A DNA stretch of 48,674 nucleotides from Roseburia sp. (lineage in GTDB: Bacteria > Bacillota > Clostridia > Lachnospirales > Lachnospiraceae), in contig JAMPIG010000018.1 of assembly GCA_023662875.1 (NCBI GenBank), forward strand, positions 1 to 48,674. Direction: 5' to 3'. The notes under the pieces are model-generated. The model saw only the letters and a list, made by a program, of their open reading frames with translations, made no database searches and was not told the origin of the DNA. The translations under genes were made by a program, and so were the position numbers. Shown here piece by piece: positions 1 to 48,674 of the stretch. How positions within the stretch are numbered: position 1 is the stretch's first letter; each line of letters opens with the position of its first letter.

Positions 1-846
1 AATGAGCGAAGTATCCAGAGGGATATCAACGATATCCGGGATTTCCTTGACGCTGATTCCGCAAGGACGGGCAGCATCAATTCGGTGGTTTATGACCGAA
101 TCGATAGAGGCTATCGGCTCGAGACGCTGTATAGGCTTCGGCTGAAAAACTGCGAGATTCTGGCGCTGTGTAAGATATTGTTGGACAGCAGGGCATTTAC
201 AAAAGCGGAGATGAAGGAGATGCTGGATAAGCTGATTGCCTGCTGTGTGCCGAAGAGCAATCAGAGGCTTGTGAAAGATATGATCAGCAATGAAGAGTTT
301 CACTATGTAGAGCCGCGGCATAAGTCCGAATTCATGGATAAAATGTGGGATATCGCGCAGGCTGTTCGGGAGTCCAGATATATTGAGATAGATTATCTGC
401 GGATGAAGGACAAGGAGATCGTTCATAGAAAAATAAAACCGGCAGCAATTATGTTCTCTGAATATTACTTTTATTTTACGGCATTTATCGACGACGAAGA
501 GGTAAAAAAGGATTTTAATGTGCTGAATGATTCGTTCCCGACGATTTATCGGATTGACCGTATTAAGAAACTTACAGTGCTGGAGGAGAGGTTTCACCTC
601 CCGTACAGCAGCCGCTTTGAGGAAGGCGAGTTTCGTAAGCGGATCCAGTTTATGTACGGAGGGAAGCTGCAAAGAGTAACATTCCGATATTCGGGGATTG
701 ATGTGGACGCCATTCTGGACAGGCTGCCCACGGCGAAGATCCTGGAGGAAGAGGACGGCGTGTATACGATCAGCGCGGAGGTTTTTGGAAAAGGAATCGA
801 TATGTGGCTGAGAAGCCAGGGCGATAATGTGGAAATTATTGATTGA
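1..846 (+). CDS. WYL-domain transcriptional regulator (5' end outside window)
   Basis: The reading frame is open from base 1, so the gene begins upstream; a GTG at 85 is internal. The first visible residues (SIQRDINDIRDFL) look like the recognition helix of the N-terminal winged HTH of WYL proteins. The centre holds the WYL fold (YIEIDYLR, FYFTAFI, IYRIDRIKKL) and the last 75 residues a WCX-type dimerisation domain (VTFRYSG ... GVYTISAEVFGKGIDMWLRSQG). WYL proteins sense ligands, often nucleic acids or nucleotides, and several (CapW, BrxR) repress phage-defence operons. It ends 50 bp before the dynamin genes on the same strand with no obvious terminator between, so control of, or co-transcription with, that cassette is inferred. 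Family call firm, target inferred. Confidence 0.88.
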   Translation, partial: NERSIQRDINDIRDFLDADSARTGSINSVVYDRIDRGYRLETLYRLRLKNCEILALCKILLDSRAFTKAEMKEMLDKLIACCVPKSNQRLVKDMISNEEFHYVEPRHKSEFMDKMWDIAQAVRESRYIEIDYLRMKDKEIVHRKIKPAAIMFSEYYFYFTAFIDDEEVKKDFNVLNDSFPTIYRIDRIKKLTVLEERFHLPYSSRFEEGEFRKRIQFMYGGKLQRVTFRYSGIDVDAILDRLPTAKILEEEDGVYTISAEVFGKGIDMWLRSQGDNVEIID

Positions 847-896
847 CAGGATGCTTAATGAACGCAATTCATAGAGAACACATGTGGAGGTGAAAT

Positions 897-1940
897 ATGT
901 CAATCTCGGAAAGCAGGGAATCGGATGGCTGGCAGGCTCAAAAAGCTGTACGCCGGAAAAGTTTGATAGCTGATAGTTTTTTTCCAGACAAACTGGCTAT
1001 AGACCATGCGAAGGTATACCCGATGCTGGTAATGGCTACTATGTCAAGCGGGAAAAGCACGCTTATTAACGCTATTATGGGTAATGAGCTGCTGCCCAAC
1101 CGAAATGAAGCATGTACTGCAAAAGTGTATTCAATCTTAGATGACGATACATGCAAAAAAATGCGAATGTATATTACTGATAAAAACGGTGCGGTAGCTT
1201 GCGTTAAGGACAATTTTGCCATGGCACTGGAGAAGGCAAATGAAAATGACGATGTGGAGAGTATATTTATTCAGGGGCAGGTAAAGGGAGTGTTGAATAC
1301 AGATAAGGCATTGCTGGTGATTGATACTCCGGGGCCGAACAACTCCAGGGATAAAGCGCATGAAGCGATTGCCCAAAATATTCTTAAGATGCTAAAAGGC
1401 GGTCTGATAATTTATGTAATCAATGCCACGCAGCTTGGCATAACAGATGACAGAGAGCTTCTGAAAATGCTGAAGGAATTTACCGTTGCACATAAAAATA
1501 TAACGCCGGTGTTTGTGGTAAATAAAGTTGACCAGTTAGATATGGAAAAAGAGTCATTGGCAGATTTGTTGAAGGCAGCAAAGGAATATCTTGAACATAA
1601 CGGTTTCCTTTCACCTGATATTATTCCGGTATCTGCGCTGGCGGCACTGTTGTTTAAAAAGGTTTTAAACGGTGACAGGCTGACACGAAGCCAAAAGAAA
1701 GAGTTTAGATATTGTTATGAATTGTTCGCCCCGCAAGATTTTTCGCTGAAATCATATGCGGTTACGGAAGACTTGCCGGATCAGTATGACGATGTGGTGA
1801 GTGAAGTTGGGACGTTTAAGGTATCGGAAATAAGGCGGGCAATCGAAAATACAGGCATTACCTATTTGGAAAGTTATATCCAGCGGTTTCAGATTTTAAG
1901 CGGTGAAAAGTTATCAAACAGAGTACAGATAAGAAAGTAG
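897..1940 (+). CDS. Dynamin-like GTPase, G domain only (347 aa)
   Basis: GTP-binding protein of the bacterial dynamin type. G1 is MSSGKST at residues 49-55, G3 is DTPG at 143-146 and G4 is NKVD at 209-212. The expected first P-loop glycine is alanine (ATMSSGKS), as in the next gene. It matches residues ~145-450 of that gene (shared LLPxxxxACTA, DTPGPNNSRD, NATQxGITDD, GDRLxRxxK) but stops where the helical stalk would begin. It has no membrane-binding or coiled-coil part and may form a heterodimer with, or regulate, the larger partner. ATG at 897 follows GGAGGTG. The gap to the next gene is 11 bp. Codon use is A/T-rich. Inference: membrane-associated GTP switch in the cassette. Confidence 0.85.
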   Translation: MSISESRESDGWQAQKAVRRKSLIADSFFPDKLAIDHAKVYPMLVMATMSSGKSTLINAIMGNELLPNRNEACTAKVYSILDDDTCKKMRMYITDKNGAVACVKDNFAMALEKANENDDVESIFIQGQVKGVLNTDKALLVIDTPGPNNSRDKAHEAIAQNILKMLKGGLIIYVINATQLGITDDRELLKMLKEFTVAHKNITPVFVVNKVDQLDMEKESLADLLKAAKEYLEHNGFLSPDIIPVSALAALLFKKVLNGDRLTRSQKKEFRYCYELFAPQDFSLKSYAVTEDLPDQYDDVVSEVGTFKVSEIRRAIENTGITYLESYIQRFQILSGEKLSNRVQIRK

Positions 1941-1951
1941 AGGAACAGAGA

Positions 1952-4252
1952 ATGACGAAATTTCAGATCGAGTATAATCCATATACAGTGGAGTGTAACT
2001 TTATAAAAAATGGGAAATTGTTAAACTCAAAAAGTAAAATAGGCGCAAAATCAGGCGTCAGACTGCAGGTATTGTTAGGGGAGGCAGTGAACTGGAAAGG
2101 CTTGGCGGAGGAGATCGTATCTGCCTGCGACGATGATGAGATTGAGTTGACGTTTAAGGGACGGGTGATTGATTACGAGGATTTAAAATACTGTATCGAT
2201 CATTATAACGGTGAAGCGCATTTTGAATTGCACTTTGACGAGGCAAAAAATGATGCGGATGTAATTACGGAGTTGGATAACTTATTTTATGAAATTAAAG
2301 CGAAAGATCTTCCTGAGTTTAAAATAACAAATGAAGACGGGAAAAATATTTTTGACGCATATGAGGAGGTAAAGAGCGGTATTTTTGAAGTAAGTGTTAT
2401 TGCTACTATGAGCAGCGGCAAATCAACACTGATTAATTCTCTTTTGCATACGGAGTTATTACCGTCGGAAAATAAGGCGTGTACTGCGACGGTTGCCAGA
2501 ATCCTGGATAACGACGATATGGATCATTACGAGGCAGAATGTTACGCAAAAGATGAAAAAACGCTTATTCATTCGAGGGCGGCGGTGGATTCTGAAATGC
2601 TGAAAAAGTATAACGGAGACCCGCAGATCATGTATATTGATATTGAGGGTAATGTGCCGGCAATTTCAAGCGATAAGATCAGACTTTGTTTACGGGATAC
2701 CCCGGGCCCCAATAATTCCAGGGATGAAAATCATGGGAAACTGACAAATAGTATTATTAAGCGGACAAACGCTGTAGTGCTGTATGTCATGAATGCGACA
2801 CAATTTGGTATTACGGATGACAAACAGCTGTTGTTGGATATTTCAAGCGAGATGAAGCGTGCCGGAAAGCAATCGAGGGACAGATTCATTTTTGTTGTAA
2901 ATAAATGCGATCAATTGGATGAGGAAAAGGAGCCGTTAGATAAGCTATTAGAAGAGGTAAAGAATTATTTAAAGCAATTTGGAATCGATGACCCAACTAT
3001 CATACCGACCAGCGCACAACTGGCTCTTTTGATACGAAAGGATAGAAGAGGAGACAGATTATCCAGGCAGGAGAAAAACACACTGAGCCAGGTGGACGAT
3101 TATGTAAAGAATAAACTGCTGCATTTTGAAGATTATGCCACATTGACGCCGAATGTGCGGGAAAAGCTGCGCCTGCAGGTGGAGAAATATCATTTGGACG
3201 AGGAAACCTGGGATTATGAAGCTTTGATACATACAGGCGTACCGGCGGTAGAGGAAACAATTATTGAATATATTGATAAATATGCGTATCCGATGAAGAT
3301 AAAGGATGCAATCAAAGATATTGTCGCCATACTTGGTGAACTCAATATGAAAGCCAGGTTTGACGAAGTCATTGCCCAAGATGACGAAAAGCTGAATATG
3401 GTTCGGAAACAGATCGCAGATGCCAGGGAGAGGCATGAGAAAAGCAAGCAGATATATGATGATTATAAAGCAAAGATTGATTCCTTCGGATTGGATTCCG
3501 TTGTTGAAGACGAAGAACAATTTCGCATTGAAAATACGCTCAACCTTATGCTGAAAGAATATGACGGAAAAGAAAAAGTTGATAAATTAGTCGCAGATTC
3601 CCTGATCGAGGAATTTCAGGATAATCTGGGCCGGTATCAGGAAGAATGTGAAAGCCGCCTGAACAGGGAAATAGATTTACATATTTTCCAAAAATGCTCC
3701 GAAATGATGGATGAGTATGCGTCGGTAGTGAGAAGTATTTTGAATGACATGGAAATCGAAGGGTATGATTTTGAGAAGATATCTTCGTTTGAAAGAATAA
3801 AGATAAAAAATATTAATGATATTACCAGAAGGAATGAACAGGACAGAGTCAGAAAGGAAACCAGATGGAAGGATAATCCGGAGCGGGCCGGTTTTTGGGG
3901 AAAATTTAAATTCTGGAAACCGAAGCAGATATCCTATACCGTAGAGGTAAAAGAAGGCATTGATGTCAATGTAAAGAATGTTATTGTGGATATTATGAAT
4001 ATTTTTTCAAAAAGTATAAAAGAAAATATTTCATATATGTTTGAACAGTCAGAAGCTCAGATTCAGGAGTATAAAGGGGCATTTAAGGACAATATTGAAA
4101 AACTGAATACGGAAATCGGAAAAATCATTGAACAGTTAGATCGTGATACGAGTGAATCGGCATTGTTACAGGACAAGGTTGAGAAGAACCGGGAACTGGC
4201 AAAATGGGTTAGCGAAAAGGAAGAAAAAATCAGAACAATATTAATGTTTTAA
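1952..4252 (+). CDS. Full-length dynamin-like GTPase (766 aa)
   Basis: Large GTPase with three visible parts. Residues 1-140 are an N-terminal domain not recognised. The G domain spans about 145-440, with G1 MSSGKST at 153-159, G3 DTPG at 249-252 and G4 NKCD at 317-320. After ~440 the chain is charged and helical with coiled-coil character (LNMVRKQIADARERHEKSKQ and similar), plus a short aromatic/basic patch (GFWGKFKFWKPK, about residue 650) that could touch membrane. Dynamin-like proteins hydrolyse GTP to tubulate, fuse or seal membranes; some bacterial ones work as unequal pairs (LeoA with LeoB/LeoC, for example), matching the tandem arrangement here. No classic transmembrane paddle is seen. 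Family call is strong; membrane action is inferred. Confidence 0.87.
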   Translation: MTKFQIEYNPYTVECNFIKNGKLLNSKSKIGAKSGVRLQVLLGEAVNWKGLAEEIVSACDDDEIELTFKGRVIDYEDLKYCIDHYNGEAHFELHFDEAKNDADVITELDNLFYEIKAKDLPEFKITNEDGKNIFDAYEEVKSGIFEVSVIATMSSGKSTLINSLLHTELLPSENKACTATVARILDNDDMDHYEAECYAKDEKTLIHSRAAVDSEMLKKYNGDPQIMYIDIEGNVPAISSDKIRLCLRDTPGPNNSRDENHGKLTNSIIKRTNAVVLYVMNATQFGITDDKQLLLDISSEMKRAGKQSRDRFIFVVNKCDQLDEEKEPLDKLLEEVKNYLKQFGIDDPTIIPTSAQLALLIRKDRRGDRLSRQEKNTLSQVDDYVKNKLLHFEDYATLTPNVREKLRLQVEKYHLDEETWDYEALIHTGVPAVEETIIEYIDKYAYPMKIKDAIKDIVAILGELNMKARFDEVIAQDDEKLNMVRKQIADARERHEKSKQIYDDYKAKIDSFGLDSVVEDEEQFRIENTLNLMLKEYDGKEKVDKLVADSLIEEFQDNLGRYQEECESRLNREIDLHIFQKCSEMMDEYASVVRSILNDMEIEGYDFEKISSFERIKIKNINDITRRNEQDRVRKETRWKDNPERAGFWGKFKFWKPKQISYTVEVKEGIDVNVKNVIVDIMNIFSKSIKENISYMFEQSEAQIQEYKGAFKDNIEKLNTEIGKIIEQLDRDTSESALLQDKVEKNRELAKWVSEKEEKIRTILMF

Positions 4253-4267
4253 TGTGGAGGAAAGACT

Positions 4268-4744
4268 ATGCAGAAATATGATGCGATTGAACAGGGAATC
4301 GCCGGAAAAGATGTAGGCGCCCTTCGAGAGGCAATAGGAAGTATCTGCTATACCAGCCGGAATTTTTCCAGCGGCGAGTTTGACGAGGCGATCAAATATG
4401 TGGAAGCTCATGGAATAAAGCTGAAGGATGATGCGTTAGCGGGGAATCCGACCATATCCTCCCAAAAGGATGTTTTTTCGGATGAAGATTTTGCAAGGGC
4501 AGTCTTTGAATTAAAAAGAAATTTTTGTGATGAGAGAATTCGGGATGTAAAAACGATTGGCAAAAAACTGTATTCTACCTCTACGGTTGTCCCGGATGCG
4601 GAGAGGAGTTCCGGAACGGGAGAAACGGGAAAGACCGGTACAGACCCAAACGCAGACAGCCGCCAGTCAGGCAAAATGACTTTGATTGTGGGCGTGGCGG
4701 CTGCAATAGTGATAATTGCCTTATTTATACTCGTAATGAAGTGA
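4268..4744 (+). CDS. Tail-anchored membrane protein of the dynamin/HerA cassette (158 aa)
   Basis: No named family recognised. Residues 1-105 look like a small soluble helical domain (AIGSICYTSRNFSSGEFDEAI, FARAVFELKRNF). Residues 108-136 form a Ser/Gly/Thr-rich linker, and 138-157 form one strongly hydrophobic helix ending in Lys. This implies a C-terminal anchor with the body in the cytoplasm. GGAGG lies 8 bp before the ATG, and the stop overlaps the next start (GTGA). Its place between the GTPases and the ATPase suggests a membrane docking adaptor for one of them; that is inference. The coding call is firm because length, RBS and operon spacing all agree. Confidence 0.75.
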   Translation: MQKYDAIEQGIAGKDVGALREAIGSICYTSRNFSSGEFDEAIKYVEAHGIKLKDDALAGNPTISSQKDVFSDEDFARAVFELKRNFCDERIRDVKTIGKKLYSTSTVVPDAERSSGTGETGKTGTDPNADSRQSGKMTLIVGVAAAIVIIALFILVMK

Positions 4745-5031
4745 ATGACCGGTTCGGCTGCAATCGTGCTAAAACCTGTTATAAGTGCGGTAAGATAAGT
4801 CAATGCGAGGAAAAAGCCGCGGGAGAATTTCGAAAGTTCAGGAAGGCCCGTAGAAAGGCGCTTGAAAAAAGATATTATTGCGAGAACGTAAAAGGAATCT
4901 GCAAACTGAATAAATGTGATTATTACAAACAATGCAGCAGAGCGGAAAAGGTAAATTATTATGTTTGGAAACAGGCCTTTGAGCGCAACCAAAAACAGGA
5001 ATTAGAGCGGCTTGGCAGAGGAGGTAGATGA
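4741..5031 (+). CDS. Cysteine-rich basic small protein, probable zinc binder (96 aa)
   Basis: Starts at a GTG that shares GTGA with the previous stop, the usual sign of translational coupling. Eight cysteines at 7, 13, 16, 22, 47, 54, 59 and 65 form two clusters separated by a very basic helix (FRKFRKARRKALEKR, residues 30-44). The pattern fits two small zinc sites with nucleic-acid or protein contacts, but no known finger family is recognised. Its 3' end overlaps the Shine-Dalgarno region of the HerA-like gene. An ATG start is lacking, so the exact N-terminus is less certain. Function unknown. Confidence 0.65.
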   Translation: MNDRFGCNRAKTCYKCGKISQCEEKAAGEFRKFRKARRKALEKRYYCENVKGICKLNKCDYYKQCSRAEKVNYYVWKQAFERNQKQELERLGRGGR

Positions 5032-5032
5032 A

Positions 5033-8000
5033 GTGGACACAAATCTGGCGGAAATTCAGGATTATAAAAAGCTTGCGCTTTCTATGGAAACGGCAAAAGA
5101 TATTGTCACAAAAAGCTATTTGTATCAACTGGATTCATGTGAAGCGGAAAAGCTGAGCGAGAACCTGGAAGGACTGGATATTGCGGAATATACAAGATTT
5201 TACAAATTTCGGAAAATGGTGTCGGATAAGAAGGAGAGCACTCTTGATAAGCTGGTTACCGTGCTGAATTCGGCATACACAAGTAATGCCACTGTCATCA
5301 CGCTGATTTCCGGACGTAAAGAGTTTACGGATTATTATTTAGGAGTGATCAGCAAAGATATCAGTCAACAGTCGGAAAATATTGAAACGCAGGGAGAGAC
5401 ATTGAAAGGCGTTTTGACGGGGAATTTTCCCGGGCTTGAAATAGAGCCGATTAAAGGGGACGAGAAGAAAGCGCTTATCGAGAATACATTTCAATATGAA
5501 TACATAACGGCGATTTCCGGAATTGCGTCAGTCAGGAACAAAAAAGAGAATAATTATGAGAAATTCGTACAGGGGATAGAACATTTGGTGGATTCCTTTC
5601 AGGGCAGAGTGTATAATGTGGTTTTGATCGCTGATCCTGTGCGAAGCGGGGATATTGTACAGACCAGAATGGGATACGAGAATCTGTATACCCAGTTATC
5701 TCCGTTTTTGAAGACAGGCATGACCTTTAGTGAATCAGAGAATATAGGAGTATCGCGCTCCCACACGGATGGTATTTCGAAAACGATTTCGGAAAGTACG
5801 GCCCTGACTCAAAATTATTCCAAAACCAGCGGCTGGAGCGAAAGCTCAAACCAGGGAACCAGCAAAAATAGAGATATCGGAAGGCTGGTGGGCAGTGTGG
5901 TTGGCGCCGGGCTTGGCGTGGCGGCAACGGTGTTGACGGGCGGGGCGGCGGCACCGGCTGTAGTGGCGGCGATGTATGCCGGGAGCAATATTGGCGGTAC
6001 GGTGGGCGGCAGTTTGATTGGTTCGCAAGGGGAAAACGAAGGTCAAAGCGTCACGGAATCCGGAAGCATTACGGATTCTTCCGGCAAGACCGCCACGAAA
6101 AGTGTATCTGAAGGAAATCAAAGCAGCGAAACCGTAGGACAGACGGAAGGGCAGTCCCAGGGAAAAACAATTCAATTTTCCAACGAAAATCAGACGGTTA
6201 AGAATATCCTTTCCATGATAGAGCAGCATATTAAGCGCTTGCAGGAGTGCGATGCTTATGGCGCATTCAACTGCGCCGCCTATGTTGTCTCTTCGGATCC
6301 GGAAACAAACGCGATTGTCGCCAATGGATACAATGCGCTGATGAGAGGCGATAATTCTGCGCTGCAGGCATCTCATATTAATAGCTGGAATGCTTCGGAG
6401 CCGAATGGACAGGAGGTAATGAAATATCTGAAAAAGTTCAGTCATCCCTTATTTCGGGACGGCAGAAGCGATAATATACTGATAAGTCCTGCCTCTATAG
6501 TAAATTCATATGAATTGGCAGTAAGCATGGGTATGCCCAAAAAGTCCATCAACGGTTTGCCGGTTTATGAAATGGCGTCTTTTGGAAGAAATGTTTTTGA
6601 GCTGAATCAGAAAAATGACGGAAGAGCTCATATTCATTTGGGGCAAATATTTCACATGGGCGTTAAAAGCAGCACAGAGGTAAATCTGGATCTGAAAAGC
6701 CTTGCAATGCATACCTTTATCACCGGTTCGACAGGCTCCGGAAAGTCCAATACTGTGTATCAACTGCTAAGAGAATTAAAAAAACAAAATATACACTATT
6801 TAGTAGTGGAGCCGGCAAAAGGCGAATACAAGCATATATTTGGAAATGAGGGAGCCAAGGTATATGGAACCAATCCGTATTATACTGCCTTGCTCAAGGT
6901 GAACCCGTTTAAATTTCCTGACGGAATTCATGTTCTGGAGCATATTGATCGGCTAATAGAGATTTTTAATGTCTGCTGGCCTATGTATGCGGCAATGCCT
7001 GCGGTGCTGAAGGATTCGGTGGAGAAAGCATATATCAGTGCGGGATGGGATCTTAATACGTCTGAAAACAGGTATGGGGAAGCGATATACCCGACGTTTG
7101 TGGATGTATTAACGCAATTAGATATTGTTGTGGAAAATTCCGGATTTTCCCAGGAGGTGAAAGACAACTATATTGGTTCCCTGTCCACCAGAATAAAATC
7201 TCTGACAAATGGAATATATGGGAGAATATTCAGCGGAGATGAAACAGGAGACATTAGTTTGTTTGATCAGGACGTAATAGTAGATCTGAGCAGAGTTGGA
7301 TCTGTTGAAACAAAGTCTATGATCATGGGAATTTTGGTGATGCGGCTTCAGGAATACAGGATGATGTCCGGGGAGATGGATGCGGATTTAAAGCATGTTA
7401 CTGTTTTAGAAGAAGCGCATAATCTTTTAAAAAGAACATCGACGGAGCAGAGCGGGGAATCTGCAAATTTGTTGGGAAAATCGGTGGAAATGCTTTCAAA
7501 TGCGATTGCGGAAGTGCGGACGTACGGGGAAGGATTTATTATCGCGGATCAGGCACCGGGGCTTCTGGATCTGAGTGTGATTAGAAATACAAATACCAAG
7601 ATCATTATGCGTCTGCCGGATGCGGAAGACCGTTCTTTGGTTGGAAAGGCGGCAAATTTGTCGGAAGAGCAGATTCTGGAATTGTCTAAACTTCCTACCG
7701 GTGTAGCGGCTGTATATCAGAATAATTGGCTGGAACCCATTTTGTGTCAAGTCGAATACAAAAAAACGGAAGGACGCTATTTACAGCCGGAAAAGAATAC
7801 AGAAGATACAGGAAAGTACAATATTATATTGAAAGCGTTGCTAAACAAAACTGCAGGTGAGAAATTGGATTATAATCTCTCTGAACTGACCAGAATGGTA
7901 TTGGGCTTGAATATCTCAACAAAGGCAAAGATCGAAGTGATATCCGCCCTGAAGAAAAGGTGTTCCGGCGAGCTTTCTGAGATAAGCGAAGTGATCTATA

Positions 8001-8227
8001 ATATGGTTTATGATGAAGAAATTCTGGGTCAGGCATGGGAGGCGGAATCAATTGACGAATGGAAAGATATTTTGCTCTATTCCGAAAAGCTCGGGCTAAA
8101 CGAGTTGGAGGAAAAGCAGCAATTGGAAGTTGTGGAGTGTATTTTGCGGGAACAGACCAAAATGTCAGATGACCCTCAAAGGTATATGGATATGTGGGAA
8201 CAATATAAAAGGGGGGTGGTGTTCTGA
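5033..8227 (+). CDS. HerA/DUF87-like P-loop ATPase with glycine-zipper insertion (1064 aa)
   Basis: HerA-FtsK class ATPase. Walker A GSTGSGKS is at residues 565-572; Walker B VTVLEEAH has its acidic pair at 793-794. The following AEVRTYGEGFIIADQAP ... NTNTKIIMRL matches the HerA sensor/arginine-finger region. The first 560 residues are unlike simple HerA: residues ~281-330 form a Gly/Ala/Val hydrophobic island (GSVVGAGLGVAATV, SNIGGTVGGSLIG) flanked on both sides by Ser/Thr/Gln/Gly-rich low-complexity sequence. That could be a membrane-inserting segment. I chose GTG at 5033 because AGGAGG lies 8 bp upstream; a TTG at 5012 in the same frame has no such site. HerA proteins form hexamers that pump DNA or, in VirB4-like relatives, power secretion. 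It overlaps the nuclease gene by 1 bp. Confidence 0.85.
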   Translation: MDTNLAEIQDYKKLALSMETAKDIVTKSYLYQLDSCEAEKLSENLEGLDIAEYTRFYKFRKMVSDKKESTLDKLVTVLNSAYTSNATVITLISGRKEFTDYYLGVISKDISQQSENIETQGETLKGVLTGNFPGLEIEPIKGDEKKALIENTFQYEYITAISGIASVRNKKENNYEKFVQGIEHLVDSFQGRVYNVVLIADPVRSGDIVQTRMGYENLYTQLSPFLKTGMTFSESENIGVSRSHTDGISKTISESTALTQNYSKTSGWSESSNQGTSKNRDIGRLVGSVVGAGLGVAATVLTGGAAAPAVVAAMYAGSNIGGTVGGSLIGSQGENEGQSVTESGSITDSSGKTATKSVSEGNQSSETVGQTEGQSQGKTIQFSNENQTVKNILSMIEQHIKRLQECDAYGAFNCAAYVVSSDPETNAIVANGYNALMRGDNSALQASHINSWNASEPNGQEVMKYLKKFSHPLFRDGRSDNILISPASIVNSYELAVSMGMPKKSINGLPVYEMASFGRNVFELNQKNDGRAHIHLGQIFHMGVKSSTEVNLDLKSLAMHTFITGSTGSGKSNTVYQLLRELKKQNIHYLVVEPAKGEYKHIFGNEGAKVYGTNPYYTALLKVNPFKFPDGIHVLEHIDRLIEIFNVCWPMYAAMPAVLKDSVEKAYISAGWDLNTSENRYGEAIYPTFVDVLTQLDIVVENSGFSQEVKDNYIGSLSTRIKSLTNGIYGRIFSGDETGDISLFDQDVIVDLSRVGSVETKSMIMGILVMRLQEYRMMSGEMDADLKHVTVLEEAHNLLKRTSTEQSGESANLLGKSVEMLSNAIAEVRTYGEGFIIADQAPGLLDLSVIRNTNTKIIMRLPDAEDRSLVGKAANLSEEQILELSKLPTGVAAVYQNNWLEPILCQVEYKKTEGRYLQPEKNTEDTGKYNIILKALLNKTAGEKLDYNLSELTRMVLGLNISTKAKIEVISALKKRCSGELSEISEVIYNMVYDEEILGQAWEAESIDEWKDILLYSEKLGLNELEEKQQLEVVECILREQTKMSDDPQRYMDMWEQYKRGVVF

Positions 8228-8754
8228 TGGGAAGCTTTGATTTGGGTAAATTAGTAGATAATATAGAAAAGGAAGCTCAAAAGACAATTTCCAGAGAACT
8301 TAATGCATTCAAAAACACCGCAAATGAAACAGAGAAGCCAAAGCATATAAAAACGATTAATGAAAATATGGAAGGCAGCAGTGTTGCGGGGGTTCCGTAC
8401 AGAAAACAGATTATCAGAATTAACGGGGAGAAATACGAAGGAGTATTTCCGCGGTTTGAAGCGAAATATCAAATGATGCTGCCGCAACGCTTATATAGGG
8501 CATCTGACGATGAACAGATGAAATATTGTACACAGCGTTTAAAATTGGCTATAGAGCGGAATCCGGATCTTGCACGAAATTTTACAGCAAGACAACTGGA
8601 ACAGATTAAAGATGGAAATGCAAGAATCAGCGGATTAACATGGCATCATAATGAACGGCCGGGTATTATGCAGTTGGTAGATGCAAATGCGCACAGTGCA
8701 GCCCGTCATACAGGCGGAAGATCGATCTGGGGCGGCGGAGGCGACTATAGATAA
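8227..8754 (+). CDS. WHH-type HNH/Endo VII nuclease toxin (175 aa)
   Basis: The C-terminal 40 residues carry the WHH signature: W139-H140-H141, the MQLV strand at 148-151, H156 and HTGG at 161-164. This is the arrangement of WHH nucleases of the HNH/Endo VII superfamily used as toxin tips in polymorphic toxins. GVPYRKQIIRINGEKYEGVFP (split around residue 66) and the RNPDLARNF stretch are the usual pre-motif parts. The N-terminus (1-50) is charged and helical, without signal peptide or known export domain, so any delivery must come from other genes. Start codon overlaps the ATPase stop (TGATG) behind a G-rich Shine-Dalgarno site. The next gene encodes a matching immunity type, which supports a toxin role. 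DNA as substrate is inferred from family. Confidence 0.85.
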   Translation: MGSFDLGKLVDNIEKEAQKTISRELNAFKNTANETEKPKHIKTINENMEGSSVAGVPYRKQIIRINGEKYEGVFPRFEAKYQMMLPQRLYRASDDEQMKYCTQRLKLAIERNPDLARNFTARQLEQIKDGNARISGLTWHHNERPGIMQLVDANAHSAARHTGGRSIWGGGGDYR

Positions 8755-8764
8755 AGGAGGATTT

Positions 8765-9160
8765 ATGAAGATGGAATGGAAGTATAAAATCGAACTGGAA
8801 GAAGAATCGCTTGCCAGAGCGGAAAAAAAATTAGGTCAAGCGATCCCGGAGGACTTAAAAAAACTGATTCGGGAAGGAAATGCGGCAACCCCGTCTCAAA
8901 CGCATTTTATGGTAAAAGCAGATGAAAAAGTGTTTGGAGCGCTATTGTCATACAATGAAAACGATACGGATGCGGATACTGTATATGCCGCATTGAATGC
9001 CGGAATAGATAAGAGTCTGATTCCTTTTGGAATCGACCCGTTCGGCAATTATCTGTGTTATAAAGCCGATTCGGGTGAAATTGTTTATTATGATCATGAA
9101 GAGGATCGTTATGAAACAGTAAGTGATTCATTAACATCGTTTATGGAGTCTTTATATTAG
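8765..9160 (+). CDS. SMI1/KNR4 (SUKH) family immunity protein (131 aa)
   Basis: SUKH-superfamily fold: N-terminal helix with IPEDLKKLIREGN, and the diagnostic C-terminal run IPFGIDPFGNYLCYKADSG, then IVYYDHEEDRYETVSDSLTSFM. These proteins are the commonest immunity partners of HNH-family nuclease toxins and work by binding the toxin in the cytoplasm. The ATG at 8765 sits 5 bp after AAAGGAGG and 10 bp after the toxin stop. An upstream in-frame start at 8681 lies inside the toxin gene and has no ribosome-binding site. Acidic composition fits binding to a basic nuclease. Last gene of the cassette. Confidence 0.87.
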   Translation: MKMEWKYKIELEEESLARAEKKLGQAIPEDLKKLIREGNAATPSQTHFMVKADEKVFGALLSYNENDTDADTVYAALNAGIDKSLIPFGIDPFGNYLCYKADSGEIVYYDHEEDRYETVSDSLTSFMESLY

Positions 9161-9164
9161 AAAC

Positions 9165-9210
9165 GGTCAAATATGGATGAGGCGTATAGATACCTTCCTC
9201 AGCTTTGACC
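9165..9210. terminator. Imperfect hairpin after the cassette
   Basis: Outer arms GGTCAAA (9165-9171) and TTTGACC (9204-9210) enclose inner arms TGAGG (9178-9182) and CCTCA (9197-9201). It starts five bases after the SUKH stop, so it may end the operon, but no T-run follows and its right arm doubles as the -35 of the next promoter. Confidence 0.4.
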
Positions 9211-9234
9211 TGGATTCAGATAATATAGTATACT
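9205..9234 (+). promoter_or_regulatory. Candidate sigma-A promoter for the GNAT gene
   Basis: TTGACC, an 18-bp spacer and TATACT, about 48 bp before the acetyltransferase start. The -10 lies in the small palindrome TAGTATACTA. Pattern match only. Confidence 0.5.
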
Positions 9235-9281
9235 AAAAGAGTTAAGTTATGTGCCAGGAGTACGGAAGGGGAGCGTGACAT

Positions 9282-10100
9282 ATGCTGAAAAGAATAACCG
9301 ATGTAAGCGAGTATATGGATTTTATCAATGAAATAAGCGGCGACCCCGATTTCAGTGATCCCATGCTTCAGACGCGGGAACAGTTGCGCTGTAATTTGCT
9401 GGAGGCTCCAAACAGGCCCGAGAATCAGGTTTGGGGAGTTTTTGAGAAGGAAGAGATAACCGGGTTGTTCGCTTTTTTAGTGTTGGAGGAGGAAGCCTAT
9501 CTGGAAATGCTCGCCGGTTTGTCACGAGTCCCCAAGGCATATGGGGAGATGCTTTCTTTTCTGAAAGGAAAATACGGAGGCTGCCTGATTGATTTCGTTT
9601 ATAATCCTGGAAACTATCCGCTGCATAAGCTGCTGCAAGATGAAAACGCGGAATTTGAAACGGAACAGCAAAAAATGGTTCTGAAGAAAATTATTCCATA
9701 TCAAAGCAAGCGACAAATCGCGCTTTATAAGCCCGAATACAGGGAGCAGTACTTTTCCATCCATCAGGATGAAGGCTACTGGACGGCGGAGAAGGTCATC
9801 GATGCGCCGGAGGTGTTTCGGGTTTTTCTTGCGATTGCTGGCGGAGAGGTGGTCGGTTATCTGGACGTTACATATTGTCATGACGAAAATGAGCCTTACG
9901 ATCTTTTTGTAAAGGAAGAATACCGGAGAATGGGTTATGGGAAAGCGATGCTGTCAAAGGCGATCGAGCTGAACGGGTCGAGGGGCATGACGGTCTTGAC
10001 GGATATTGACAACGCCGCCGCGATTGCGTTGTATGAGTCTCTCGGGTTTGTCAAAATGGCTGGGGAAAACAATGTAACGGCGCACGTCCGGGTGAGGTAG
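9282..10100 (+). CDS. GNAT family N-acetyltransferase (272 aa)
   Basis: Transfers an acetyl group from acetyl-CoA to an amine; substrate unknown. The C-terminal half is the recognisable GNAT domain: GEVVGYLDV strand, then the acetyl-CoA loop in EEYRRMGYGKAML (about residues 210-222) and the closing DNAAAIALYESLGF motif. The N-terminal 140 residues resemble a second, degenerate GNAT-like half (VWGVFEKEEITGLFAFLVLE), so a tandem-GNAT architecture is likely. ATG at 9282 follows GGGGAGCG. It has its own candidate promoter after the toxin cassette and stands alone between that cassette and a convergent membrane-protein gene. Confidence 0.82.
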   Translation: MLKRITDVSEYMDFINEISGDPDFSDPMLQTREQLRCNLLEAPNRPENQVWGVFEKEEITGLFAFLVLEEEAYLEMLAGLSRVPKAYGEMLSFLKGKYGGCLIDFVYNPGNYPLHKLLQDENAEFETEQQKMVLKKIIPYQSKRQIALYKPEYREQYFSIHQDEGYWTAEKVIDAPEVFRVFLAIAGGEVVGYLDVTYCHDENEPYDLFVKEEYRRMGYGKAMLSKAIELNGSRGMTVLTDIDNAAAIALYESLGFVKMAGENNVTAHVRVR

Positions 10101-10185
10101 TCGAGCATCCGTTTTGCTGTTCTTTATTGTGCGTCCTCCGGAAAATATTTCCGAAAGCGCTGAAAATGATTGAGTAGATACCGCC

Positions 10186-11517
10186 TCACTCTACCATCAC
10201 CGCGTTCGGATAAATCCGCTCCATTCTTTCGTCGTCGAAGCGGCTGTCAAGAAAGCGATCCAGATCGCTGACCTCTGCCCCGGCCGGTTCGGCGTGGCGT
10301 TCGTTGTAGCGCGCCAGGGCAAGGGAGGAGACGGCCATATTGACGAGCATGAACACGATCAGGACATTGCAGAGGATCGTGCCGATTCGCCGGGGAATCC
10401 TCTCGATCCAGCGGGACAGCAGGGGGTAGATCCCCTTCAGCCAGACGACGGCAGCGATTCCCCAGAAGAAGCAGTAGAGCAGGTTGATACGGCCGCCCAG
10501 GTTAAAGGCAAAGCCGCTGTAGTCCCAGAAGACTGTGCCGAAGGCCAGCTCGGTGAAAACGCTGCAGATATATTCGTATGCGCCGCCCAGCAGTGTACCG
10601 GCCAGGAAGATGTAACGGTCGTTTTTACCGCGGTAACGGTACAGGAACAGGGTCAGGAGGGAGCAGCCCAGCCCCCAGACGATGCTGAAGGGGCCGTAGA
10701 CCACGCTGCTGCGGCTCATGAGTCGGCCTGTTGTAATCAGACAAAATACGGTCTCCGTAATATCCCCGAGAAAAGCGCCGATAAAAAACAGAGCGACCAG
10801 CTTGTAAAAGCTGCAGCCCTCCGCAAAGACGGGGCTGTTTTTCTGCGTTTTTCTTTTTTCTGCGCCGTTTTTCAGATTCTCCCGGGTGATGGCGGGAAAG
10901 GATTTGGTCATCCTCTTCTGGACGCTTCTGGTCAGTCGGTTCTCCAGAAGCTTTGAGGTATGCTGCAGCTCGTCGGAGAGACTGGCCAGACGCCGGACGC
11001 GGATCTGCATTCCCAGAACGCTCATGGCGGAGGAGAGAAAATCCAGCAGGAGGACAGCGGCCAGAATCCAGAAGACGACAGTGACCGCAGGGCGGGGAAT
11101 CAGGGACAGCAGTCGGCAGAGCGGCGCGTTGGAGAAGAGAATCGTCGCGACGGCAAGCGCGCCCCAGAGCAGGGAATACCGCAGGCAGACGTAGCCGCCG
11201 ATATTGTATTTGATGTCCGAATAATCCCAGAGCTTTTTGTCGAAGATTTTCTCCATCAGCATACCGACGGAATATTCCAAAACGCTGGCCAAGAGCATCC
11301 CGCCCAGAAAAAGGAAGAACAGGTTATTCTTCAGCTCCGGGAGGAACAGGGCGAACAGAACCGCGCCGACCCCGTAGATCGGGCAGAGCGGCGAGCTGAT
11401 AAACCCGCGGTTTACAAACTGTTTCCGGCGGACGGCGGCGTAGCAGACCTCGATGCACCATCCGGCAAAGGAATAGATCAGGAACAGCCAGAAGAGATCG
11501 GCAAAAGAATATAGCAT
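10186..11517 (-). CDS. CmpB-type (putative ABC-transporter type IV) membrane protein, duplicated (443 aa)
   Basis: Polytopic membrane protein of the ABC_trans_CmpB family, whose transport role is unproven. Two copies of the domain are visible. The first (1-165) has SFAGWCIEV, FVNRGFISSPLCPIYGVGA and LEYSVGMLMEK..WDYS. The second (about 245-390) has FLGDITETVF, SSVVYGPFSIVWGLG and YEYICSVFTELAFGTVFWDYSG. A basic cytoplasmic linker joins them (RVQKRMTKSF area, 195-235). Start ATG at 11517 is preceded by GAAGGA on the minus strand. It lies 69 bp downstream of the heparinase-like gene in the same direction, separated by a hairpin. Confidence 0.8.
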   Translation of the reverse strand: MLYSFADLFWLFLIYSFAGWCIEVCYAAVRRKQFVNRGFISSPLCPIYGVGAVLFALFLPELKNNLFFLFLGGMLLASVLEYSVGMLMEKIFDKKLWDYSDIKYNIGGYVCLRYSLLWGALAVATILFSNAPLCRLLSLIPRPAVTVVFWILAAVLLLDFLSSAMSVLGMQIRVRRLASLSDELQHTSKLLENRLTRSVQKRMTKSFPAITRENLKNGAEKRKTQKNSPVFAEGCSFYKLVALFFIGAFLGDITETVFCLITTGRLMSRSSVVYGPFSIVWGLGCSLLTLFLYRYRGKNDRYIFLAGTLLGGAYEYICSVFTELAFGTVFWDYSGFAFNLGGRINLLYCFFWGIAAVVWLKGIYPLLSRWIERIPRRIGTILCNVLIVFMLVNMAVSSLALARYNERHAEPAGAEVSDLDRFLDSRFDDERMERIYPNAVMVE

Positions 11518-11560
11518 AAAAATCCTTCTTTCTTCAGTGAATTTGGATCATAGAATTTGG

Positions 11561-11590
11561 ATAATAGAATCATCTCTTGGATTCTATTAT
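11561..11590 (-). repeat. Hairpin with repeat-family-B flank, possible terminator
   Basis: Perfect 11-bp arms ATAATAGAATC (11561-11571) and GATTCTATTAT (11580-11590). Read on the minus strand it overlaps the stop codon of the heparinase-like gene and is followed by TCCAAATTCTATGATCCAAATTC in pieces. The same hairpin-plus-tail pattern recurs in the tandem array at 46683-46806. Confidence 0.6.
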
Positions 11591-13416
11591 AAAATTTCCA
11601 TCCGGAATACCGACTCGGTTAAAATCAGCAGGATACGGTACAGGTCATGATCCCAGGCTGTCTGAAGGCGGGGATCCGTGATCGGCAGGGTCTCCAGAGC
11701 CAAAAACGAGGCACCGTGGAAGCGTAAGTCAGCGGCCCCCAGTCGGATCAGGGAATCCGTTATCTCGGGCTTTTCGTAGGTGATAAAGTTCAGGATGACG
11801 CTGCCGCAGTCCGTAGTATCCGTCAGCGTGACGCAGTCCCGCTTTTTATCCAGGACTACCTGCCGCTGGTAAAAATGATTTTTTTCCGGCAGAGGATAGG
11901 CTCCCGCAATATCCATGGAGATGGAGGCCCGGTCTTCGCGGAGGGAGACCGCGACGTTCTTGGCCCGGTATTCGGAGCCGTCCCGCTGATCCAGCCCCTC
12001 GATCGTGGGGAGGTTGTGGTAGCCGGACTGCATGGTCCAGATCTCGTAGCGCTGAGAGGAAAAGGTTTTCCCGGTATAGCTTTCCACGCCGATGTCCGCC
12101 AGCAGGGGCAGGCCGTCCCGATAGAGGGTCAGACTGCCGGTATCATTATGGTTATGGTTGTCCGCGTTGTCCCCGGCCTTTACCGCCAGGCAGAAGCTTT
12201 TGCTTCTGGCGATAAACAGGCCGATGCTGGAATAGAAAATATCCTCGGGAACCGCAGGCGCAGCGTCATAATCCATGACCTCCTGATAGAAGAAGGCGTT
12301 TTGCAGCCGGTAATACAGGCTCAGCTGGTACATTTCCTCCTGATAGATCTCGTCCTGGGCGGCCCGGTAATCCGCCGCCGCAAAGCTCATCAGCTCCGGC
12401 TGGCCCGTGCGCTTTCCGAAAAGATATTCCCTGACGCCCGCCCGTCCCGCCGCGGGGGAGCAGTCCGCGAAATTGAAATAGTATCTGCCGTCCACATGTA
12501 CGTTCGCGATGTACAGGGCGATATTCCGCAGCTTTTCCTCCTGATAGAGAGGGGTAAAGGTGCCTGACGTAATCTGATTCATCAGATCCGTGGCGGTGTC
12601 CAGGCAAAGCCCCGCCCGGCGGAAGTACTGCGCGCCCTCGTCGCAGCAGCCGTCCTCCCCGTAATCCTTTAAAAACAGATCGCAGCTTTCGGCGGCTTTC
12701 AGCAGTACGGTCTTTCCGAGAGTCTGGTCGCAGCCGTTCATAAAGAGAGCGAGGAGAACATTCTGGGTACACCAGGGGGTCCAGTTGCACATGGGCTCGT
12801 CGCCGTTCCCCATCCACCAGAAATGCCTGTGCAGGTAGGGCGCGGCGATGCGTCTTTCCAGCTCTGTGGCGATCCGGGGTACAATAAAGGGGCTGACTTC
12901 GTTCAGTTTCCGCTCCAGAAGGTAGCGGATGCAAGCCAGCTGCGCCCCGGTCTCGCAGGCAAAGAGATCCAGCACAGGCCGGGAGACGTCGGGAAGAAGC
13001 TCCTGGGGGTCGCCGCGCCGGTAGGAATTGTGGGGCGGCAGCTGCCAGGCGCTCTCCTCGCAGAGGGCGAAGACGCCGTTGACGATATCGTCCAGAAACC
13101 GTCCGCTGTTCTCTACGCATTCGGCCATGACCAGGGAATTCAGCCGATATCTTCTCTCAAAATATATTTTTTCAAAATCCACCCGGTTTCCGGTCCTTTT
13201 AAAGCTCATAAAATCCGTCGCCAGGATGGGCGGCCAGGGACGGCCCAGACAGGCTTCGCCCTGGGAGATCAGTCTCTTTTTCAGCTCGGCGGGAAGCTCC
13301 TCCCAGGCGCTCCGCTCGTCCGCGGCCGGAAAGGGATGAAACTCCCGCAGCTCCCGGTCTTCCGCCAGAAAGGCCTCCGCAGTTTCTTTCCATTTCATTT
13401 TTATTTTCATTTTCAT
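11587..13416 (-). CDS. Heparinase II/III-family polysaccharide lyase-like protein (609 aa)
   Basis: The N-terminal two thirds (about 60-360) is an alpha-helical toroid typical of the family (YLHRHFWWMGNGDEPMCNWTPW and neighbours). The C-terminal third carries the heparinase II/III beta-sandwich with the signature HNHNDTGSL and LPLLADIGVESYTGKTFSSQRY. Such enzymes cleave uronic-acid polysaccharides by beta-elimination. No signal peptide is seen, so it is probably cytoplasmic and acts on imported oligosaccharides. Start ATG at 13416 follows GGGAGGT; the repeated MKMKIKMK start leaves two further in-frame ATGs. No sugar transporter or sulfatase is adjacent, so the substrate cannot be inferred. 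Confidence 0.82.
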   Translation of the reverse strand: MKMKIKMKWKETAEAFLAEDRELREFHPFPAADERSAWEELPAELKKRLISQGEACLGRPWPPILATDFMSFKRTGNRVDFEKIYFERRYRLNSLVMAECVENSGRFLDDIVNGVFALCEESAWQLPPHNSYRRGDPQELLPDVSRPVLDLFACETGAQLACIRYLLERKLNEVSPFIVPRIATELERRIAAPYLHRHFWWMGNGDEPMCNWTPWCTQNVLLALFMNGCDQTLGKTVLLKAAESCDLFLKDYGEDGCCDEGAQYFRRAGLCLDTATDLMNQITSGTFTPLYQEEKLRNIALYIANVHVDGRYYFNFADCSPAAGRAGVREYLFGKRTGQPELMSFAAADYRAAQDEIYQEEMYQLSLYYRLQNAFFYQEVMDYDAAPAVPEDIFYSSIGLFIARSKSFCLAVKAGDNADNHNHNDTGSLTLYRDGLPLLADIGVESYTGKTFSSQRYEIWTMQSGYHNLPTIEGLDQRDGSEYRAKNVAVSLREDRASISMDIAGAYPLPEKNHFYQRQVVLDKKRDCVTLTDTTDCGSVILNFITYEKPEITDSLIRLGAADLRFHGASFLALETLPITDPRLQTAWDHDLYRILLILTESVFRMEIL

Positions 13417-13725
13417 AAATCGATACCTCCCGTGTATGTGGGAAATTCTGATAATAGTTCAACTATGCCGTATAAGCCGCTGAAATATGCATTTTCCGAA
13501 AAAACGCGCCGATAGCCTGTCTGCAGTGAAATTCGTCTTGTCGGGAGAGAATGCGGGGCCTCCCTTTCGGCGTTGCGTCGGACACGAACCTTGCTTTACT
13601 GGTAGTATAACATAATTGTCGAAAAAAGAGAAACCATTCTTCCTTCCTGAGACGGAAAAAATTCACCTGATTTCAGGAAAATTTTGAAAATTTTGAATTT
13701 GGTGCAGACAAGAAGGAATTTATAA

Positions 13726-13801
13726 GGTATAATAACCTTGTTCTCGGCAGGAGACGGCCGAATGGCCATCCATACCGTGATTGCGGAGCAATCATGGTAT
13801 A
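13726..13801 (-). repeat. Dispersed repeat A, copy 1 (inverted relative to copies 2-3)
   Basis: About 76 bp whose reverse complement matches the two tandem units at 31329-31474. It contains arms TACCGTGATTGC and GCAATCATGGTA around GGA, a 12-bp stem with one G-T pair, next to GGCCGAATGGCCATCC. Non-coding, REP- or MITE-like. Confidence 0.8.
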
Positions 13802-13963
13802 ATGTTCCTGGCGGTTTAAAAAGGAAGGCGCGGCATAACAGGGGGCGCGCGCACATATTCTTGCATAAGGAGGTGGCAGAGTCGGGTAAACAGGAAAAAA
13901 ATCCCTATTTTGCCGGAAAAGATCAAAAAAAATAAAAAATATAGCGGATTCCTAAAAAAACCT

Positions 13964-13992
13964 TTGAAAATATGTCGATGGTTTGGTAGAAT
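13964..13992 (+). promoter_or_regulatory. Sigma-A promoter of the chemoreceptor gene
   Basis: TTGAAA, 17-bp spacer, TAGAAT, placed 45 bp before the ATG. Upstream A-tracts (13925-13960) could act as an UP element. No flagellar sigma-28 pattern was seen. Confidence 0.6.
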
Positions 13993-14036
13993 AGGGATAA
14001 GGCACCAACGAGGAAATAAAGGAGGAGAGCATAGAC

Positions 14037-15752
14037 ATGAATGGTGGCAAAAAAAGACTTGGAATTAAAGTTACATTGCTGGCGGTTGGGGCTTTGCCGG
14101 CGATCATTATCTCGGTGGTTTTGTTGCTTTTAGCGAACAAGAGCCTCAGAGAGGGAATGGAGGATCAGGCTCTGGACGGTCTCGTAAGACTGGCGCAGGC
14201 GGTAAAGGGCGGAACAGAAAACATAGCGGGAGAATACTTGCTGGATGAGAACAATCATCTCTGGAAGGGCGAGCTGGATCTCACTGAGAATTCCCAGAGA
14301 CTGGACAGCTACGTATCGGGTACGAACGCGCAGGTATCCATCCTGATCGGTTATACGAGAAGGGCGACGACGATCCGCAGGACGGGTTCGAGTGAACGCG
14401 CGGTAGGAGAGGAAACGCCCCACGAGGTATGGGAAGCGGTCAGACAGGGCCAGCAGTACCGCTCGGCGGATGTGGAGATTTCGGGAGAGCATTATTACGC
14501 GGCTTACCTTCCGCTGGAGAACAGCCAGGGCCAGATCATCGGTATGGCGTTTGCGGGCGTGCCGGAAGAGGAGATCAATTCTTACATTTCAAGCGAGATC
14601 ATCACCTTCCTGGTGGTTGACGTAGTGCTTTTGCTTGTTGTAATCATCCTGAATATCGTAATTGTAAGCAGCCTGGTAAAGGCGATCGACGCGGCGGAGC
14701 ATATGGTTCTGCAGCTGGGAGAAGGAAACCTGAACGTAGAGATCAATCCGATTGTCGTCAAGCGCGGCGACGAGATCGGCGATATGGGCAGAGCGGTCGC
14801 GAAGATGGCCGAGAAGCTCAAGGAGATTGTGGGCAACTTCAAGCAGTCCTCCGATATGCTGACTGAGGCGGGAAGCTCCCTGGATACCCTGGCGGCGCAG
14901 TCCAGCACGGCTACCGACGAGATCAGCCGTGCGGTGGAAGAGATTTCCCACGGCGCAGTATCCCAGGCGGAGGAGATCGAGTCCGCATCCGGACAGATCG
15001 CGACGATGGGTACGATTATCGAAGAGATCGTAAACAATGTAAAGAACCTGACCGAGGCGTCGGAGGTTATGAACAGCGCGGGGAACGCGTCTATGGATAC
15101 CATGCAGAAGCTGAGCACCTCCAACGACCGTACCTCTCAGGCTATTACAAATATCGGCGAGCAGATCCATCTGACCAACGAGTCCATCAAGAAGATCAGC
15201 GTCGCTACGGAACTGATTACTTCCATCGCTTCCCAGACGAACCTGTTGTCTCTGAACGCGTCAATCGAGTCCGCGAGAGCGGGAGAAGCCGGAAGAGGCT
15301 TTGCGGTGGTTGCGTCCGAGATTCAGAAGCTGGCTGTGCAGTCTAACGACGCAGCGGTTGAAATCCAGCAGATCATCGGCAACCTGGTGACCGAGTCCCA
15401 GAAGACCATCAATGAGATGCAGGATGCGGAAGTTCTGATGAAGGAACAGCAGGAGAAGCTTGGAGATACCAAGGAGAAGTTCGAGGAAGTCAGCGAGGGA
15501 ATCGGAGTATCCAGAGAGCAGACGGAGCAGATTCGTATCAGCGTGGATTCCTGCGACAGCGCAAGAGCTTCCGTTACCGACGTTATTACAAACCTGTCGG
15601 CAATTTCCGAAGAGAACGCGGCGGCTGCGGAGCAGACTACTGCATCAATGCAGGAGTTGAACGCAAATATCAATGTGCTGGCGCAAGAAGCTACAACTCT
15701 GAAGGATATTTCGGAGCAGTTAAAGAAAGAAATGAGCTTCTTCAAGTTGTAA
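14037..15752 (+). CDS. Methyl-accepting chemotaxis protein (571 aa)
   Basis: Membrane chemoreceptor that passes ligand signals to CheA/CheW. TM1 is about residues 11-33, an extracellular Cache-like sensor about 40-180 (ends [23 protein letters not shown]), and TM2 about 189-213. A HAMP domain follows ([18 protein letters not shown]), then a long coiled coil with the hairpin tip [21 protein letters not shown]. No C-terminal CheR/CheB pentapeptide is present. ATG at 14037 follows AAAGGAGGAG. The gene is single, with its own promoter and a strong terminator; no other chemotaxis or flagellar gene is in the window. Confidence 0.93.
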
Positions 15753-15803
15753 TATTGTTTATGCCTGCCATGCAGGTATGGCGAAGTGTACAGGAAATGT
15801 ATA

Positions 15804-15845
15804 GATTGAGAAATGGCCTTCAGGCCATTTCTCAATCGGCATTTT
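15804..15845 (+). terminator. Rho-independent terminator after the chemoreceptor
   Basis: Perfect 16-bp inverted repeat: arms 15804-15819 (GATTGAGAAATGGCCT) and 15822-15837, then GGCATTTTGT. It lies between the chemoreceptor stop and mecA and should separate them. Confidence 0.85.
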
Positions 15846-15867
15846 GTACCGAAAAGGGGCTTAAGGT

Positions 15868-16554
15868 ATGAGAATTGAGCGTGTGGATGAAAAAACTGTA
15901 AAGTGCTTCCTGACGAATGAGGAGTTGGACGAGTACGAGATTGACTACAAGGATTTTATCATGCGCAGCGAAAGGGCAAGAGAAGTCGTACAGGAAATTA
16001 TGAAGCAGGCTATCGAGGAGGTCGGTTACAGGCCGCCTAAATTCGCGTTTGACCTGCAGATTATGCTGGTTCCGGATCAGGGTATGGTGCTGACCTTTTC
16101 GGAGAAGGATCCGGAGATTAAGGACGGCGAGCAGCTGATGGAATGTCTTAGGGAAATGAGGCGTATGCTCGATAGCGCGAGAGAGGCTGTGGGACGTCCG
16201 CCGGCCCTGCCGGGAAGCTTTATGGCGGACGCTCCTGAAAGGCGATCGGAGGAAAGACCGGGGTTTGCGGTATTTTTGTTCTCCGAACTGCGCGAGGTTA
16301 TGGAGTATGCGGCGGTATTACCGGCGAATCTCAGGGTGGGCAGCGAGCTGTATGAGCTGGATGGCCAGTACTATCTCTACCTGACAAGGGGCCATGCGTC
16401 CTATGAGCGTTACAGCCGGGCCTGCATTCAGGCGATGGAGTTCGGCGAGCTGTATACGGCGTTGGAGAGCAGGGTTATGCAGCTGAAGGAGCAGGGAACT
16501 TGTCTGATCGGGGAAAAGGCGCTTAAGAAACTGGCGTCGATCAACGGGAAGTGA
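15868..16554 (+). CDS. mecA: Adaptor protein MecA (228 aa)
   Basis: ClpC adaptor that recruits unfolded or specific proteins for degradation by ClpCP. The N-terminal substrate-binding domain (about 1-85: MRIERVDEKTVKCFLTNEEL, RPPKFAFDLQIMLV) is followed by a variable linker. The C-terminal ClpC-binding domain (130-228) has VFLFSELREVMEYAAVLP and YYLYLTRG. The length is normal. ATG at 15868 follows AAGGGG. It is monocistronic here, facing a convergent pseudouridine synthase gene. In Bacillus it controls competence; in Clostridia the substrates are largely unknown. Confidence 0.92.
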   Translation: MRIERVDEKTVKCFLTNEELDEYEIDYKDFIMRSERAREVVQEIMKQAIEEVGYRPPKFAFDLQIMLVPDQGMVLTFSEKDPEIKDGEQLMECLREMRRMLDSAREAVGRPPALPGSFMADAPERRSEERPGFAVFLFSELREVMEYAAVLPANLRVGSELYELDGQYYLYLTRGHASYERYSRACIQAMEFGELYTALESRVMQLKEQGTCLIGEKALKKLASINGK

Positions 16555-16649
16555 TGAGGCTTACATAGATAGCGGCTTTCCGGGAGAGAATCGTTAAGGC
16601 TCTTGTATCCATGGCAGGCAAGAAAGACAGAGAGGTTTAAACGGGCTTA

Positions 16650-17648
16650 TCAGAGCAGGATTCTGTGCATATCCTCAGGTAAAGGAGAGGTAAATATCAT
16701 AGACTCTCCGGTAATAGGATGCGGGAAGGAGAGACGATAGGAATGTAAGGCTTGTCTCCCGATTACTTCCATATCCGGATTGTACAGGTAGTCGCCAATC
16801 AGGGGGTAGCCAAGATATTTCATATAAATCCGTATTTGATGGGTGCGGCCGGTTTCCAAGAAAAGAGAAACCAGGCTGTACCCGTTTTTTTCGGTGATTA
16901 CCCGATAGTGGGTGACGGCGGACTCTCCCTTTTCGAAATCAACGACACGTTCGATCACGGAGCCAGGCTTGCGCCCCAGCGGCGCAGTGATCGTTCCCGA
17001 GGGCGGAATGACGGTTCCTCGGGCGATGGCGAGATATTGGCGTTGGAGCTGCTTGCGGTTTGGCAAGTCTGCCCATTCCTCTTGCGCGGCGGTGCGGAAC
17101 TGGTTTCTCAGTCCGGCATCATCAGACTTATTCTCCTCCGCAGTGGAGCAGAACCGGCTTTCGCCCGCCCCTGTCATTCCTGACAGGATTCCGGCACTTA
17201 CAAAGTGCTTGGCGATTATTGTCAGACCGGAGGTATCGCGATCCAGCCGATTGATGCAGCGGAAGACAAAGGGATTTCCCTGTTGGTGAAAATACCAGGC
17301 CAGAGCATTTGCGACAGAGTTGTCATAATTGTTCATAGAAGGATGGATTGGCATTCCCGCGGGCTTGTCGATTACCATCAGATCCTCGTCTTCGTAAAGG
17401 ATACTTAGAGGTAATTCTACCGGCAGTATTTTCTCAGAGGAGACACTTTCCATGATATGAAGCGTTAGCAGATCGCCTTTCTTCAGTCGGGTGGTCAGAA
17501 AGGCAGGCTTCTCATTTACCAGAACAAAGTCCGCCTCTTTTTTCAGCCGGATCATGCTCTGGGACGAGAAGCCCTTTGTTTTCAGATATTGTTTTATGGC
17601 AAACCCATCGTTTTCTTCTGGAATGGAGTAATTCAATGTGCGTCGCAT
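16650..17648 (-). CDS. RluA-family RNA pseudouridine synthase (332 aa)
   Basis: Isomerises uridine to pseudouridine in rRNA or tRNA. An S4-like N-terminal domain (1-70, SQSMIRLKKEADFVLVN) precedes the catalytic domain, where RLDRDTSG carries the catalytic aspartate D136. ETGRTHQIRIYMKYLGYPL is the second family motif. An extra charged stretch of about 40 residues follows LTIIAKHF (GESRFCSTAEENKSDD and on). ATG at 17648 follows GGGAG and overlaps the end of the OhrR-type regulator by 16 bp, so the three minus-strand genes here form an operon. The exact RNA target (RluC/RluD/other) cannot be set from sequence alone. Confidence 0.9.
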   Translation of the reverse strand: MRRTLNYSIPEENDGFAIKQYLKTKGFSSQSMIRLKKEADFVLVNEKPAFLTTRLKKGDLLTLHIMESVSSEKILPVELPLSILYEDEDLMVIDKPAGMPIHPSMNNYDNSVANALAWYFHQQGNPFVFRCINRLDRDTSGLTIIAKHFVSAGILSGMTGAGESRFCSTAEENKSDDAGLRNQFRTAAQEEWADLPNRKQLQRQYLAIARGTVIPPSGTITAPLGRKPGSVIERVVDFEKGESAVTHYRVITEKNGYSLVSLFLETGRTHQIRIYMKYLGYPLIGDYLYNPDMEVIGRQALHSYRLSFPHPITGESMIFTSPLPEDMHRILL

Positions 17649-18109
17649 GTTGTCTCCCTGCCTGAAAAGCCTTTGCCGATTCTGCCGAGGATCTTATACA
17701 GGAGCCGGTACAGCTCCGCTGTCTCCTCCGGCTCGAGATTGATGCATTTTCCGAGCTGCATCGGAACGGCGGCTGCCGCTTCCTTCAGCCGCTCTCCCTG
17801 CTCCGCAATGCGAAGTATAAGATTCCGTTCGTCCTCCTCAGAGCGTCCCCGGGAGATAAAACCTTTTGCTTCCAGCTTCTTGAGAAGCGGCGTAAGAGTG
17901 CCGGAATCCAGATAGAGGAGACGGCCCAGCTCTTTTGATGTAATTTCCCGGTGCTCCCATAAGACCATCATGACAATATACTGCGTATAGGTCAGATCCA
18001 GCGGGTCTAAAAAGGGCTTGTATAATTTTACGATCTCCCTGGAACAGGCGTAAAGAGGGAAACACAGCTGGTTTTCCAGTTTCAGGGCGTCGAATGGCGG
18101 TTGATTCAT
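17633..18109 (-). CDS. MarR-family regulator, OhrR-type one-Cys peroxide sensor (158 aa)
   Basis: Winged-helix repressor. The N-terminus LENQLCFPLYACSREIVKLYKP is the OhrR signature (split after ACS): C16, Y30 and Y41 align with the reactive Cys15 and the two tyrosines (29, 40) of Bacillus OhrR. The HTH/wing covers about 50-100 (ITSKELGRLLYLDSGTLTPLLKKLEAKG, in two halves). OhrR releases DNA when organic hydroperoxide oxidises the cysteine. No ohrA peroxidase gene is adjacent; the partner is a flavodoxin whose stop overlaps this start (ATGA). The 18-bp palindrome upstream of that flavodoxin is a likely operator, implying autoregulation. A second Cys (C22) sits close by. Confidence 0.88.
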   Translation of the reverse strand: MNQPPFDALKLENQLCFPLYACSREIVKLYKPFLDPLDLTYTQYIVMMVLWEHREITSKELGRLLYLDSGTLTPLLKKLEAKGFISRGRSEEDERNLILRIAEQGERLKEAAAAVPMQLGKCINLEPEETAELYRLLYKILGRIGKGFSGRETTCDAH

Positions 18110-18516
18110 TTCCCGACTACCCCTTTGGCAAACGCCGCGGCGTTCTGCAGATCCTCGCTGTTCGGGCGTCCCTTATGCATAGGGCCGAAGGAGCCTCGGC
18201 AATGAAAATCTTCAGGATGCATCTCAAGTCCCGCAGCTTCGACAACCTTCTTCATCGGCTTATAGACGGATTTCATCATGGCGGATGTGCCGAAGCATAC
18301 GATCTTTCCGATCTTATCCTTGTTTGCTGCTACGAATGATTTGATCTCGTCGGAGACGTCGAAAGCGTAGTAGGAGCATCCTAAAAAGAGAAGATCGGCT
18401 TCATCGGCGAGCGGAACAGAGACATCCTTCACCTCGACGTCCAGCGCTTTTCCGATGGCATCCGCCAGCTTCTTCGTGTTTCCGGAACGAGTATAGTACC
18501 TGATTTGAATATTCAT
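18106..18516 (-). CDS. Flavodoxin-family protein (136 aa)
   Basis: FMN-binding electron carrier or small reductase. The phosphate-binding loop is YYTRSGNTKKLA near the N-terminus, followed by LLFLGCSYYAF and IVCFGTSAMM at the other flavin contacts. I chose the ATG at 18516: GGAGG sits 6 bp ahead of it, while the ATG at 18528 overlaps that very site. It is first gene of the flavodoxin/OhrR-type/pseudouridine synthase operon, with ATGA coupling to the regulator. Context suggests a role in oxidative stress, which is inference. Confidence 0.87.
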   Translation of the reverse strand: MNIQIRYYTRSGNTKKLADAIGKALDVEVKDVSVPLADEADLLFLGCSYYAFDVSDEIKSFVAANKDKIGKIVCFGTSAMMKSVYKPMKKVVEAAGLEMHPEDFHCRGSFGPMHKGRPNSEDLQNAAAFAKGVVGK

Positions 18517-18591
18517 TTTTTCCTCCATTTCTGCGCCGTCTTGTGTGTAACGGGTTTGCGGCAGGCGGCGCGACTACAAATTTGAAGCAAT

Positions 18592-18609
18592 TTAATTTTA
18601 TAAAATTAA
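18592..18609. promoter_or_regulatory. 18-bp perfect palindrome, candidate OhrR-type operator
   Basis: TTAATTTTATAAAATTAA, about 75 bp upstream of the flavodoxin start. A/T-rich dyads of this kind are typical MarR/OhrR boxes. The match is visual and target assignment is inferred from the adjacent regulator. Confidence 0.55.
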
Positions 18610-18643
18610 TTAAAATATGTCAATACCTTTTGTCAAGAGCATT

Positions 18644-19123
18644 TCAGCTGGCGTTCCATTCATACCTTGTGTATAACCAGTACGCACCGTTGATGTGAAG
18701 AACGATGTTCTCTCCGTATTGATATACCTCGCAGCCGACGACCGGATGATTCGCCTGGAAATTTTCTTTTGGAATGCCATCCGTGTCGCTGCTTTGATTG
18801 TTTGTAACATCACTCAAAATCCGCCCAAGATAAACAAACTCGTCCTTCCATTCCGGATAGCTCTGCCCGCTGACGGATTGTTTATAGAGTGTGTCATTCA
18901 CATAAACCATGGGGGCCGCATCTGCTACGCCATGAGATGCCGTTTCGCCGTCGTTATGCGCAGCGATAAAATGGACGGCAAAGACACATACCAGAGCAAG
19001 ACAGGCTGCCATAGCGCCCCATTTGAGCCAGCTGGTTTTTTTAATATGTTGGGCGGGGGCCGCTTCTTCAACGTATTTTTCCTCCACCTGGCTCATCGCC
19101 TTCAACAAACGTTTTTCTTTCAT
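18644..19123 (-). CDS. Single-pass membrane protein, probable anti-sigma factor (159 aa)
   Basis: Short basic cytoplasmic N-terminus (1-31), one transmembrane helix about 32-54 (WGAMAACLALVCVFAVHFIAA in two parts) and an extracytoplasmic domain of about 100 residues (MVYVNDTLYKQS, YLGRILSDVTN). Its ATG overlaps the sigma-factor stop (ATGA), the common layout for ECF sigma and anti-sigma pairs. No classical zinc-containing anti-sigma motif is seen, so the role rests on context and topology. Confidence 0.7.
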   Translation of the reverse strand: MKEKRLLKAMSQVEEKYVEEAAPAQHIKKTSWLKWGAMAACLALVCVFAVHFIAAHNDGETASHGVADAAPMVYVNDTLYKQSVSGQSYPEWKDEFVYLGRILSDVTNNQSSDTDGIPKENFQANHPVVGCEVYQYGENIVLHINGAYWLYTRYEWNAS

Positions 19124-19680
19124 AAATCATAACCTTCTTTCTCCAATAGTTGCTTCAGATCGTTCCGGGAGCGAAGCAAAGCCATCTTCACCCTGCTCTC
19201 GCCGATGGAAAAGTCCTCCGCAATCTCTTTGATGGAACACATATACCAATATCTGCGCATGAAGATTTTTCGCCTGTCTTTTGGAAGCGTGCTTAGAAAG
19301 CGATTGAGTATTTCCGCCAGCGTGAGATCATCGGCAGCCTGTCCCACGTTTTCCGAGGCAGGGATGCAGTCCCGCAATTCTTCCAGCGCAAGAGGAACCT
19401 GGCCTGAACCGCGCTTTTCTGCGCTGTACTGTTCCCATTTCTTCAAGGACAGGTTGCGGGTAATCGTTCCGAGAAAAACAGACAGCTTATTCGGGCGCTG
19501 GGGCGGCATAGCTTTCCAGGCATTGAACATGGTGTCGTTCACACATTCCTCGCTGTCCTCATGGCTGTGGAGGATATGAAAGGCGATGGAATGGCAGTAT
19601 CTCCCGTACTTGTCTACCGTTTCGGATATGGCAGTTTCAGAGCGCGCCCAGTACAGATCAATGATTTGATTATCCTCCAT
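19120..19680 (-). CDS. ECF-type RNA polymerase sigma factor (186 aa)
   Basis: Sigma-70 family, extracytoplasmic-function group. Region 2 is about 10-75 (HSHEDSEECVNDTMFNAWKA) and region 4 about 120-180 (LPKDRRKIFMRRYWYMCSIKEIAEDF in two parts, then GESRVKMALLRSR). ATG at 19680 follows GGGAGG. The overlapping downstream gene encodes a membrane protein that likely holds it inactive. Stimulus unknown. A dyad at 19734-19749 lies in its leader. Confidence 0.9.
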   Translation of the reverse strand: MEDNQIIDLYWARSETAISETVDKYGRYCHSIAFHILHSHEDSEECVNDTMFNAWKAMPPQRPNKLSVFLGTITRNLSLKKWEQYSAEKRGSGQVPLALEELRDCIPASENVGQAADDLTLAEILNRFLSTLPKDRRKIFMRRYWYMCSIKEIAEDFSIGESRVKMALLRSRNDLKQLLEKEGYDL

Positions 19681-19733
19681 AGAACCTCCCTTCCCTTGCG
19701 GTAGTACTCTTCACATATATAGACCGGAAAACG

Positions 19734-19749
19734 ATGTGATGCGTCACAT
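19734..19749. promoter_or_regulatory. TGTGA-type inverted repeat upstream of the sigma gene
   Basis: ATGTGA, TGCG, TCACAT: 6-bp perfect arms around 4 bp, resembling a Crp/Fnr-class half-site pair with short spacing. No cognate regulator is in the window, so this is only a candidate. Confidence 0.3.
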
Positions 19750-19872
19750 GTTTTGAAAAAATTAATCCTCAAGAAAGTCCTCGGTTATCTGAGTCCTATT
19801 GTATCATGGTTATTGTAAGTGCCCTTTGCGGACATTGTACCAGCTGCATTTGTCAGAAACAAGTTTTTTCTC

Positions 19873-19902
19873 TTGACAAACCGGCATTGTCTGCACTACA
19901 AT
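19873..19902 (+). promoter_or_regulatory. Sigma-A promoter for the T-box transcript
   Basis: Consensus TTGACA, 18-bp spacer, TACAAT. Transcription would start near 19909, at the beginning of the T-box leader. Confidence 0.75.
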
Positions 19903-19909
19903 CACTACA

Positions 19910-20190
19910 TAGTAAAGACTGTGAAGAGGGTTAGTACGGGCTTGGAGACAGCACAGAGAGAGGATGGGGCGTCGCATCGGGCAAAGAGAGGCGGCGCGGC
20001 TGAGAGATCCTTATGCAAAGAGTTCGGAACCTGCCTCGGAGTCCCGCGCGAGACTGACGGCGAAAGCAGCCTGTCGGAGGAAGCGCGGCGTAAGCCGGCG
20101 TTAACGGGTAATGAGGAGGGCGTGTAAGGCGTCAATCAGGGTGGTATCGCCGGGTTTTCGGTCCCTTATGGGAGCGAAGCCCGGCGTTTT
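19910..20190 (+). ncRNA. T-box riboswitch with CCU (proline) specifier
   Basis: tRNA-sensing leader. The diagnostic T-box AGGGTGGTATCGC is at 20138-20150. It is followed by a long terminator hairpin with arms CGCCGGG (20148-20154) and CCCGGCG (20180-20186), inner TTCG/CGAA and TCCC/GGGA pairings, then TTTT. Upstream is a structured purine-rich stem I region (AGAGAG, GCTGAGAG). GGAACCTGCC at 20026-20035 fits the specifier loop, with CCT at 20030-20032 reading proline. The UGGU bulge would pair with the ACCA end of tRNA-Pro. Uncharged tRNA-Pro should favour read-through into the genes downstream, including proS. Class call strong; specifier position judged by eye. Confidence 0.85.
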
Positions 20191-20238
20191 GCGCGAATCA
20201 GCAGAGGACGGGCGAAGAGAGAGTCAGGAGGGATGATC

Positions 20239-20761
20239 ATGAGTAAGGAACCGATGATTGAGACAGACAGGTTGATTTTGCGCCCGCTGACGCTGGATGA
20301 CGCGGAAGCTGTTTTTGGCTGGAACAGCGATGAAAGGGTTACAAAATATATGGCTTATTCCACCTATTCTGATGTCAGTCAGACGGTAGATTGGATAAAG
20401 TCTACGCTTACGGATGAAAAGGAGTGGACTTGGGCGTTTGTCCTGAAAGAAGAGAATAAAGTAATTGGAACAGGGAGTATAGGACCCAATGCAGAAAAGA
20501 GGGATTATTGGGGGATAGGATATAACCTCCACTACGATTATTGGCACAAGGGATACTGTACGGAAGCGATGAAGGCTATTATAATTTGCGTATAAAAAGC
20601 TCGGCGTAAAAAAGATATGTTCAGACCACGCGGTCGATAATCCGCGTTCCGGAAAAGTTATGGAAAAGTGCGGATTGAAATTTGATCATTATGGGGAATT
20701 TACAAAGCTTGACGGCACGCAGACATTCCGAGCAAAATTTTACACGATGGAGTTGGAGTAA
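20239..20761 (+). pseudogene. GNAT acetyltransferase disrupted by a frameshift
   Basis: The first part, read from ATG 20239 (SD AGGAGGG six bases upstream), is a RimJ/RimL-like GNAT: IETDRLILRPL, VIGTGSIG, WGIGYNLHYDYWHKGYCTEAMKA (split). It hits TAA at 20593-20595. The rest continues without stops in the +1-shifted frame from about 20588 to 20761: AYKKLGVKKICSDHAVDNPRSGKV, in pieces, then MEKCGLKFDHYGEF. Loss of two bases or gain of one in ATTATAATTTGCG (20579-20590) explains the shift. It lies between the T-box and proS, so it would be transcribed under tRNA-Pro control. A sequencing error is the main alternative. Confidence 0.85.
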
Positions 20762-20779
20762 GATCAGATTTTACACTCC

Positions 20780-20808
20780 GCATATCGCAGACTTTATCTG
20801 CGATATGC
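20780..20808. other. Perfect 12-bp hairpin between GNAT pseudogene and proS
   Basis: Arms GCATATCGCAGA (20780-20791) and TCTGCGATATGC (20797-20808), loop CTTTA. No T-run follows, so it is more likely an mRNA processing or stability element than a terminator. A second short G/C hairpin (GCCGCC..GGCGGC) is near 20853. Confidence 0.5.
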
Positions 20809-20944
20809 ACCAATGAAGAGTTCGAAAGGAACTTTCATACTTGTTACCATGCCGCCCGGGGCGGCACAAACAATCCATAGATTCTGTTTTAAAGGAACTC
20901 TTTCCCGAAAAGGGAAAATAACAAGAAAGGCAGGGAGATTTGAA

Positions 20945-22396
20945 ATGGAAAAGGATGCACAGAAAACGTCAAAAAAGATGGTGGAGGAAATCACGTCCAT
21001 GAACGAGGATTTCGCGCAATGGTACACGGACGTGGTAAAGAAGGCGGAATTGATCGATTACACCTCTGTCAAGGGCTGTATGGTGATCAAGCCTGCGGGT
21101 TACGCGATCTGGGAGCTGATTCAAAAGCAGCTGGACGAGAGATTCAAGGCGGCGGGGGTGGAGAACGTCTATCTGCCTATGTTTATTCCGGAGTCGCTGC
21201 TGCAGAAGGAGAAGGATCATGTGGAGGGCTTTGCGCCGGAGGTGGCCTGGGTGACCCACGGCGGCCTGCAACCCCTGCAGGAGAGGCTTTGCGTGCGTCC
21301 TACTTCGGAGACGCTGTTCTGTGATTTTTATAAAAATGACATTCATTCCTACCGGGATCTTCCCAGGGTATACAACCAGTGGTGCTCCGTCGTGCGCTGG
21401 GAGAAGGAGACGCGTCCTTTCCTGCGCTCCCGGGAGTTCCTCTGGCAGGAGGGCCACACCGCCCACGCTACGGCGGAGGAGGCCGAGGAGAGAACAATTC
21501 AGATGTTAAATCTTTACGCGGACTTCTGCGAGGAGGTGCTGGCAATTCCTGTGATCAAGGGACAGAAGACGGAGAAGGAGAAGTTCGCGGGAGCCGTTTC
21601 CACCTATACCATCGAGGCCCTGATGCACGACGGAAAGGCGCTGCAATCCGGCACCAGCCACAATTTCGGGGACGGATTTGCGAAGGCCTTCGGGATTCAG
21701 TTCGCGGACAAAGACAATACCCTGAAATATGTGCATCAGACCTCCTGGGGATTGTCTACACGTCTGATCGGCGGTATCATTATGGTACACGGGGACGACG
21801 AGGGGTTGGTTCTTCCTCCTAAGATTGCGCCGGTTCAGATCTGTATTGTGCCGATCCAGCAGAAGAAGGAGGGTGTTCTCGGGAAGGCTTATGAGCTTCG
21901 GGACAGGCTGCAGTCAGGCTTCCGCGTAAAAGTGGACGATACGGACAAGTCGCCCGGATTTAAGTTTGCTGAGGCGGAGATGCGGGGATATCCGATCCGC
22001 GTGGAGATTGGGCCGAAGGATATCGAGGCCGGAAAGTGCGTAATCTGCCGCCGGGATACCAGGGAAAAGATTGAGGTAAGTCTGGAGGAGCTGGAGGCAA
22101 AGGCGGGCGAGCTGCTGGAGACGATCCAGAGGGAGATGCTGGAGAGGGCAAGAGCGCACAGGGATTCTCATACCTATATTGCCGCGAATATGGAAGAACT
22201 GGAAAAGATTTTTGAGGGTAATTTCGGTTTCGTAAAAGCGATGTGGTGCGGCGAGCAGGAATGCGAGGACAAGATCAAGGAAAAGCTGGCGGTGACCAGC
22301 CGCTGTATGCCTTTCGAACAGGAGCATATCGCGGATACCTGCGTCTGCTGCGGAAGGCCCGCGAAGAAGATGGTGTATTGGGGACGGGCCTACTAA
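20945..22396 (+). CDS. proS: Prolyl-tRNA synthetase, archaeal/eukaryotic-type (483 aa)
   Basis: Charges tRNA-Pro. Class II core: motif 2 area [25 protein letters not shown] (in parts), then [10 protein letters not shown], and motif 3 near [22 protein letters not shown] (in parts). It lacks the bacterial INS editing insert and ends in the type 3 zinc-like C-terminal domain ([21 protein letters not shown]) with a terminal tyrosine (WGRAY). I chose ATG 20945 after GGGAGATTTGAA; an in-frame extension back to 20813 has no good site and no family resemblance. The T-box with a proline specifier upstream supports the identity. Confidence 0.95.
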
Positions 22397-22427
22397 ATGT
22401 GAACCGAATGGTTCCGTGGGATTGGTT

Positions 22428-22448
22428 CATGCCGCTGTTGGCGGCATG
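22428..22448. terminator. Short hairpin after proS
   Basis: Arms CATGCCGC and GCGGCATG around TGTTG. It lies between proS and the hydrolase gene; no T-run, so terminator function is uncertain. Confidence 0.35.
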
Positions 22449-22484
22449 TCCGAAGAGTGAAAGAATATCGGGAGGCGAAAAGCG

Positions 22485-23354
22485 ATGATAAATCAGGTAT
22501 TTCCGATCCAAATGGAGGGGTCGCTGCCGGAGACGAGGCTGATCACTTATATTCAGGATCATTTTGAGGAGATTGGTATCGATAAAAGGCCGCTGGCGCT
22601 GATCTGTCCGGGAGGCGCGTATGCTTATACGTCCGCCCGGGAGGGAGAGGTGCTTGCGATGCAGTTCCTTGCCATGGGATGCCACGCGGCGGTGCTGAAG
22701 TATTCCTGCGCCCCGGCGCGGTATCCGACGGCGTTGACGGAGCTGGCGGCAGCCATGCTGCTGATCCGGGAGCATACGGCGGAATGGCATGTGGATCCGG
22801 AGGCGGTGATCGTGCTGGGATGCTCCGCGGGAGGGCATCTGGCGGCCAGCCTTGGTACGCTCTGGAAGGAGGCGTTTTTAGGGCAGGCTGTAGGCGCTGC
22901 GGGGGAAAACCAGAGGCTTCTGCGCCCGGACGGTATGATTCTCTGTTATCCTGTCATTACCTCCGGGTCCTTTGCCCATAGGGGCTCCTTTGAAAACCTG
23001 CTGGGAGAGGAGGCGGGAAAAGAGGAGCATTGGGCGGAGCAGGAGAGTCTTCTGCGCAGGCTTTCGCTGGAGGAGCGTGTTGACCGGGATACGCCGCCTG
23101 CCTTTCTCTGGCATACCTTTGAGGACGGTTCGGTTCCCGCCGAGAACTCGCTGCTGTTTGTGAGCGCCCTGCGGCGGGCCGGGGTTCCCGTGGAATTTCA
23201 TCTTTATCCGAAGGGCGGCCACGGTCTTGGTCTGGCGAATCATCTGACCGCGACGCGCGAGGGCGGCGCATTGCAGCCGGAGTGCACGAGCTGGATTTCC
23301 CTGGCGCGAACCTGGATTGAGAGTACCTACCGTTTTCCGTTATGGAACAAATGA
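22485..23354 (+). CDS. Alpha/beta hydrolase, acetyl-esterase/lipase type (289 aa)
   Basis: Serine hydrolase of the BD-FAE/esterase-lipase group. The oxyanion-loop motif PGGAY is at 42-46 and the nucleophile elbow GCSAGG has S114. An acidic residue lies in LWHTFEDGSVP, and the catalytic histidine is in YPKGGHGLGLAN near 245. No signal peptide, so cytoplasmic; relatives deacetylate xylo-oligosaccharides or other short esters. SD GGAGG lies upstream of ATG 22485. It is followed by a second esterase-type gene, suggesting a small hydrolase cluster. Confidence 0.88.
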   Translation: MINQVFPIQMEGSLPETRLITYIQDHFEEIGIDKRPLALICPGGAYAYTSAREGEVLAMQFLAMGCHAAVLKYSCAPARYPTALTELAAAMLLIREHTAEWHVDPEAVIVLGCSAGGHLAASLGTLWKEAFLGQAVGAAGENQRLLRPDGMILCYPVITSGSFAHRGSFENLLGEEAGKEEHWAEQESLLRRLSLEERVDRDTPPAFLWHTFEDGSVPAENSLLFVSALRRAGVPVEFHLYPKGGHGLGLANHLTATREGGALQPECTSWISLARTWIESTYRFPLWNK

Positions 23355-23475
23355 AGTATACAGCTAATATTGGAAGCCCTTGAGTCGCCGGTTCAGCGAG
23401 GGAGAAAAAAGGCGGAAAGCGGCCTGCCTGGCAAAAAGGGAAGCAGGTGCTGCGGGCGTCGGCGAAAGGAGAAAA

Positions 23476-25080
23476 ATGCGTTTTTCATACTGTCCCCACT
23501 GCGGGGAAAAGCTGATCAGCAGAGAGATCGGCGACGAGGGAAAAATTCCTTATTGCGAGAACTGTCATGTCCCCCTGTGGGATATGTTTACCACAAGTAT
23601 CATTGCCGCCGTCGTGAATGAATGCGGGGAGGTCGCCCTGATTCGGCAAGGTTATGTCTCGACGACAAACTATGTGTGCGTGGCGGGAATCATGAAAATC
23701 GGGGAATCGGCGGAAGAAACCGTAATCCGGGAGGTAAAGGAAGAAATCGGGCAGGATGTAGACAAGCTGGAATTTATCGGCAGCTATCCTTATGAGAAAA
23801 AGGAGATGCTGATGCTGGGATACAAGGCGACGGTAAAGAAGCGGGATTTCAGGCTGTCGGGAGAAGTAGACTCGGCCGAGTGGGTAAAGTATGAGAAAGC
23901 CCTGTCCCTGCTGCGAGAGGGAAGCATCGCCTGGCAGCTGGTCAAAGCGGTAATCGGGCCGCAGGCCGGAAAGAGCAGAATCATCGAAATCCCGAGGTTT
24001 TACGGGAGCCTCCCGGGGATGCTGAAGAAATTTGATCGGTATAGCCGTCAGGATCGCTTTCGCGGCAACAGTGCGGGGGAGCTGCGGGAATGGCAGAAGA
24101 CATCCCGGGAAACCCTGAAGGAGCTGATCGGATGGAACCGGATGGAGGATTGCGAGCTGCTTCCCCGGGTTGAAGAGAGGGTGACGCTGGAGGACGGTAT
24201 TGTACGGGAAAAGGTAGTGATTCAGGTAGAGCCTGACACCTGGATGCCGATGTATATCCTGATTCCTCCTGAGAAGCCGGGAAATCCTGCGTCCAGGGAA
24301 AAGAGAGAGTGCTTTCTGTGTCTTCCCGGTCATCAGGGCGGCGGAAAATATAGTGTGGCGGGCTGTTATGAGATTCCGGCGGTAAAGGAGAAGATCGACT
24401 TCTTCCACTATGATTACGGGATGCAGATGGCCCGGAGAGGCTATGTCGCCGTCTGTCCCGACTGCAGGGGCTTCGGGGAGCGCCGGGACGAGGCGCTGCG
24501 GAATCAGGAGGATGAGAAGGCTTTTCTGACCAGTACCTGCTTCCATCTCTCCCACATGGCGGAGGCGCTGGGGGAAACCGTGGCCGGGATGTGCGCCTGG
24601 GACGCTTCCCGCCTGATCGATTACGTTTATGAGAGGGGAGAGTGGGACACGGAAAGCCTTGGAGTGATGGGCTTTTCCGGAGGAGGGATGCAAACCCTCT
24701 GGATTTCGGCGCTGGATGTACGGGTGAAGCGGGCTATCGTCAGCGGGTATTTGTATGGCTACAAGGATTCGCTGTTAATTCTAAACGGAAACTGCAGCTG
24801 TAATTATGTTCCTCATCTATGGGAACACTTCGATATGGGAGACATTGCGGCGCTGATCGCCCCCAGGCCGCTGGCTGTGCAGTCCTGTCGCCAGGATCAT
24901 CTGAACGGCCCGAGAGGACTGGTCAATGTGCAGGAGCAGCTGGAGACAGTCGGCCGGGCTTATGGGCTGATGGGAAGGCCGGAAAATCTTTTCCATGACG
25001 TTCGGGAGGGCGGGCACTGTTGGCACGAGGAGATATTGGATGAATTACATCGTATTGGATTTGGAGTGGAACCAGAGTAA
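23476..25080 (+). CDS. Nudix hydrolase fused to acetylxylan-esterase-like alpha/beta hydrolase (534 aa)
   Basis: Two enzymes in one frame. Residues 1-165: an N-terminal zinc ribbon (C6, C9, C27, C30) and a complete Nudix box at 71-93 (GIMKIGESAEETVIREVKEE, then IG), like NADH-pyrophosphatase relatives that split nucleoside diphosphate derivatives. Residues ~171-534: a dienelactone/acetylxylan-esterase-like hydrolase with MPMYILIP, CPDCRGFGERRDE, nucleophile S401 in MGFSGGGMQ, and catalytic His in REGGHCWHEE. The linker (SRIIEIPRFYGSLPGMLKK) belongs to the hydrolase side. ATG 23476 follows AAAGGAG; longer forms reach into non-conserved sequence. The end overlaps the exonuclease gene by 41 bp. 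Unusual domain combination, no sign of a frame error. Confidence 0.85.
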   Translation: MRFSYCPHCGEKLISREIGDEGKIPYCENCHVPLWDMFTTSIIAAVVNECGEVALIRQGYVSTTNYVCVAGIMKIGESAEETVIREVKEEIGQDVDKLEFIGSYPYEKKEMLMLGYKATVKKRDFRLSGEVDSAEWVKYEKALSLLREGSIAWQLVKAVIGPQAGKSRIIEIPRFYGSLPGMLKKFDRYSRQDRFRGNSAGELREWQKTSRETLKELIGWNRMEDCELLPRVEERVTLEDGIVREKVVIQVEPDTWMPMYILIPPEKPGNPASREKRECFLCLPGHQGGGKYSVAGCYEIPAVKEKIDFFHYDYGMQMARRGYVAVCPDCRGFGERRDEALRNQEDEKAFLTSTCFHLSHMAEALGETVAGMCAWDASRLIDYVYERGEWDTESLGVMGFSGGGMQTLWISALDVRVKRAIVSGYLYGYKDSLLILNGNCSCNYVPHLWEHFDMGDIAALIAPRPLAVQSCRQDHLNGPRGLVNVQEQLETVGRAYGLMGRPENLFHDVREGGHCWHEEILDELHRIGFGVEPE

Positions 25081-25996
25081 TACCAGACAGCAGAGCAGGG
25101 AAGCCGGACTTCTCTTTGAAATTGTGGAGATCGGCGCGGTAAAGGTAGATGACAGAGGCGTCATGATTGGGGAATTCAGTCGGCTGATCAAGCCGGAGGT
25201 TTATCATGAGATGCACCTGATCACCAGCAGGCTGATTCATCTGCAGATGCAGGAGCTGGAGAGAGGGAAGCCCTTTCCTCAGGTAGCGGAAGAATTCTTA
25301 AGCTGGTGCGGAACAGGGGAATATCTCTTTTGCACCTGGGGGAATCTGGATCTGACGGAGCTCCAGAGGAACATGGAATATTACAATATGACACCATTGT
25401 CGGAAGGGCCGCTGCCTTTTCTGGACGTGCAGAAGCTGTTCAGTATCGCCTACGAGGACGGGAAGCTGCGCAGGGCGTTGGAGTACGCTGTAGACGAGCT
25501 GGCGATTGAAAAGGACATCCCTTTTCACAGGGCGTTCAGCGACGCGTATTATACGGCCAAAATTCTGAAGGGAATCCTGGAGAAGCATCCGGAAGTGATG
25601 AAGAAGATTTCTTATGATATTTTTCATCCGCCGGTCAGCCGGGAACAGGAGATTCGGGTGCGGTTCGACAATTATGAGAAGTATATTTCCAGGCTCTTTG
25701 ACAATAAGGCGGAGGTCTTTGGGGATAGGGAGGTAAGCTCCAGCAGGTGCTTTGTATGTCGCCGGAATCTGAGGAAGAAGCTTCGCTGGTTTACGCCGAA
25801 CGGACGGAATTACTATTGTCTCGCCCACTGTGAAAAGCACGGCTACTTAAAGGGAAAGATTCGGATTCGACGAACCGATGCGGGGAAGCTTTATGTCGTC
25901 AAGACGACGAAGCTGATTACGGAGAAAGAAGCGCAGGAGCTTACCGAGCGGAGAACCCGGGCGGCGGAAGCCCGGAAGCGCCATGAGACGCGCTGA
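25040..25996 (+). CDS. DEDDh 3'-5' exonuclease (DnaQ/EXOIII fold) with C-terminal Cys motif (318 aa)
   Basis: Residues 1-185 are a DnaQ-like exonuclease: D7 and E9 in IVLDLEW, WGNLDLTEL, and HRAFSDAYYTAKIL with the DEDDh histidine and last aspartate. It could degrade DNA or RNA ends (KapD or sporulation-inhibitor-type relatives). The C-terminal 130 residues include CFVCRRNLRKK and YYCLAHCEKHGYLKG, a possible zinc site, and a basic tail. ATG 25040 follows GAGGAGA and lies inside the previous gene, implying coupled expression. Confidence 0.88.
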   Translation: MNYIVLDLEWNQSNTRQQSREAGLLFEIVEIGAVKVDDRGVMIGEFSRLIKPEVYHEMHLITSRLIHLQMQELERGKPFPQVAEEFLSWCGTGEYLFCTWGNLDLTELQRNMEYYNMTPLSEGPLPFLDVQKLFSIAYEDGKLRRALEYAVDELAIEKDIPFHRAFSDAYYTAKILKGILEKHPEVMKKISYDIFHPPVSREQEIRVRFDNYEKYISRLFDNKAEVFGDREVSSSRCFVCRRNLRKKLRWFTPNGRNYYCLAHCEKHGYLKGKIRIRRTDAGKLYVVKTTKLITEKEAQELTERRTRAAEARKRHETR

Positions 25997-26002
25997 AAAA
26001 CG

Positions 26003-27445
26003 TCACCGCCGTCTGCGTTTCCGATCCTTTTTCCAGGCGCGTCGGCTGCCGAAGGAGAAGGAATAATTGCGAAGCGGGATGCGTATCAGCAGGAACAGGA
26101 GAAGCGCTCCCAGGATTCCGGCGGCTGCCGTCAGAATCCGCACCAGGTTAACATATATGACAGGACTGTCATCTTCTTTCTCCTCGGCGGACAGCATCGG
26201 TTCCATTTCCCCGAAGACCGTAGAATCGCTGCCTGCGGTAAAGCTTACCCGTACCGAGCCGATATCCGCCCCATGGTAGGTATAACGGATAAGAGCCACC
26301 CAATCCTCGGTTTCCGTGTCGTAGGAGATAGCGGAATCCACATCTTCAAAGGAAGTCGTCCGCGGAAGGACAATATAGTCGTCTTTGCTCAGGGTCAGCA
26401 GCTGGCGGGTGCTGCCGAAGATGTCCGTGCCGCCGTAAAACAGATCAATATCACTCATGGTGTACTTTGTCTCGGTTTGGGCGACATTAACCTTCGTAAA
26501 ATTGCTGAAGCCGTAGTCGAAGAGAGAGATAGTGTCCTCGTACTGCAGGGGATCTTCGTCCCGCATAACGGCGCAGATCAGCTTCATGCCGTCCCTCTCC
26601 GCGCAGGAGACCAGGCAGCTTCTGGCGGCCTCTGTGTAGCCGGTCTTACAGCCGACCAGATAGGGATAGGCGTAGGTTCCGCCGGGAATAATCTTCATAC
26701 TGCTGTTTTCGATTTTAGTTACCGGAATCGTGTCGGAGGCGGGGATCTCCAGGCGACGGGTCAGGCTGATCCGGCAAAGCATTTCGTTGGCGAAGAACGC
26801 CCGCCCGATCATGGCGAGGTCATAGGCCGTGGTATAATGATTCTCGTCGGGAAGTCCGTTGGGATTGACAAAGTGCGAATTCAGGCATCCCAGCTCCTCC
26901 GCCCTCTCGTTCATCAGATCCGCGAAAACGCTCCAGTCGGTGGTGCCGGTAATATGCTCCGCCACGGCGAAGGAAACCTCGTTGGCCGAGCGGATCAGAA
27001 TGGCGTTCAGACATTGCTCCATGGTCAGGGTCTGTCCGACGTCCATAGCGATGCCGCTGCTTCCCGGGGGATTGTCGAATACGGCGTCATGGGAGAAGGT
27101 CACGACCTCGTCCAGAGAACAGAGCTCGGTCGCCATCAGCGTCGTCAGGAGCTTGGTGGTGCTGGCGGGGTACTCCTTTTTATGGATGTTCTTGGCGTAA
27201 AGAATCGTTCCCGTATCCGCCTCCATCAGGATCGCGGCGTCCGCCGAGACGATCGGCCCGACGGGCCAGTTTACGATTTCGTTCGTCTGAACCGGCATTT
27301 CCCGCTGCAGCTCCAGACGCTCTTCGTTGGACAGTTCCTCCGCGGACAGGAAGAGGCTGTCGCAGAAAAACAGACAAACGGAACAGAGCAGGGCGACGCC
27401 TGCCGGAAATCGACGATGCAATTTATGAGATAAACGCTTTAACAT
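26003..27445 (-). CDS. D-alanyl-D-alanine carboxypeptidase, PBP5 type (480 aa)
   Basis: Trims the terminal D-Ala from peptidoglycan stem peptides. A signal peptide (RRFPAGVALLCSVCLFFC, about 11-35) is followed by the peptidase S11 domain: SxxK nucleophile S95-T-T-K98, SAN at 152-154, KTG at 266-268. After a beta-rich C-terminal domain a single transmembrane helix (about 440-465) anchors it, with a very basic tail. A C-terminal TM helix plus a signal sequence is common in clostridial DacF-like proteins. It is convergent with the exonuclease gene; stops are 6 bp apart. Confidence 0.92.
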   Translation of the reverse strand: MLKRLSHKLHRRFPAGVALLCSVCLFFCDSLFLSAEELSNEERLELQREMPVQTNEIVNWPVGPIVSADAAILMEADTGTILYAKNIHKKEYPASTTKLLTTLMATELCSLDEVVTFSHDAVFDNPPGSSGIAMDVGQTLTMEQCLNAILIRSANEVSFAVAEHITGTTDWSVFADLMNERAEELGCLNSHFVNPNGLPDENHYTTAYDLAMIGRAFFANEMLCRISLTRRLEIPASDTIPVTKIENSSMKIIPGGTYAYPYLVGCKTGYTEAARSCLVSCAERDGMKLICAVMRDEDPLQYEDTISLFDYGFSNFTKVNVAQTETKYTMSDIDLFYGGTDIFGSTRQLLTLSKDDYIVLPRTTSFEDVDSAISYDTETEDWVALIRYTYHGADIGSVRVSFTAGSDSTVFGEMEPMLSAEEKEDDSPVIYVNLVRILTAAAGILGALLLFLLIRIPLRNYSFSFGSRRAWKKDRKRRRR

Positions 27446-27814
27446 AGGCTAACCTCTTGCGGAGAATCTTTCTGAAGTTAAGTATACACTATTTTCGGAA
27501 AAAACCATAGAGGGAAATGTACGCATTGACAAGTTTTACCGGATACGGTACATTAGATAGTGTCTTCTGATTCCGTTTTTCCTGCCGGTAAATACTGACT
27601 TTTTGCCTTTTCTGGCACAATAACTGCAAGGAAATACAAACAGCTTTCGAATTTCCCTGCAGATTTTAGAAAGCGGCCGACCAGGAGACCAAATAGACAA
27701 GCTGACAGATCAATCACAACCAGCTCATAGGGCGGCAGAGGAAACCGGAGAACCGCTGGATCCGGATGGCGGAGCGAACCCCATGGGACGTGTTTAAAAA
27801 AGCAGGAGGGAAAT
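27446..27814. other. Non-coding leader region before trmB
   Basis: Contains the trmB promoter (27526-27554) and a 260-base untranslated leader. The leader holds an imperfect 12-bp hairpin (27624-27635 with 27651-27662) followed by ATTTTAG, which may be an attenuator. No known riboswitch class recognised and no gene seen. Confidence 0.5.
27526..27554 (+). promoter_or_regulatory. Sigma-A promoter for trmB-trxA
   Basis: TTGACA, 17-bp spacer, TACATT. Best promoter match in this gap; it sits about 260 bases before the trmB ATG. Confidence 0.65.
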
Positions 27815-28492
27815 ATGAGACTGCGGAATATTACGGGATCCAGAGAGGTGATCGCCGGGAGCGCCTGGGTTGTGCAGGAGGAGCTGCAGCCGGAATGCCC
27901 GGGAACCTGGAAGACGATCTTCGGAAACCGGAATCCGATCCGGATCGAGATCGGGATGGGTAAGGGAAAGTTTATCCACGCCATGGCGAAGGCGAATCCG
28001 GAGATCAATTATGTCGGCATCGAAAAGTATTCCAGCGTTCTTCTGCGGGCGATTCAGAAGATGGAGCGGGAGGAGCTGCCGAACCTGAAATTTCTGCGCA
28101 TGGACGCGGAAAATATATTGTCCGTGTTCGCGCCGGGGGAGGTTGACCGGATCTATCTGAATTTCTCCGATCCCTGGCCGAAGGACAGACACGCGAAGCG
28201 GAGGCTTCCGTCCCGGGAGTTTTTGGCGCGGTACGACGTAATCCTGAAGCCGGGAGGGCGGGTGGAATTCAAGACCGACAACCGGGAGCTTTTTGATTTT
28301 GCGCTGGGGGAGCTGGAACCCGCCGGATGGAAGGCTGAGCTGATTACCTATGATCTGCATGGGGATCCGGCGCTGATGGAAGAAAATGTCATGACGGAAT
28401 ATGAAGAGAAATTCTCCGCGATGGGGAATCCTATCTGTAAGTATGTTATAGGCCGCAAAACCCAGCGACCTATAACCGAAAGTATGTTATAG
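27815..28492 (+). CDS. trmB: tRNA (guanine-N7-)-methyltransferase TrmB (225 aa)
   Basis: SAM-dependent enzyme making m7G46 in tRNA variable loops. Visible motifs: EIGMGKGKF (SAM loop, about 46-54), YVGIEKYSS, and the family signature NFSDPWPKDRHAKRRL. TrmB C-terminal TEYEEKFSAMGNPICKYV is present. The last dozen residues (TQRPITESML) come from a 41-bp local duplication: the motif AAGTATGTTATAGGCCGCAA occurs at 28439 and again at 28480. The ancestral protein probably ended soon after IGRK. ATG 27815 follows GGAGGG. Confidence 0.93.
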   Translation: MRLRNITGSREVIAGSAWVVQEELQPECPGTWKTIFGNRNPIRIEIGMGKGKFIHAMAKANPEINYVGIEKYSSVLLRAIQKMEREELPNLKFLRMDAENILSVFAPGEVDRIYLNFSDPWPKDRHAKRRLPSREFLARYDVILKPGGRVEFKTDNRELFDFALGELEPAGWKAELITYDLHGDPALMEENVMTEYEEKFSAMGNPICKYVIGRKTQRPITESML

Positions 28493-28501
28493 GCCGCAAA
28501 A
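28439..28501 (+). repeat. 41-bp-offset direct repeat with hairpin at the trmB 3' end
   Basis: A 22-bp sequence at 28439-28460 recurs at 28480-28501. Between them GTTATAGG-CGC can pair with GCG-CCTATAAC (28445-28476) into a hairpin. The second copy supplies the region just before the trxA Shine-Dalgarno site. Confidence 0.75.
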
Positions 28502-28516
28502 AGAAAGGAGTAGACT

Positions 28517-28837
28517 ATGGAATACCAACTGAAAACCGAAAATTTTGACGAGGAGGTGCTGCAGGCGTCCGTTCCTGTGCTGGTGGATTTTTACGCGGAC
28601 TGGTGCGGCCCCTGTAAGATGATGGCTCCGGTGGTGGCGAAGCTGGCGGAGGAGTTCGAGGGTCGTCTTAAGGTGGGGAAATGTAATGTGGACGACAATA
28701 TGCAGCTGGCGCAGAGATACCGTATTACGAGTATCCCGGCCTTTCTGATCTTTCGGGACGGAGAGGTCGCGGAATCCTTTGTGGGTGCGGTATCGGCCTC
28801 GGAACTGAAAAAGAAGCTGGAGCAGGTTTTAATGTAA
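28517..28837 (+). CDS. trxA: Thioredoxin (106 aa)
   Basis: Cytoplasmic dithiol-disulfide reductant. Complete one-domain thioredoxin: VLVDFYADWCGPCKMM with the WCGPC active site near residues 30-34, cis-proline in ITSIPAFLIF, then VGAVSASELKKKL. ATG 28517 follows AAAGGAG. It lies 24 bp after trmB and is probably co-transcribed with it. No thioredoxin reductase gene is in the window. Confidence 0.95.
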   Translation: MEYQLKTENFDEEVLQASVPVLVDFYADWCGPCKMMAPVVAKLAEEFEGRLKVGKCNVDDNMQLAQRYRITSIPAFLIFRDGEVAESFVGAVSASELKKKLEQVLM

Positions 28838-28909
28838 ATTGTTGAGACAGAAGGGTATTGTGTCAACCTCTGATTGTATGTGCGCTGAGGTGCGCAAAAA
28901 TAAGGTGAA

Positions 28910-29788
28910 ATGAAAAAGGAAATTTTAGTTTATGAGGGAAAAAGAAGCCTGGGGACGCTGGTGGGAGCCGGCCTGTACGCGGCGGGCATCAACCTGTTTG
29001 TAGTTCCTTCCGGTCTGTATACCGGCGGCCTGATGGGTATTTGTCAGGTGATCCGTACCCTTCTGGCGGAGCTGTTGCATCTGCATTTTGAGAGCTTCGA
29101 CATCGCCGGTATTATCTATTATATTGTCAATATCCCGATCTTTATCGTCGCGTTTTCCAGAATGGGCCGGAAATTTTTCGGGAAAACCCTGCTGGCGGTA
29201 ACGGCGATGACGGTTTTTATGTCGGTGATCCCGACGACGCCGATTGTGAACGACGCCATGGCGGCCTGCGTTGTAGGCGGTATTATCTCCGGCGCGGGAA
29301 CGGGGATTATCCTTCGGATGGCGGCGTCCGGCGGGGGGATGGACGTGGTCGGCGTACTGCTGACGAAATGGAGAAACGATTTCAGCGTGGGGAAGGTGAG
29401 CCTTCTGGTAAATCTGGTGTTGTACGCCGCCTGTTTCTTCCTGTTTGACGTGGAGGTTGTGGTTTATTCCATTATTTACGCCGCAGTTTACTCGGTGGCT
29501 ATGGATCGGATGCATACGCAGAACATCAACGTAGAGGTCAACGTGATCACCAAGGCGGATACGACGGCGCTGGAAAAAGAGGTGTTTCAGGAGCTGGGCA
29601 GGGGAATTACAAAGTGGTCCGCCCTGGGAGCTTATACCTACGACCGCTCCCATGTGCTGTATATTATGCTCTCCAAGTACGAGGTGAACCATTTGAAATC
29701 CATCATCCATAAATATGACCCCCACGCCTTTATTGTCGTAAACGAGGGGGTCAGTGTAGACGGGAATTATTTAAAGAAGCTGGGCTAA
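28910..29788 (+). CDS. YitT family membrane protein (292 aa)
   Basis: Five or so transmembrane helices in the first 205 residues (LVGAGLYAAGINLFVVPSG, YTGGLMGICQVI, GGIISGAGTGIILRMAASGG). A DUF2179 cytoplasmic domain follows at about 225-290 (ITKWSALGAYTYDRSHVLYIML, split; DPHAFIVVNEGVSVDGNYLKK). Function of the family is unknown; transport is suspected. ATG 28910 follows AAGGTG. Its stop overlaps the convergent DUF1846 stop by 4 bp. Confidence 0.9.
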   Translation: MKKEILVYEGKRSLGTLVGAGLYAAGINLFVVPSGLYTGGLMGICQVIRTLLAELLHLHFESFDIAGIIYYIVNIPIFIVAFSRMGRKFFGKTLLAVTAMTVFMSVIPTTPIVNDAMAACVVGGIISGAGTGIILRMAASGGGMDVVGVLLTKWRNDFSVGKVSLLVNLVLYAACFFLFDVEVVVYSIIYAAVYSVAMDRMHTQNINVEVNVITKADTTALEKEVFQELGRGITKWSALGAYTYDRSHVLYIMLSKYEVNHLKSIIHKYDPHAFIVVNEGVSVDGNYLKKLG

Positions 29789-31260
29789 TAGCGCTTCTTC
29801 GCGGTCTGGATCGGTTCGCTGGTCAAATCCACGCCGAGGCGCTTGTAGATCTTGATATCCACCTCGGAGAGCATGACGGAGGTATGTACCTGGCAGCCCT
29901 TCAGCTTCGGCAGCTGCTCCAGGGCGCGCCGGGCCTTTTCGCCGGCCACTGCGGACAGGGAGAGGGCGATCAGAACCTCGTCCGTGTGCAGCCGGGGGTT
30001 TTTCCCGCCGAGATAGCGAACCTTTAAGTCCTGGATGGGCTCGATGGCCGCGGGCTTGATCAGGTGCGTATCGTGGTCGATGTCGGCCAGCCGCTTCAGG
30101 GCGTTCAGCAGAAGGGCGGCGGAAGCGCCGAGGAAATCGGAGGTTTTGGAGGTAATAATCTCTCCGTCCGGCAGCTCGATCGCGGCGGTGGGAACGCCCA
30201 GCCGCTCCGCCCGCTCCTTACAGGCCACGGTGACCTTTCTGTCGTCCGTCGTAATCTTGGCCTGCTTCATCAGCAGCTCGATCTTGTAGACCTCGTTTTG
30301 GGAGGCCTCGTCCCGGATAGCCCGGTTTAAGCTGGAATAATAGCGGCGGATAATTTCCATGCGGGAGGCGTCGCAGCAGGCCTCGTCGTCGATGATGCAG
30401 TTTCCGGCCATATTGACACCCATGTCAGTCGGCGATTTATAGGGGTTGCTTCCGTAAATTCCCTCGAAAATCGCGTTCAGCACAGGGAAGATCTCGATAT
30501 CCCGGTTGTAGTTGACTGTGGTTTTCCCGTAGGCCTCCAAGTGAAAGGGATCGATCATATTTACGTCGTTTAAGTCCGCGGTCGCCGCCTCGTAAGCGAG
30601 GTTGATCGGGTGCTTCAGGGGGATATTCCAGATCGGGAAGGTCTCGAATTTCGCGTAACCGGCCTTGATTCCCCTTAGATTGTCATGATAAAGCTGAGAA
30701 AGGCAGGTAGCCATCTTGCCGCTGCCCGGGCCCGGCGCAGTCACGACCACAAGCGGCCTTGAGGTTTCGATATAGTCATTCTTGCCGTAGCCGTTCTCGC
30801 TGACGATCAGCGGTACGTTGGAGGGATAGCCCTCGATAGTATAGTGCAGATATACCCGGATATTCTGCTTCTCCAGCTTTGCCTTGAACTGGTCGGCGCT
30901 GTGCTGTCCGGAGTAATGGGTGATAACGACGCTGCCGACATAAAGGCCTTTCTGCTGGAATTCCTCCCGCAGACGCAGCACGTCTACGTCGTAGGTGATC
31001 CCCAGGTCGCTGCGGATCTTGTTCTTCTCGATGTCCGCGGCGCTGATTACGATTACGATCTCGGCGCAGTCGGAAAGCTGCATCAGCATACGGAGCTTGG
31101 AGTCCGGCGCGAATCCGGGCAGGACGCGGGAGGCGTGATAATCGTCGAAGAGCTTTCCGCCGAATTCCAGATAGAGCTTGTCCCCAAACTGGCCGATCCG
31201 CTCCTTAATATGTTCAGACTGCATTTTCAGATACTTTTCATTGTCAAAACCGTTTCTCAT
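29785..31260 (-). CDS. DUF1846 domain-containing protein (491 aa)
   Basis: Full-length member of the DUF1846 family (usual length about 500): FDNEKYLKMQSEHIKERI start, LYLEFGGKLFDDYHASRVLPGF, RPLVVVTAPGPGSGKMATCL (P-loop-like GPGSGK), and KAGYAKFETFPIWN. Biochemical role unknown; the P-loop-like segment suggests nucleotide binding. Monocistronic on the minus strand, with repeat A copies immediately upstream of its start. Common in Firmicutes. Confidence 0.93.
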   Translation of the reverse strand: MRNGFDNEKYLKMQSEHIKERIGQFGDKLYLEFGGKLFDDYHASRVLPGFAPDSKLRMLMQLSDCAEIVIVISAADIEKNKIRSDLGITYDVDVLRLREEFQQKGLYVGSVVITHYSGQHSADQFKAKLEKQNIRVYLHYTIEGYPSNVPLIVSENGYGKNDYIETSRPLVVVTAPGPGSGKMATCLSQLYHDNLRGIKAGYAKFETFPIWNIPLKHPINLAYEAATADLNDVNMIDPFHLEAYGKTTVNYNRDIEIFPVLNAIFEGIYGSNPYKSPTDMGVNMAGNCIIDDEACCDASRMEIIRRYYSSLNRAIRDEASQNEVYKIELLMKQAKITTDDRKVTVACKERAERLGVPTAAIELPDGEIITSKTSDFLGASAALLLNALKRLADIDHDTHLIKPAAIEPIQDLKVRYLGGKNPRLHTDEVLIALSLSAVAGEKARRALEQLPKLKGCQVHTSVMLSEVDIKIYKRLGVDLTSEPIQTAKKRY

Positions 31261-31328
31261 ACATATCCCCCTGCGTACTCTGTTTCATCAGGAACCTGCG
31301 ATGCATGGCTGTCGTTCACCGCTCGCTT

Positions 31329-31474
31329 TACCATGATTGCGTTGCAATCACGGCATGAATGGCCATCCGGCCGTTTCCTGCCTCGAATAAGGTCATTTTA
31401 CCATGATTGCGTTGCAATCACGGTATGGATGGTCCTCCGGCCGTTTTCTGCCTCGAATAAGGTTATTCTACCAT
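31329..31474 (+). repeat. Dispersed repeat A, copies 2 and 3 in tandem (70-bp period)
   Basis: Units begin at 31329 and 31399. Each holds TACCATGATTGC-GTT-GCAATCACGG (a near-perfect stem, in two arms), then ATGGCCATCCGGCCG or a variant, then CTGCCTCGAATAAGGT. The reverse complement occurs at 13726-13801. Confidence 0.85.
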
Positions 31475-31548
31475 AAATATGCGGATGTTGGAATACGGAA
31501 AGTTTAGAAATCTTTAAGAGAGAACACGTTTTTTTCACATTTAAACTA

Positions 31549-31577
31549 TTGATTTATCAACCGGCAATCTCTATAAT
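31549..31577 (+). promoter_or_regulatory. Sigma-A promoter of ftsH
   Basis: TTGATT, 17-bp spacer, TATAAT. It lies about 100 bp before the chosen ftsH start and argues against longer starts reaching back to 31549. Confidence 0.65.
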
Positions 31578-31677
31578 GAAAAAGGATTGTCAGCGGGACT
31601 TTGCGGCAACGCCGGGATTTTCGATAAAGAGAAAAAGCATATGCGATAGCGGCTACGATGAAAAGAATGGAGAGATT

Positions 31678-34056
31678 ATGAGCAATCGTCCTGATCAATA
31701 TAACGACGGCGGGCAAGGCGGAAACCGGGGTAACGTGCCCGGCGGAGACAACAACAAGCGCGGAGGGAACGAGCCCCCGCGCCGCCCGAATATTATTATG
31801 ATGATCCTGTCGATCATTTCGATTATTTCCTGCATCTTTGCGGTGTATTACCTCTTCAATCTGGATAACCTGAACCAGCAGAGCGTAGAAGTCCCTTATA
31901 CGCAGTTCCTTCAGTATATTGAAGAAGGAAAGATCGACAAGGTTGAGGTACAGGCCAACAGGGAGCTGCAGGATGTTTCGGTAAAGTTTACGCTGAAGAG
32001 TGAGGAGAGCCAGGAGGAGGCGGAGAACCGCAGACCGGTAATGCTCCCCGGGCTTGGCTTTTATAGTATACAGCAGCCGGAGACGGAATACTATTCGGTT
32101 ATCATGGAGGACACCGGCACGCTGACGGCCCGTCTGGAGGCCCATGGCATCGAGGCGGAACGCACGCTTCCCAACAGCTTGAGCCTGCTGGAAATCTTCT
32201 TAAGTCTGCTGCCTGTGCTGGTTATGATCGTCCTGTTCAGTATCATGTTCCGCATGATGAGCAGCAACGGCGGGCCTATGGGTGCCGGGAAAAATAATGC
32301 CAAGGTTTATGTGCAGAAGGAGACGGGAGTAACCTTTAAGGATGTAGCCGGGGAGGACGAGGCGAAGGAATCCCTGGTCGAGGTCGTAGACTTCCTGCAT
32401 AATCCAGGGAAGTACTCCAAGATTGGCGCGAAGCTTCCGAAGGGCGCGTTGCTGGTGGGCCCTCCCGGAACCGGAAAGACGCTGCTGGCGAAGGCGGTGG
32501 CAGGAGAAGCGCATGTGCCCTTCTTCTCCCTGACAGGCTCCGACTTTATCGAGCTGTATGTCGGCGTGGGTGCCAGCCGTGTGCGGGATCTGTTTAAGGA
32601 GGCCAATAAGAACGCCCCCTGTATTATTTTTATCGATGAGATCGACGCGATCGGGCGCAGCCGCGATTCGACTTACGGCGGCGGAGGCGAGGAGAGGGAG
32701 CAGACGCTGAACCAGCTGCTGTCGGAGATGGACGGCTTTGATACCTCGAAGGGAATTTTGATTCTGGGAGCGACCAACCGTCCGGAGATCCTGGATAAGG
32801 CGCTTTTACGCCCGGGCCGGTTCGACAGACGGATTATCGTAGATAAGCCGGATCTGAAGGGACGTGTGGAGATCCTGAAGGTTCACGCAAAGGACGTCAG
32901 GATGGACGAGACGGTAGATCTGGACGCTATCGCCCTGGCAACCAGCGGCGCGGTGGGCTCCGATCTCGCTAATATGATCAACGAGGCGGCGATCAGCGCT
33001 GTCAAGGAAGGCAGGGAGTATGTCTGCCAGCAGGATCTGTTTAACGCGGTGGAGGTCGTCCTGGTCGGTAAGGAAAAGAAAGACCGCATCATGAGCAAGG
33101 AGGAGAGAAAGATCGTCTCCTACCATGAGGTGGGACACGCGCTGATCAGCGCCATGCAGAAGAACTCCGAGCCCGTACAGAAGATTACTATCGTCCCCCG
33201 AACCATGGGAGCGCTGGGCTATGTTATGCATGTTCCGGAGGAGGAGAAATACCTGAATACCGAGGCGGAGCTGCGGGATATGCTGGTCGGCCTGGTAGGG
33301 GGCCGGGCGGCGGAGGAGATCGTCTTTGACACCGTTACCACCGGCGCAGCCAACGATATCGAACGGGCGACGGCGATTGCCCGGAATATGGTGACGCGCT
33401 TCGGCATGAGCAAGAGGTTTGGCCTCGCCGGATTTGCCACAGTGGAGAGCCAGTATCTGGAGGGAAGGATGACGCTGAACTGCAGCGACGAGACGGCGGC
33501 CAGGATCGATGAGGAGGTTGTGGAAATCCTGCGGGAAAGCTACGAGAAGGCTCTTTCCATGCTGCGTGATAACCACGACGTGATGGATAAGCTGGCGGAA
33601 TTCCTGATCGAGAAGGAGACCATAACCGGCAAGGAGTTCATGGAAATCTACCGCAAGGTAAAGGGAATCCCGAAGCCGGAGAAGAAGACGGAGGGTTCAG
33701 AGACGGAAGGGCAGAAGACAGAAAACGCGGAAGGGCAGAAGACAGAAGCTTCGGAAGCGGAAGGCCGGGAGACGGAAGCGGCGGGAAGCGCGGAAGCAGA
33801 AAGCCGGGAAGCGGAAGCCGGAACGGAGAATCGGAGCTCTGTAACGGGAGAAAACCCGGGGACAGAGAGCCGAAAGGCGGAAGCGGAAGAAGATTCGGAA
33901 GCGGAAAAGCAGCAGCCCGCGAGGCTGACAGAGGCCGGAACGGATAGCGAAGCTGAGGAAAAGGCCCGGGCGGAAGAGCAGACGCAGGATGCCCAGGAAG
34001 CGCCTGCCCAGGAGGATAACCGTCCAAGGGGTCGGTTTTCTAACGGGAGGATATAA
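31678..34056 (+). CDS. ftsH: ATP-dependent membrane zinc protease FtsH with long acidic tail (792 aa)
   Basis: Membrane-bound AAA+ protease for quality control. Gly/Asn-rich N-terminus, TM1 about 38-60, extracytoplasmic loop, TM2 about 165-190, then the AAA domain: Walker A GPPGTGKT 261-268, Walker [12 protein letters not shown], and [22 protein letters not shown]. The zinc protease site HEVGH is at 483-487. After the usual end (about residue 662) a 130-residue tail rich in Glu, Ala, Ser and Thr follows, with imprecise repeats of the type EGQKTE/EAEGRE/EAESRE, closing with a basic [13 protein letters not shown] 31678 follows GGAGA. The tail is much longer than in standard FtsH. Confidence 0.95.
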
Positions 34057-34130
34057 AATTTGGAAGGAGTGCGTATTTTAATATTTGAAGCAAGTGATGT
34101 GCCTACTGGCAGAAGGCAGGAGCAGGAAGA

Positions 34131-34409
34131 ATGAAATTTGAGTGGGATGAGGATAAAAATTCCATAAATAAAGAGAAGCATAAGATTTCATTTGAGACAG
34201 CGGTTCATATCTTTGATGATCCTTATTATATTGAAATGTTTGATTTTGAACACAGTACTGTTGAAGACAGATATATAGCGATAGGAAGAGTCGGAGATGT
34301 ATTGTTTGTGGTATTTACAGAAAGAAAAGAAGCTGTCAGATTGATTTCGGCCAGACTTGCAACGAATGCAGAAAAGGAGCTTTATTATGATCAGGACATT
34401 CAATATTGA
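34131..34409 (+). CDS. brnT: BrnT family ribonuclease toxin (92 aa)
   Basis: Small RelE-like RNase of the BrnT/BrnA type II toxin-antitoxin family. The signature FEWDEDKNSINKEKHKISFE is at the start, followed by the strand pair DRYIAIGRVGDVLFVVFTER and RLISAR. AGGAGCAGGAAGA precedes the ATG at 34131. Its 3' end overlaps the next gene by 23 bp. The toxin gene leads, as in typical brnTA operons. Confidence 0.9.
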   Translation: MKFEWDEDKNSINKEKHKISFETAVHIFDDPYYIEMFDFEHSTVEDRYIAIGRVGDVLFVVFTERKEAVRLISARLATNAEKELYYDQDIQY

Positions 34410-34566
34410 AAACGGACAGAAGCCTACGGAGGAACAGCTTAGGGAAATAGAAGAAGCCCAAAAATACCCTATTGTTTTTGATGAAGACTGTCAGGAATTG
34501 TCTCCTGCGATGATGAAGGCGTTCAGAAGTGCGGTAGTGCAGAGAAACCGTAAGAAAAAGGCGTAA
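34387..34566 (+). CDS. Short partner of BrnT, presumed antitoxin (59 aa)
   Basis: Begins at ATG 34387 behind AAGGAG, inside the brnT 3' end. It reads MIRTFNIENGQKPTEEQLRE, later VFDEDCQELSPAMMKAF, ending in a very basic RNRKKKA. It is shorter than usual BrnA and I do not see a clear ribbon-helix-helix, so it is assigned by position and overlap. The acidic middle could cover the toxin. Confidence 0.72.
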   Translation: MIRTFNIENGQKPTEEQLREIEEAQKYPIVFDEDCQELSPAMMKAFRSAVVQRNRKKKA

Positions 34567-34630
34567 AACATGATGTAAGAGATAAATACGGCAGGGTTCG
34601 ATAGGGTTTATGCTATTGATGAAAAGCGAA

Positions 34631-34660
34631 GGGGCTGAAAAGTAAGTTCAGCCCCTTTGC
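34631..34660. terminator. Bidirectional-looking terminator between brnT operon and YgiT-like gene
   Basis: Arms GGGGCTGAA (34631-34639) and TTCAGCCCC (34647-34655) followed by TTTGCTGT; on the other strand it is followed by TTCGCTTTTC. It lies between convergent genes. Confidence 0.75.
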
Positions 34661-34668
34661 TGTCCTGC

Positions 34669-34896
34669 TTACGCAGCTTTGGAATAATCGATAACCGAGA
34701 TTTCCTGCATAAGCTGTTTTGCCATATTCACAAGAGCTTCAAGCTGCTTTGCGACGCCATTGGAATAATATTTTTCACCGCACTGCTCACATTCTTCGCA
34801 GGGTACGTTTTTGATAATAATGATACAGTTTTTATAGTTTACTACATGGGTGGTCAAAGCTGGCATTGTGGTTTCACATTTACAATACATACACAT
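34669..34896 (-). CDS. YgiT/MqsA-type zinc-finger protein (75 aa)
   Basis: Two CxxC pairs at MCMYCKCE and PCEECEQCGEKYYS form the N-terminal zinc domain seen in MqsA/YgiT antitoxins; the DNA-binding HTH half of full MqsA is absent. It sits 2 bp after a DUF4258 gene in the same direction, the usual partner arrangement. Together they look like a compact toxin-antitoxin pair; the toxin role is inferred from family context. Confidence 0.82.
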   Translation of the reverse strand: MCMYCKCETTMPALTTHVVNYKNCIIIIKNVPCEECEQCGEKYYSNGVAKQLEALVNMAKQLMQEISVIDYSKAA

Positions 34897-34898
34897 AA

Positions 34899-35204
34899 TT
34901 ATTTCTCCTTCCTGGTTTTTAAATCCGCTTCAAATTTATCTGTGCTTGGATAATAAGCAGTTACAAAAAATATAGTATTCCCATCTGAACCGATAACAAT
35001 ATGCATTATTTTACTCTCTTTAGTATATCCGAAAATAAGGCAGCTGGGATGAGGAAAATCATCGGGATAATCTTCTATGACTTCTCCCGTTTCCAGGCAG
35101 GATTCTACATCGTTTATGCTTATATCCCGTTCCTGCATTCGCTCGAGACAGTGCTTTGCCCATTTTATATTCGATTCGGATGCATGATACAGGGATTGAA
35201 GCAG
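34899..35204 (-). CDS. DUF4258 protein, possible RelE-like toxin; start uncertain
   Basis: Core DISINDVESCLETGEVIED ... IMHIVIGSDGNTIFFVTAYYPS is typical DUF4258, a small RelE-like fold. An ATG at 35138 is internal, because conserved-looking sequence continues upstream in frame (KWAKHCLERMQERDI) to a CTG at 35204. The only well-placed ATG (35215, after GAGGAAAA) runs into TAA at its third codon; removing one AT from ATGATATAAAA would restore the frame. So either a non-ATG start is used or a 2-bp slippage has broken the 5' end. The coordinates give the uninterrupted in-frame span. Confidence 0.65.
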   Translation of the reverse strand: MLQSLYHASESNIKWAKHCLERMQERDISINDVESCLETGEVIEDYPDDFPHPSCLIFGYTKESKIMHIVIGSDGNTIFFVTAYYPSTDKFEADLKTRKEK

Positions 35205-35281
35205 TTTTATATCATATTAATAATTTTCCTCGTCTGCTTTTTATATAGTATACACCATTTTTTATAAAAGGGAACGGTTAA

Positions 35282-35818
35282 TTATCCCCGTGCATATTGA
35301 AATGCCCGGACAACATAATCGGCGGAACCGACCCCGTTTTTCGTATCAAACAAAGTTTTCAGATAATCGTTGGAGTATGTTTCCGTGATGATTTTGCAAT
35401 AGTTCTCTTGATCTCCCGGTATTTCAGACGGAGCATTCTTATAAGCAAAGCGAATTATCTCTTTGACAATATTTTGTACTTCATCCGCGGAGACGTCTTT
35501 GTCTTTCTTCGACGCCAGCTCTTGAAACAAGTCCTTCTGTTTCAGCTCCTCCGGGATTTGGGACATTTGCTTTTCCATGATTTCCGAAAAATGCTCCATA
35601 TTGTATTTCATGGATTCCGTAAAGCTTTCAACGCAGGCGACGCCGTTCAGCACAAGGCTTACCAATTTCTTCGCCCGCGCCGCTATTGACAAAGCTTCTT
35701 TTTTGGGCGTAAACTGACAGAGTAAGGTCAGGTGCCATTTTCGGCAGACTCCCCTGGGCGATGGAGCCGGGATACAAGTCCGCCCAGGATTCCAACAGGC
35801 AGGAGACAAATATAGCAT
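35282..35818 (-). pseudogene. Remnant of a regulator-like C-terminal domain
   Basis: The C-terminal part from about 35690 down (KYNMEHFSEIMEKQMSQIPE, LKTLFDTKNGVGSADYVVRA) is an all-helical domain reminiscent of TipAS-type effector domains of MerR regulators, a weak resemblance. The first 40 residues (Cys/Pro/Trp-rich) look non-biological and lie over the uvrC leader, and no DNA-binding domain or good start site is present. Best read as a 5'-truncated gene; a short intact protein is possible. Confidence 0.4.
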
Positions 35819-37718
35819 GTTTCAGTTTGAAGAGGAATTAAAAAAGCTTCCGAAGGAGCCGGGAGTCTATATCATGAGAGATGACAAGGATGTCATTTTA
35901 TATGTGGGCAAGGCGGTGAACCTGCATAACCGGGTGCGCTCTTATTTCCGGGAAAACATCGGGAGAGGCCCGGCGATTGACAAGATGGTGACACTGATCG
36001 CCCGGTTTGAATATATTGTCACGGACTCCGAGCTGGAAGCCCTTGTCCTGGAGAATAACCTGATCAAGGAGTATTCGCCGAAGTACAATACGCTGTTGAA
36101 GGACGATAAGACCTACCCTTATATTAAAGTAACGCTGGGGGAAGACTATCCAAGGATCCTCTTTTCCCGGAGCATGAAGAAGGATAAATCCAAGTATTTC
36201 GGGCCTTATACCAGCGCGGCGGCGGTAAAGGATACGATCGAGCTGCTGAATAAGCTGTATTGCCTGCGGACCTGTAACCGGTCGCTGCCCCGGGATATCG
36301 GCCTGGAGCGGCCCTGCCTGAATTATCATATCAGGCAGTGCCTGGCACCCTGCCAGGGCTATATTGACAAAACGCAGTATCGGCAGCGGGTGGATCAGGC
36401 GCTGGATTTCCTGAACGGTAATTACAACGGAATCCTGAAGGAGCTGGAGGGAAAGATGAAGGCGGCTGCGGCGGAGCTGGACTTTGAGACGGCGGCGGGC
36501 TTCCGGGATTTGTATAACAGCGTAAAGCAGGTGGCGCAGAAGCAGAAGATTACGGACAGTGCGGGGGAGGACAAGGATGTTATCGCACTGTACCGGGATG
36601 AGACGGAAGCGGTGGTTCAGGTCTTCTTTGTCCGGGACGGCAAGCTGATCGGCAGGGAGCATTATTACATGACACATGTGTCAGAAGACGACAAGGCCGG
36701 TATTTTGGAGAATTTTGTAAAGCAGTTTTACGCGGGCACGCCCTTTATCCCCCGGGAGCTGATGTTGCAGTATGAGATCGGGGATCGGGAGCTGATTGAG
36801 AAATGGCTGTCGGAGAGAAAAGGAGGAAGGGTGTACCTCCGCGTACCTAAAATCGGGGCTAAGGAAAAGCTGGTGGAGCTGGCGGCCCAGAACGCGAGAC
36901 ATATTCTGGAGCAGGATCGGGAGCGTCTGAAGCGGGAGGAGGGCCGCACGATCGGTGCGGTCAAGGAGATCGCCGGGCTTCTGGGGCTGGAACGAATCGA
37001 GCGGATGGAGGCCTTCGATATCTCCAACATCAACGGGTTTGAAAACGTAGGCTCCATGATCGTGTTTGAGAAGGGGAAGCCGAAACCCAGCGATTACCGG
37101 AAGTTTCGGATCCGGACGGTATCCGGCCCGGATGATTACGCCTGTATGCGGGAGGTGCTGACCAGGCGCTTTACCCACGGGATAGAGGAGCGGGAGGAGA
37201 TGGAGGAGAAACAGCTGGATCGGGAGTACGGCAGCTTTACCCGCTTCCCGGACTTGCTGATGATGGACGGCGGCAGGGGCCAGGTCAATATCGCGCTTTC
37301 CGTGCTGACGGAGCTTAAAATCAATATTCCGGTCTGCGGGATGGTAAAGGACGACAATCACCGTACCCGGGGTCTGTATTTCAATAATGTGGAGCTGCCT
37401 ATCAATACGCATTCCGAGGGCTTTAAGCTGATTACGAGGGTACAGGACGAGGCGCACCGTTTCGCAATCGAGTACCATCGCTCCCTGCGGAGTAAGGCGC
37501 AGGTGAAGTCTGTATTGGACGACATTCCCGGCGTGGGGCCGACCCGGAGAAAGGCACTGATGCGGCATTTTAAATCCATCGAGGAAATAAAGAGCGCGTC
37601 CGTGGAGGAGTTGGCGGAGATCCCCGAGCTGAACAGGCGGGCCGCGGAGGAGATCCGGGAGTTTTTTCGAAAAAAGGAGCAGGAAACTTCCCATAATTTC
37701 GAGGATGTGGTACAATGA
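35817..37718 (+). CDS. uvrC: UvrABC system protein C (633 aa)
   Basis: Dual-incision nuclease of nucleotide excision repair. GIY-YIG domain at the N-terminus ([20 protein letters not shown]), a cysteine cluster ([20 protein letters not shown]), UVR domain near 205-240, the RNase H-like 5' nuclease ([32 protein letters not shown]) and C-terminal helix-hairpin-helix pairs ([19 protein letters not shown]). Length is normal. AGGAG lies 12 bp before ATG 35817. No uvrA or uvrB is in the window. Palindromic sequence follows the gene. Confidence 0.96.
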
Positions 37719-37756
37719 TTTTGCATTCGCAGAATCCGAGCCAGCTGCGCTGACTT

Positions 37757-37833
37757 GCCATCGCTACGCGATGCATTGTACTTGGCAATCCATGGCTTGA
37801 AAATCAAATGTCCCTTCGGGACGCTTGATTTTC
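37757..37833. repeat. Palindromic element after uvrC, terminator-like
   Basis: Two nested structures. First TTGCCATCGC-TAC-GCGATG with an outer TTGCCA..TGGCAA pair (37755-37789 region). Second, arms GAAAATCAA (37799-37807) and TTGATTTTC (37825-37833) around GTCCC-TTCG-GGGAC. The second could terminate uvrC or act as REP-like DNA before hprK. Confidence 0.6.
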
Positions 37834-37907
37834 TGCGCACATGGTAAAATAATTCATAAACCGGTTCTAAGAAAACAGGCAGGAAGGACTGCGGAAATGA
37901 GGGGAGT

Positions 37908-38849
37908 ATGGAATATGTTGCACTGACTCGTCTGATCGAGAAGATGAAGCTGACAAATCTGACGCCGGAGATCGAGGTGAAGGGAATCAAGATCAGGCAG
38001 CCTGATATCAATCGTCCCGCGCTTCAGATGGCGGGCTATCTGAAGCATTTCGAGGCGACCCGCCTTCAGGTAGTGGGCTTTGTGGAATCCAGCTATTTTG
38101 AGGATCTTCCGGAGGAAAGGAAGCGGGAGGTCTGCGAGGAGCTGATGAACTATGACGTTCCGGCCTTTGTGTTCTGTCGGGAGCTGGTTCCGGATCCCAT
38201 CTTTCTGGAGGCGGCGCTGGAGCACCGTATCCCGATCCTCTCGACGAAGAAGACGACTTCGTCCTTTATGGCGGAGGCGATTCGCTGGCTGAACGTCAAG
38301 CTGGCTCCCTGTATCTCGGTACATGGCGTGCTGGTGGACGTTTACGGCGAGGGCGTCCTGATTACCGGAGAGAGCGGTATCGGAAAGTCCGAGGCGGCGT
38401 TGGAGCTTGTCAAGAGAGGCCATCGTCTGGTGACGGACGACGTTGTAGAGCTGCGGAAAGTGAGCGACGATACCCTGATCGGTTCCGCGCCTGAAGTGAC
38501 AAAGCATCTGATCGAGCTGCGCGGTATCGGAATTGTGGATATCAAGGCGCTGTTCGGTGCCTCCTCCGTAAAGGATACCCAATCCATTGATCTGGTGATC
38601 AGGCTGGAGGAGTGGGACAAGGACAGGGAGTATGACAGGCTGGGACTGGAGGAAACCTATACCGAATATCTCGGCAATAAGATCGTGTGCCACAATATCC
38701 CGATTCGGCCGGGGCGGAATATTGCGATTATCTGCGAATCCGCCGCGGTAAACCATCGCCAGAAGAAAATGGGCTATAACGCCGCCCAGGAGCTCTACAC
38801 CCGGGTGCAGAATTCCCTGACAAGGAAGCGCGACGAAGACGAAGACTGA
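37908..38849 (+). CDS. hprK: HPr kinase/phosphorylase (313 aa)
   Basis: Phosphorylates and dephosphorylates HPr and Crh on Ser46, the switch of carbon catabolite control. N-terminal domain 1-130, then catalytic H139 in SVHGVLVDV, Walker A GESGIGKS at 154-161, and the HprK signature around LIELRGIGIVDIKALFG. C-terminal helix ends RKRDEDED. ATG 37908 follows GAGGGGAG. A likely substrate, a Crh-like protein with Ser46, is encoded at 42805. First gene of a run of glucose, cell-wall and division genes. Confidence 0.96.
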   Translation: MEYVALTRLIEKMKLTNLTPEIEVKGIKIRQPDINRPALQMAGYLKHFEATRLQVVGFVESSYFEDLPEERKREVCEELMNYDVPAFVFCRELVPDPIFLEAALEHRIPILSTKKTTSSFMAEAIRWLNVKLAPCISVHGVLVDVYGEGVLITGESGIGKSEAALELVKRGHRLVTDDVVELRKVSDDTLIGSAPEVTKHLIELRGIGIVDIKALFGASSVKDTQSIDLVIRLEEWDKDREYDRLGLEETYTEYLGNKIVCHNIPIRPGRNIAIICESAAVNHRQKKMGYNAAQELYTRVQNSLTRKRDEDED

Positions 38850-38990
38850 GGATGCGGCAGGGGATAAAAAGCGCTGCCTGCCGAAAAAGCGGTAACCGGG
38901 ACAGGCGGGTGAGCGCAGGAGGATACGGACACGCGAGGCAGCGCGGAAGGAAGCCGGAAACAATTTGAAAAAGAGAAGGGGAAACAGGAT

Positions 38991-39938
38991 ATGAGTCAGT
39001 ATGCATTTGGAGTAGACGTAGGAGGAACCACGGTAAAGATCGGGCTTTTCGACCGGGAGGGAGAGCTGCTGGAGAAGTGGGAGATTCCGACCCGCATTGA
39101 AAATAAGGGCGAGAGGATCCTGCCGGATGCGGCGGAGAGCCTGCTGGAGAAAATGAAGGAGCGCGGGATCAGGGAAGAAGATCTGATCGGAATCGGGGTG
39201 GATGTGCCCGGAACGGTGGATGACGAGGGAACCCTGACGGGTGGCGCCGCCAATATCAGCGGTTGGGAGAATGTCAGTATTCCGGAGGTGATTCAGGCAT
39301 ATATTAAAGTGCCGGTGAAGGCGGCGAACGACGCTAACGCGGCGGCCTTCGGAGAGATGTGGAAGGGCGGCGGAAGAGGCCATGAAAACGTGGTGGCGGT
39401 TACCCTGGGAACCGGCGTGGGCGGCGGAATTATCGTAAACGGCAGCATCCTTACCGGAGCCAACGGTTCCGGCGGCGAGATCGGCCATATCCATATTCAG
39501 GACGGAGAGGAAGAAGCCTGCGGCTGCGGAAAGAGGGGCTGTCTGGAGCAGTATACCTCGGCGACCGGGATTGTGCGGCTGGCAAGAAGACGTCTGGCGA
39601 AGGACGAAGCGCCCAGCGTGCTGCGGGAAGGAACGGAGCCGCTGTCCGCAAAGAGCGTTTTTGACGCGGTAAAGGCGGGCGACCCGGTGGCGATTGAGAT
39701 CGCGGAGCAGTTCGGCGAATATCTGGGCAAGGGTCTGGCCGCGGTGGCTTGTACGGTGAACCCGGAAGCATTTGTAATCGGAGGAGGCGTTTCCAAGGCG
39801 GGAGAAATTCTGCTGGATTTTGTGAGAGAGCCCTTCCGGAAGTACGTTTTCCCGATGTGCAGCAATGTGGAATTTGTTCTGGCGAAGCTGGGGAACGACG
39901 CGGGGATCGTCGGAGCCGCGGGGATGATACTGCGATAA
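38991..39938 (+). CDS. glcK: ROK-family glucokinase (315 aa)
   Basis: Phosphorylates glucose with ATP. FGVDVGGTTVKIGLFD is the phosphate loop, AANDANAAAFGEMWKG holds the catalytic Asp, TLGTGVGGGIIVNG the second phosphate site, and GGEIGHIHI..CGCGKRGCLEQYTS the ROK zinc motif. Length is normal. SD GGGGAAACAGG precedes ATG 38991. It lies 141 bp after hprK, consistent with the familiar hprK-glcK pairing in clostridia. ROK regulators have an N-terminal HTH; none is present here. Confidence 0.93.
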   Translation: MSQYAFGVDVGGTTVKIGLFDREGELLEKWEIPTRIENKGERILPDAAESLLEKMKERGIREEDLIGIGVDVPGTVDDEGTLTGGAANISGWENVSIPEVIQAYIKVPVKAANDANAAAFGEMWKGGGRGHENVVAVTLGTGVGGGIIVNGSILTGANGSGGEIGHIHIQDGEEEACGCGKRGCLEQYTSATGIVRLARRRLAKDEAPSVLREGTEPLSAKSVFDAVKAGDPVAIEIAEQFGEYLGKGLAAVACTVNPEAFVIGGGVSKAGEILLDFVREPFRKYVFPMCSNVEFVLAKLGNDAGIVGAAGMILR

Positions 39939-39992
39939 GGGCCGTGCCGGCGGCGGGGAAACCGGCAGAAAGGCATGGTATAAAAATAATCT

Positions 39993-40904
39993 ATGATCAG
40001 TGAAGCTGTACTCCAGGCGCTAAAGAAATTTGTACCGGAAGAGAACATTTCCCTGCGGGAGCCCATGGCGGCACATACGACCTTTCGGGTCGGCGGCCCG
40101 GCGGACTGCTTCCTGCAGCTGGAAAATACGGATCAGCTTATTCATGTACAAAAGTATCTGAGACTGGTGGGGGTTCCCTTTTATATCCTGGGAAACGGCA
40201 GTAATATTTTAGTTGGCGATATGGGATATTCGGGTGTAATCCTTCAGATCGGACAGCGGATGAGCGGGATCGAGACGGAGGGCTGCCGAATCCGGGCGCA
40301 GGCGGGAGCTGCTCTGGCCCAGGTAGCCAGAACGGCTATGGAGCAGGGGCTGACAGGGCTGGAATTCGCCTCCGGTATTCCGGGGACCGTAGGAGGCGGA
40401 ATTGTGATGAACGCCGGGGCCTACGGCGGAGAGCTGAGCGATGTGACGGAGCGGGTGACCGTGGTCAACCGGGATGATGAGGTTATGGAGCTTGACAATG
40501 AGACGATGGAATTCGGCTATCGTACCAGCGTAGTCAGGGCCAACGCACTGACGGTGACGGAGGCGGTGTTTCGGCTGAAGGCGGGGAGCCGGGAGCAGAT
40601 CCGGGAGAAGATGGAGGAGCTTGCCGCCAGAAGGCGGGAAAAGCAGCCCCTGGAATTCCCCAGCGCAGGAAGCACCTTTAAGCGGCCGACAGGGTATTTC
40701 GCCGGGAAGCTGATTATGGACGCAGGCCTGCGGGGGTATCAGTCGGGAGGCGCGCGGGTCTCCGATAAGCATTGCGGTTTTGTCGTCAATACGGGGAACG
40801 CCACTGCTCAGGATGTTGCGGATGTAATCCACGAGGTTCAGGATCGCGTCAAAGAAAAGTTTCATGTAGAGCTGGAGCCGGAGATACAATTTTTGGGGGT
40901 ATAG
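39993..40904 (+). CDS. murB: UDP-N-acetylenolpyruvoylglucosamine reductase (303 aa)
   Basis: FAD enzyme that makes UDP-MurNAc for peptidoglycan. FAD domain: HTTFRVGGPADCFL, FYILGNGSNILVGD, FASGIPGTVGGGIVMNAGAY. Substrate domain with the catalytic serine in FPSAGSTFKRP and AGLRGYQSGGARVSDKHCGFV (split). It is the short type II form. The stop is 2 bp before the rapZ start, so the two are translationally close. Confidence 0.95.
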   Translation: MISEAVLQALKKFVPEENISLREPMAAHTTFRVGGPADCFLQLENTDQLIHVQKYLRLVGVPFYILGNGSNILVGDMGYSGVILQIGQRMSGIETEGCRIRAQAGAALAQVARTAMEQGLTGLEFASGIPGTVGGGIVMNAGAYGGELSDVTERVTVVNRDDEVMELDNETMEFGYRTSVVRANALTVTEAVFRLKAGSREQIREKMEELAARRREKQPLEFPSAGSTFKRPTGYFAGKLIMDAGLRGYQSGGARVSDKHCGFVVNTGNATAQDVADVIHEVQDRVKEKFHVELEPEIQFLGV

Positions 40905-40906
40905 GG

Positions 40907-41773
40907 ATGAGATTTGTCATTGTGACGGGGATGAGCGGAGGCGGCAAGAGCACGGCGCTGAAGATGCTGGAGGACGCGGGCTTTTACTGCGTGGATAATC
41001 TTCCCGTCTCCCTGATCGAAAAATTTGTGGAGCTGATCTCCCTGCCAAACAGCGAGGTCAGCAAGGTAGTATTGGGTCTGGACGTGCGGTCGGATCAGTC
41101 CTTTCAGGACGCCACAAGGGTTCTGGAGCAGATGAAGAATAAGGGCTTTCAATTCGAAATTCTGTTTATGGACGCCAACGAGGAGGTTCTGATCAAGAGG
41201 TATAAGGAGACCAGAAGGGTTCATCCTCTGGCTCTGGAGGGACGGGTAGAGGACGGCGTCCGGAAGGAGAGGGAAGTTCTGGAAAAGATACGCCGGAGCG
41301 CCGATTATGTGATCGATACCTCGAATCTTCTGACGCGGGAGCTGAAGGAAGAGTTGGATCGTATTTTTGTGGCGAATGAGGAATATAATAGTCTTATGAT
41401 TACGGTGATGTCCTTCGGCTTTAAGTACGGGATTCCTTCCGACGCGGATCTGGTCTTCGACGTGAGATTCCTGCCGAATCCTTTTTACATCGACGAGCTG
41501 AAGGAGAAGACGGGGAAGGACAGGGAGGTACAGGACTTTGTCATGAAGCACGAGGAGTCCGGAATTTTTATGGACAAGCTGACCGATATGATAAGGTTTT
41601 TGATTCCCAATTACGTCAAGGAGGGTAAGTACCGCCTTGTGATCGCCATTGGCTGTACCGGCGGCAAGCACAGGAGCGTTACCCTGGCGGGCGAACTGTA
41701 CCGGAGGATGAAGGACAAGGGGAATTACGGGATAAAGCTCTATCACAGGGATGTGGAGAACAGAGGGTATTAG
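40907..41773 (+). CDS. rapZ: RapZ-type nucleotide-binding protein (288 aa)
   Basis: P-loop protein, YvcJ/RapZ family; in E. coli it controls GlmS through small RNA decay, in Bacillus it affects competence. Walker A GMSGGGKST is at the N-terminus, the Walker B-like region reads FEILFMDANEEVLIKRYKETRR in parts, and the C-terminal IAIGCTGGKHRSVTLAGEL motif is complete. I chose ATG 40907, directly at the family N-terminus MRFVIVTGMSG; an upstream in-frame ATG at 40772 lies inside murB. Confidence 0.95.
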   Translation: MRFVIVTGMSGGGKSTALKMLEDAGFYCVDNLPVSLIEKFVELISLPNSEVSKVVLGLDVRSDQSFQDATRVLEQMKNKGFQFEILFMDANEEVLIKRYKETRRVHPLALEGRVEDGVRKEREVLEKIRRSADYVIDTSNLLTRELKEELDRIFVANEEYNSLMITVMSFGFKYGIPSDADLVFDVRFLPNPFYIDELKEKTGKDREVQDFVMKHEESGIFMDKLTDMIRFLIPNYVKEGKYRLVIAIGCTGGKHRSVTLAGELYRRMKDKGNYGIKLYHRDVENRGY

Positions 41774-41909
41774 GTTGAAAATCAGGCTGCGGAAAGACAT
41801 GATGTATGCCAGCTCAGGGATGATGAAAGCAGGCTATATCGGAAATAGCTGCGGCGTGACGGATAATTGTCTGTGTCGCAGCATAACGTTGTTAATCAGG
41901 GTATAAAAA

Positions 41910-42788
41910 ATGTCATTTTCAAGCGAAGTAAAGGACGAGCTGGCGAAGCGCATCAGTCCGGCAAGACATTGCCAGATCGCCGAGCTGGCGGCGATTATGA
42001 ATTTCTGCGGACAGTACGGAAGGGACGAAAACGGGGGATATCTCATCGGATTTCAGACGGAAAATGAGACTGTTGTCAGAAAAGGCTTTACATTATTGAA
42101 AAAAACATATAATATAGATAAGGGCTCGGTTCTGAGCGAGGAGGAGATCTTCGGACTTCTGCAGAAGCTGGGAAACCTGGAAGAGCCCGTGAGCAGGCTG
42201 CTGATTAAGAACGCCTGCTGTAAGAGAGCTTTCCTGCGGGGCGCTTTTCTGAGCGTAGGCTCCATGAGCGATCCGGCCAAGGGCTATCACCTGGAGTTCG
42301 CCTGTACCGACCGGCGTAAGGCGGAGCAGCTGCGGGAGGTTATGGAAGCTTTCGATATTGAGTCAAAAATCATACTTCGCAAAAAGTATCATGTGGTTTA
42401 TCTGAAGGAGGGCGCGGGGATTGTGGATATCCTGAATGTGTTCGAAGCGCCGGTATCCCTGATGAATCTGGAAAACCTCCGGATCCTGAAGGAGATGAGA
42501 AACTCTGTAAACAGAAGGGTGAACTGCGAGACTGCCAATATTGCGAAAACCGTGAACGCGGCTGCCCGGCAGGTAGAGGATATCGAGCTGCTGAGGGCGC
42601 GCGGCGGATTTCAGAATCTTCCTGAGGCTTTACGGGAAATGGCTGAGATCCGGTTGGAGAATCCCGATGCGCCGTTAAAGGAGCTGGGAGAACTATTCAA
42701 TCCCCCGATCGGAAAGTCAGGGGTCAATCATAGATTGCGCAGGCTGAGCCAGCTTGCGGAGGAAATAAGGGAAAAAGAAGCGTTCTGA
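41910..42788 (+). CDS. whiA: DNA-binding protein WhiA (292 aa)
   Basis: Conserved Gram-positive factor linked to division and sporulation. LAGLIDADG-like N-terminal domain (FSSEVKDELAKR, CKRAFLRGAFLSVGSMSDP, YHLEFACTD) and a C-terminal HTH (LKELGELFNPPIGKSGVNHR). Length is slightly short but complete. It is 136 bp after rapZ; yvcK, which lies between them in Bacillus, is absent. Its neighbour is crh-like, as in Bacillus. Confidence 0.95.
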   Translation: MSFSSEVKDELAKRISPARHCQIAELAAIMNFCGQYGRDENGGYLIGFQTENETVVRKGFTLLKKTYNIDKGSVLSEEEIFGLLQKLGNLEEPVSRLLIKNACCKRAFLRGAFLSVGSMSDPAKGYHLEFACTDRRKAEQLREVMEAFDIESKIILRKKYHVVYLKEGAGIVDILNVFEAPVSLMNLENLRILKEMRNSVNRRVNCETANIAKTVNAAARQVEDIELLRARGGFQNLPEALREMAEIRLENPDAPLKELGELFNPPIGKSGVNHRLRRLSQLAEEIREKEAF

Positions 42789-42804
42789 AAAGAGGAGGAT
42801 TATT

Positions 42805-43065
42805 ATGACAAAAAGGAACATTCAGATCAGCCTGGAGAGCGGTCTGGAGGCGCGGCCGGTAGCCCTGCTGGTACAGGAGGCAAGTAAGTATGAGAGCAGA
42901 ATTTATATCCAGTCGGGCGAGAAGAGAGTAAACGCCAAGAGCATCATGGGGATGATGAGCCTTGGACTTGACAACGGAGAAGAGCTCGAGGTTTCCGCCG
43001 ACGGAACCGACGAGATTTCTGCAGTTGAGGGGATTGAGCATTTTCTGGGCGGAAAGGGAGCCTGA
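42805..43065 (+). CDS. crh: Crh-like HPr-family protein, Glu15/Ser46 (86 aa)
   Basis: HPr fold without PTS function. The histidine that accepts phosphate from enzyme I (position 15, motif GLHARP) is glutamate here: GLEARP at 13-18. The regulatory serine is intact at exactly position 46 in NAKSIMG. In Bacillus, Crh likewise lacks His15 (it has Gln), is phosphorylated on Ser46 by HprK and acts as CcpA corepressor, and lies next to whiA as here. The HprK gene is 4 kb upstream. Whether Glu15 imitates phospho-His is unknown. SD GAGGAGG precedes the ATG. Confidence 0.88.
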   Translation: MTKRNIQISLESGLEARPVALLVQEASKYESRIYIQSGEKRVNAKSIMGMMSLGLDNGEELEVSADGTDEISAVEGIEHFLGGKGA

Positions 43066-43130
43066 ACAACAGAATTTATGCTTTGTGAGAATCCTGTTAT
43101 CGTGAATAAAGAAGACAATTTCAGATGTGG

Positions 43131-43165
43131 GGGCAGAATCGACGCATAGGGTGATTCTGCCCTTT
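43131..43165 (+). terminator. Rho-independent terminator after crh
   Basis: Arms GGGCAGAATC (43131-43140) and GATTCTGCCC (43153-43162) followed by TTT. It closes the murB-rapZ-whiA-crh transcript. Confidence 0.8.
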
Positions 43166-43294
43166 GTGCAGGCGTTCTTCCGGACTTGCTAAATCTCCAA
43201 TGACCGACCAGTTTGTTCTCGAAAGGCCAAGTGATTGGCAGGCATAAAGAGGAGTTTACGCACCCTCTTAGAAAGCGCGCAAAGGAGTGTAGAT

Positions 43295-44188
43295 ATGGGA
43301 AAAAGACTGCTCTTTATATATAATCCGAAGGCGGGGAAGGCCCAGATCCGGACGAAGCTCTCGGATATCCTGACCGTTTTCTCGGCGGCGGGGTACGAGC
43401 TGACCGTCTTTCCAACCAGCGCGCATGACGACGCCAGACGGGCCGCAGCGGAGCGGCGGCCGGACTACGACCTGGTCGTCTGCAGCGGCGGCGACGGCAC
43501 GTTGGACGAGGTCGTCACAGGCATGATACAGAGCGGGTTCCGGACGCCCATCGGCTATATCCCCGCAGGCAGCACAAACGATTTCGCGGGCAGCCTTGTC
43601 CTGCCGAAAAATATGATAAAGGCGGCGGAAACCGTGGTGAACGGACGAAATTTCCCCTGCGATATCGGTTCCTTTAACGACGATGTATTCGTTTACATCG
43701 CGGCCTTCGGCCTGTTTACGGATGTGTCCTACGAGACAGACCAGGATATTAAAAATGTGCTGGGACATATGGCCTATCTGCTGGAGGGCGTAAAGCGGCT
43801 GTCGGCGGTTCGGTATTTTCCCATGAAGGTTACCTGCGGGGAGCGGGTGATCGAGGGAGACTTCCTGTTTGGAATGATAACCAATTCCGTTTCCGTGGGG
43901 GGTTTTAAAAATATTACGGGGAAGAATGTAAAGCTGGACGACGGCGTCTTTGAGGTAACGTTGATTAAGAAGCCGGAAAACCCGACGGAGCTGAATAATA
44001 TTATGCTTTCCCTGCTGAACCGGGATATTGACGCGGACGGGATGTACTGCTTCCGCGCGGAGGAGATTACCTTTGAGTCTCAGGAGCCGGTGGCCTGGAC
44101 TCTGGACGGGGAGAACGGCGGCAGCCATGAAAGAGTTGTGATCCGGAATCTTTGCAGGGAGATTGAGATAAAGGTAAGGCAGGAATAG
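43295..44188 (+). CDS. Diacylglycerol kinase-family lipid kinase (297 aa)
   Basis: YegS/DgkB-type kinase that phosphorylates diacylglycerol or a related lipid. FIYNPKAGKA at the N-terminus, the nucleotide motif VVCSGGDGTLDEVV, and GYIPAGSTNDFA; the C-terminal half is the beta-sandwich with NSVSVGGFKN and LDGENGG. I chose ATG 43295 after AAAGGAG; a longer frame back to 43235 has no site. DgkB recycles lipid from lipoteichoic-acid synthesis in Firmicutes; that role is inferred. Confidence 0.9.
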   Translation: MGKRLLFIYNPKAGKAQIRTKLSDILTVFSAAGYELTVFPTSAHDDARRAAAERRPDYDLVVCSGGDGTLDEVVTGMIQSGFRTPIGYIPAGSTNDFAGSLVLPKNMIKAAETVVNGRNFPCDIGSFNDDVFVYIAAFGLFTDVSYETDQDIKNVLGHMAYLLEGVKRLSAVRYFPMKVTCGERVIEGDFLFGMITNSVSVGGFKNITGKNVKLDDGVFEVTLIKKPENPTELNNIMLSLLNRDIDADGMYCFRAEEITFESQEPVAWTLDGENGGSHERVVIRNLCREIEIKVRQE

Positions 44189-44313
44189 AAGTTTCTTCTT
44201 CCCTTTTGGAGAGATTTGTGATATATTGTACCTGACACTGATCGCTTCTTTCGCGGCGGAAGCCCCGGGGAAGCGGTTAAGAGATAGAAAAAAGCAAACG
44301 GAGGTAATGTAAC

Positions 44314-45177
44314 ATGTTAGTTTCTGCAACAGAAATGCTGAAAAAAGCAAAAGCAGGCCATTACGCGGTAGGCCAGTTCAACATCAACAACCTGGAGTGG
44401 ACGAAGGCGATCCTTCTGACCGCGAAGGAGAACCGCTCTCCCGTGATCCTGGGCGTATCCGAGGGCGCAGGCAAGTACATGGGCGGATATGACGTAGTGG
44501 TAGGTATGGTAAACGGTATGCTGAAGGATCTGGATATCGACGTTCCGGTTGCGCTGCATCTGGATCACGGAACCTTTGAGGGATGCTATAAGTGCATCGA
44601 GGCAGGCTTCTCCTCCATCATGTTCGACGGCTCCCATTATCCCATCGCTGAGAATATCGAGAAGACCACAGAGCTGGTAAAGGCGGCTCACGGCAAGGGA
44701 ATCTCCATCGAGGCGGAGGTTGGCGCGATCGGCGGCGAGGAAGACGGCGTTGTCGGCATGGGCGAGTGCGCGGATCCCAACGAGTGCAAGCAGATCGCTG
44801 ACCTTGGCGTAGACTTCCTGGCAGCAGGCATCGGCAACATTCACGGCAAATATCCCGCGAACTGGAAGGGCCTGAGCTTCGAGACTCTGGACGCGGTACA
44901 GCAGAAGACCGGAGACCTGCCCCTGGTTCTCCACGGCGGCACCGGAATCCCGGCGGACATGATTAAGAAGGCAATCACCCTGGGCGTTGCGAAGATCAAC
45001 GTAAATACGGAGTGCCAGCTGTCCTTCGCGGATGCGACCCGTAAGTACATCGAGGCAGGAAAGGATCTGGAGGGCAAGGGCTTTGATCCCCGTAAGCTTC
45101 TGGCACCCGGCGTCGAGGCAATCAAGGCTACCGTAAAGGAGAAGATGGAGCTGTTCGGATCGGTAGGACAGGCTTAA
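44314..45177 (+). CDS. fba: Class II fructose-1,6-bisphosphate aldolase (287 aa)
   Basis: Zinc aldolase of glycolysis. YAVGQFNINNLEWTKAIL start, metal ligand region LHLDHGTFE, ISIEAEVGAIGGEEDG, and phosphate site LVLHGGTGIPADMIKKAI with INVNTECQL. Length and order are normal. Codon use is strongly biased, as expected for a highly expressed gene. ATG 44314 follows GGAGG by 9 bp. Stands alone, followed by hairpins. Confidence 0.95.
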   Translation: MLVSATEMLKKAKAGHYAVGQFNINNLEWTKAILLTAKENRSPVILGVSEGAGKYMGGYDVVVGMVNGMLKDLDIDVPVALHLDHGTFEGCYKCIEAGFSSIMFDGSHYPIAENIEKTTELVKAAHGKGISIEAEVGAIGGEEDGVVGMGECADPNECKQIADLGVDFLAAGIGNIHGKYPANWKGLSFETLDAVQQKTGDLPLVLHGGTGIPADMIKKAITLGVAKINVNTECQLSFADATRKYIEAGKDLEGKGFDPRKLLAPGVEAIKATVKEKMELFGSVGQA

Positions 45178-45242
45178 AACGCGGTTGAGTTTTAAGGATT
45201 TATGAAGAATTTGGAAGAAAACTTTAATTCAGCGGAAGCAAT

Positions 45243-45319
45243 GGTTAAGGTTCCCTTAACCCGGTTGAAATGAGATTTCCCCTGCTTTATACTGTGAAAT
45301 ATCACAGGAAAGGCAGGGG
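45243..45319 (+). other. Two hairpins downstream of fba
   Basis: First: GGTTAAGG-TTC-CCTTAACC (45243-45261), perfect 8-bp arms. Second: CCCCTGC (45279-45285) with GCAGGGG (45313-45319), inner CTGTGA/TCACAG. Only the second is followed by a T-containing run (TTCTTT). The second buries the Shine-Dalgarno bases of the small gene at 45327. Confidence 0.6.
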
Positions 45320-45326
45320 ATTCTTT

Positions 45327-45422
45327 ATGTATCAGGAAAAACAGGATGCCGCCAGGAGATTTAAGAGAGCCCAAATCCTTCTCCTGATCGCGGCGGCAGC
45401 GCTGCTGTTTTTCGGGGGATGA
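45327..45422 (+). CDS. 31-residue single-pass membrane peptide
   Basis: Starts MYQEKQDAARRFKRAQILLL and continues IAAAALLFFGG before TGA: a charged N-terminus, then one hydrophobic helix. AGGGGA precedes the ATG by about 6 bases. No family recognised; its tail overlaps no other gene (the convergent PNPOx gene ends 3 bp later). Could be a small membrane regulator, or chance. Confidence 0.45.
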   Translation: MYQEKQDAARRFKRAQILLLIAAAALLFFGG

Positions 45423-45424
45423 GT

Positions 45425-45853
45425 TCAGTCCGTAAAGTCGATATCGTACCGGGTTCCGTGGGAAAACAGGACGCCGTCCGTCAGACGGATGCGGAGGATG
45501 CAGGTATTGACGTCCTCAAAATTGTTGTGGCCGTTGTCGATCCAGGCGGAAAAGGCGCGCTTTAAGCAGACGGCGACCTCCGCGTTCTCCGGTTTTCCGA
45601 AATATCCCAGATTTTCGCCTGTGCCGTGGGCGGTGAACCAGTCTCCCGAGACGGCGCAGACGGAATTGGCGGCGATTTGGCGCATCTTGTTGGAAAGGCC
45701 GTAGGTAATTACATAAAAACAGCCGTCCTCATAATAAGCGTTGACACTGCGCACATGGGGAATTCCGTTTTCCACCGTGGCCAGAGAGAGGATCGAGTCG
45801 TGTCCGAAACGCTCCTCCAGAAGTTTTTTCGTTACATCGGTTAATTTTTCCAT
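45425..45853 (-). CDS. Pyridoxamine 5'-phosphate oxidase-like flavin protein (142 aa)
   Basis: Split-barrel FMN-binding fold: LATVENGIPHVRSVNAYYEDG, FYVITYGLSNKMRQIAAN, and VSGDWFTAHGTGENLG. Such small proteins are often oxidoreductases or heme/F420-type binders of unknown substrate; it is not the biosynthetic PdxH. SD AAAGGAAAAT precedes ATG 45853. Downstream of a gene whose C-terminal half has the same fold. Confidence 0.87.
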   Translation of the reverse strand: MEKLTDVTKKLLEERFGHDSILSLATVENGIPHVRSVNAYYEDGCFYVITYGLSNKMRQIAANSVCAVSGDWFTAHGTGENLGYFGKPENAEVAVCLKRAFSAWIDNGHNNFEDVNTCILRIRLTDGVLFSHGTRYDIDFTD

Positions 45854-45969
45854 AGATATTTTCCTTTCTTCGAGGTGTGATTATGTGCGTGGGCTCATCG
45901 TTCCCGTCCCGAGCCACCGCTTTACGGATGGGGTGACTTTAGCGGCGGAACAAAGGGTCTGCCCGTGGT

Positions 45970-46569
45970 TTAGCGGAGAGAGATTTCCTCCGGATGAACC
46001 CGGTAAAGAGCCAGGAAAGCTTCCTGTCCCGGGGGATATTTCTGGCGCAGGTTCGGATACGCGGCCAACGCCAGCTCCAGACTGACCGGACGCTCGTCCC
46101 GGCGCGCCGTGCCGCTGATGCGGATCCATTTCCTGCTGACAGGATGGAAGCCTGCCAGTTCAACCAGCTCATTCTGCTCCAGATCGGAGTAGACGCTTTT
46201 TCTGCTGTCTGTCACGATAAAGAGATCCGCTCCGTCGCTGTAGATCATGCCGAAGGGCCGCAGCCTGGGCCGGGAACCTGCGCAGGTAGCCAGAAAAAAA
46301 CAGCCGCATTCCCGCAGAAACGCCACGCAGGCGTCCGCTGTAACGGGCGGTTCCTCCCGCCTGCTTTCGCCGACGGATTCGTTCAGCAGAAAGTCGATGC
46401 TGCAGGAGAATAACCGACCGAGCCGAATCAGCTTTTCCGTTTCCGGAAAGGCCAGATCCATTTCCCACCGGGAGACGGACTGCCGGGATACACTTAGAGC
46501 TTCCGCCAACTGTTCCTGAGTAAGATTGTTTCTCTTTCGGAGCATGGCTATTTTTTCACCGCTTGTCAT
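45970..46569 (-). CDS. XRE-type HTH fused to PNPOx-like split barrel (199 aa)
   Basis: Residues 1-65: a Cro/CI-type helix-turn-helix (LTQEQLAEALSVSRQSVSRWE) with the dimer tail PETEKLIRLGRLFSCSIDFLL. Residues ~75-199: a split-barrel flavin-binding domain (CFFLATCAGSRPRLRPFGMIYSDG, in parts; FIVTDSRKSVYSDLEQNELVELAG). A flavin-sensing regulator is plausible. It may control the adjacent PNPOx gene. ATG 46569 has a moderate upstream site. Its leader contains the 40-bp tandem array. Confidence 0.87.
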   Translation of the reverse strand: MTSGEKIAMLRKRNNLTQEQLAEALSVSRQSVSRWEMDLAFPETEKLIRLGRLFSCSIDFLLNESVGESRREEPPVTADACVAFLRECGCFFLATCAGSRPRLRPFGMIYSDGADLFIVTDSRKSVYSDLEQNELVELAGFHPVSRKWIRISGTARRDERPVSLELALAAYPNLRQKYPPGQEAFLALYRVHPEEISLR

Positions 46570-46867
46570 TCTGACCTCCCGCCTTGTTTTCTTGGAGAAA
46601 GTTTTCCCGCCTGAGATAGCTTGCCGCGTTTTGCAGAATCAGTATAGCTCTTGGATCATGGAATCCGCCTTTAGATCCTATAATAGAAATCACTTCGTAA
46701 TTTCTATTATCCAAATTCTATCATAGAAATCACTTCGTAATTTCTATTATCCAAATTCTATCATAGAAATCACTTCATAATTTCTATGATCCAAATTCTA
46801 TGATAGCATCTTTCCCGAGAGAAAAAACCTCCTTCGGAGTGCGAAATGTAACGTTTCGGTTGCTTTT
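46570..46867. other. Spacer carrying a tandem repeat array
   Basis: 298 bp between a minus-strand start and a minus-strand stop. The array at 46683-46806 occupies the centre. A TTGGATCATGGAATCC piece near 46651 is a diverged relative of the unit. No gene seen. Confidence 0.6.
46683..46806 (+). repeat. Repeat family B: three 40-bp tandem units
   Basis: Units start at 46683, 46723 and 46763. Each has a hairpin ATAGAAAT-CAC-TTC-GTA-ATTTCTAT (last unit varies) and a CCAAATTCTATSAT tail. The same pattern, with a longer stem, occurs once at 11541-11590. The unit differences are compensatory in places, suggesting selection on structure. Confidence 0.85.
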
Positions 46868-47614
46868 TCAGAGAATGTACTTTTCGATGTACCGGGCCAC
46901 GCCGTCCTCGTCATTGGTTCCGATAATGTGATCCGCCGCGGTAAGAACCTCGTTGATCGCGTTGGAAACTGCAACGCCTGTGCCGCAGTTTTTGATTGTC
47001 TCTATATCGTCATAATCATCGCCGAAATATACCGCTTCATCTGTTCCGACATCGAAGGCTGCCAACATGGTTTGAATTCCCTTCCACTTGGTGGCATCGG
47101 AACTCATAATCTGGATTATTTTCCCTTCCGCCACTGTCATATAAGTATCCGGCGTCAGAATCTTTTCCGCCTCCCGGCGAATATCGTTTTCCTCACAGCT
47201 CATCAATATTTTGTACAGAACGCTTTTTGTGGGCAGCGAGGGAAAACCGTGAAAAACGGCGGAGTTCCACTCGGGAAGCGGAACATTTGAAAAACTGCCG
47301 TCTCCCGTCTCTACCGAAAGGACGATGCCGGGGATTTCAACCGCTTTTTTCAGAATGCTTTCCGCGCTGGATGGCGCAATGCCGTTTTCCACGATTCCGC
47401 TCGGTAATAAAATCCGCGCGCCGTTCAGCGTCGTTATGGCGTCAAATCCGATTTGCCGCTGATAAAGTAATACGGCTCTTTCCGGACGGGCCGTCGCCGC
47501 CATGAGAAGAATGCCTTTGTCACGGCATTTTTTCAGGGTTCGGCATGTGTATTCGGATATGGTTTTGTCTGTGCGGAGTAAGGTTCGGTCAAAATCGCTT
47601 ATAATTGCTTTCAT
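46868..47614 (-). CDS. Cof-type HAD phosphatase (248 aa)
   Basis: HAD superfamily, subfamily IIB. Motif I is DFDRT (D8/D10), motif II is TAR near residue 41, the cap is in the middle third, and motif IV/III reads KWKGIQTMLAAF and YFGDDYDDIETIKN. Dephosphorylates sugar phosphates or flavin nucleotides in relatives; substrate unknown. AAAGGGG precedes ATG 47614. Single gene, no operon partner apparent. Confidence 0.9.
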   Translation of the reverse strand: MKAIISDFDRTLLRTDKTISEYTCRTLKKCRDKGILLMAATARPERAVLLYQRQIGFDAITTLNGARILLPSGIVENGIAPSSAESILKKAVEIPGIVLSVETGDGSFSNVPLPEWNSAVFHGFPSLPTKSVLYKILMSCEENDIRREAEKILTPDTYMTVAEGKIIQIMSSDATKWKGIQTMLAAFDVGTDEAVYFGDDYDDIETIKNCGTGVAVSNAINEVLTAADHIIGTNDEDGVARYIEKYIL

Positions 47615-47717
47615 CTTTATACCCCTTTGCGCGCCTCCTAAAAGGAGGTACCCCCCCTCTTTATGTAAATTAATCGATAGTACCTGACAATAATTGGAAC
47701 TATATTAGCTTTCTATA

Positions 47718-48401
47718 TTAGCCAATTATTTCCATACCATTTGGATAATCCCGTATTACAAGAGCACATGTATTTGTAAGTTTTATATTGCTTTTTAGCG
47801 GATATGCTAATTTACCCCGTTTTTCTCCCGTAGCACAATGAACGTCTAATTTCGTATTTATCAGGCCCAAATTATCATCTAAATTATTGGAGAAAATAAG
47901 GCTTCCGGCACTTACACCTATTACCAGTCCATTGCCATTGATATACGCCATCAAAGACTTATGAAACCCTGTAGCGTTGATTCTTTCGAGCAAATAATGT
48001 GTATTTCCGCCGCACAAATATACTATATCATATTGATGCAGCTTTTCAAGCTCCATTCCGGCATGTTTATGAATATTCAGGCAGTCAATAATACTGTCAT
48101 CTACTATGCTTTCTTTGATCAATACGCCTTCATATAATTCCTGTTTCTTTTTTTGCACTGCATTACTGCCACAGCTATGAATATCCTTCACCTCATTTAA
48201 TTTCAATTCATCTTTCAATAGAACATCCATAGATACCCGAAAGGTATCACTGAGTATCAATAATTTTTCTGTCTCCGGTAACGCAATGTCGGCTTCCCAT
48301 TTAGATATGGATTGTCTGCTGACATTACATATTACTGCAAGTTCTTCCTGAGTCATTCCGTTTGCTTTCCTTAGCTCTATAATTTTTTCTGATAATTTCA
48401 T
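47718..48401 (-). CDS. XRE-type HTH fused to truncated peptidase S51-like domain (227 aa)
   Basis: Residues 1-63: HTH ([37 protein letters not shown]) very like that of the gene at 45970. Residues ~110-227: peptidase E-like type-1 glutamine-amidotransferase fold ([18 protein letters not shown], nucleophile serine in GVSAGSLIF, then [14 protein letters not shown]). The first strands of a normal S51 domain (about 80 residues) are missing, so the fusion may be a recombination product without protease activity. I chose ATG 48401 (GGAGG 7 bp before); GTG 48407 is too close to that site. Confidence 0.78.
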
Positions 48402-48545
48402 TGTCACGCCTCCGTTTTTAATTTGTATTATACAGAATATTAATGCTATTTGCCACCAACATGAAAGTTCTTTCTGGCAACCTTTAGTTGCGAATAAAAA
48501 GTTATGCTTCCTGGTGGCGAGGTATAAACGCCCTATATTTTATGG

Positions 48546-48574
48546 TGGAAAACAGAGGATATGAATGGTATAAT
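48546..48574 (+). promoter_or_regulatory. Candidate promoter for the right-edge gene
   Basis: TGGAAA, 17-bp spacer, TATAAT, with an extended -10 TGG just before it. Start of the next gene follows after about 48 bases. Confidence 0.55.
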
Positions 48575-48622
48575 CAAAATGTAAAAGATATGGACAAATC
48601 GTCATCTGGTTCGGAGGAAAAG

Positions 48623-48674
48623 ATGAAATACAATATAGATAAAGAATTGAAAAGTCTTGCAAAATATAAAGGCT
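48623..48674 (+). CDS. Start of an unidentified gene (cut by window end)
   Basis: ATG 48623 after GGAGGAAA opens a frame MKYNIDKELKSLAKYKG that runs off the window. Promoter and ribosome-binding site upstream support a real gene. Too short to assign. Confidence 0.65.
   Translation, partial: MKYNIDKELKSLAKYKG

What the first reader, a model, noticed from the sequence alone, without database searches (positions are those of the whole stretch)
1..9160. WYL-controlled dynamin pair / HerA-like ATPase / WHH nuclease / SUKH cassette: candidate undescribed conflict system
Seen: eight tightly packed co-directional genes with coupled starts (GTGA, TGATG), A/T-richer than the DNA after 10 kb. Established: WYL proteins regulate several phage-defence operons; bacterial dynamins act on membranes; HerA-class ATPases pump DNA or drive secretion; WHH nucleases are toxin tips and SUKH proteins are their immunities. 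Inference: the ATPase and the GTPase pair form a membrane machine that moves or deploys the nuclease, either outward against competitors or inward against phage DNA. I know of no named system with this full gene set.
Basis: partly seen in the sequence, partly recalled or inferred. Interest (0 to 1): 0.9.

Follow-up and report, generated by a model that had tools for sequence, protein, structure and literature searches.

The report
Dynamin–HerA machine carrying swappable toxins
A group of bacterial genes seen in many kinds of bacteria appears to encode a membrane motor linked to interchangeable toxins, each with its own antidote, and it may be a toxin-delivery machine for which I found no published description.

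Summary
The eight co-directional genes are real and recur. Relatives of the HerA-like ATPase occur in 49 of 392 genomes of the order, the window's own included, in 326 stretches of genome contigs (80 kept), and with the same gene order on E. coli and Lactococcus plasmids. In 102 of 103 loci the next ORF is co-directional, 97 of them within -110..+30 bp. It is mostly a toxin-type protein, followed by a matching immunity-like gene. ATPases 91% and 88% identical carry different pairs. The toxins' N-termini follow the ATPase lineage, not the toxin type (permutation 0 of 2000); 5 of 100 loci have a second gene with the same N-terminus.

The ATPase has two arms in which nearly every second residue is Ser/Thr/Gly/Asn, flanking a hydrophobic tip: a signature of membrane-inserting beta-hairpins.

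Best reading: an undescribed polymorphic-toxin delivery machine. A HerA motor with a predicted built-in pore docks toxins by an N-terminal signal; dynamins and a tail-anchored protein shape the membrane. Hexamer, pore, export and target are untested; structure prediction was off. Eight literature searches found no description.

The parts
1..846 (+). WYL-domain regulator, cut at its 5' end by the contig end
   Evidence: (PF13280 3.7e-07)
897..1940 (+). short dynamin-like GTPase (347 aa)
   Evidence: Dynamin_N 4.6e-14; GTPase motifs
1952..4252 (+). large dynamin-like GTPase (766 aa) with its own N-terminal domain
   Evidence: Dynamin_N 2e-16; N-terminal domain found in 71 Dyn2-class proteins of the unique loci
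4268..4744 (+). tail-anchored membrane protein (158 aa)
   Evidence: C-terminal hydrophobic segment in 61 of 73 family members; family in 71 of 121 loci
4741..5031 (+). small Cys-rich protein (96 aa), found in 9 of 121 loci
   Evidence: no Pfam hit
5033..8227 (+). HerA-like ATPase (GTG start; ORF from TTG 5012)
   Evidence: Walker A GSTGSGKS, 7 of its 8 residues (572-579) invariant or at least 90% conserved among 101 sequences
5702..5866 (+). ascending Ser/Thr/Gly/Asn-alternating arm (aa 231-285, numbered from TTG 5012)
   Evidence: z=5.7 against composition-preserving shuffles; register printed
5867..6025 (+). hydrophobic Gly/Ala-rich tip (aa 286-338)
6026..6190 (+). descending alternating arm (aa 339-393)
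   Evidence: z=6.3; register printed
8227..8754 (+). toxin-type protein: Colicin-DNase/WHH nuclease (175 aa), its ATG overlaps the ATPase stop
   Evidence: (PF12639 2.4e-22)
8227..8376 (+). presumed N-terminal docking signal of the toxin (first ~50 aa)
   Evidence: inferred from the family-level result
8765..9160 (+). SUKH-1 immunity-type protein (ORF from 8681)
   Evidence: (PF09346 6e-17)

Best explanation
This is a polymorphic toxin system with its own dedicated delivery machine. A HerA-class ATPase forms a ring motor (inferred from HerA homology) whose N-terminal half carries a long Ser/Thr/Gly-rich hairpin with a membrane-seeking tip. Six copies would make a beta-barrel conduit on top of the motor (inferred). 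The toxin carries a short N-terminal signal matched to that ATPase lineage and is pumped through the conduit and out of the cell, while the immunity protein protects the producer and its kin (inferred). The tail-anchored protein would seat the machine on the membrane. The dynamin pair would deform, tether or pinch the membrane, possibly releasing vesicles; some lineages have a Sel1-repeat protein in its place. WYL would control expression. Shown here: conserved linkage, toxin/immunity swapping, N-termini that follow the ATPase, second genes with the same N-terminus, period-2 order in the stem. Inferred: hexamer, pore, export, direction, target.
For: Next ORF co-directional in 102 of 103 loci, 97 of the 102 within -110..+30 bp, against 57% of 270 background same-strand pairs. 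Families in the +1 protein: Colicin-DNase 43, LHH 14, Endonuclea_NS_2 13, Gln_amidase 4 of 102. Of 95 flanking genes, the 25 commonest families (of 109) include only Endonuclea_NS_2 of these, 2 members. Immunity-type +2 protein: SUKH 33, DUF6985 21, DUF7832 4, YezG 3 of 90. 16 toxin C-terminal clusters of 95 pair closely with 13 immunity clusters of 87 (T1-I2 12, T2-I0 12, T3-I3 5 of 6, T4-I4 4, T6-I5 3). Swaps at 91.2% ATPase identity (L052/L065) and 87.8% (L055/L061): 2 of 12 pairs at 80% or more differ in toxin cluster, 26 of 55 at 70-80%. N-terminal similarity between different toxins: median 56 for ATPases at least 65% identical (n=57), 24 below 50% (n=3002); same toxin with ATPases below 50%: median 25 (n=875); permutation 0 of 2000. 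Second gene with the same N-terminus in 5 of 100 loci. Stem: 88 of 103 ATPases have a 50-aa window with alternation z>=4, against 0 of 179 control genes. 22 of 103 tips alternate hydrophobic residues at z>=3, against 17 of 597 controls. The 4 plasmid ATPases fetched (of 41 records) score 7.2, 5.0, 5.9, 4.7, and 1 of their 4 following proteins (Lactococcus) begins with the SPLGK...DKP..EYDKP signal. 1 of 95 toxins has a hydrophobic N-terminus.
Against: No structure could be predicted, so hairpin, hexamer and barrel rest on sequence alone. 15 of 103 ATPases have no window with z>=4; L140, L141 and L143 score -0.7, 1.1 and 0.0. In the window the tip is Gly/Ala-rich and not alternating, so it may be helical. 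Controls are uneven: the ATPase was scanned in more windows per gene (2608 for 103) than control genes (611 for 179), though per-window medians are 2.58 and -0.05; step sizes, shuffles and loci (first 60) differ. Some +1 proteins have none of the main toxin families, and one is a TerD protein. Immunity cluster I0 serves both T0 and T2, and I2 both T1 and T7. Relatedness of loci is not modelled in the permutation. Dynamins are missing in 9 of 72 loci. Nothing shows secretion, toxicity or immunity.
Confidence: 0.6

Rival explanations
1. An anti-phage or abortive-infection system. The HerA ring and dynamins sense or answer infection and unleash the nuclease inside the own cell; the immunity gene is an antitoxin that prevents accidental killing.
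For: The ATPase and one dynamin match models in PADLOC (HerA 5.3e-20, mad8 3.2e-18, LeoA 4.1e-06), and WYL is listed there as a CRISPR-associated signalling protein. The system is patchy: no match in the 10 same-genus genomes listed. It lies on plasmids.
Against: Toxin and immunity types change together, and some loci stack a second cassette behind the first, a pattern of competition systems (PMC3482391, passages, and recalled). The commonest PADLOC hits among 95 flanking genes have 2 members each (25 of 88 families shown, no baseline). A pore-like stem and a shared N-terminal signal are not needed for an internal toxin.
Confidence: 0.22
2. The toxins leave by another machine (type VII or type IV secretion), and the HerA/dynamin set is only its local energiser or regulator.
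For: YueA-like FtsK/HerA ATPases drive type VII secretion of polymorphic toxins (PMC3482391, passages). The window's genome has three WXG100 matches on another contig, two over the cut-off.
Against: No LXG match in the genome, which is a draft, and no LXG or WXG100 among the 24 families of the 102 +1 proteins. I saw no recurrent secretion-channel gene in the gene lists, but did not search for one systematically. The E. coli plasmid copy is a compact six-gene set.
Confidence: 0.08
3. Hitch-hiking: a toxin/immunity addiction module happens to sit behind a membrane or DNA-maintenance operon and has nothing to do with it.
For: Toxin/immunity pairs are mobile in general (recalled).
Against: Near-constant position; N-termini follow the ATPase; second genes repeat the N-terminus.
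Confidence: 0.04
4. The Ser-rich arms are not a pore but a repetitive adhesive or disordered spacer; the ATPase then works as a plain HerA translocase.
For: NCBI names a related model only 'serine-rich protein' (NF033849, 114.9 bits against a cut-off of 650). No solved structure matches the region by sequence (best E 0.49). Three relatives show no alternation.
Against: Period-2 order, not seen at z>=4 in 179 other Ser/Thr/Gly/Asn-rich genes of the same loci; some tips read as alternating hydrophobic hairpins.
Confidence: 0.25

Closest known systems
Type VIIb secretion system with LXG toxins (EssC/YueA; PMC3482391, passages)
   Same: FtsK/HerA-class ATPase; toxins with adjacent immunity proteins; Endonuclea_NS_2 and YezG-like families occur here too
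   Different: No WXG100 or LXG family in the +1 proteins; toxins have a short linear N-terminus; dynamins and tail-anchored protein; one HerA domain with a Ser-rich stem
LeoA/B/C dynamins of enterotoxigenic E. coli (PMC4159319, start of abstract in the listing)
   Different: HerA and a swappable toxin tail are not mentioned in the text I saw; only one of the two GTPases has a weak LeoA match (4.1e-06)
Bacterial dynamin-like pair (PMC6104087, start of abstract in the listing)
   Same: Two dynamins in one operon, membrane tethering
   Different: No toxin cargo mentioned in the text I saw
Polymorphic toxin systems (PMC3482391, passages)
   Same: Shared N-terminal trafficking part, swappable toxin domains, immunity proteins
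   Different: This machine is not in the passages I read, and the paper has 0 uses of 'dynamin'
HerA-containing anti-phage systems and MADS (PADLOC models)
   Same: HerA ATPase core
   Different: Here the partners are dynamins and a toxin; no characteristic partner matched among the window's other proteins
Beta-barrel pore-forming proteins (recalled)
   Same: Alternating small-polar stem with a hydrophobic tip
   Different: The stem would sit in a cytosolic ATPase; no sequence match to a solved structure

Membership tests
Polymorphic toxin system | Related machines carry different toxin domains | tested here: met
   16 toxin clusters of 95; 2 of 12 ATPase pairs at 80% identity or more and 26 of 55 at 70-80% differ
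Polymorphic toxin system | Adjacent cognate immunity gene that changes with the toxin | tested here: met
   (by family and cluster; neutralisation not tested)
Polymorphic toxin system | Shared N-terminal trafficking region across different toxins | tested here: met
   trafficking itself not tested
Polymorphic toxin system | Toxin reaches and harms other cells | not testable with these tools
   needs competition assays
Type VIIb secretion | WXG100/LXG cargo or partner in the operon | tested here: not met
   none among 102 +1 proteins or the window operon; WXG100 only on another contig; no LXG in the draft genome
HerA anti-phage systems / MADS | Defining partner proteins next to HerA (partner list recalled) | tested here: not met
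   besides the ATPase, only WYL models and weak LeoA, mad8, HEC-01B and PDC-M40A hits; genes upstream of WYL not available
HerA ATPase superfamily | HerA core with Walker A and conserved motifs | tested here: met
Dynamin superfamily | Dynamin_N GTPase with intact nucleotide motifs | tested here: met
Beta-pore-forming proteins | Amphipathic hairpin, period-2 pattern | tested here: met
   88 of 103 at z>=4; sequence pattern only
Beta-pore-forming proteins | Oligomeric barrel in a membrane | not testable with these tools
   structure prediction switched off

The most novel reading that the evidence does not exclude
A new class of bacterial protein secretion machine: an ATP-driven HerA ring that carries its own beta-barrel stem, so motor and pore are one protein. 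It recognises cargo by a short N-terminal linear signal and works with dynamins to breach or bud the membrane, in single-membrane and double-membrane bacteria alike, to deliver interchangeable toxins.
Probability: 0.4. Interest if true: 0.96.

Novelty: categorically new. Interest (0 to 1): 0.87.

Why it matters
If true, this adds a secretion machine to the known list, one with an unusual architecture (motor and pore in one chain) and a role for bacterial dynamins in toxin delivery. It would give many gut anaerobes a way to deploy nuclease toxins that lack ordinary signal peptides, and the short cargo signal makes export directly testable. The toxin/immunity half is of a known kind; the machine is what is new.

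Tried and rejected
Considered and rejected: (1) order unique to one strain; (2) random toxin neighbour; (3) type VII cargo. Led nowhere or gave no claim: (4) one simple motif as the signal: [DE]xP[LI] occurs in the first 90 aa of 28 of 95 toxins (shuffled mean 9.4, maximum 18; 11 of 91 in the rest of the protein), so it marks only part of the family; (5) which ATPase segment reads the signal: rank correlations were all weak, 0.09 to 0.23, highest for the C-terminal part; (6) Sel1-repeat replacements sharing the large dynamin's N-terminal domain: not detected; (7) E. coli as a place to watch swaps: only 1 of 5426 genomes at megablast sensitivity; (8) RNA elements: none in the window at Rfam gathering thresholds; (9) NCBIfam scan of the relatives: not run.

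Literature: the eight searches gave listings; only passages of PMC3482391 were read. No listed title or abstract start describes this system. The library lacks most subscription papers and preprint servers, so prior description cannot be excluded.

Rows dropped: 14 of 121 loci as near-duplicates; 12 of the remaining 107, named in the script (distant, broken, or without a clean +1 gene), leaving 95 toxins and 87 immunity genes; 6 of 107 left out of A3 by length or distance; 4 of 107 with short ATPases left out. All loci come from searches with this ATPase, so counts describe its relatives, and one search kept the best 80 of 326. Gene calls are my own simple ORF picks, not annotation.
Full report
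Observation. The window begins at a contig end. Positions 1-9160 hold eight co-directional ORFs: WYL regulator (cut), two dynamin-like GTPases, a tail-anchored protein, a small Cys-rich protein, a HerA-like ATPase, a Colicin-DNase/WHH nuclease and a SUKH protein. The coupled starts are as described, with two starts corrected to 5033 and 8765. GC is 40-46%, against 47-59% in the rest apart from 34-36 kb and 47-48 kb.

Spread. With the ATPase as query, 49 of 392 genomes of the order have a match at E <= 1e-10, the window's own included, and 326 stretches in genome contigs encode a relative, of which the best 80 were kept. The titles of those 80 include Lachnospiraceae, Clostridium, Paenibacillus, Bacillus, Gemella, Veillonella, Brachyspira, Treponema, Campylobacter, Leptotrichia and a Synergistaceae bacterium, so both single- and double-membrane bacteria (membrane type recalled). 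41 plasmid records match at E <= 1e-30, but all below 60% identity and only one over 80% of the query; many, such as the 19 Streptomyces records, may be other HerA families. Of four fetched, the E. coli and Lactococcus copies have the same order, annotated dynamin, dynamin, one or two hypothetical proteins, ATP-binding protein, HNH nuclease and a small partner; Exiguobacterium has ATPase, HNH and SMI1/KNR4 without an annotated dynamin; Acinetobacter is distant. The 10 same-genus genomes listed have no match (323 further genomes without a match are not listed), so the system is patchy.

Gene order. I compared 121 loci, 107 unique. Among 72 with at least 5.5 kb upstream, 63 have a dynamin, 50 two or more, 42 the tail-anchored family and 40 a WYL gene. 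A second layout has two short dynamins, two or three further proteins and a ~720-aa dynamin before the ATPase; the two further proteins of L046 have no Pfam hit above cut-off. Of nine loci without a dynamin hit, three scanned have a Sel1-repeat protein instead and one (L137) a TerB-like protein; five were not scanned.

Cargo. In 102 of 103 loci the next ORF is co-directional, in 97 of these within -110 to +30 bp of the ATPase stop (27 at exactly -4, 16 at -1), against 57% of 270 background pairs. Pfam on 102 such proteins: Colicin-DNase 43, WHH 41 (overlapping sets), LHH 14, Endonuclea_NS_2 13, Gln_amidase 4, putative metallopeptidase DUF6782 2, TerD 1; the first three main groups plus Gln_amidase cover at most 74, so at least 28 have none of these four (Colicin-DNase, LHH, Endonuclea_NS_2, Gln_amidase). 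Pfam on 90 following genes: SUKH-1 33, DUF6985 21, DUF7832 4, YezG-like 3. Clustering gives 16 toxin and 13 immunity groups that go together closely; exceptions are I0, which follows both T0 (17) and T2 (12), I2, which follows T1 (12) and T7 (2), and T0, which splits between I1 (23) and I0 (17). T7 members L141 and L143 contain an LHH-like stretch upstream of a hydrophobic tail (read by eye), which may explain their I2 partner. Two Brachyspira ATPases 91.2% identical carry different pairs, as do L055 and L061 at 87.8%; these are 2 of 12 pairs at 80% or more.

Signal. Between different toxins, the first up to 60 residues score a median of 56 when their ATPases are at least 65% identical (57 pairs), 26 at 50-65% (340) and 24 below 50% (3002); the same toxin type with ATPases below 50% scores 25 (875). 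Shuffling ATPases among loci 2000 times never reached the observed difference (32.2 against a maximum of 6.6). The shuffle does not model descent: what it shows is that N-termini stay with the ATPase lineage while C-termini change. The best-marked version reads like RFADSPLGK...FDKP...YDKPLG, before toxins of groups T0, T2 and T3, and recurs in the Lactococcus plasmid toxin, which was not used to find it (1 of 4 plasmid copies). In 5 of 100 loci (L071, L096, L115, L132, L135) a second gene downstream repeats the first toxin's N-terminus (E 7e-05 to 5e-11) with another C-terminus; L068 and L062 look similar by eye. 1 of 95 toxins has a hydrophobic N-terminus, so ordinary signal peptides do not explain export.

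Stem. In the window's ATPase, the arms aa 231-285 and 339-393 have Ser/Thr/Gly/Asn at nearly every second position over most of their length (z 5.7 and 6.3 against composition-preserving shuffles; registers), flanking a hydrophobic tip of 53 residues. Of 103 ATPases, 84 have an arm with z above 2 by the tip-based measure, and 88 a 50-residue window at z >= 4, against 0 of 179 other genes with equally rich windows; per-window medians are 2.58 and -0.05, and the maxima favour the ATPase, which has more windows per gene. In 22 of 103 the tip itself alternates hydrophobic and other residues at z >= 3, against 17 of 597 controls from the first 60 loci, with finer steps for the ATPase. The four plasmid ATPases, not used before, score 7.2, 5.0, 5.9 and 4.7. 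Against: 15 of 103 fall below 4, and L140, L141 and L143 show essentially none. The pattern is what one expects of a membrane-inserting beta-hairpin (recalled knowledge of pore-forming proteins). A profile search against solved structures finds 12 sequences, HerA-type or secretion ATPases by name or unspecified ATP-binding proteins; the stem itself matches none.

Mechanism. HerA proteins work as ring motors (recalled; one search lists several multi-chain HerA entries). Six stems would give a twelve-strand barrel with small polar residues on one face, long enough to cross a membrane (inference). The simplest full reading is a motor that threads an unfolded toxin, caught by its N-terminus, through its own pore, while the tail-anchored protein and dynamins prepare the membrane, perhaps by budding, as has been suggested for LeoA (PMC4159319, start of abstract). 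Linkage, swapping and N-terminal tracking are shown here; hexamer, pore, export and target are not.

Rivals. Anti-phage use cannot be excluded. Among 95 flanking genes PADLOC hits were scattered (mad3, AriA and an ATPase-Toprim model 2 each; DndB, PtuA, SoFic and others 1 each; 25 of 88 families shown), without a baseline. Type VII export is unlikely from the missing LXG and WXG100 partners. Chance linkage is disfavoured.

Novelty. Eight literature searches listed no description; the library is partial. NCBI has a related model called only serine-rich protein. The toxin/immunity half meets the tested features of polymorphic toxin systems, a known kind. The machine matches none of the systems tested, so I rate the whole as categorically new, with function unproven; a reader who weighs the cargo more would call it a new variant of a known kind.

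Noticed in passing
L045, about 1.0-1.2 kb after the ATPase: Fragments similar to the ATPase's C-terminal part lie behind the toxin/immunity pair (best 56% identical over 80 aa), as if a cassette had been displaced by recombination.
   Followed up: partly
L140, L141, L143: ATPases with short Ser-rich arms and no period-2 pattern; their next proteins (422-502 aa) end in a long Gly/Ala-rich hydrophobic region, as if a membrane part had been added to the cargo.
   Followed up: partly
G000 contig C71, 24.5-27.7 kb: Three WXG100-like matches (two above the cut-off), with no LXG match in the draft genome.
   Followed up: no
L154 (Acinetobacter piscicola plasmid): A distant ATPase relative with a Ser-rich region, next to a WYL gene and small proteins, the first two rich in Gly/Ser, without an annotated dynamin nearby.
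   Followed up: no
window 9282-10100: A GNAT acetyltransferase gene follows the cassette; the iterative search found it in no other locus of 121.
   Followed up: no
window 34001-36000: A second A/T-rich dip (39-44% GC) in otherwise G/C-richer DNA.
   Followed up: no
phage collection, MT837341.1: A 7-kb human faecal record labelled bacteriophage encodes a relative covering 92% of the ATPase at 38% identity; it has no annotation.
   Followed up: no
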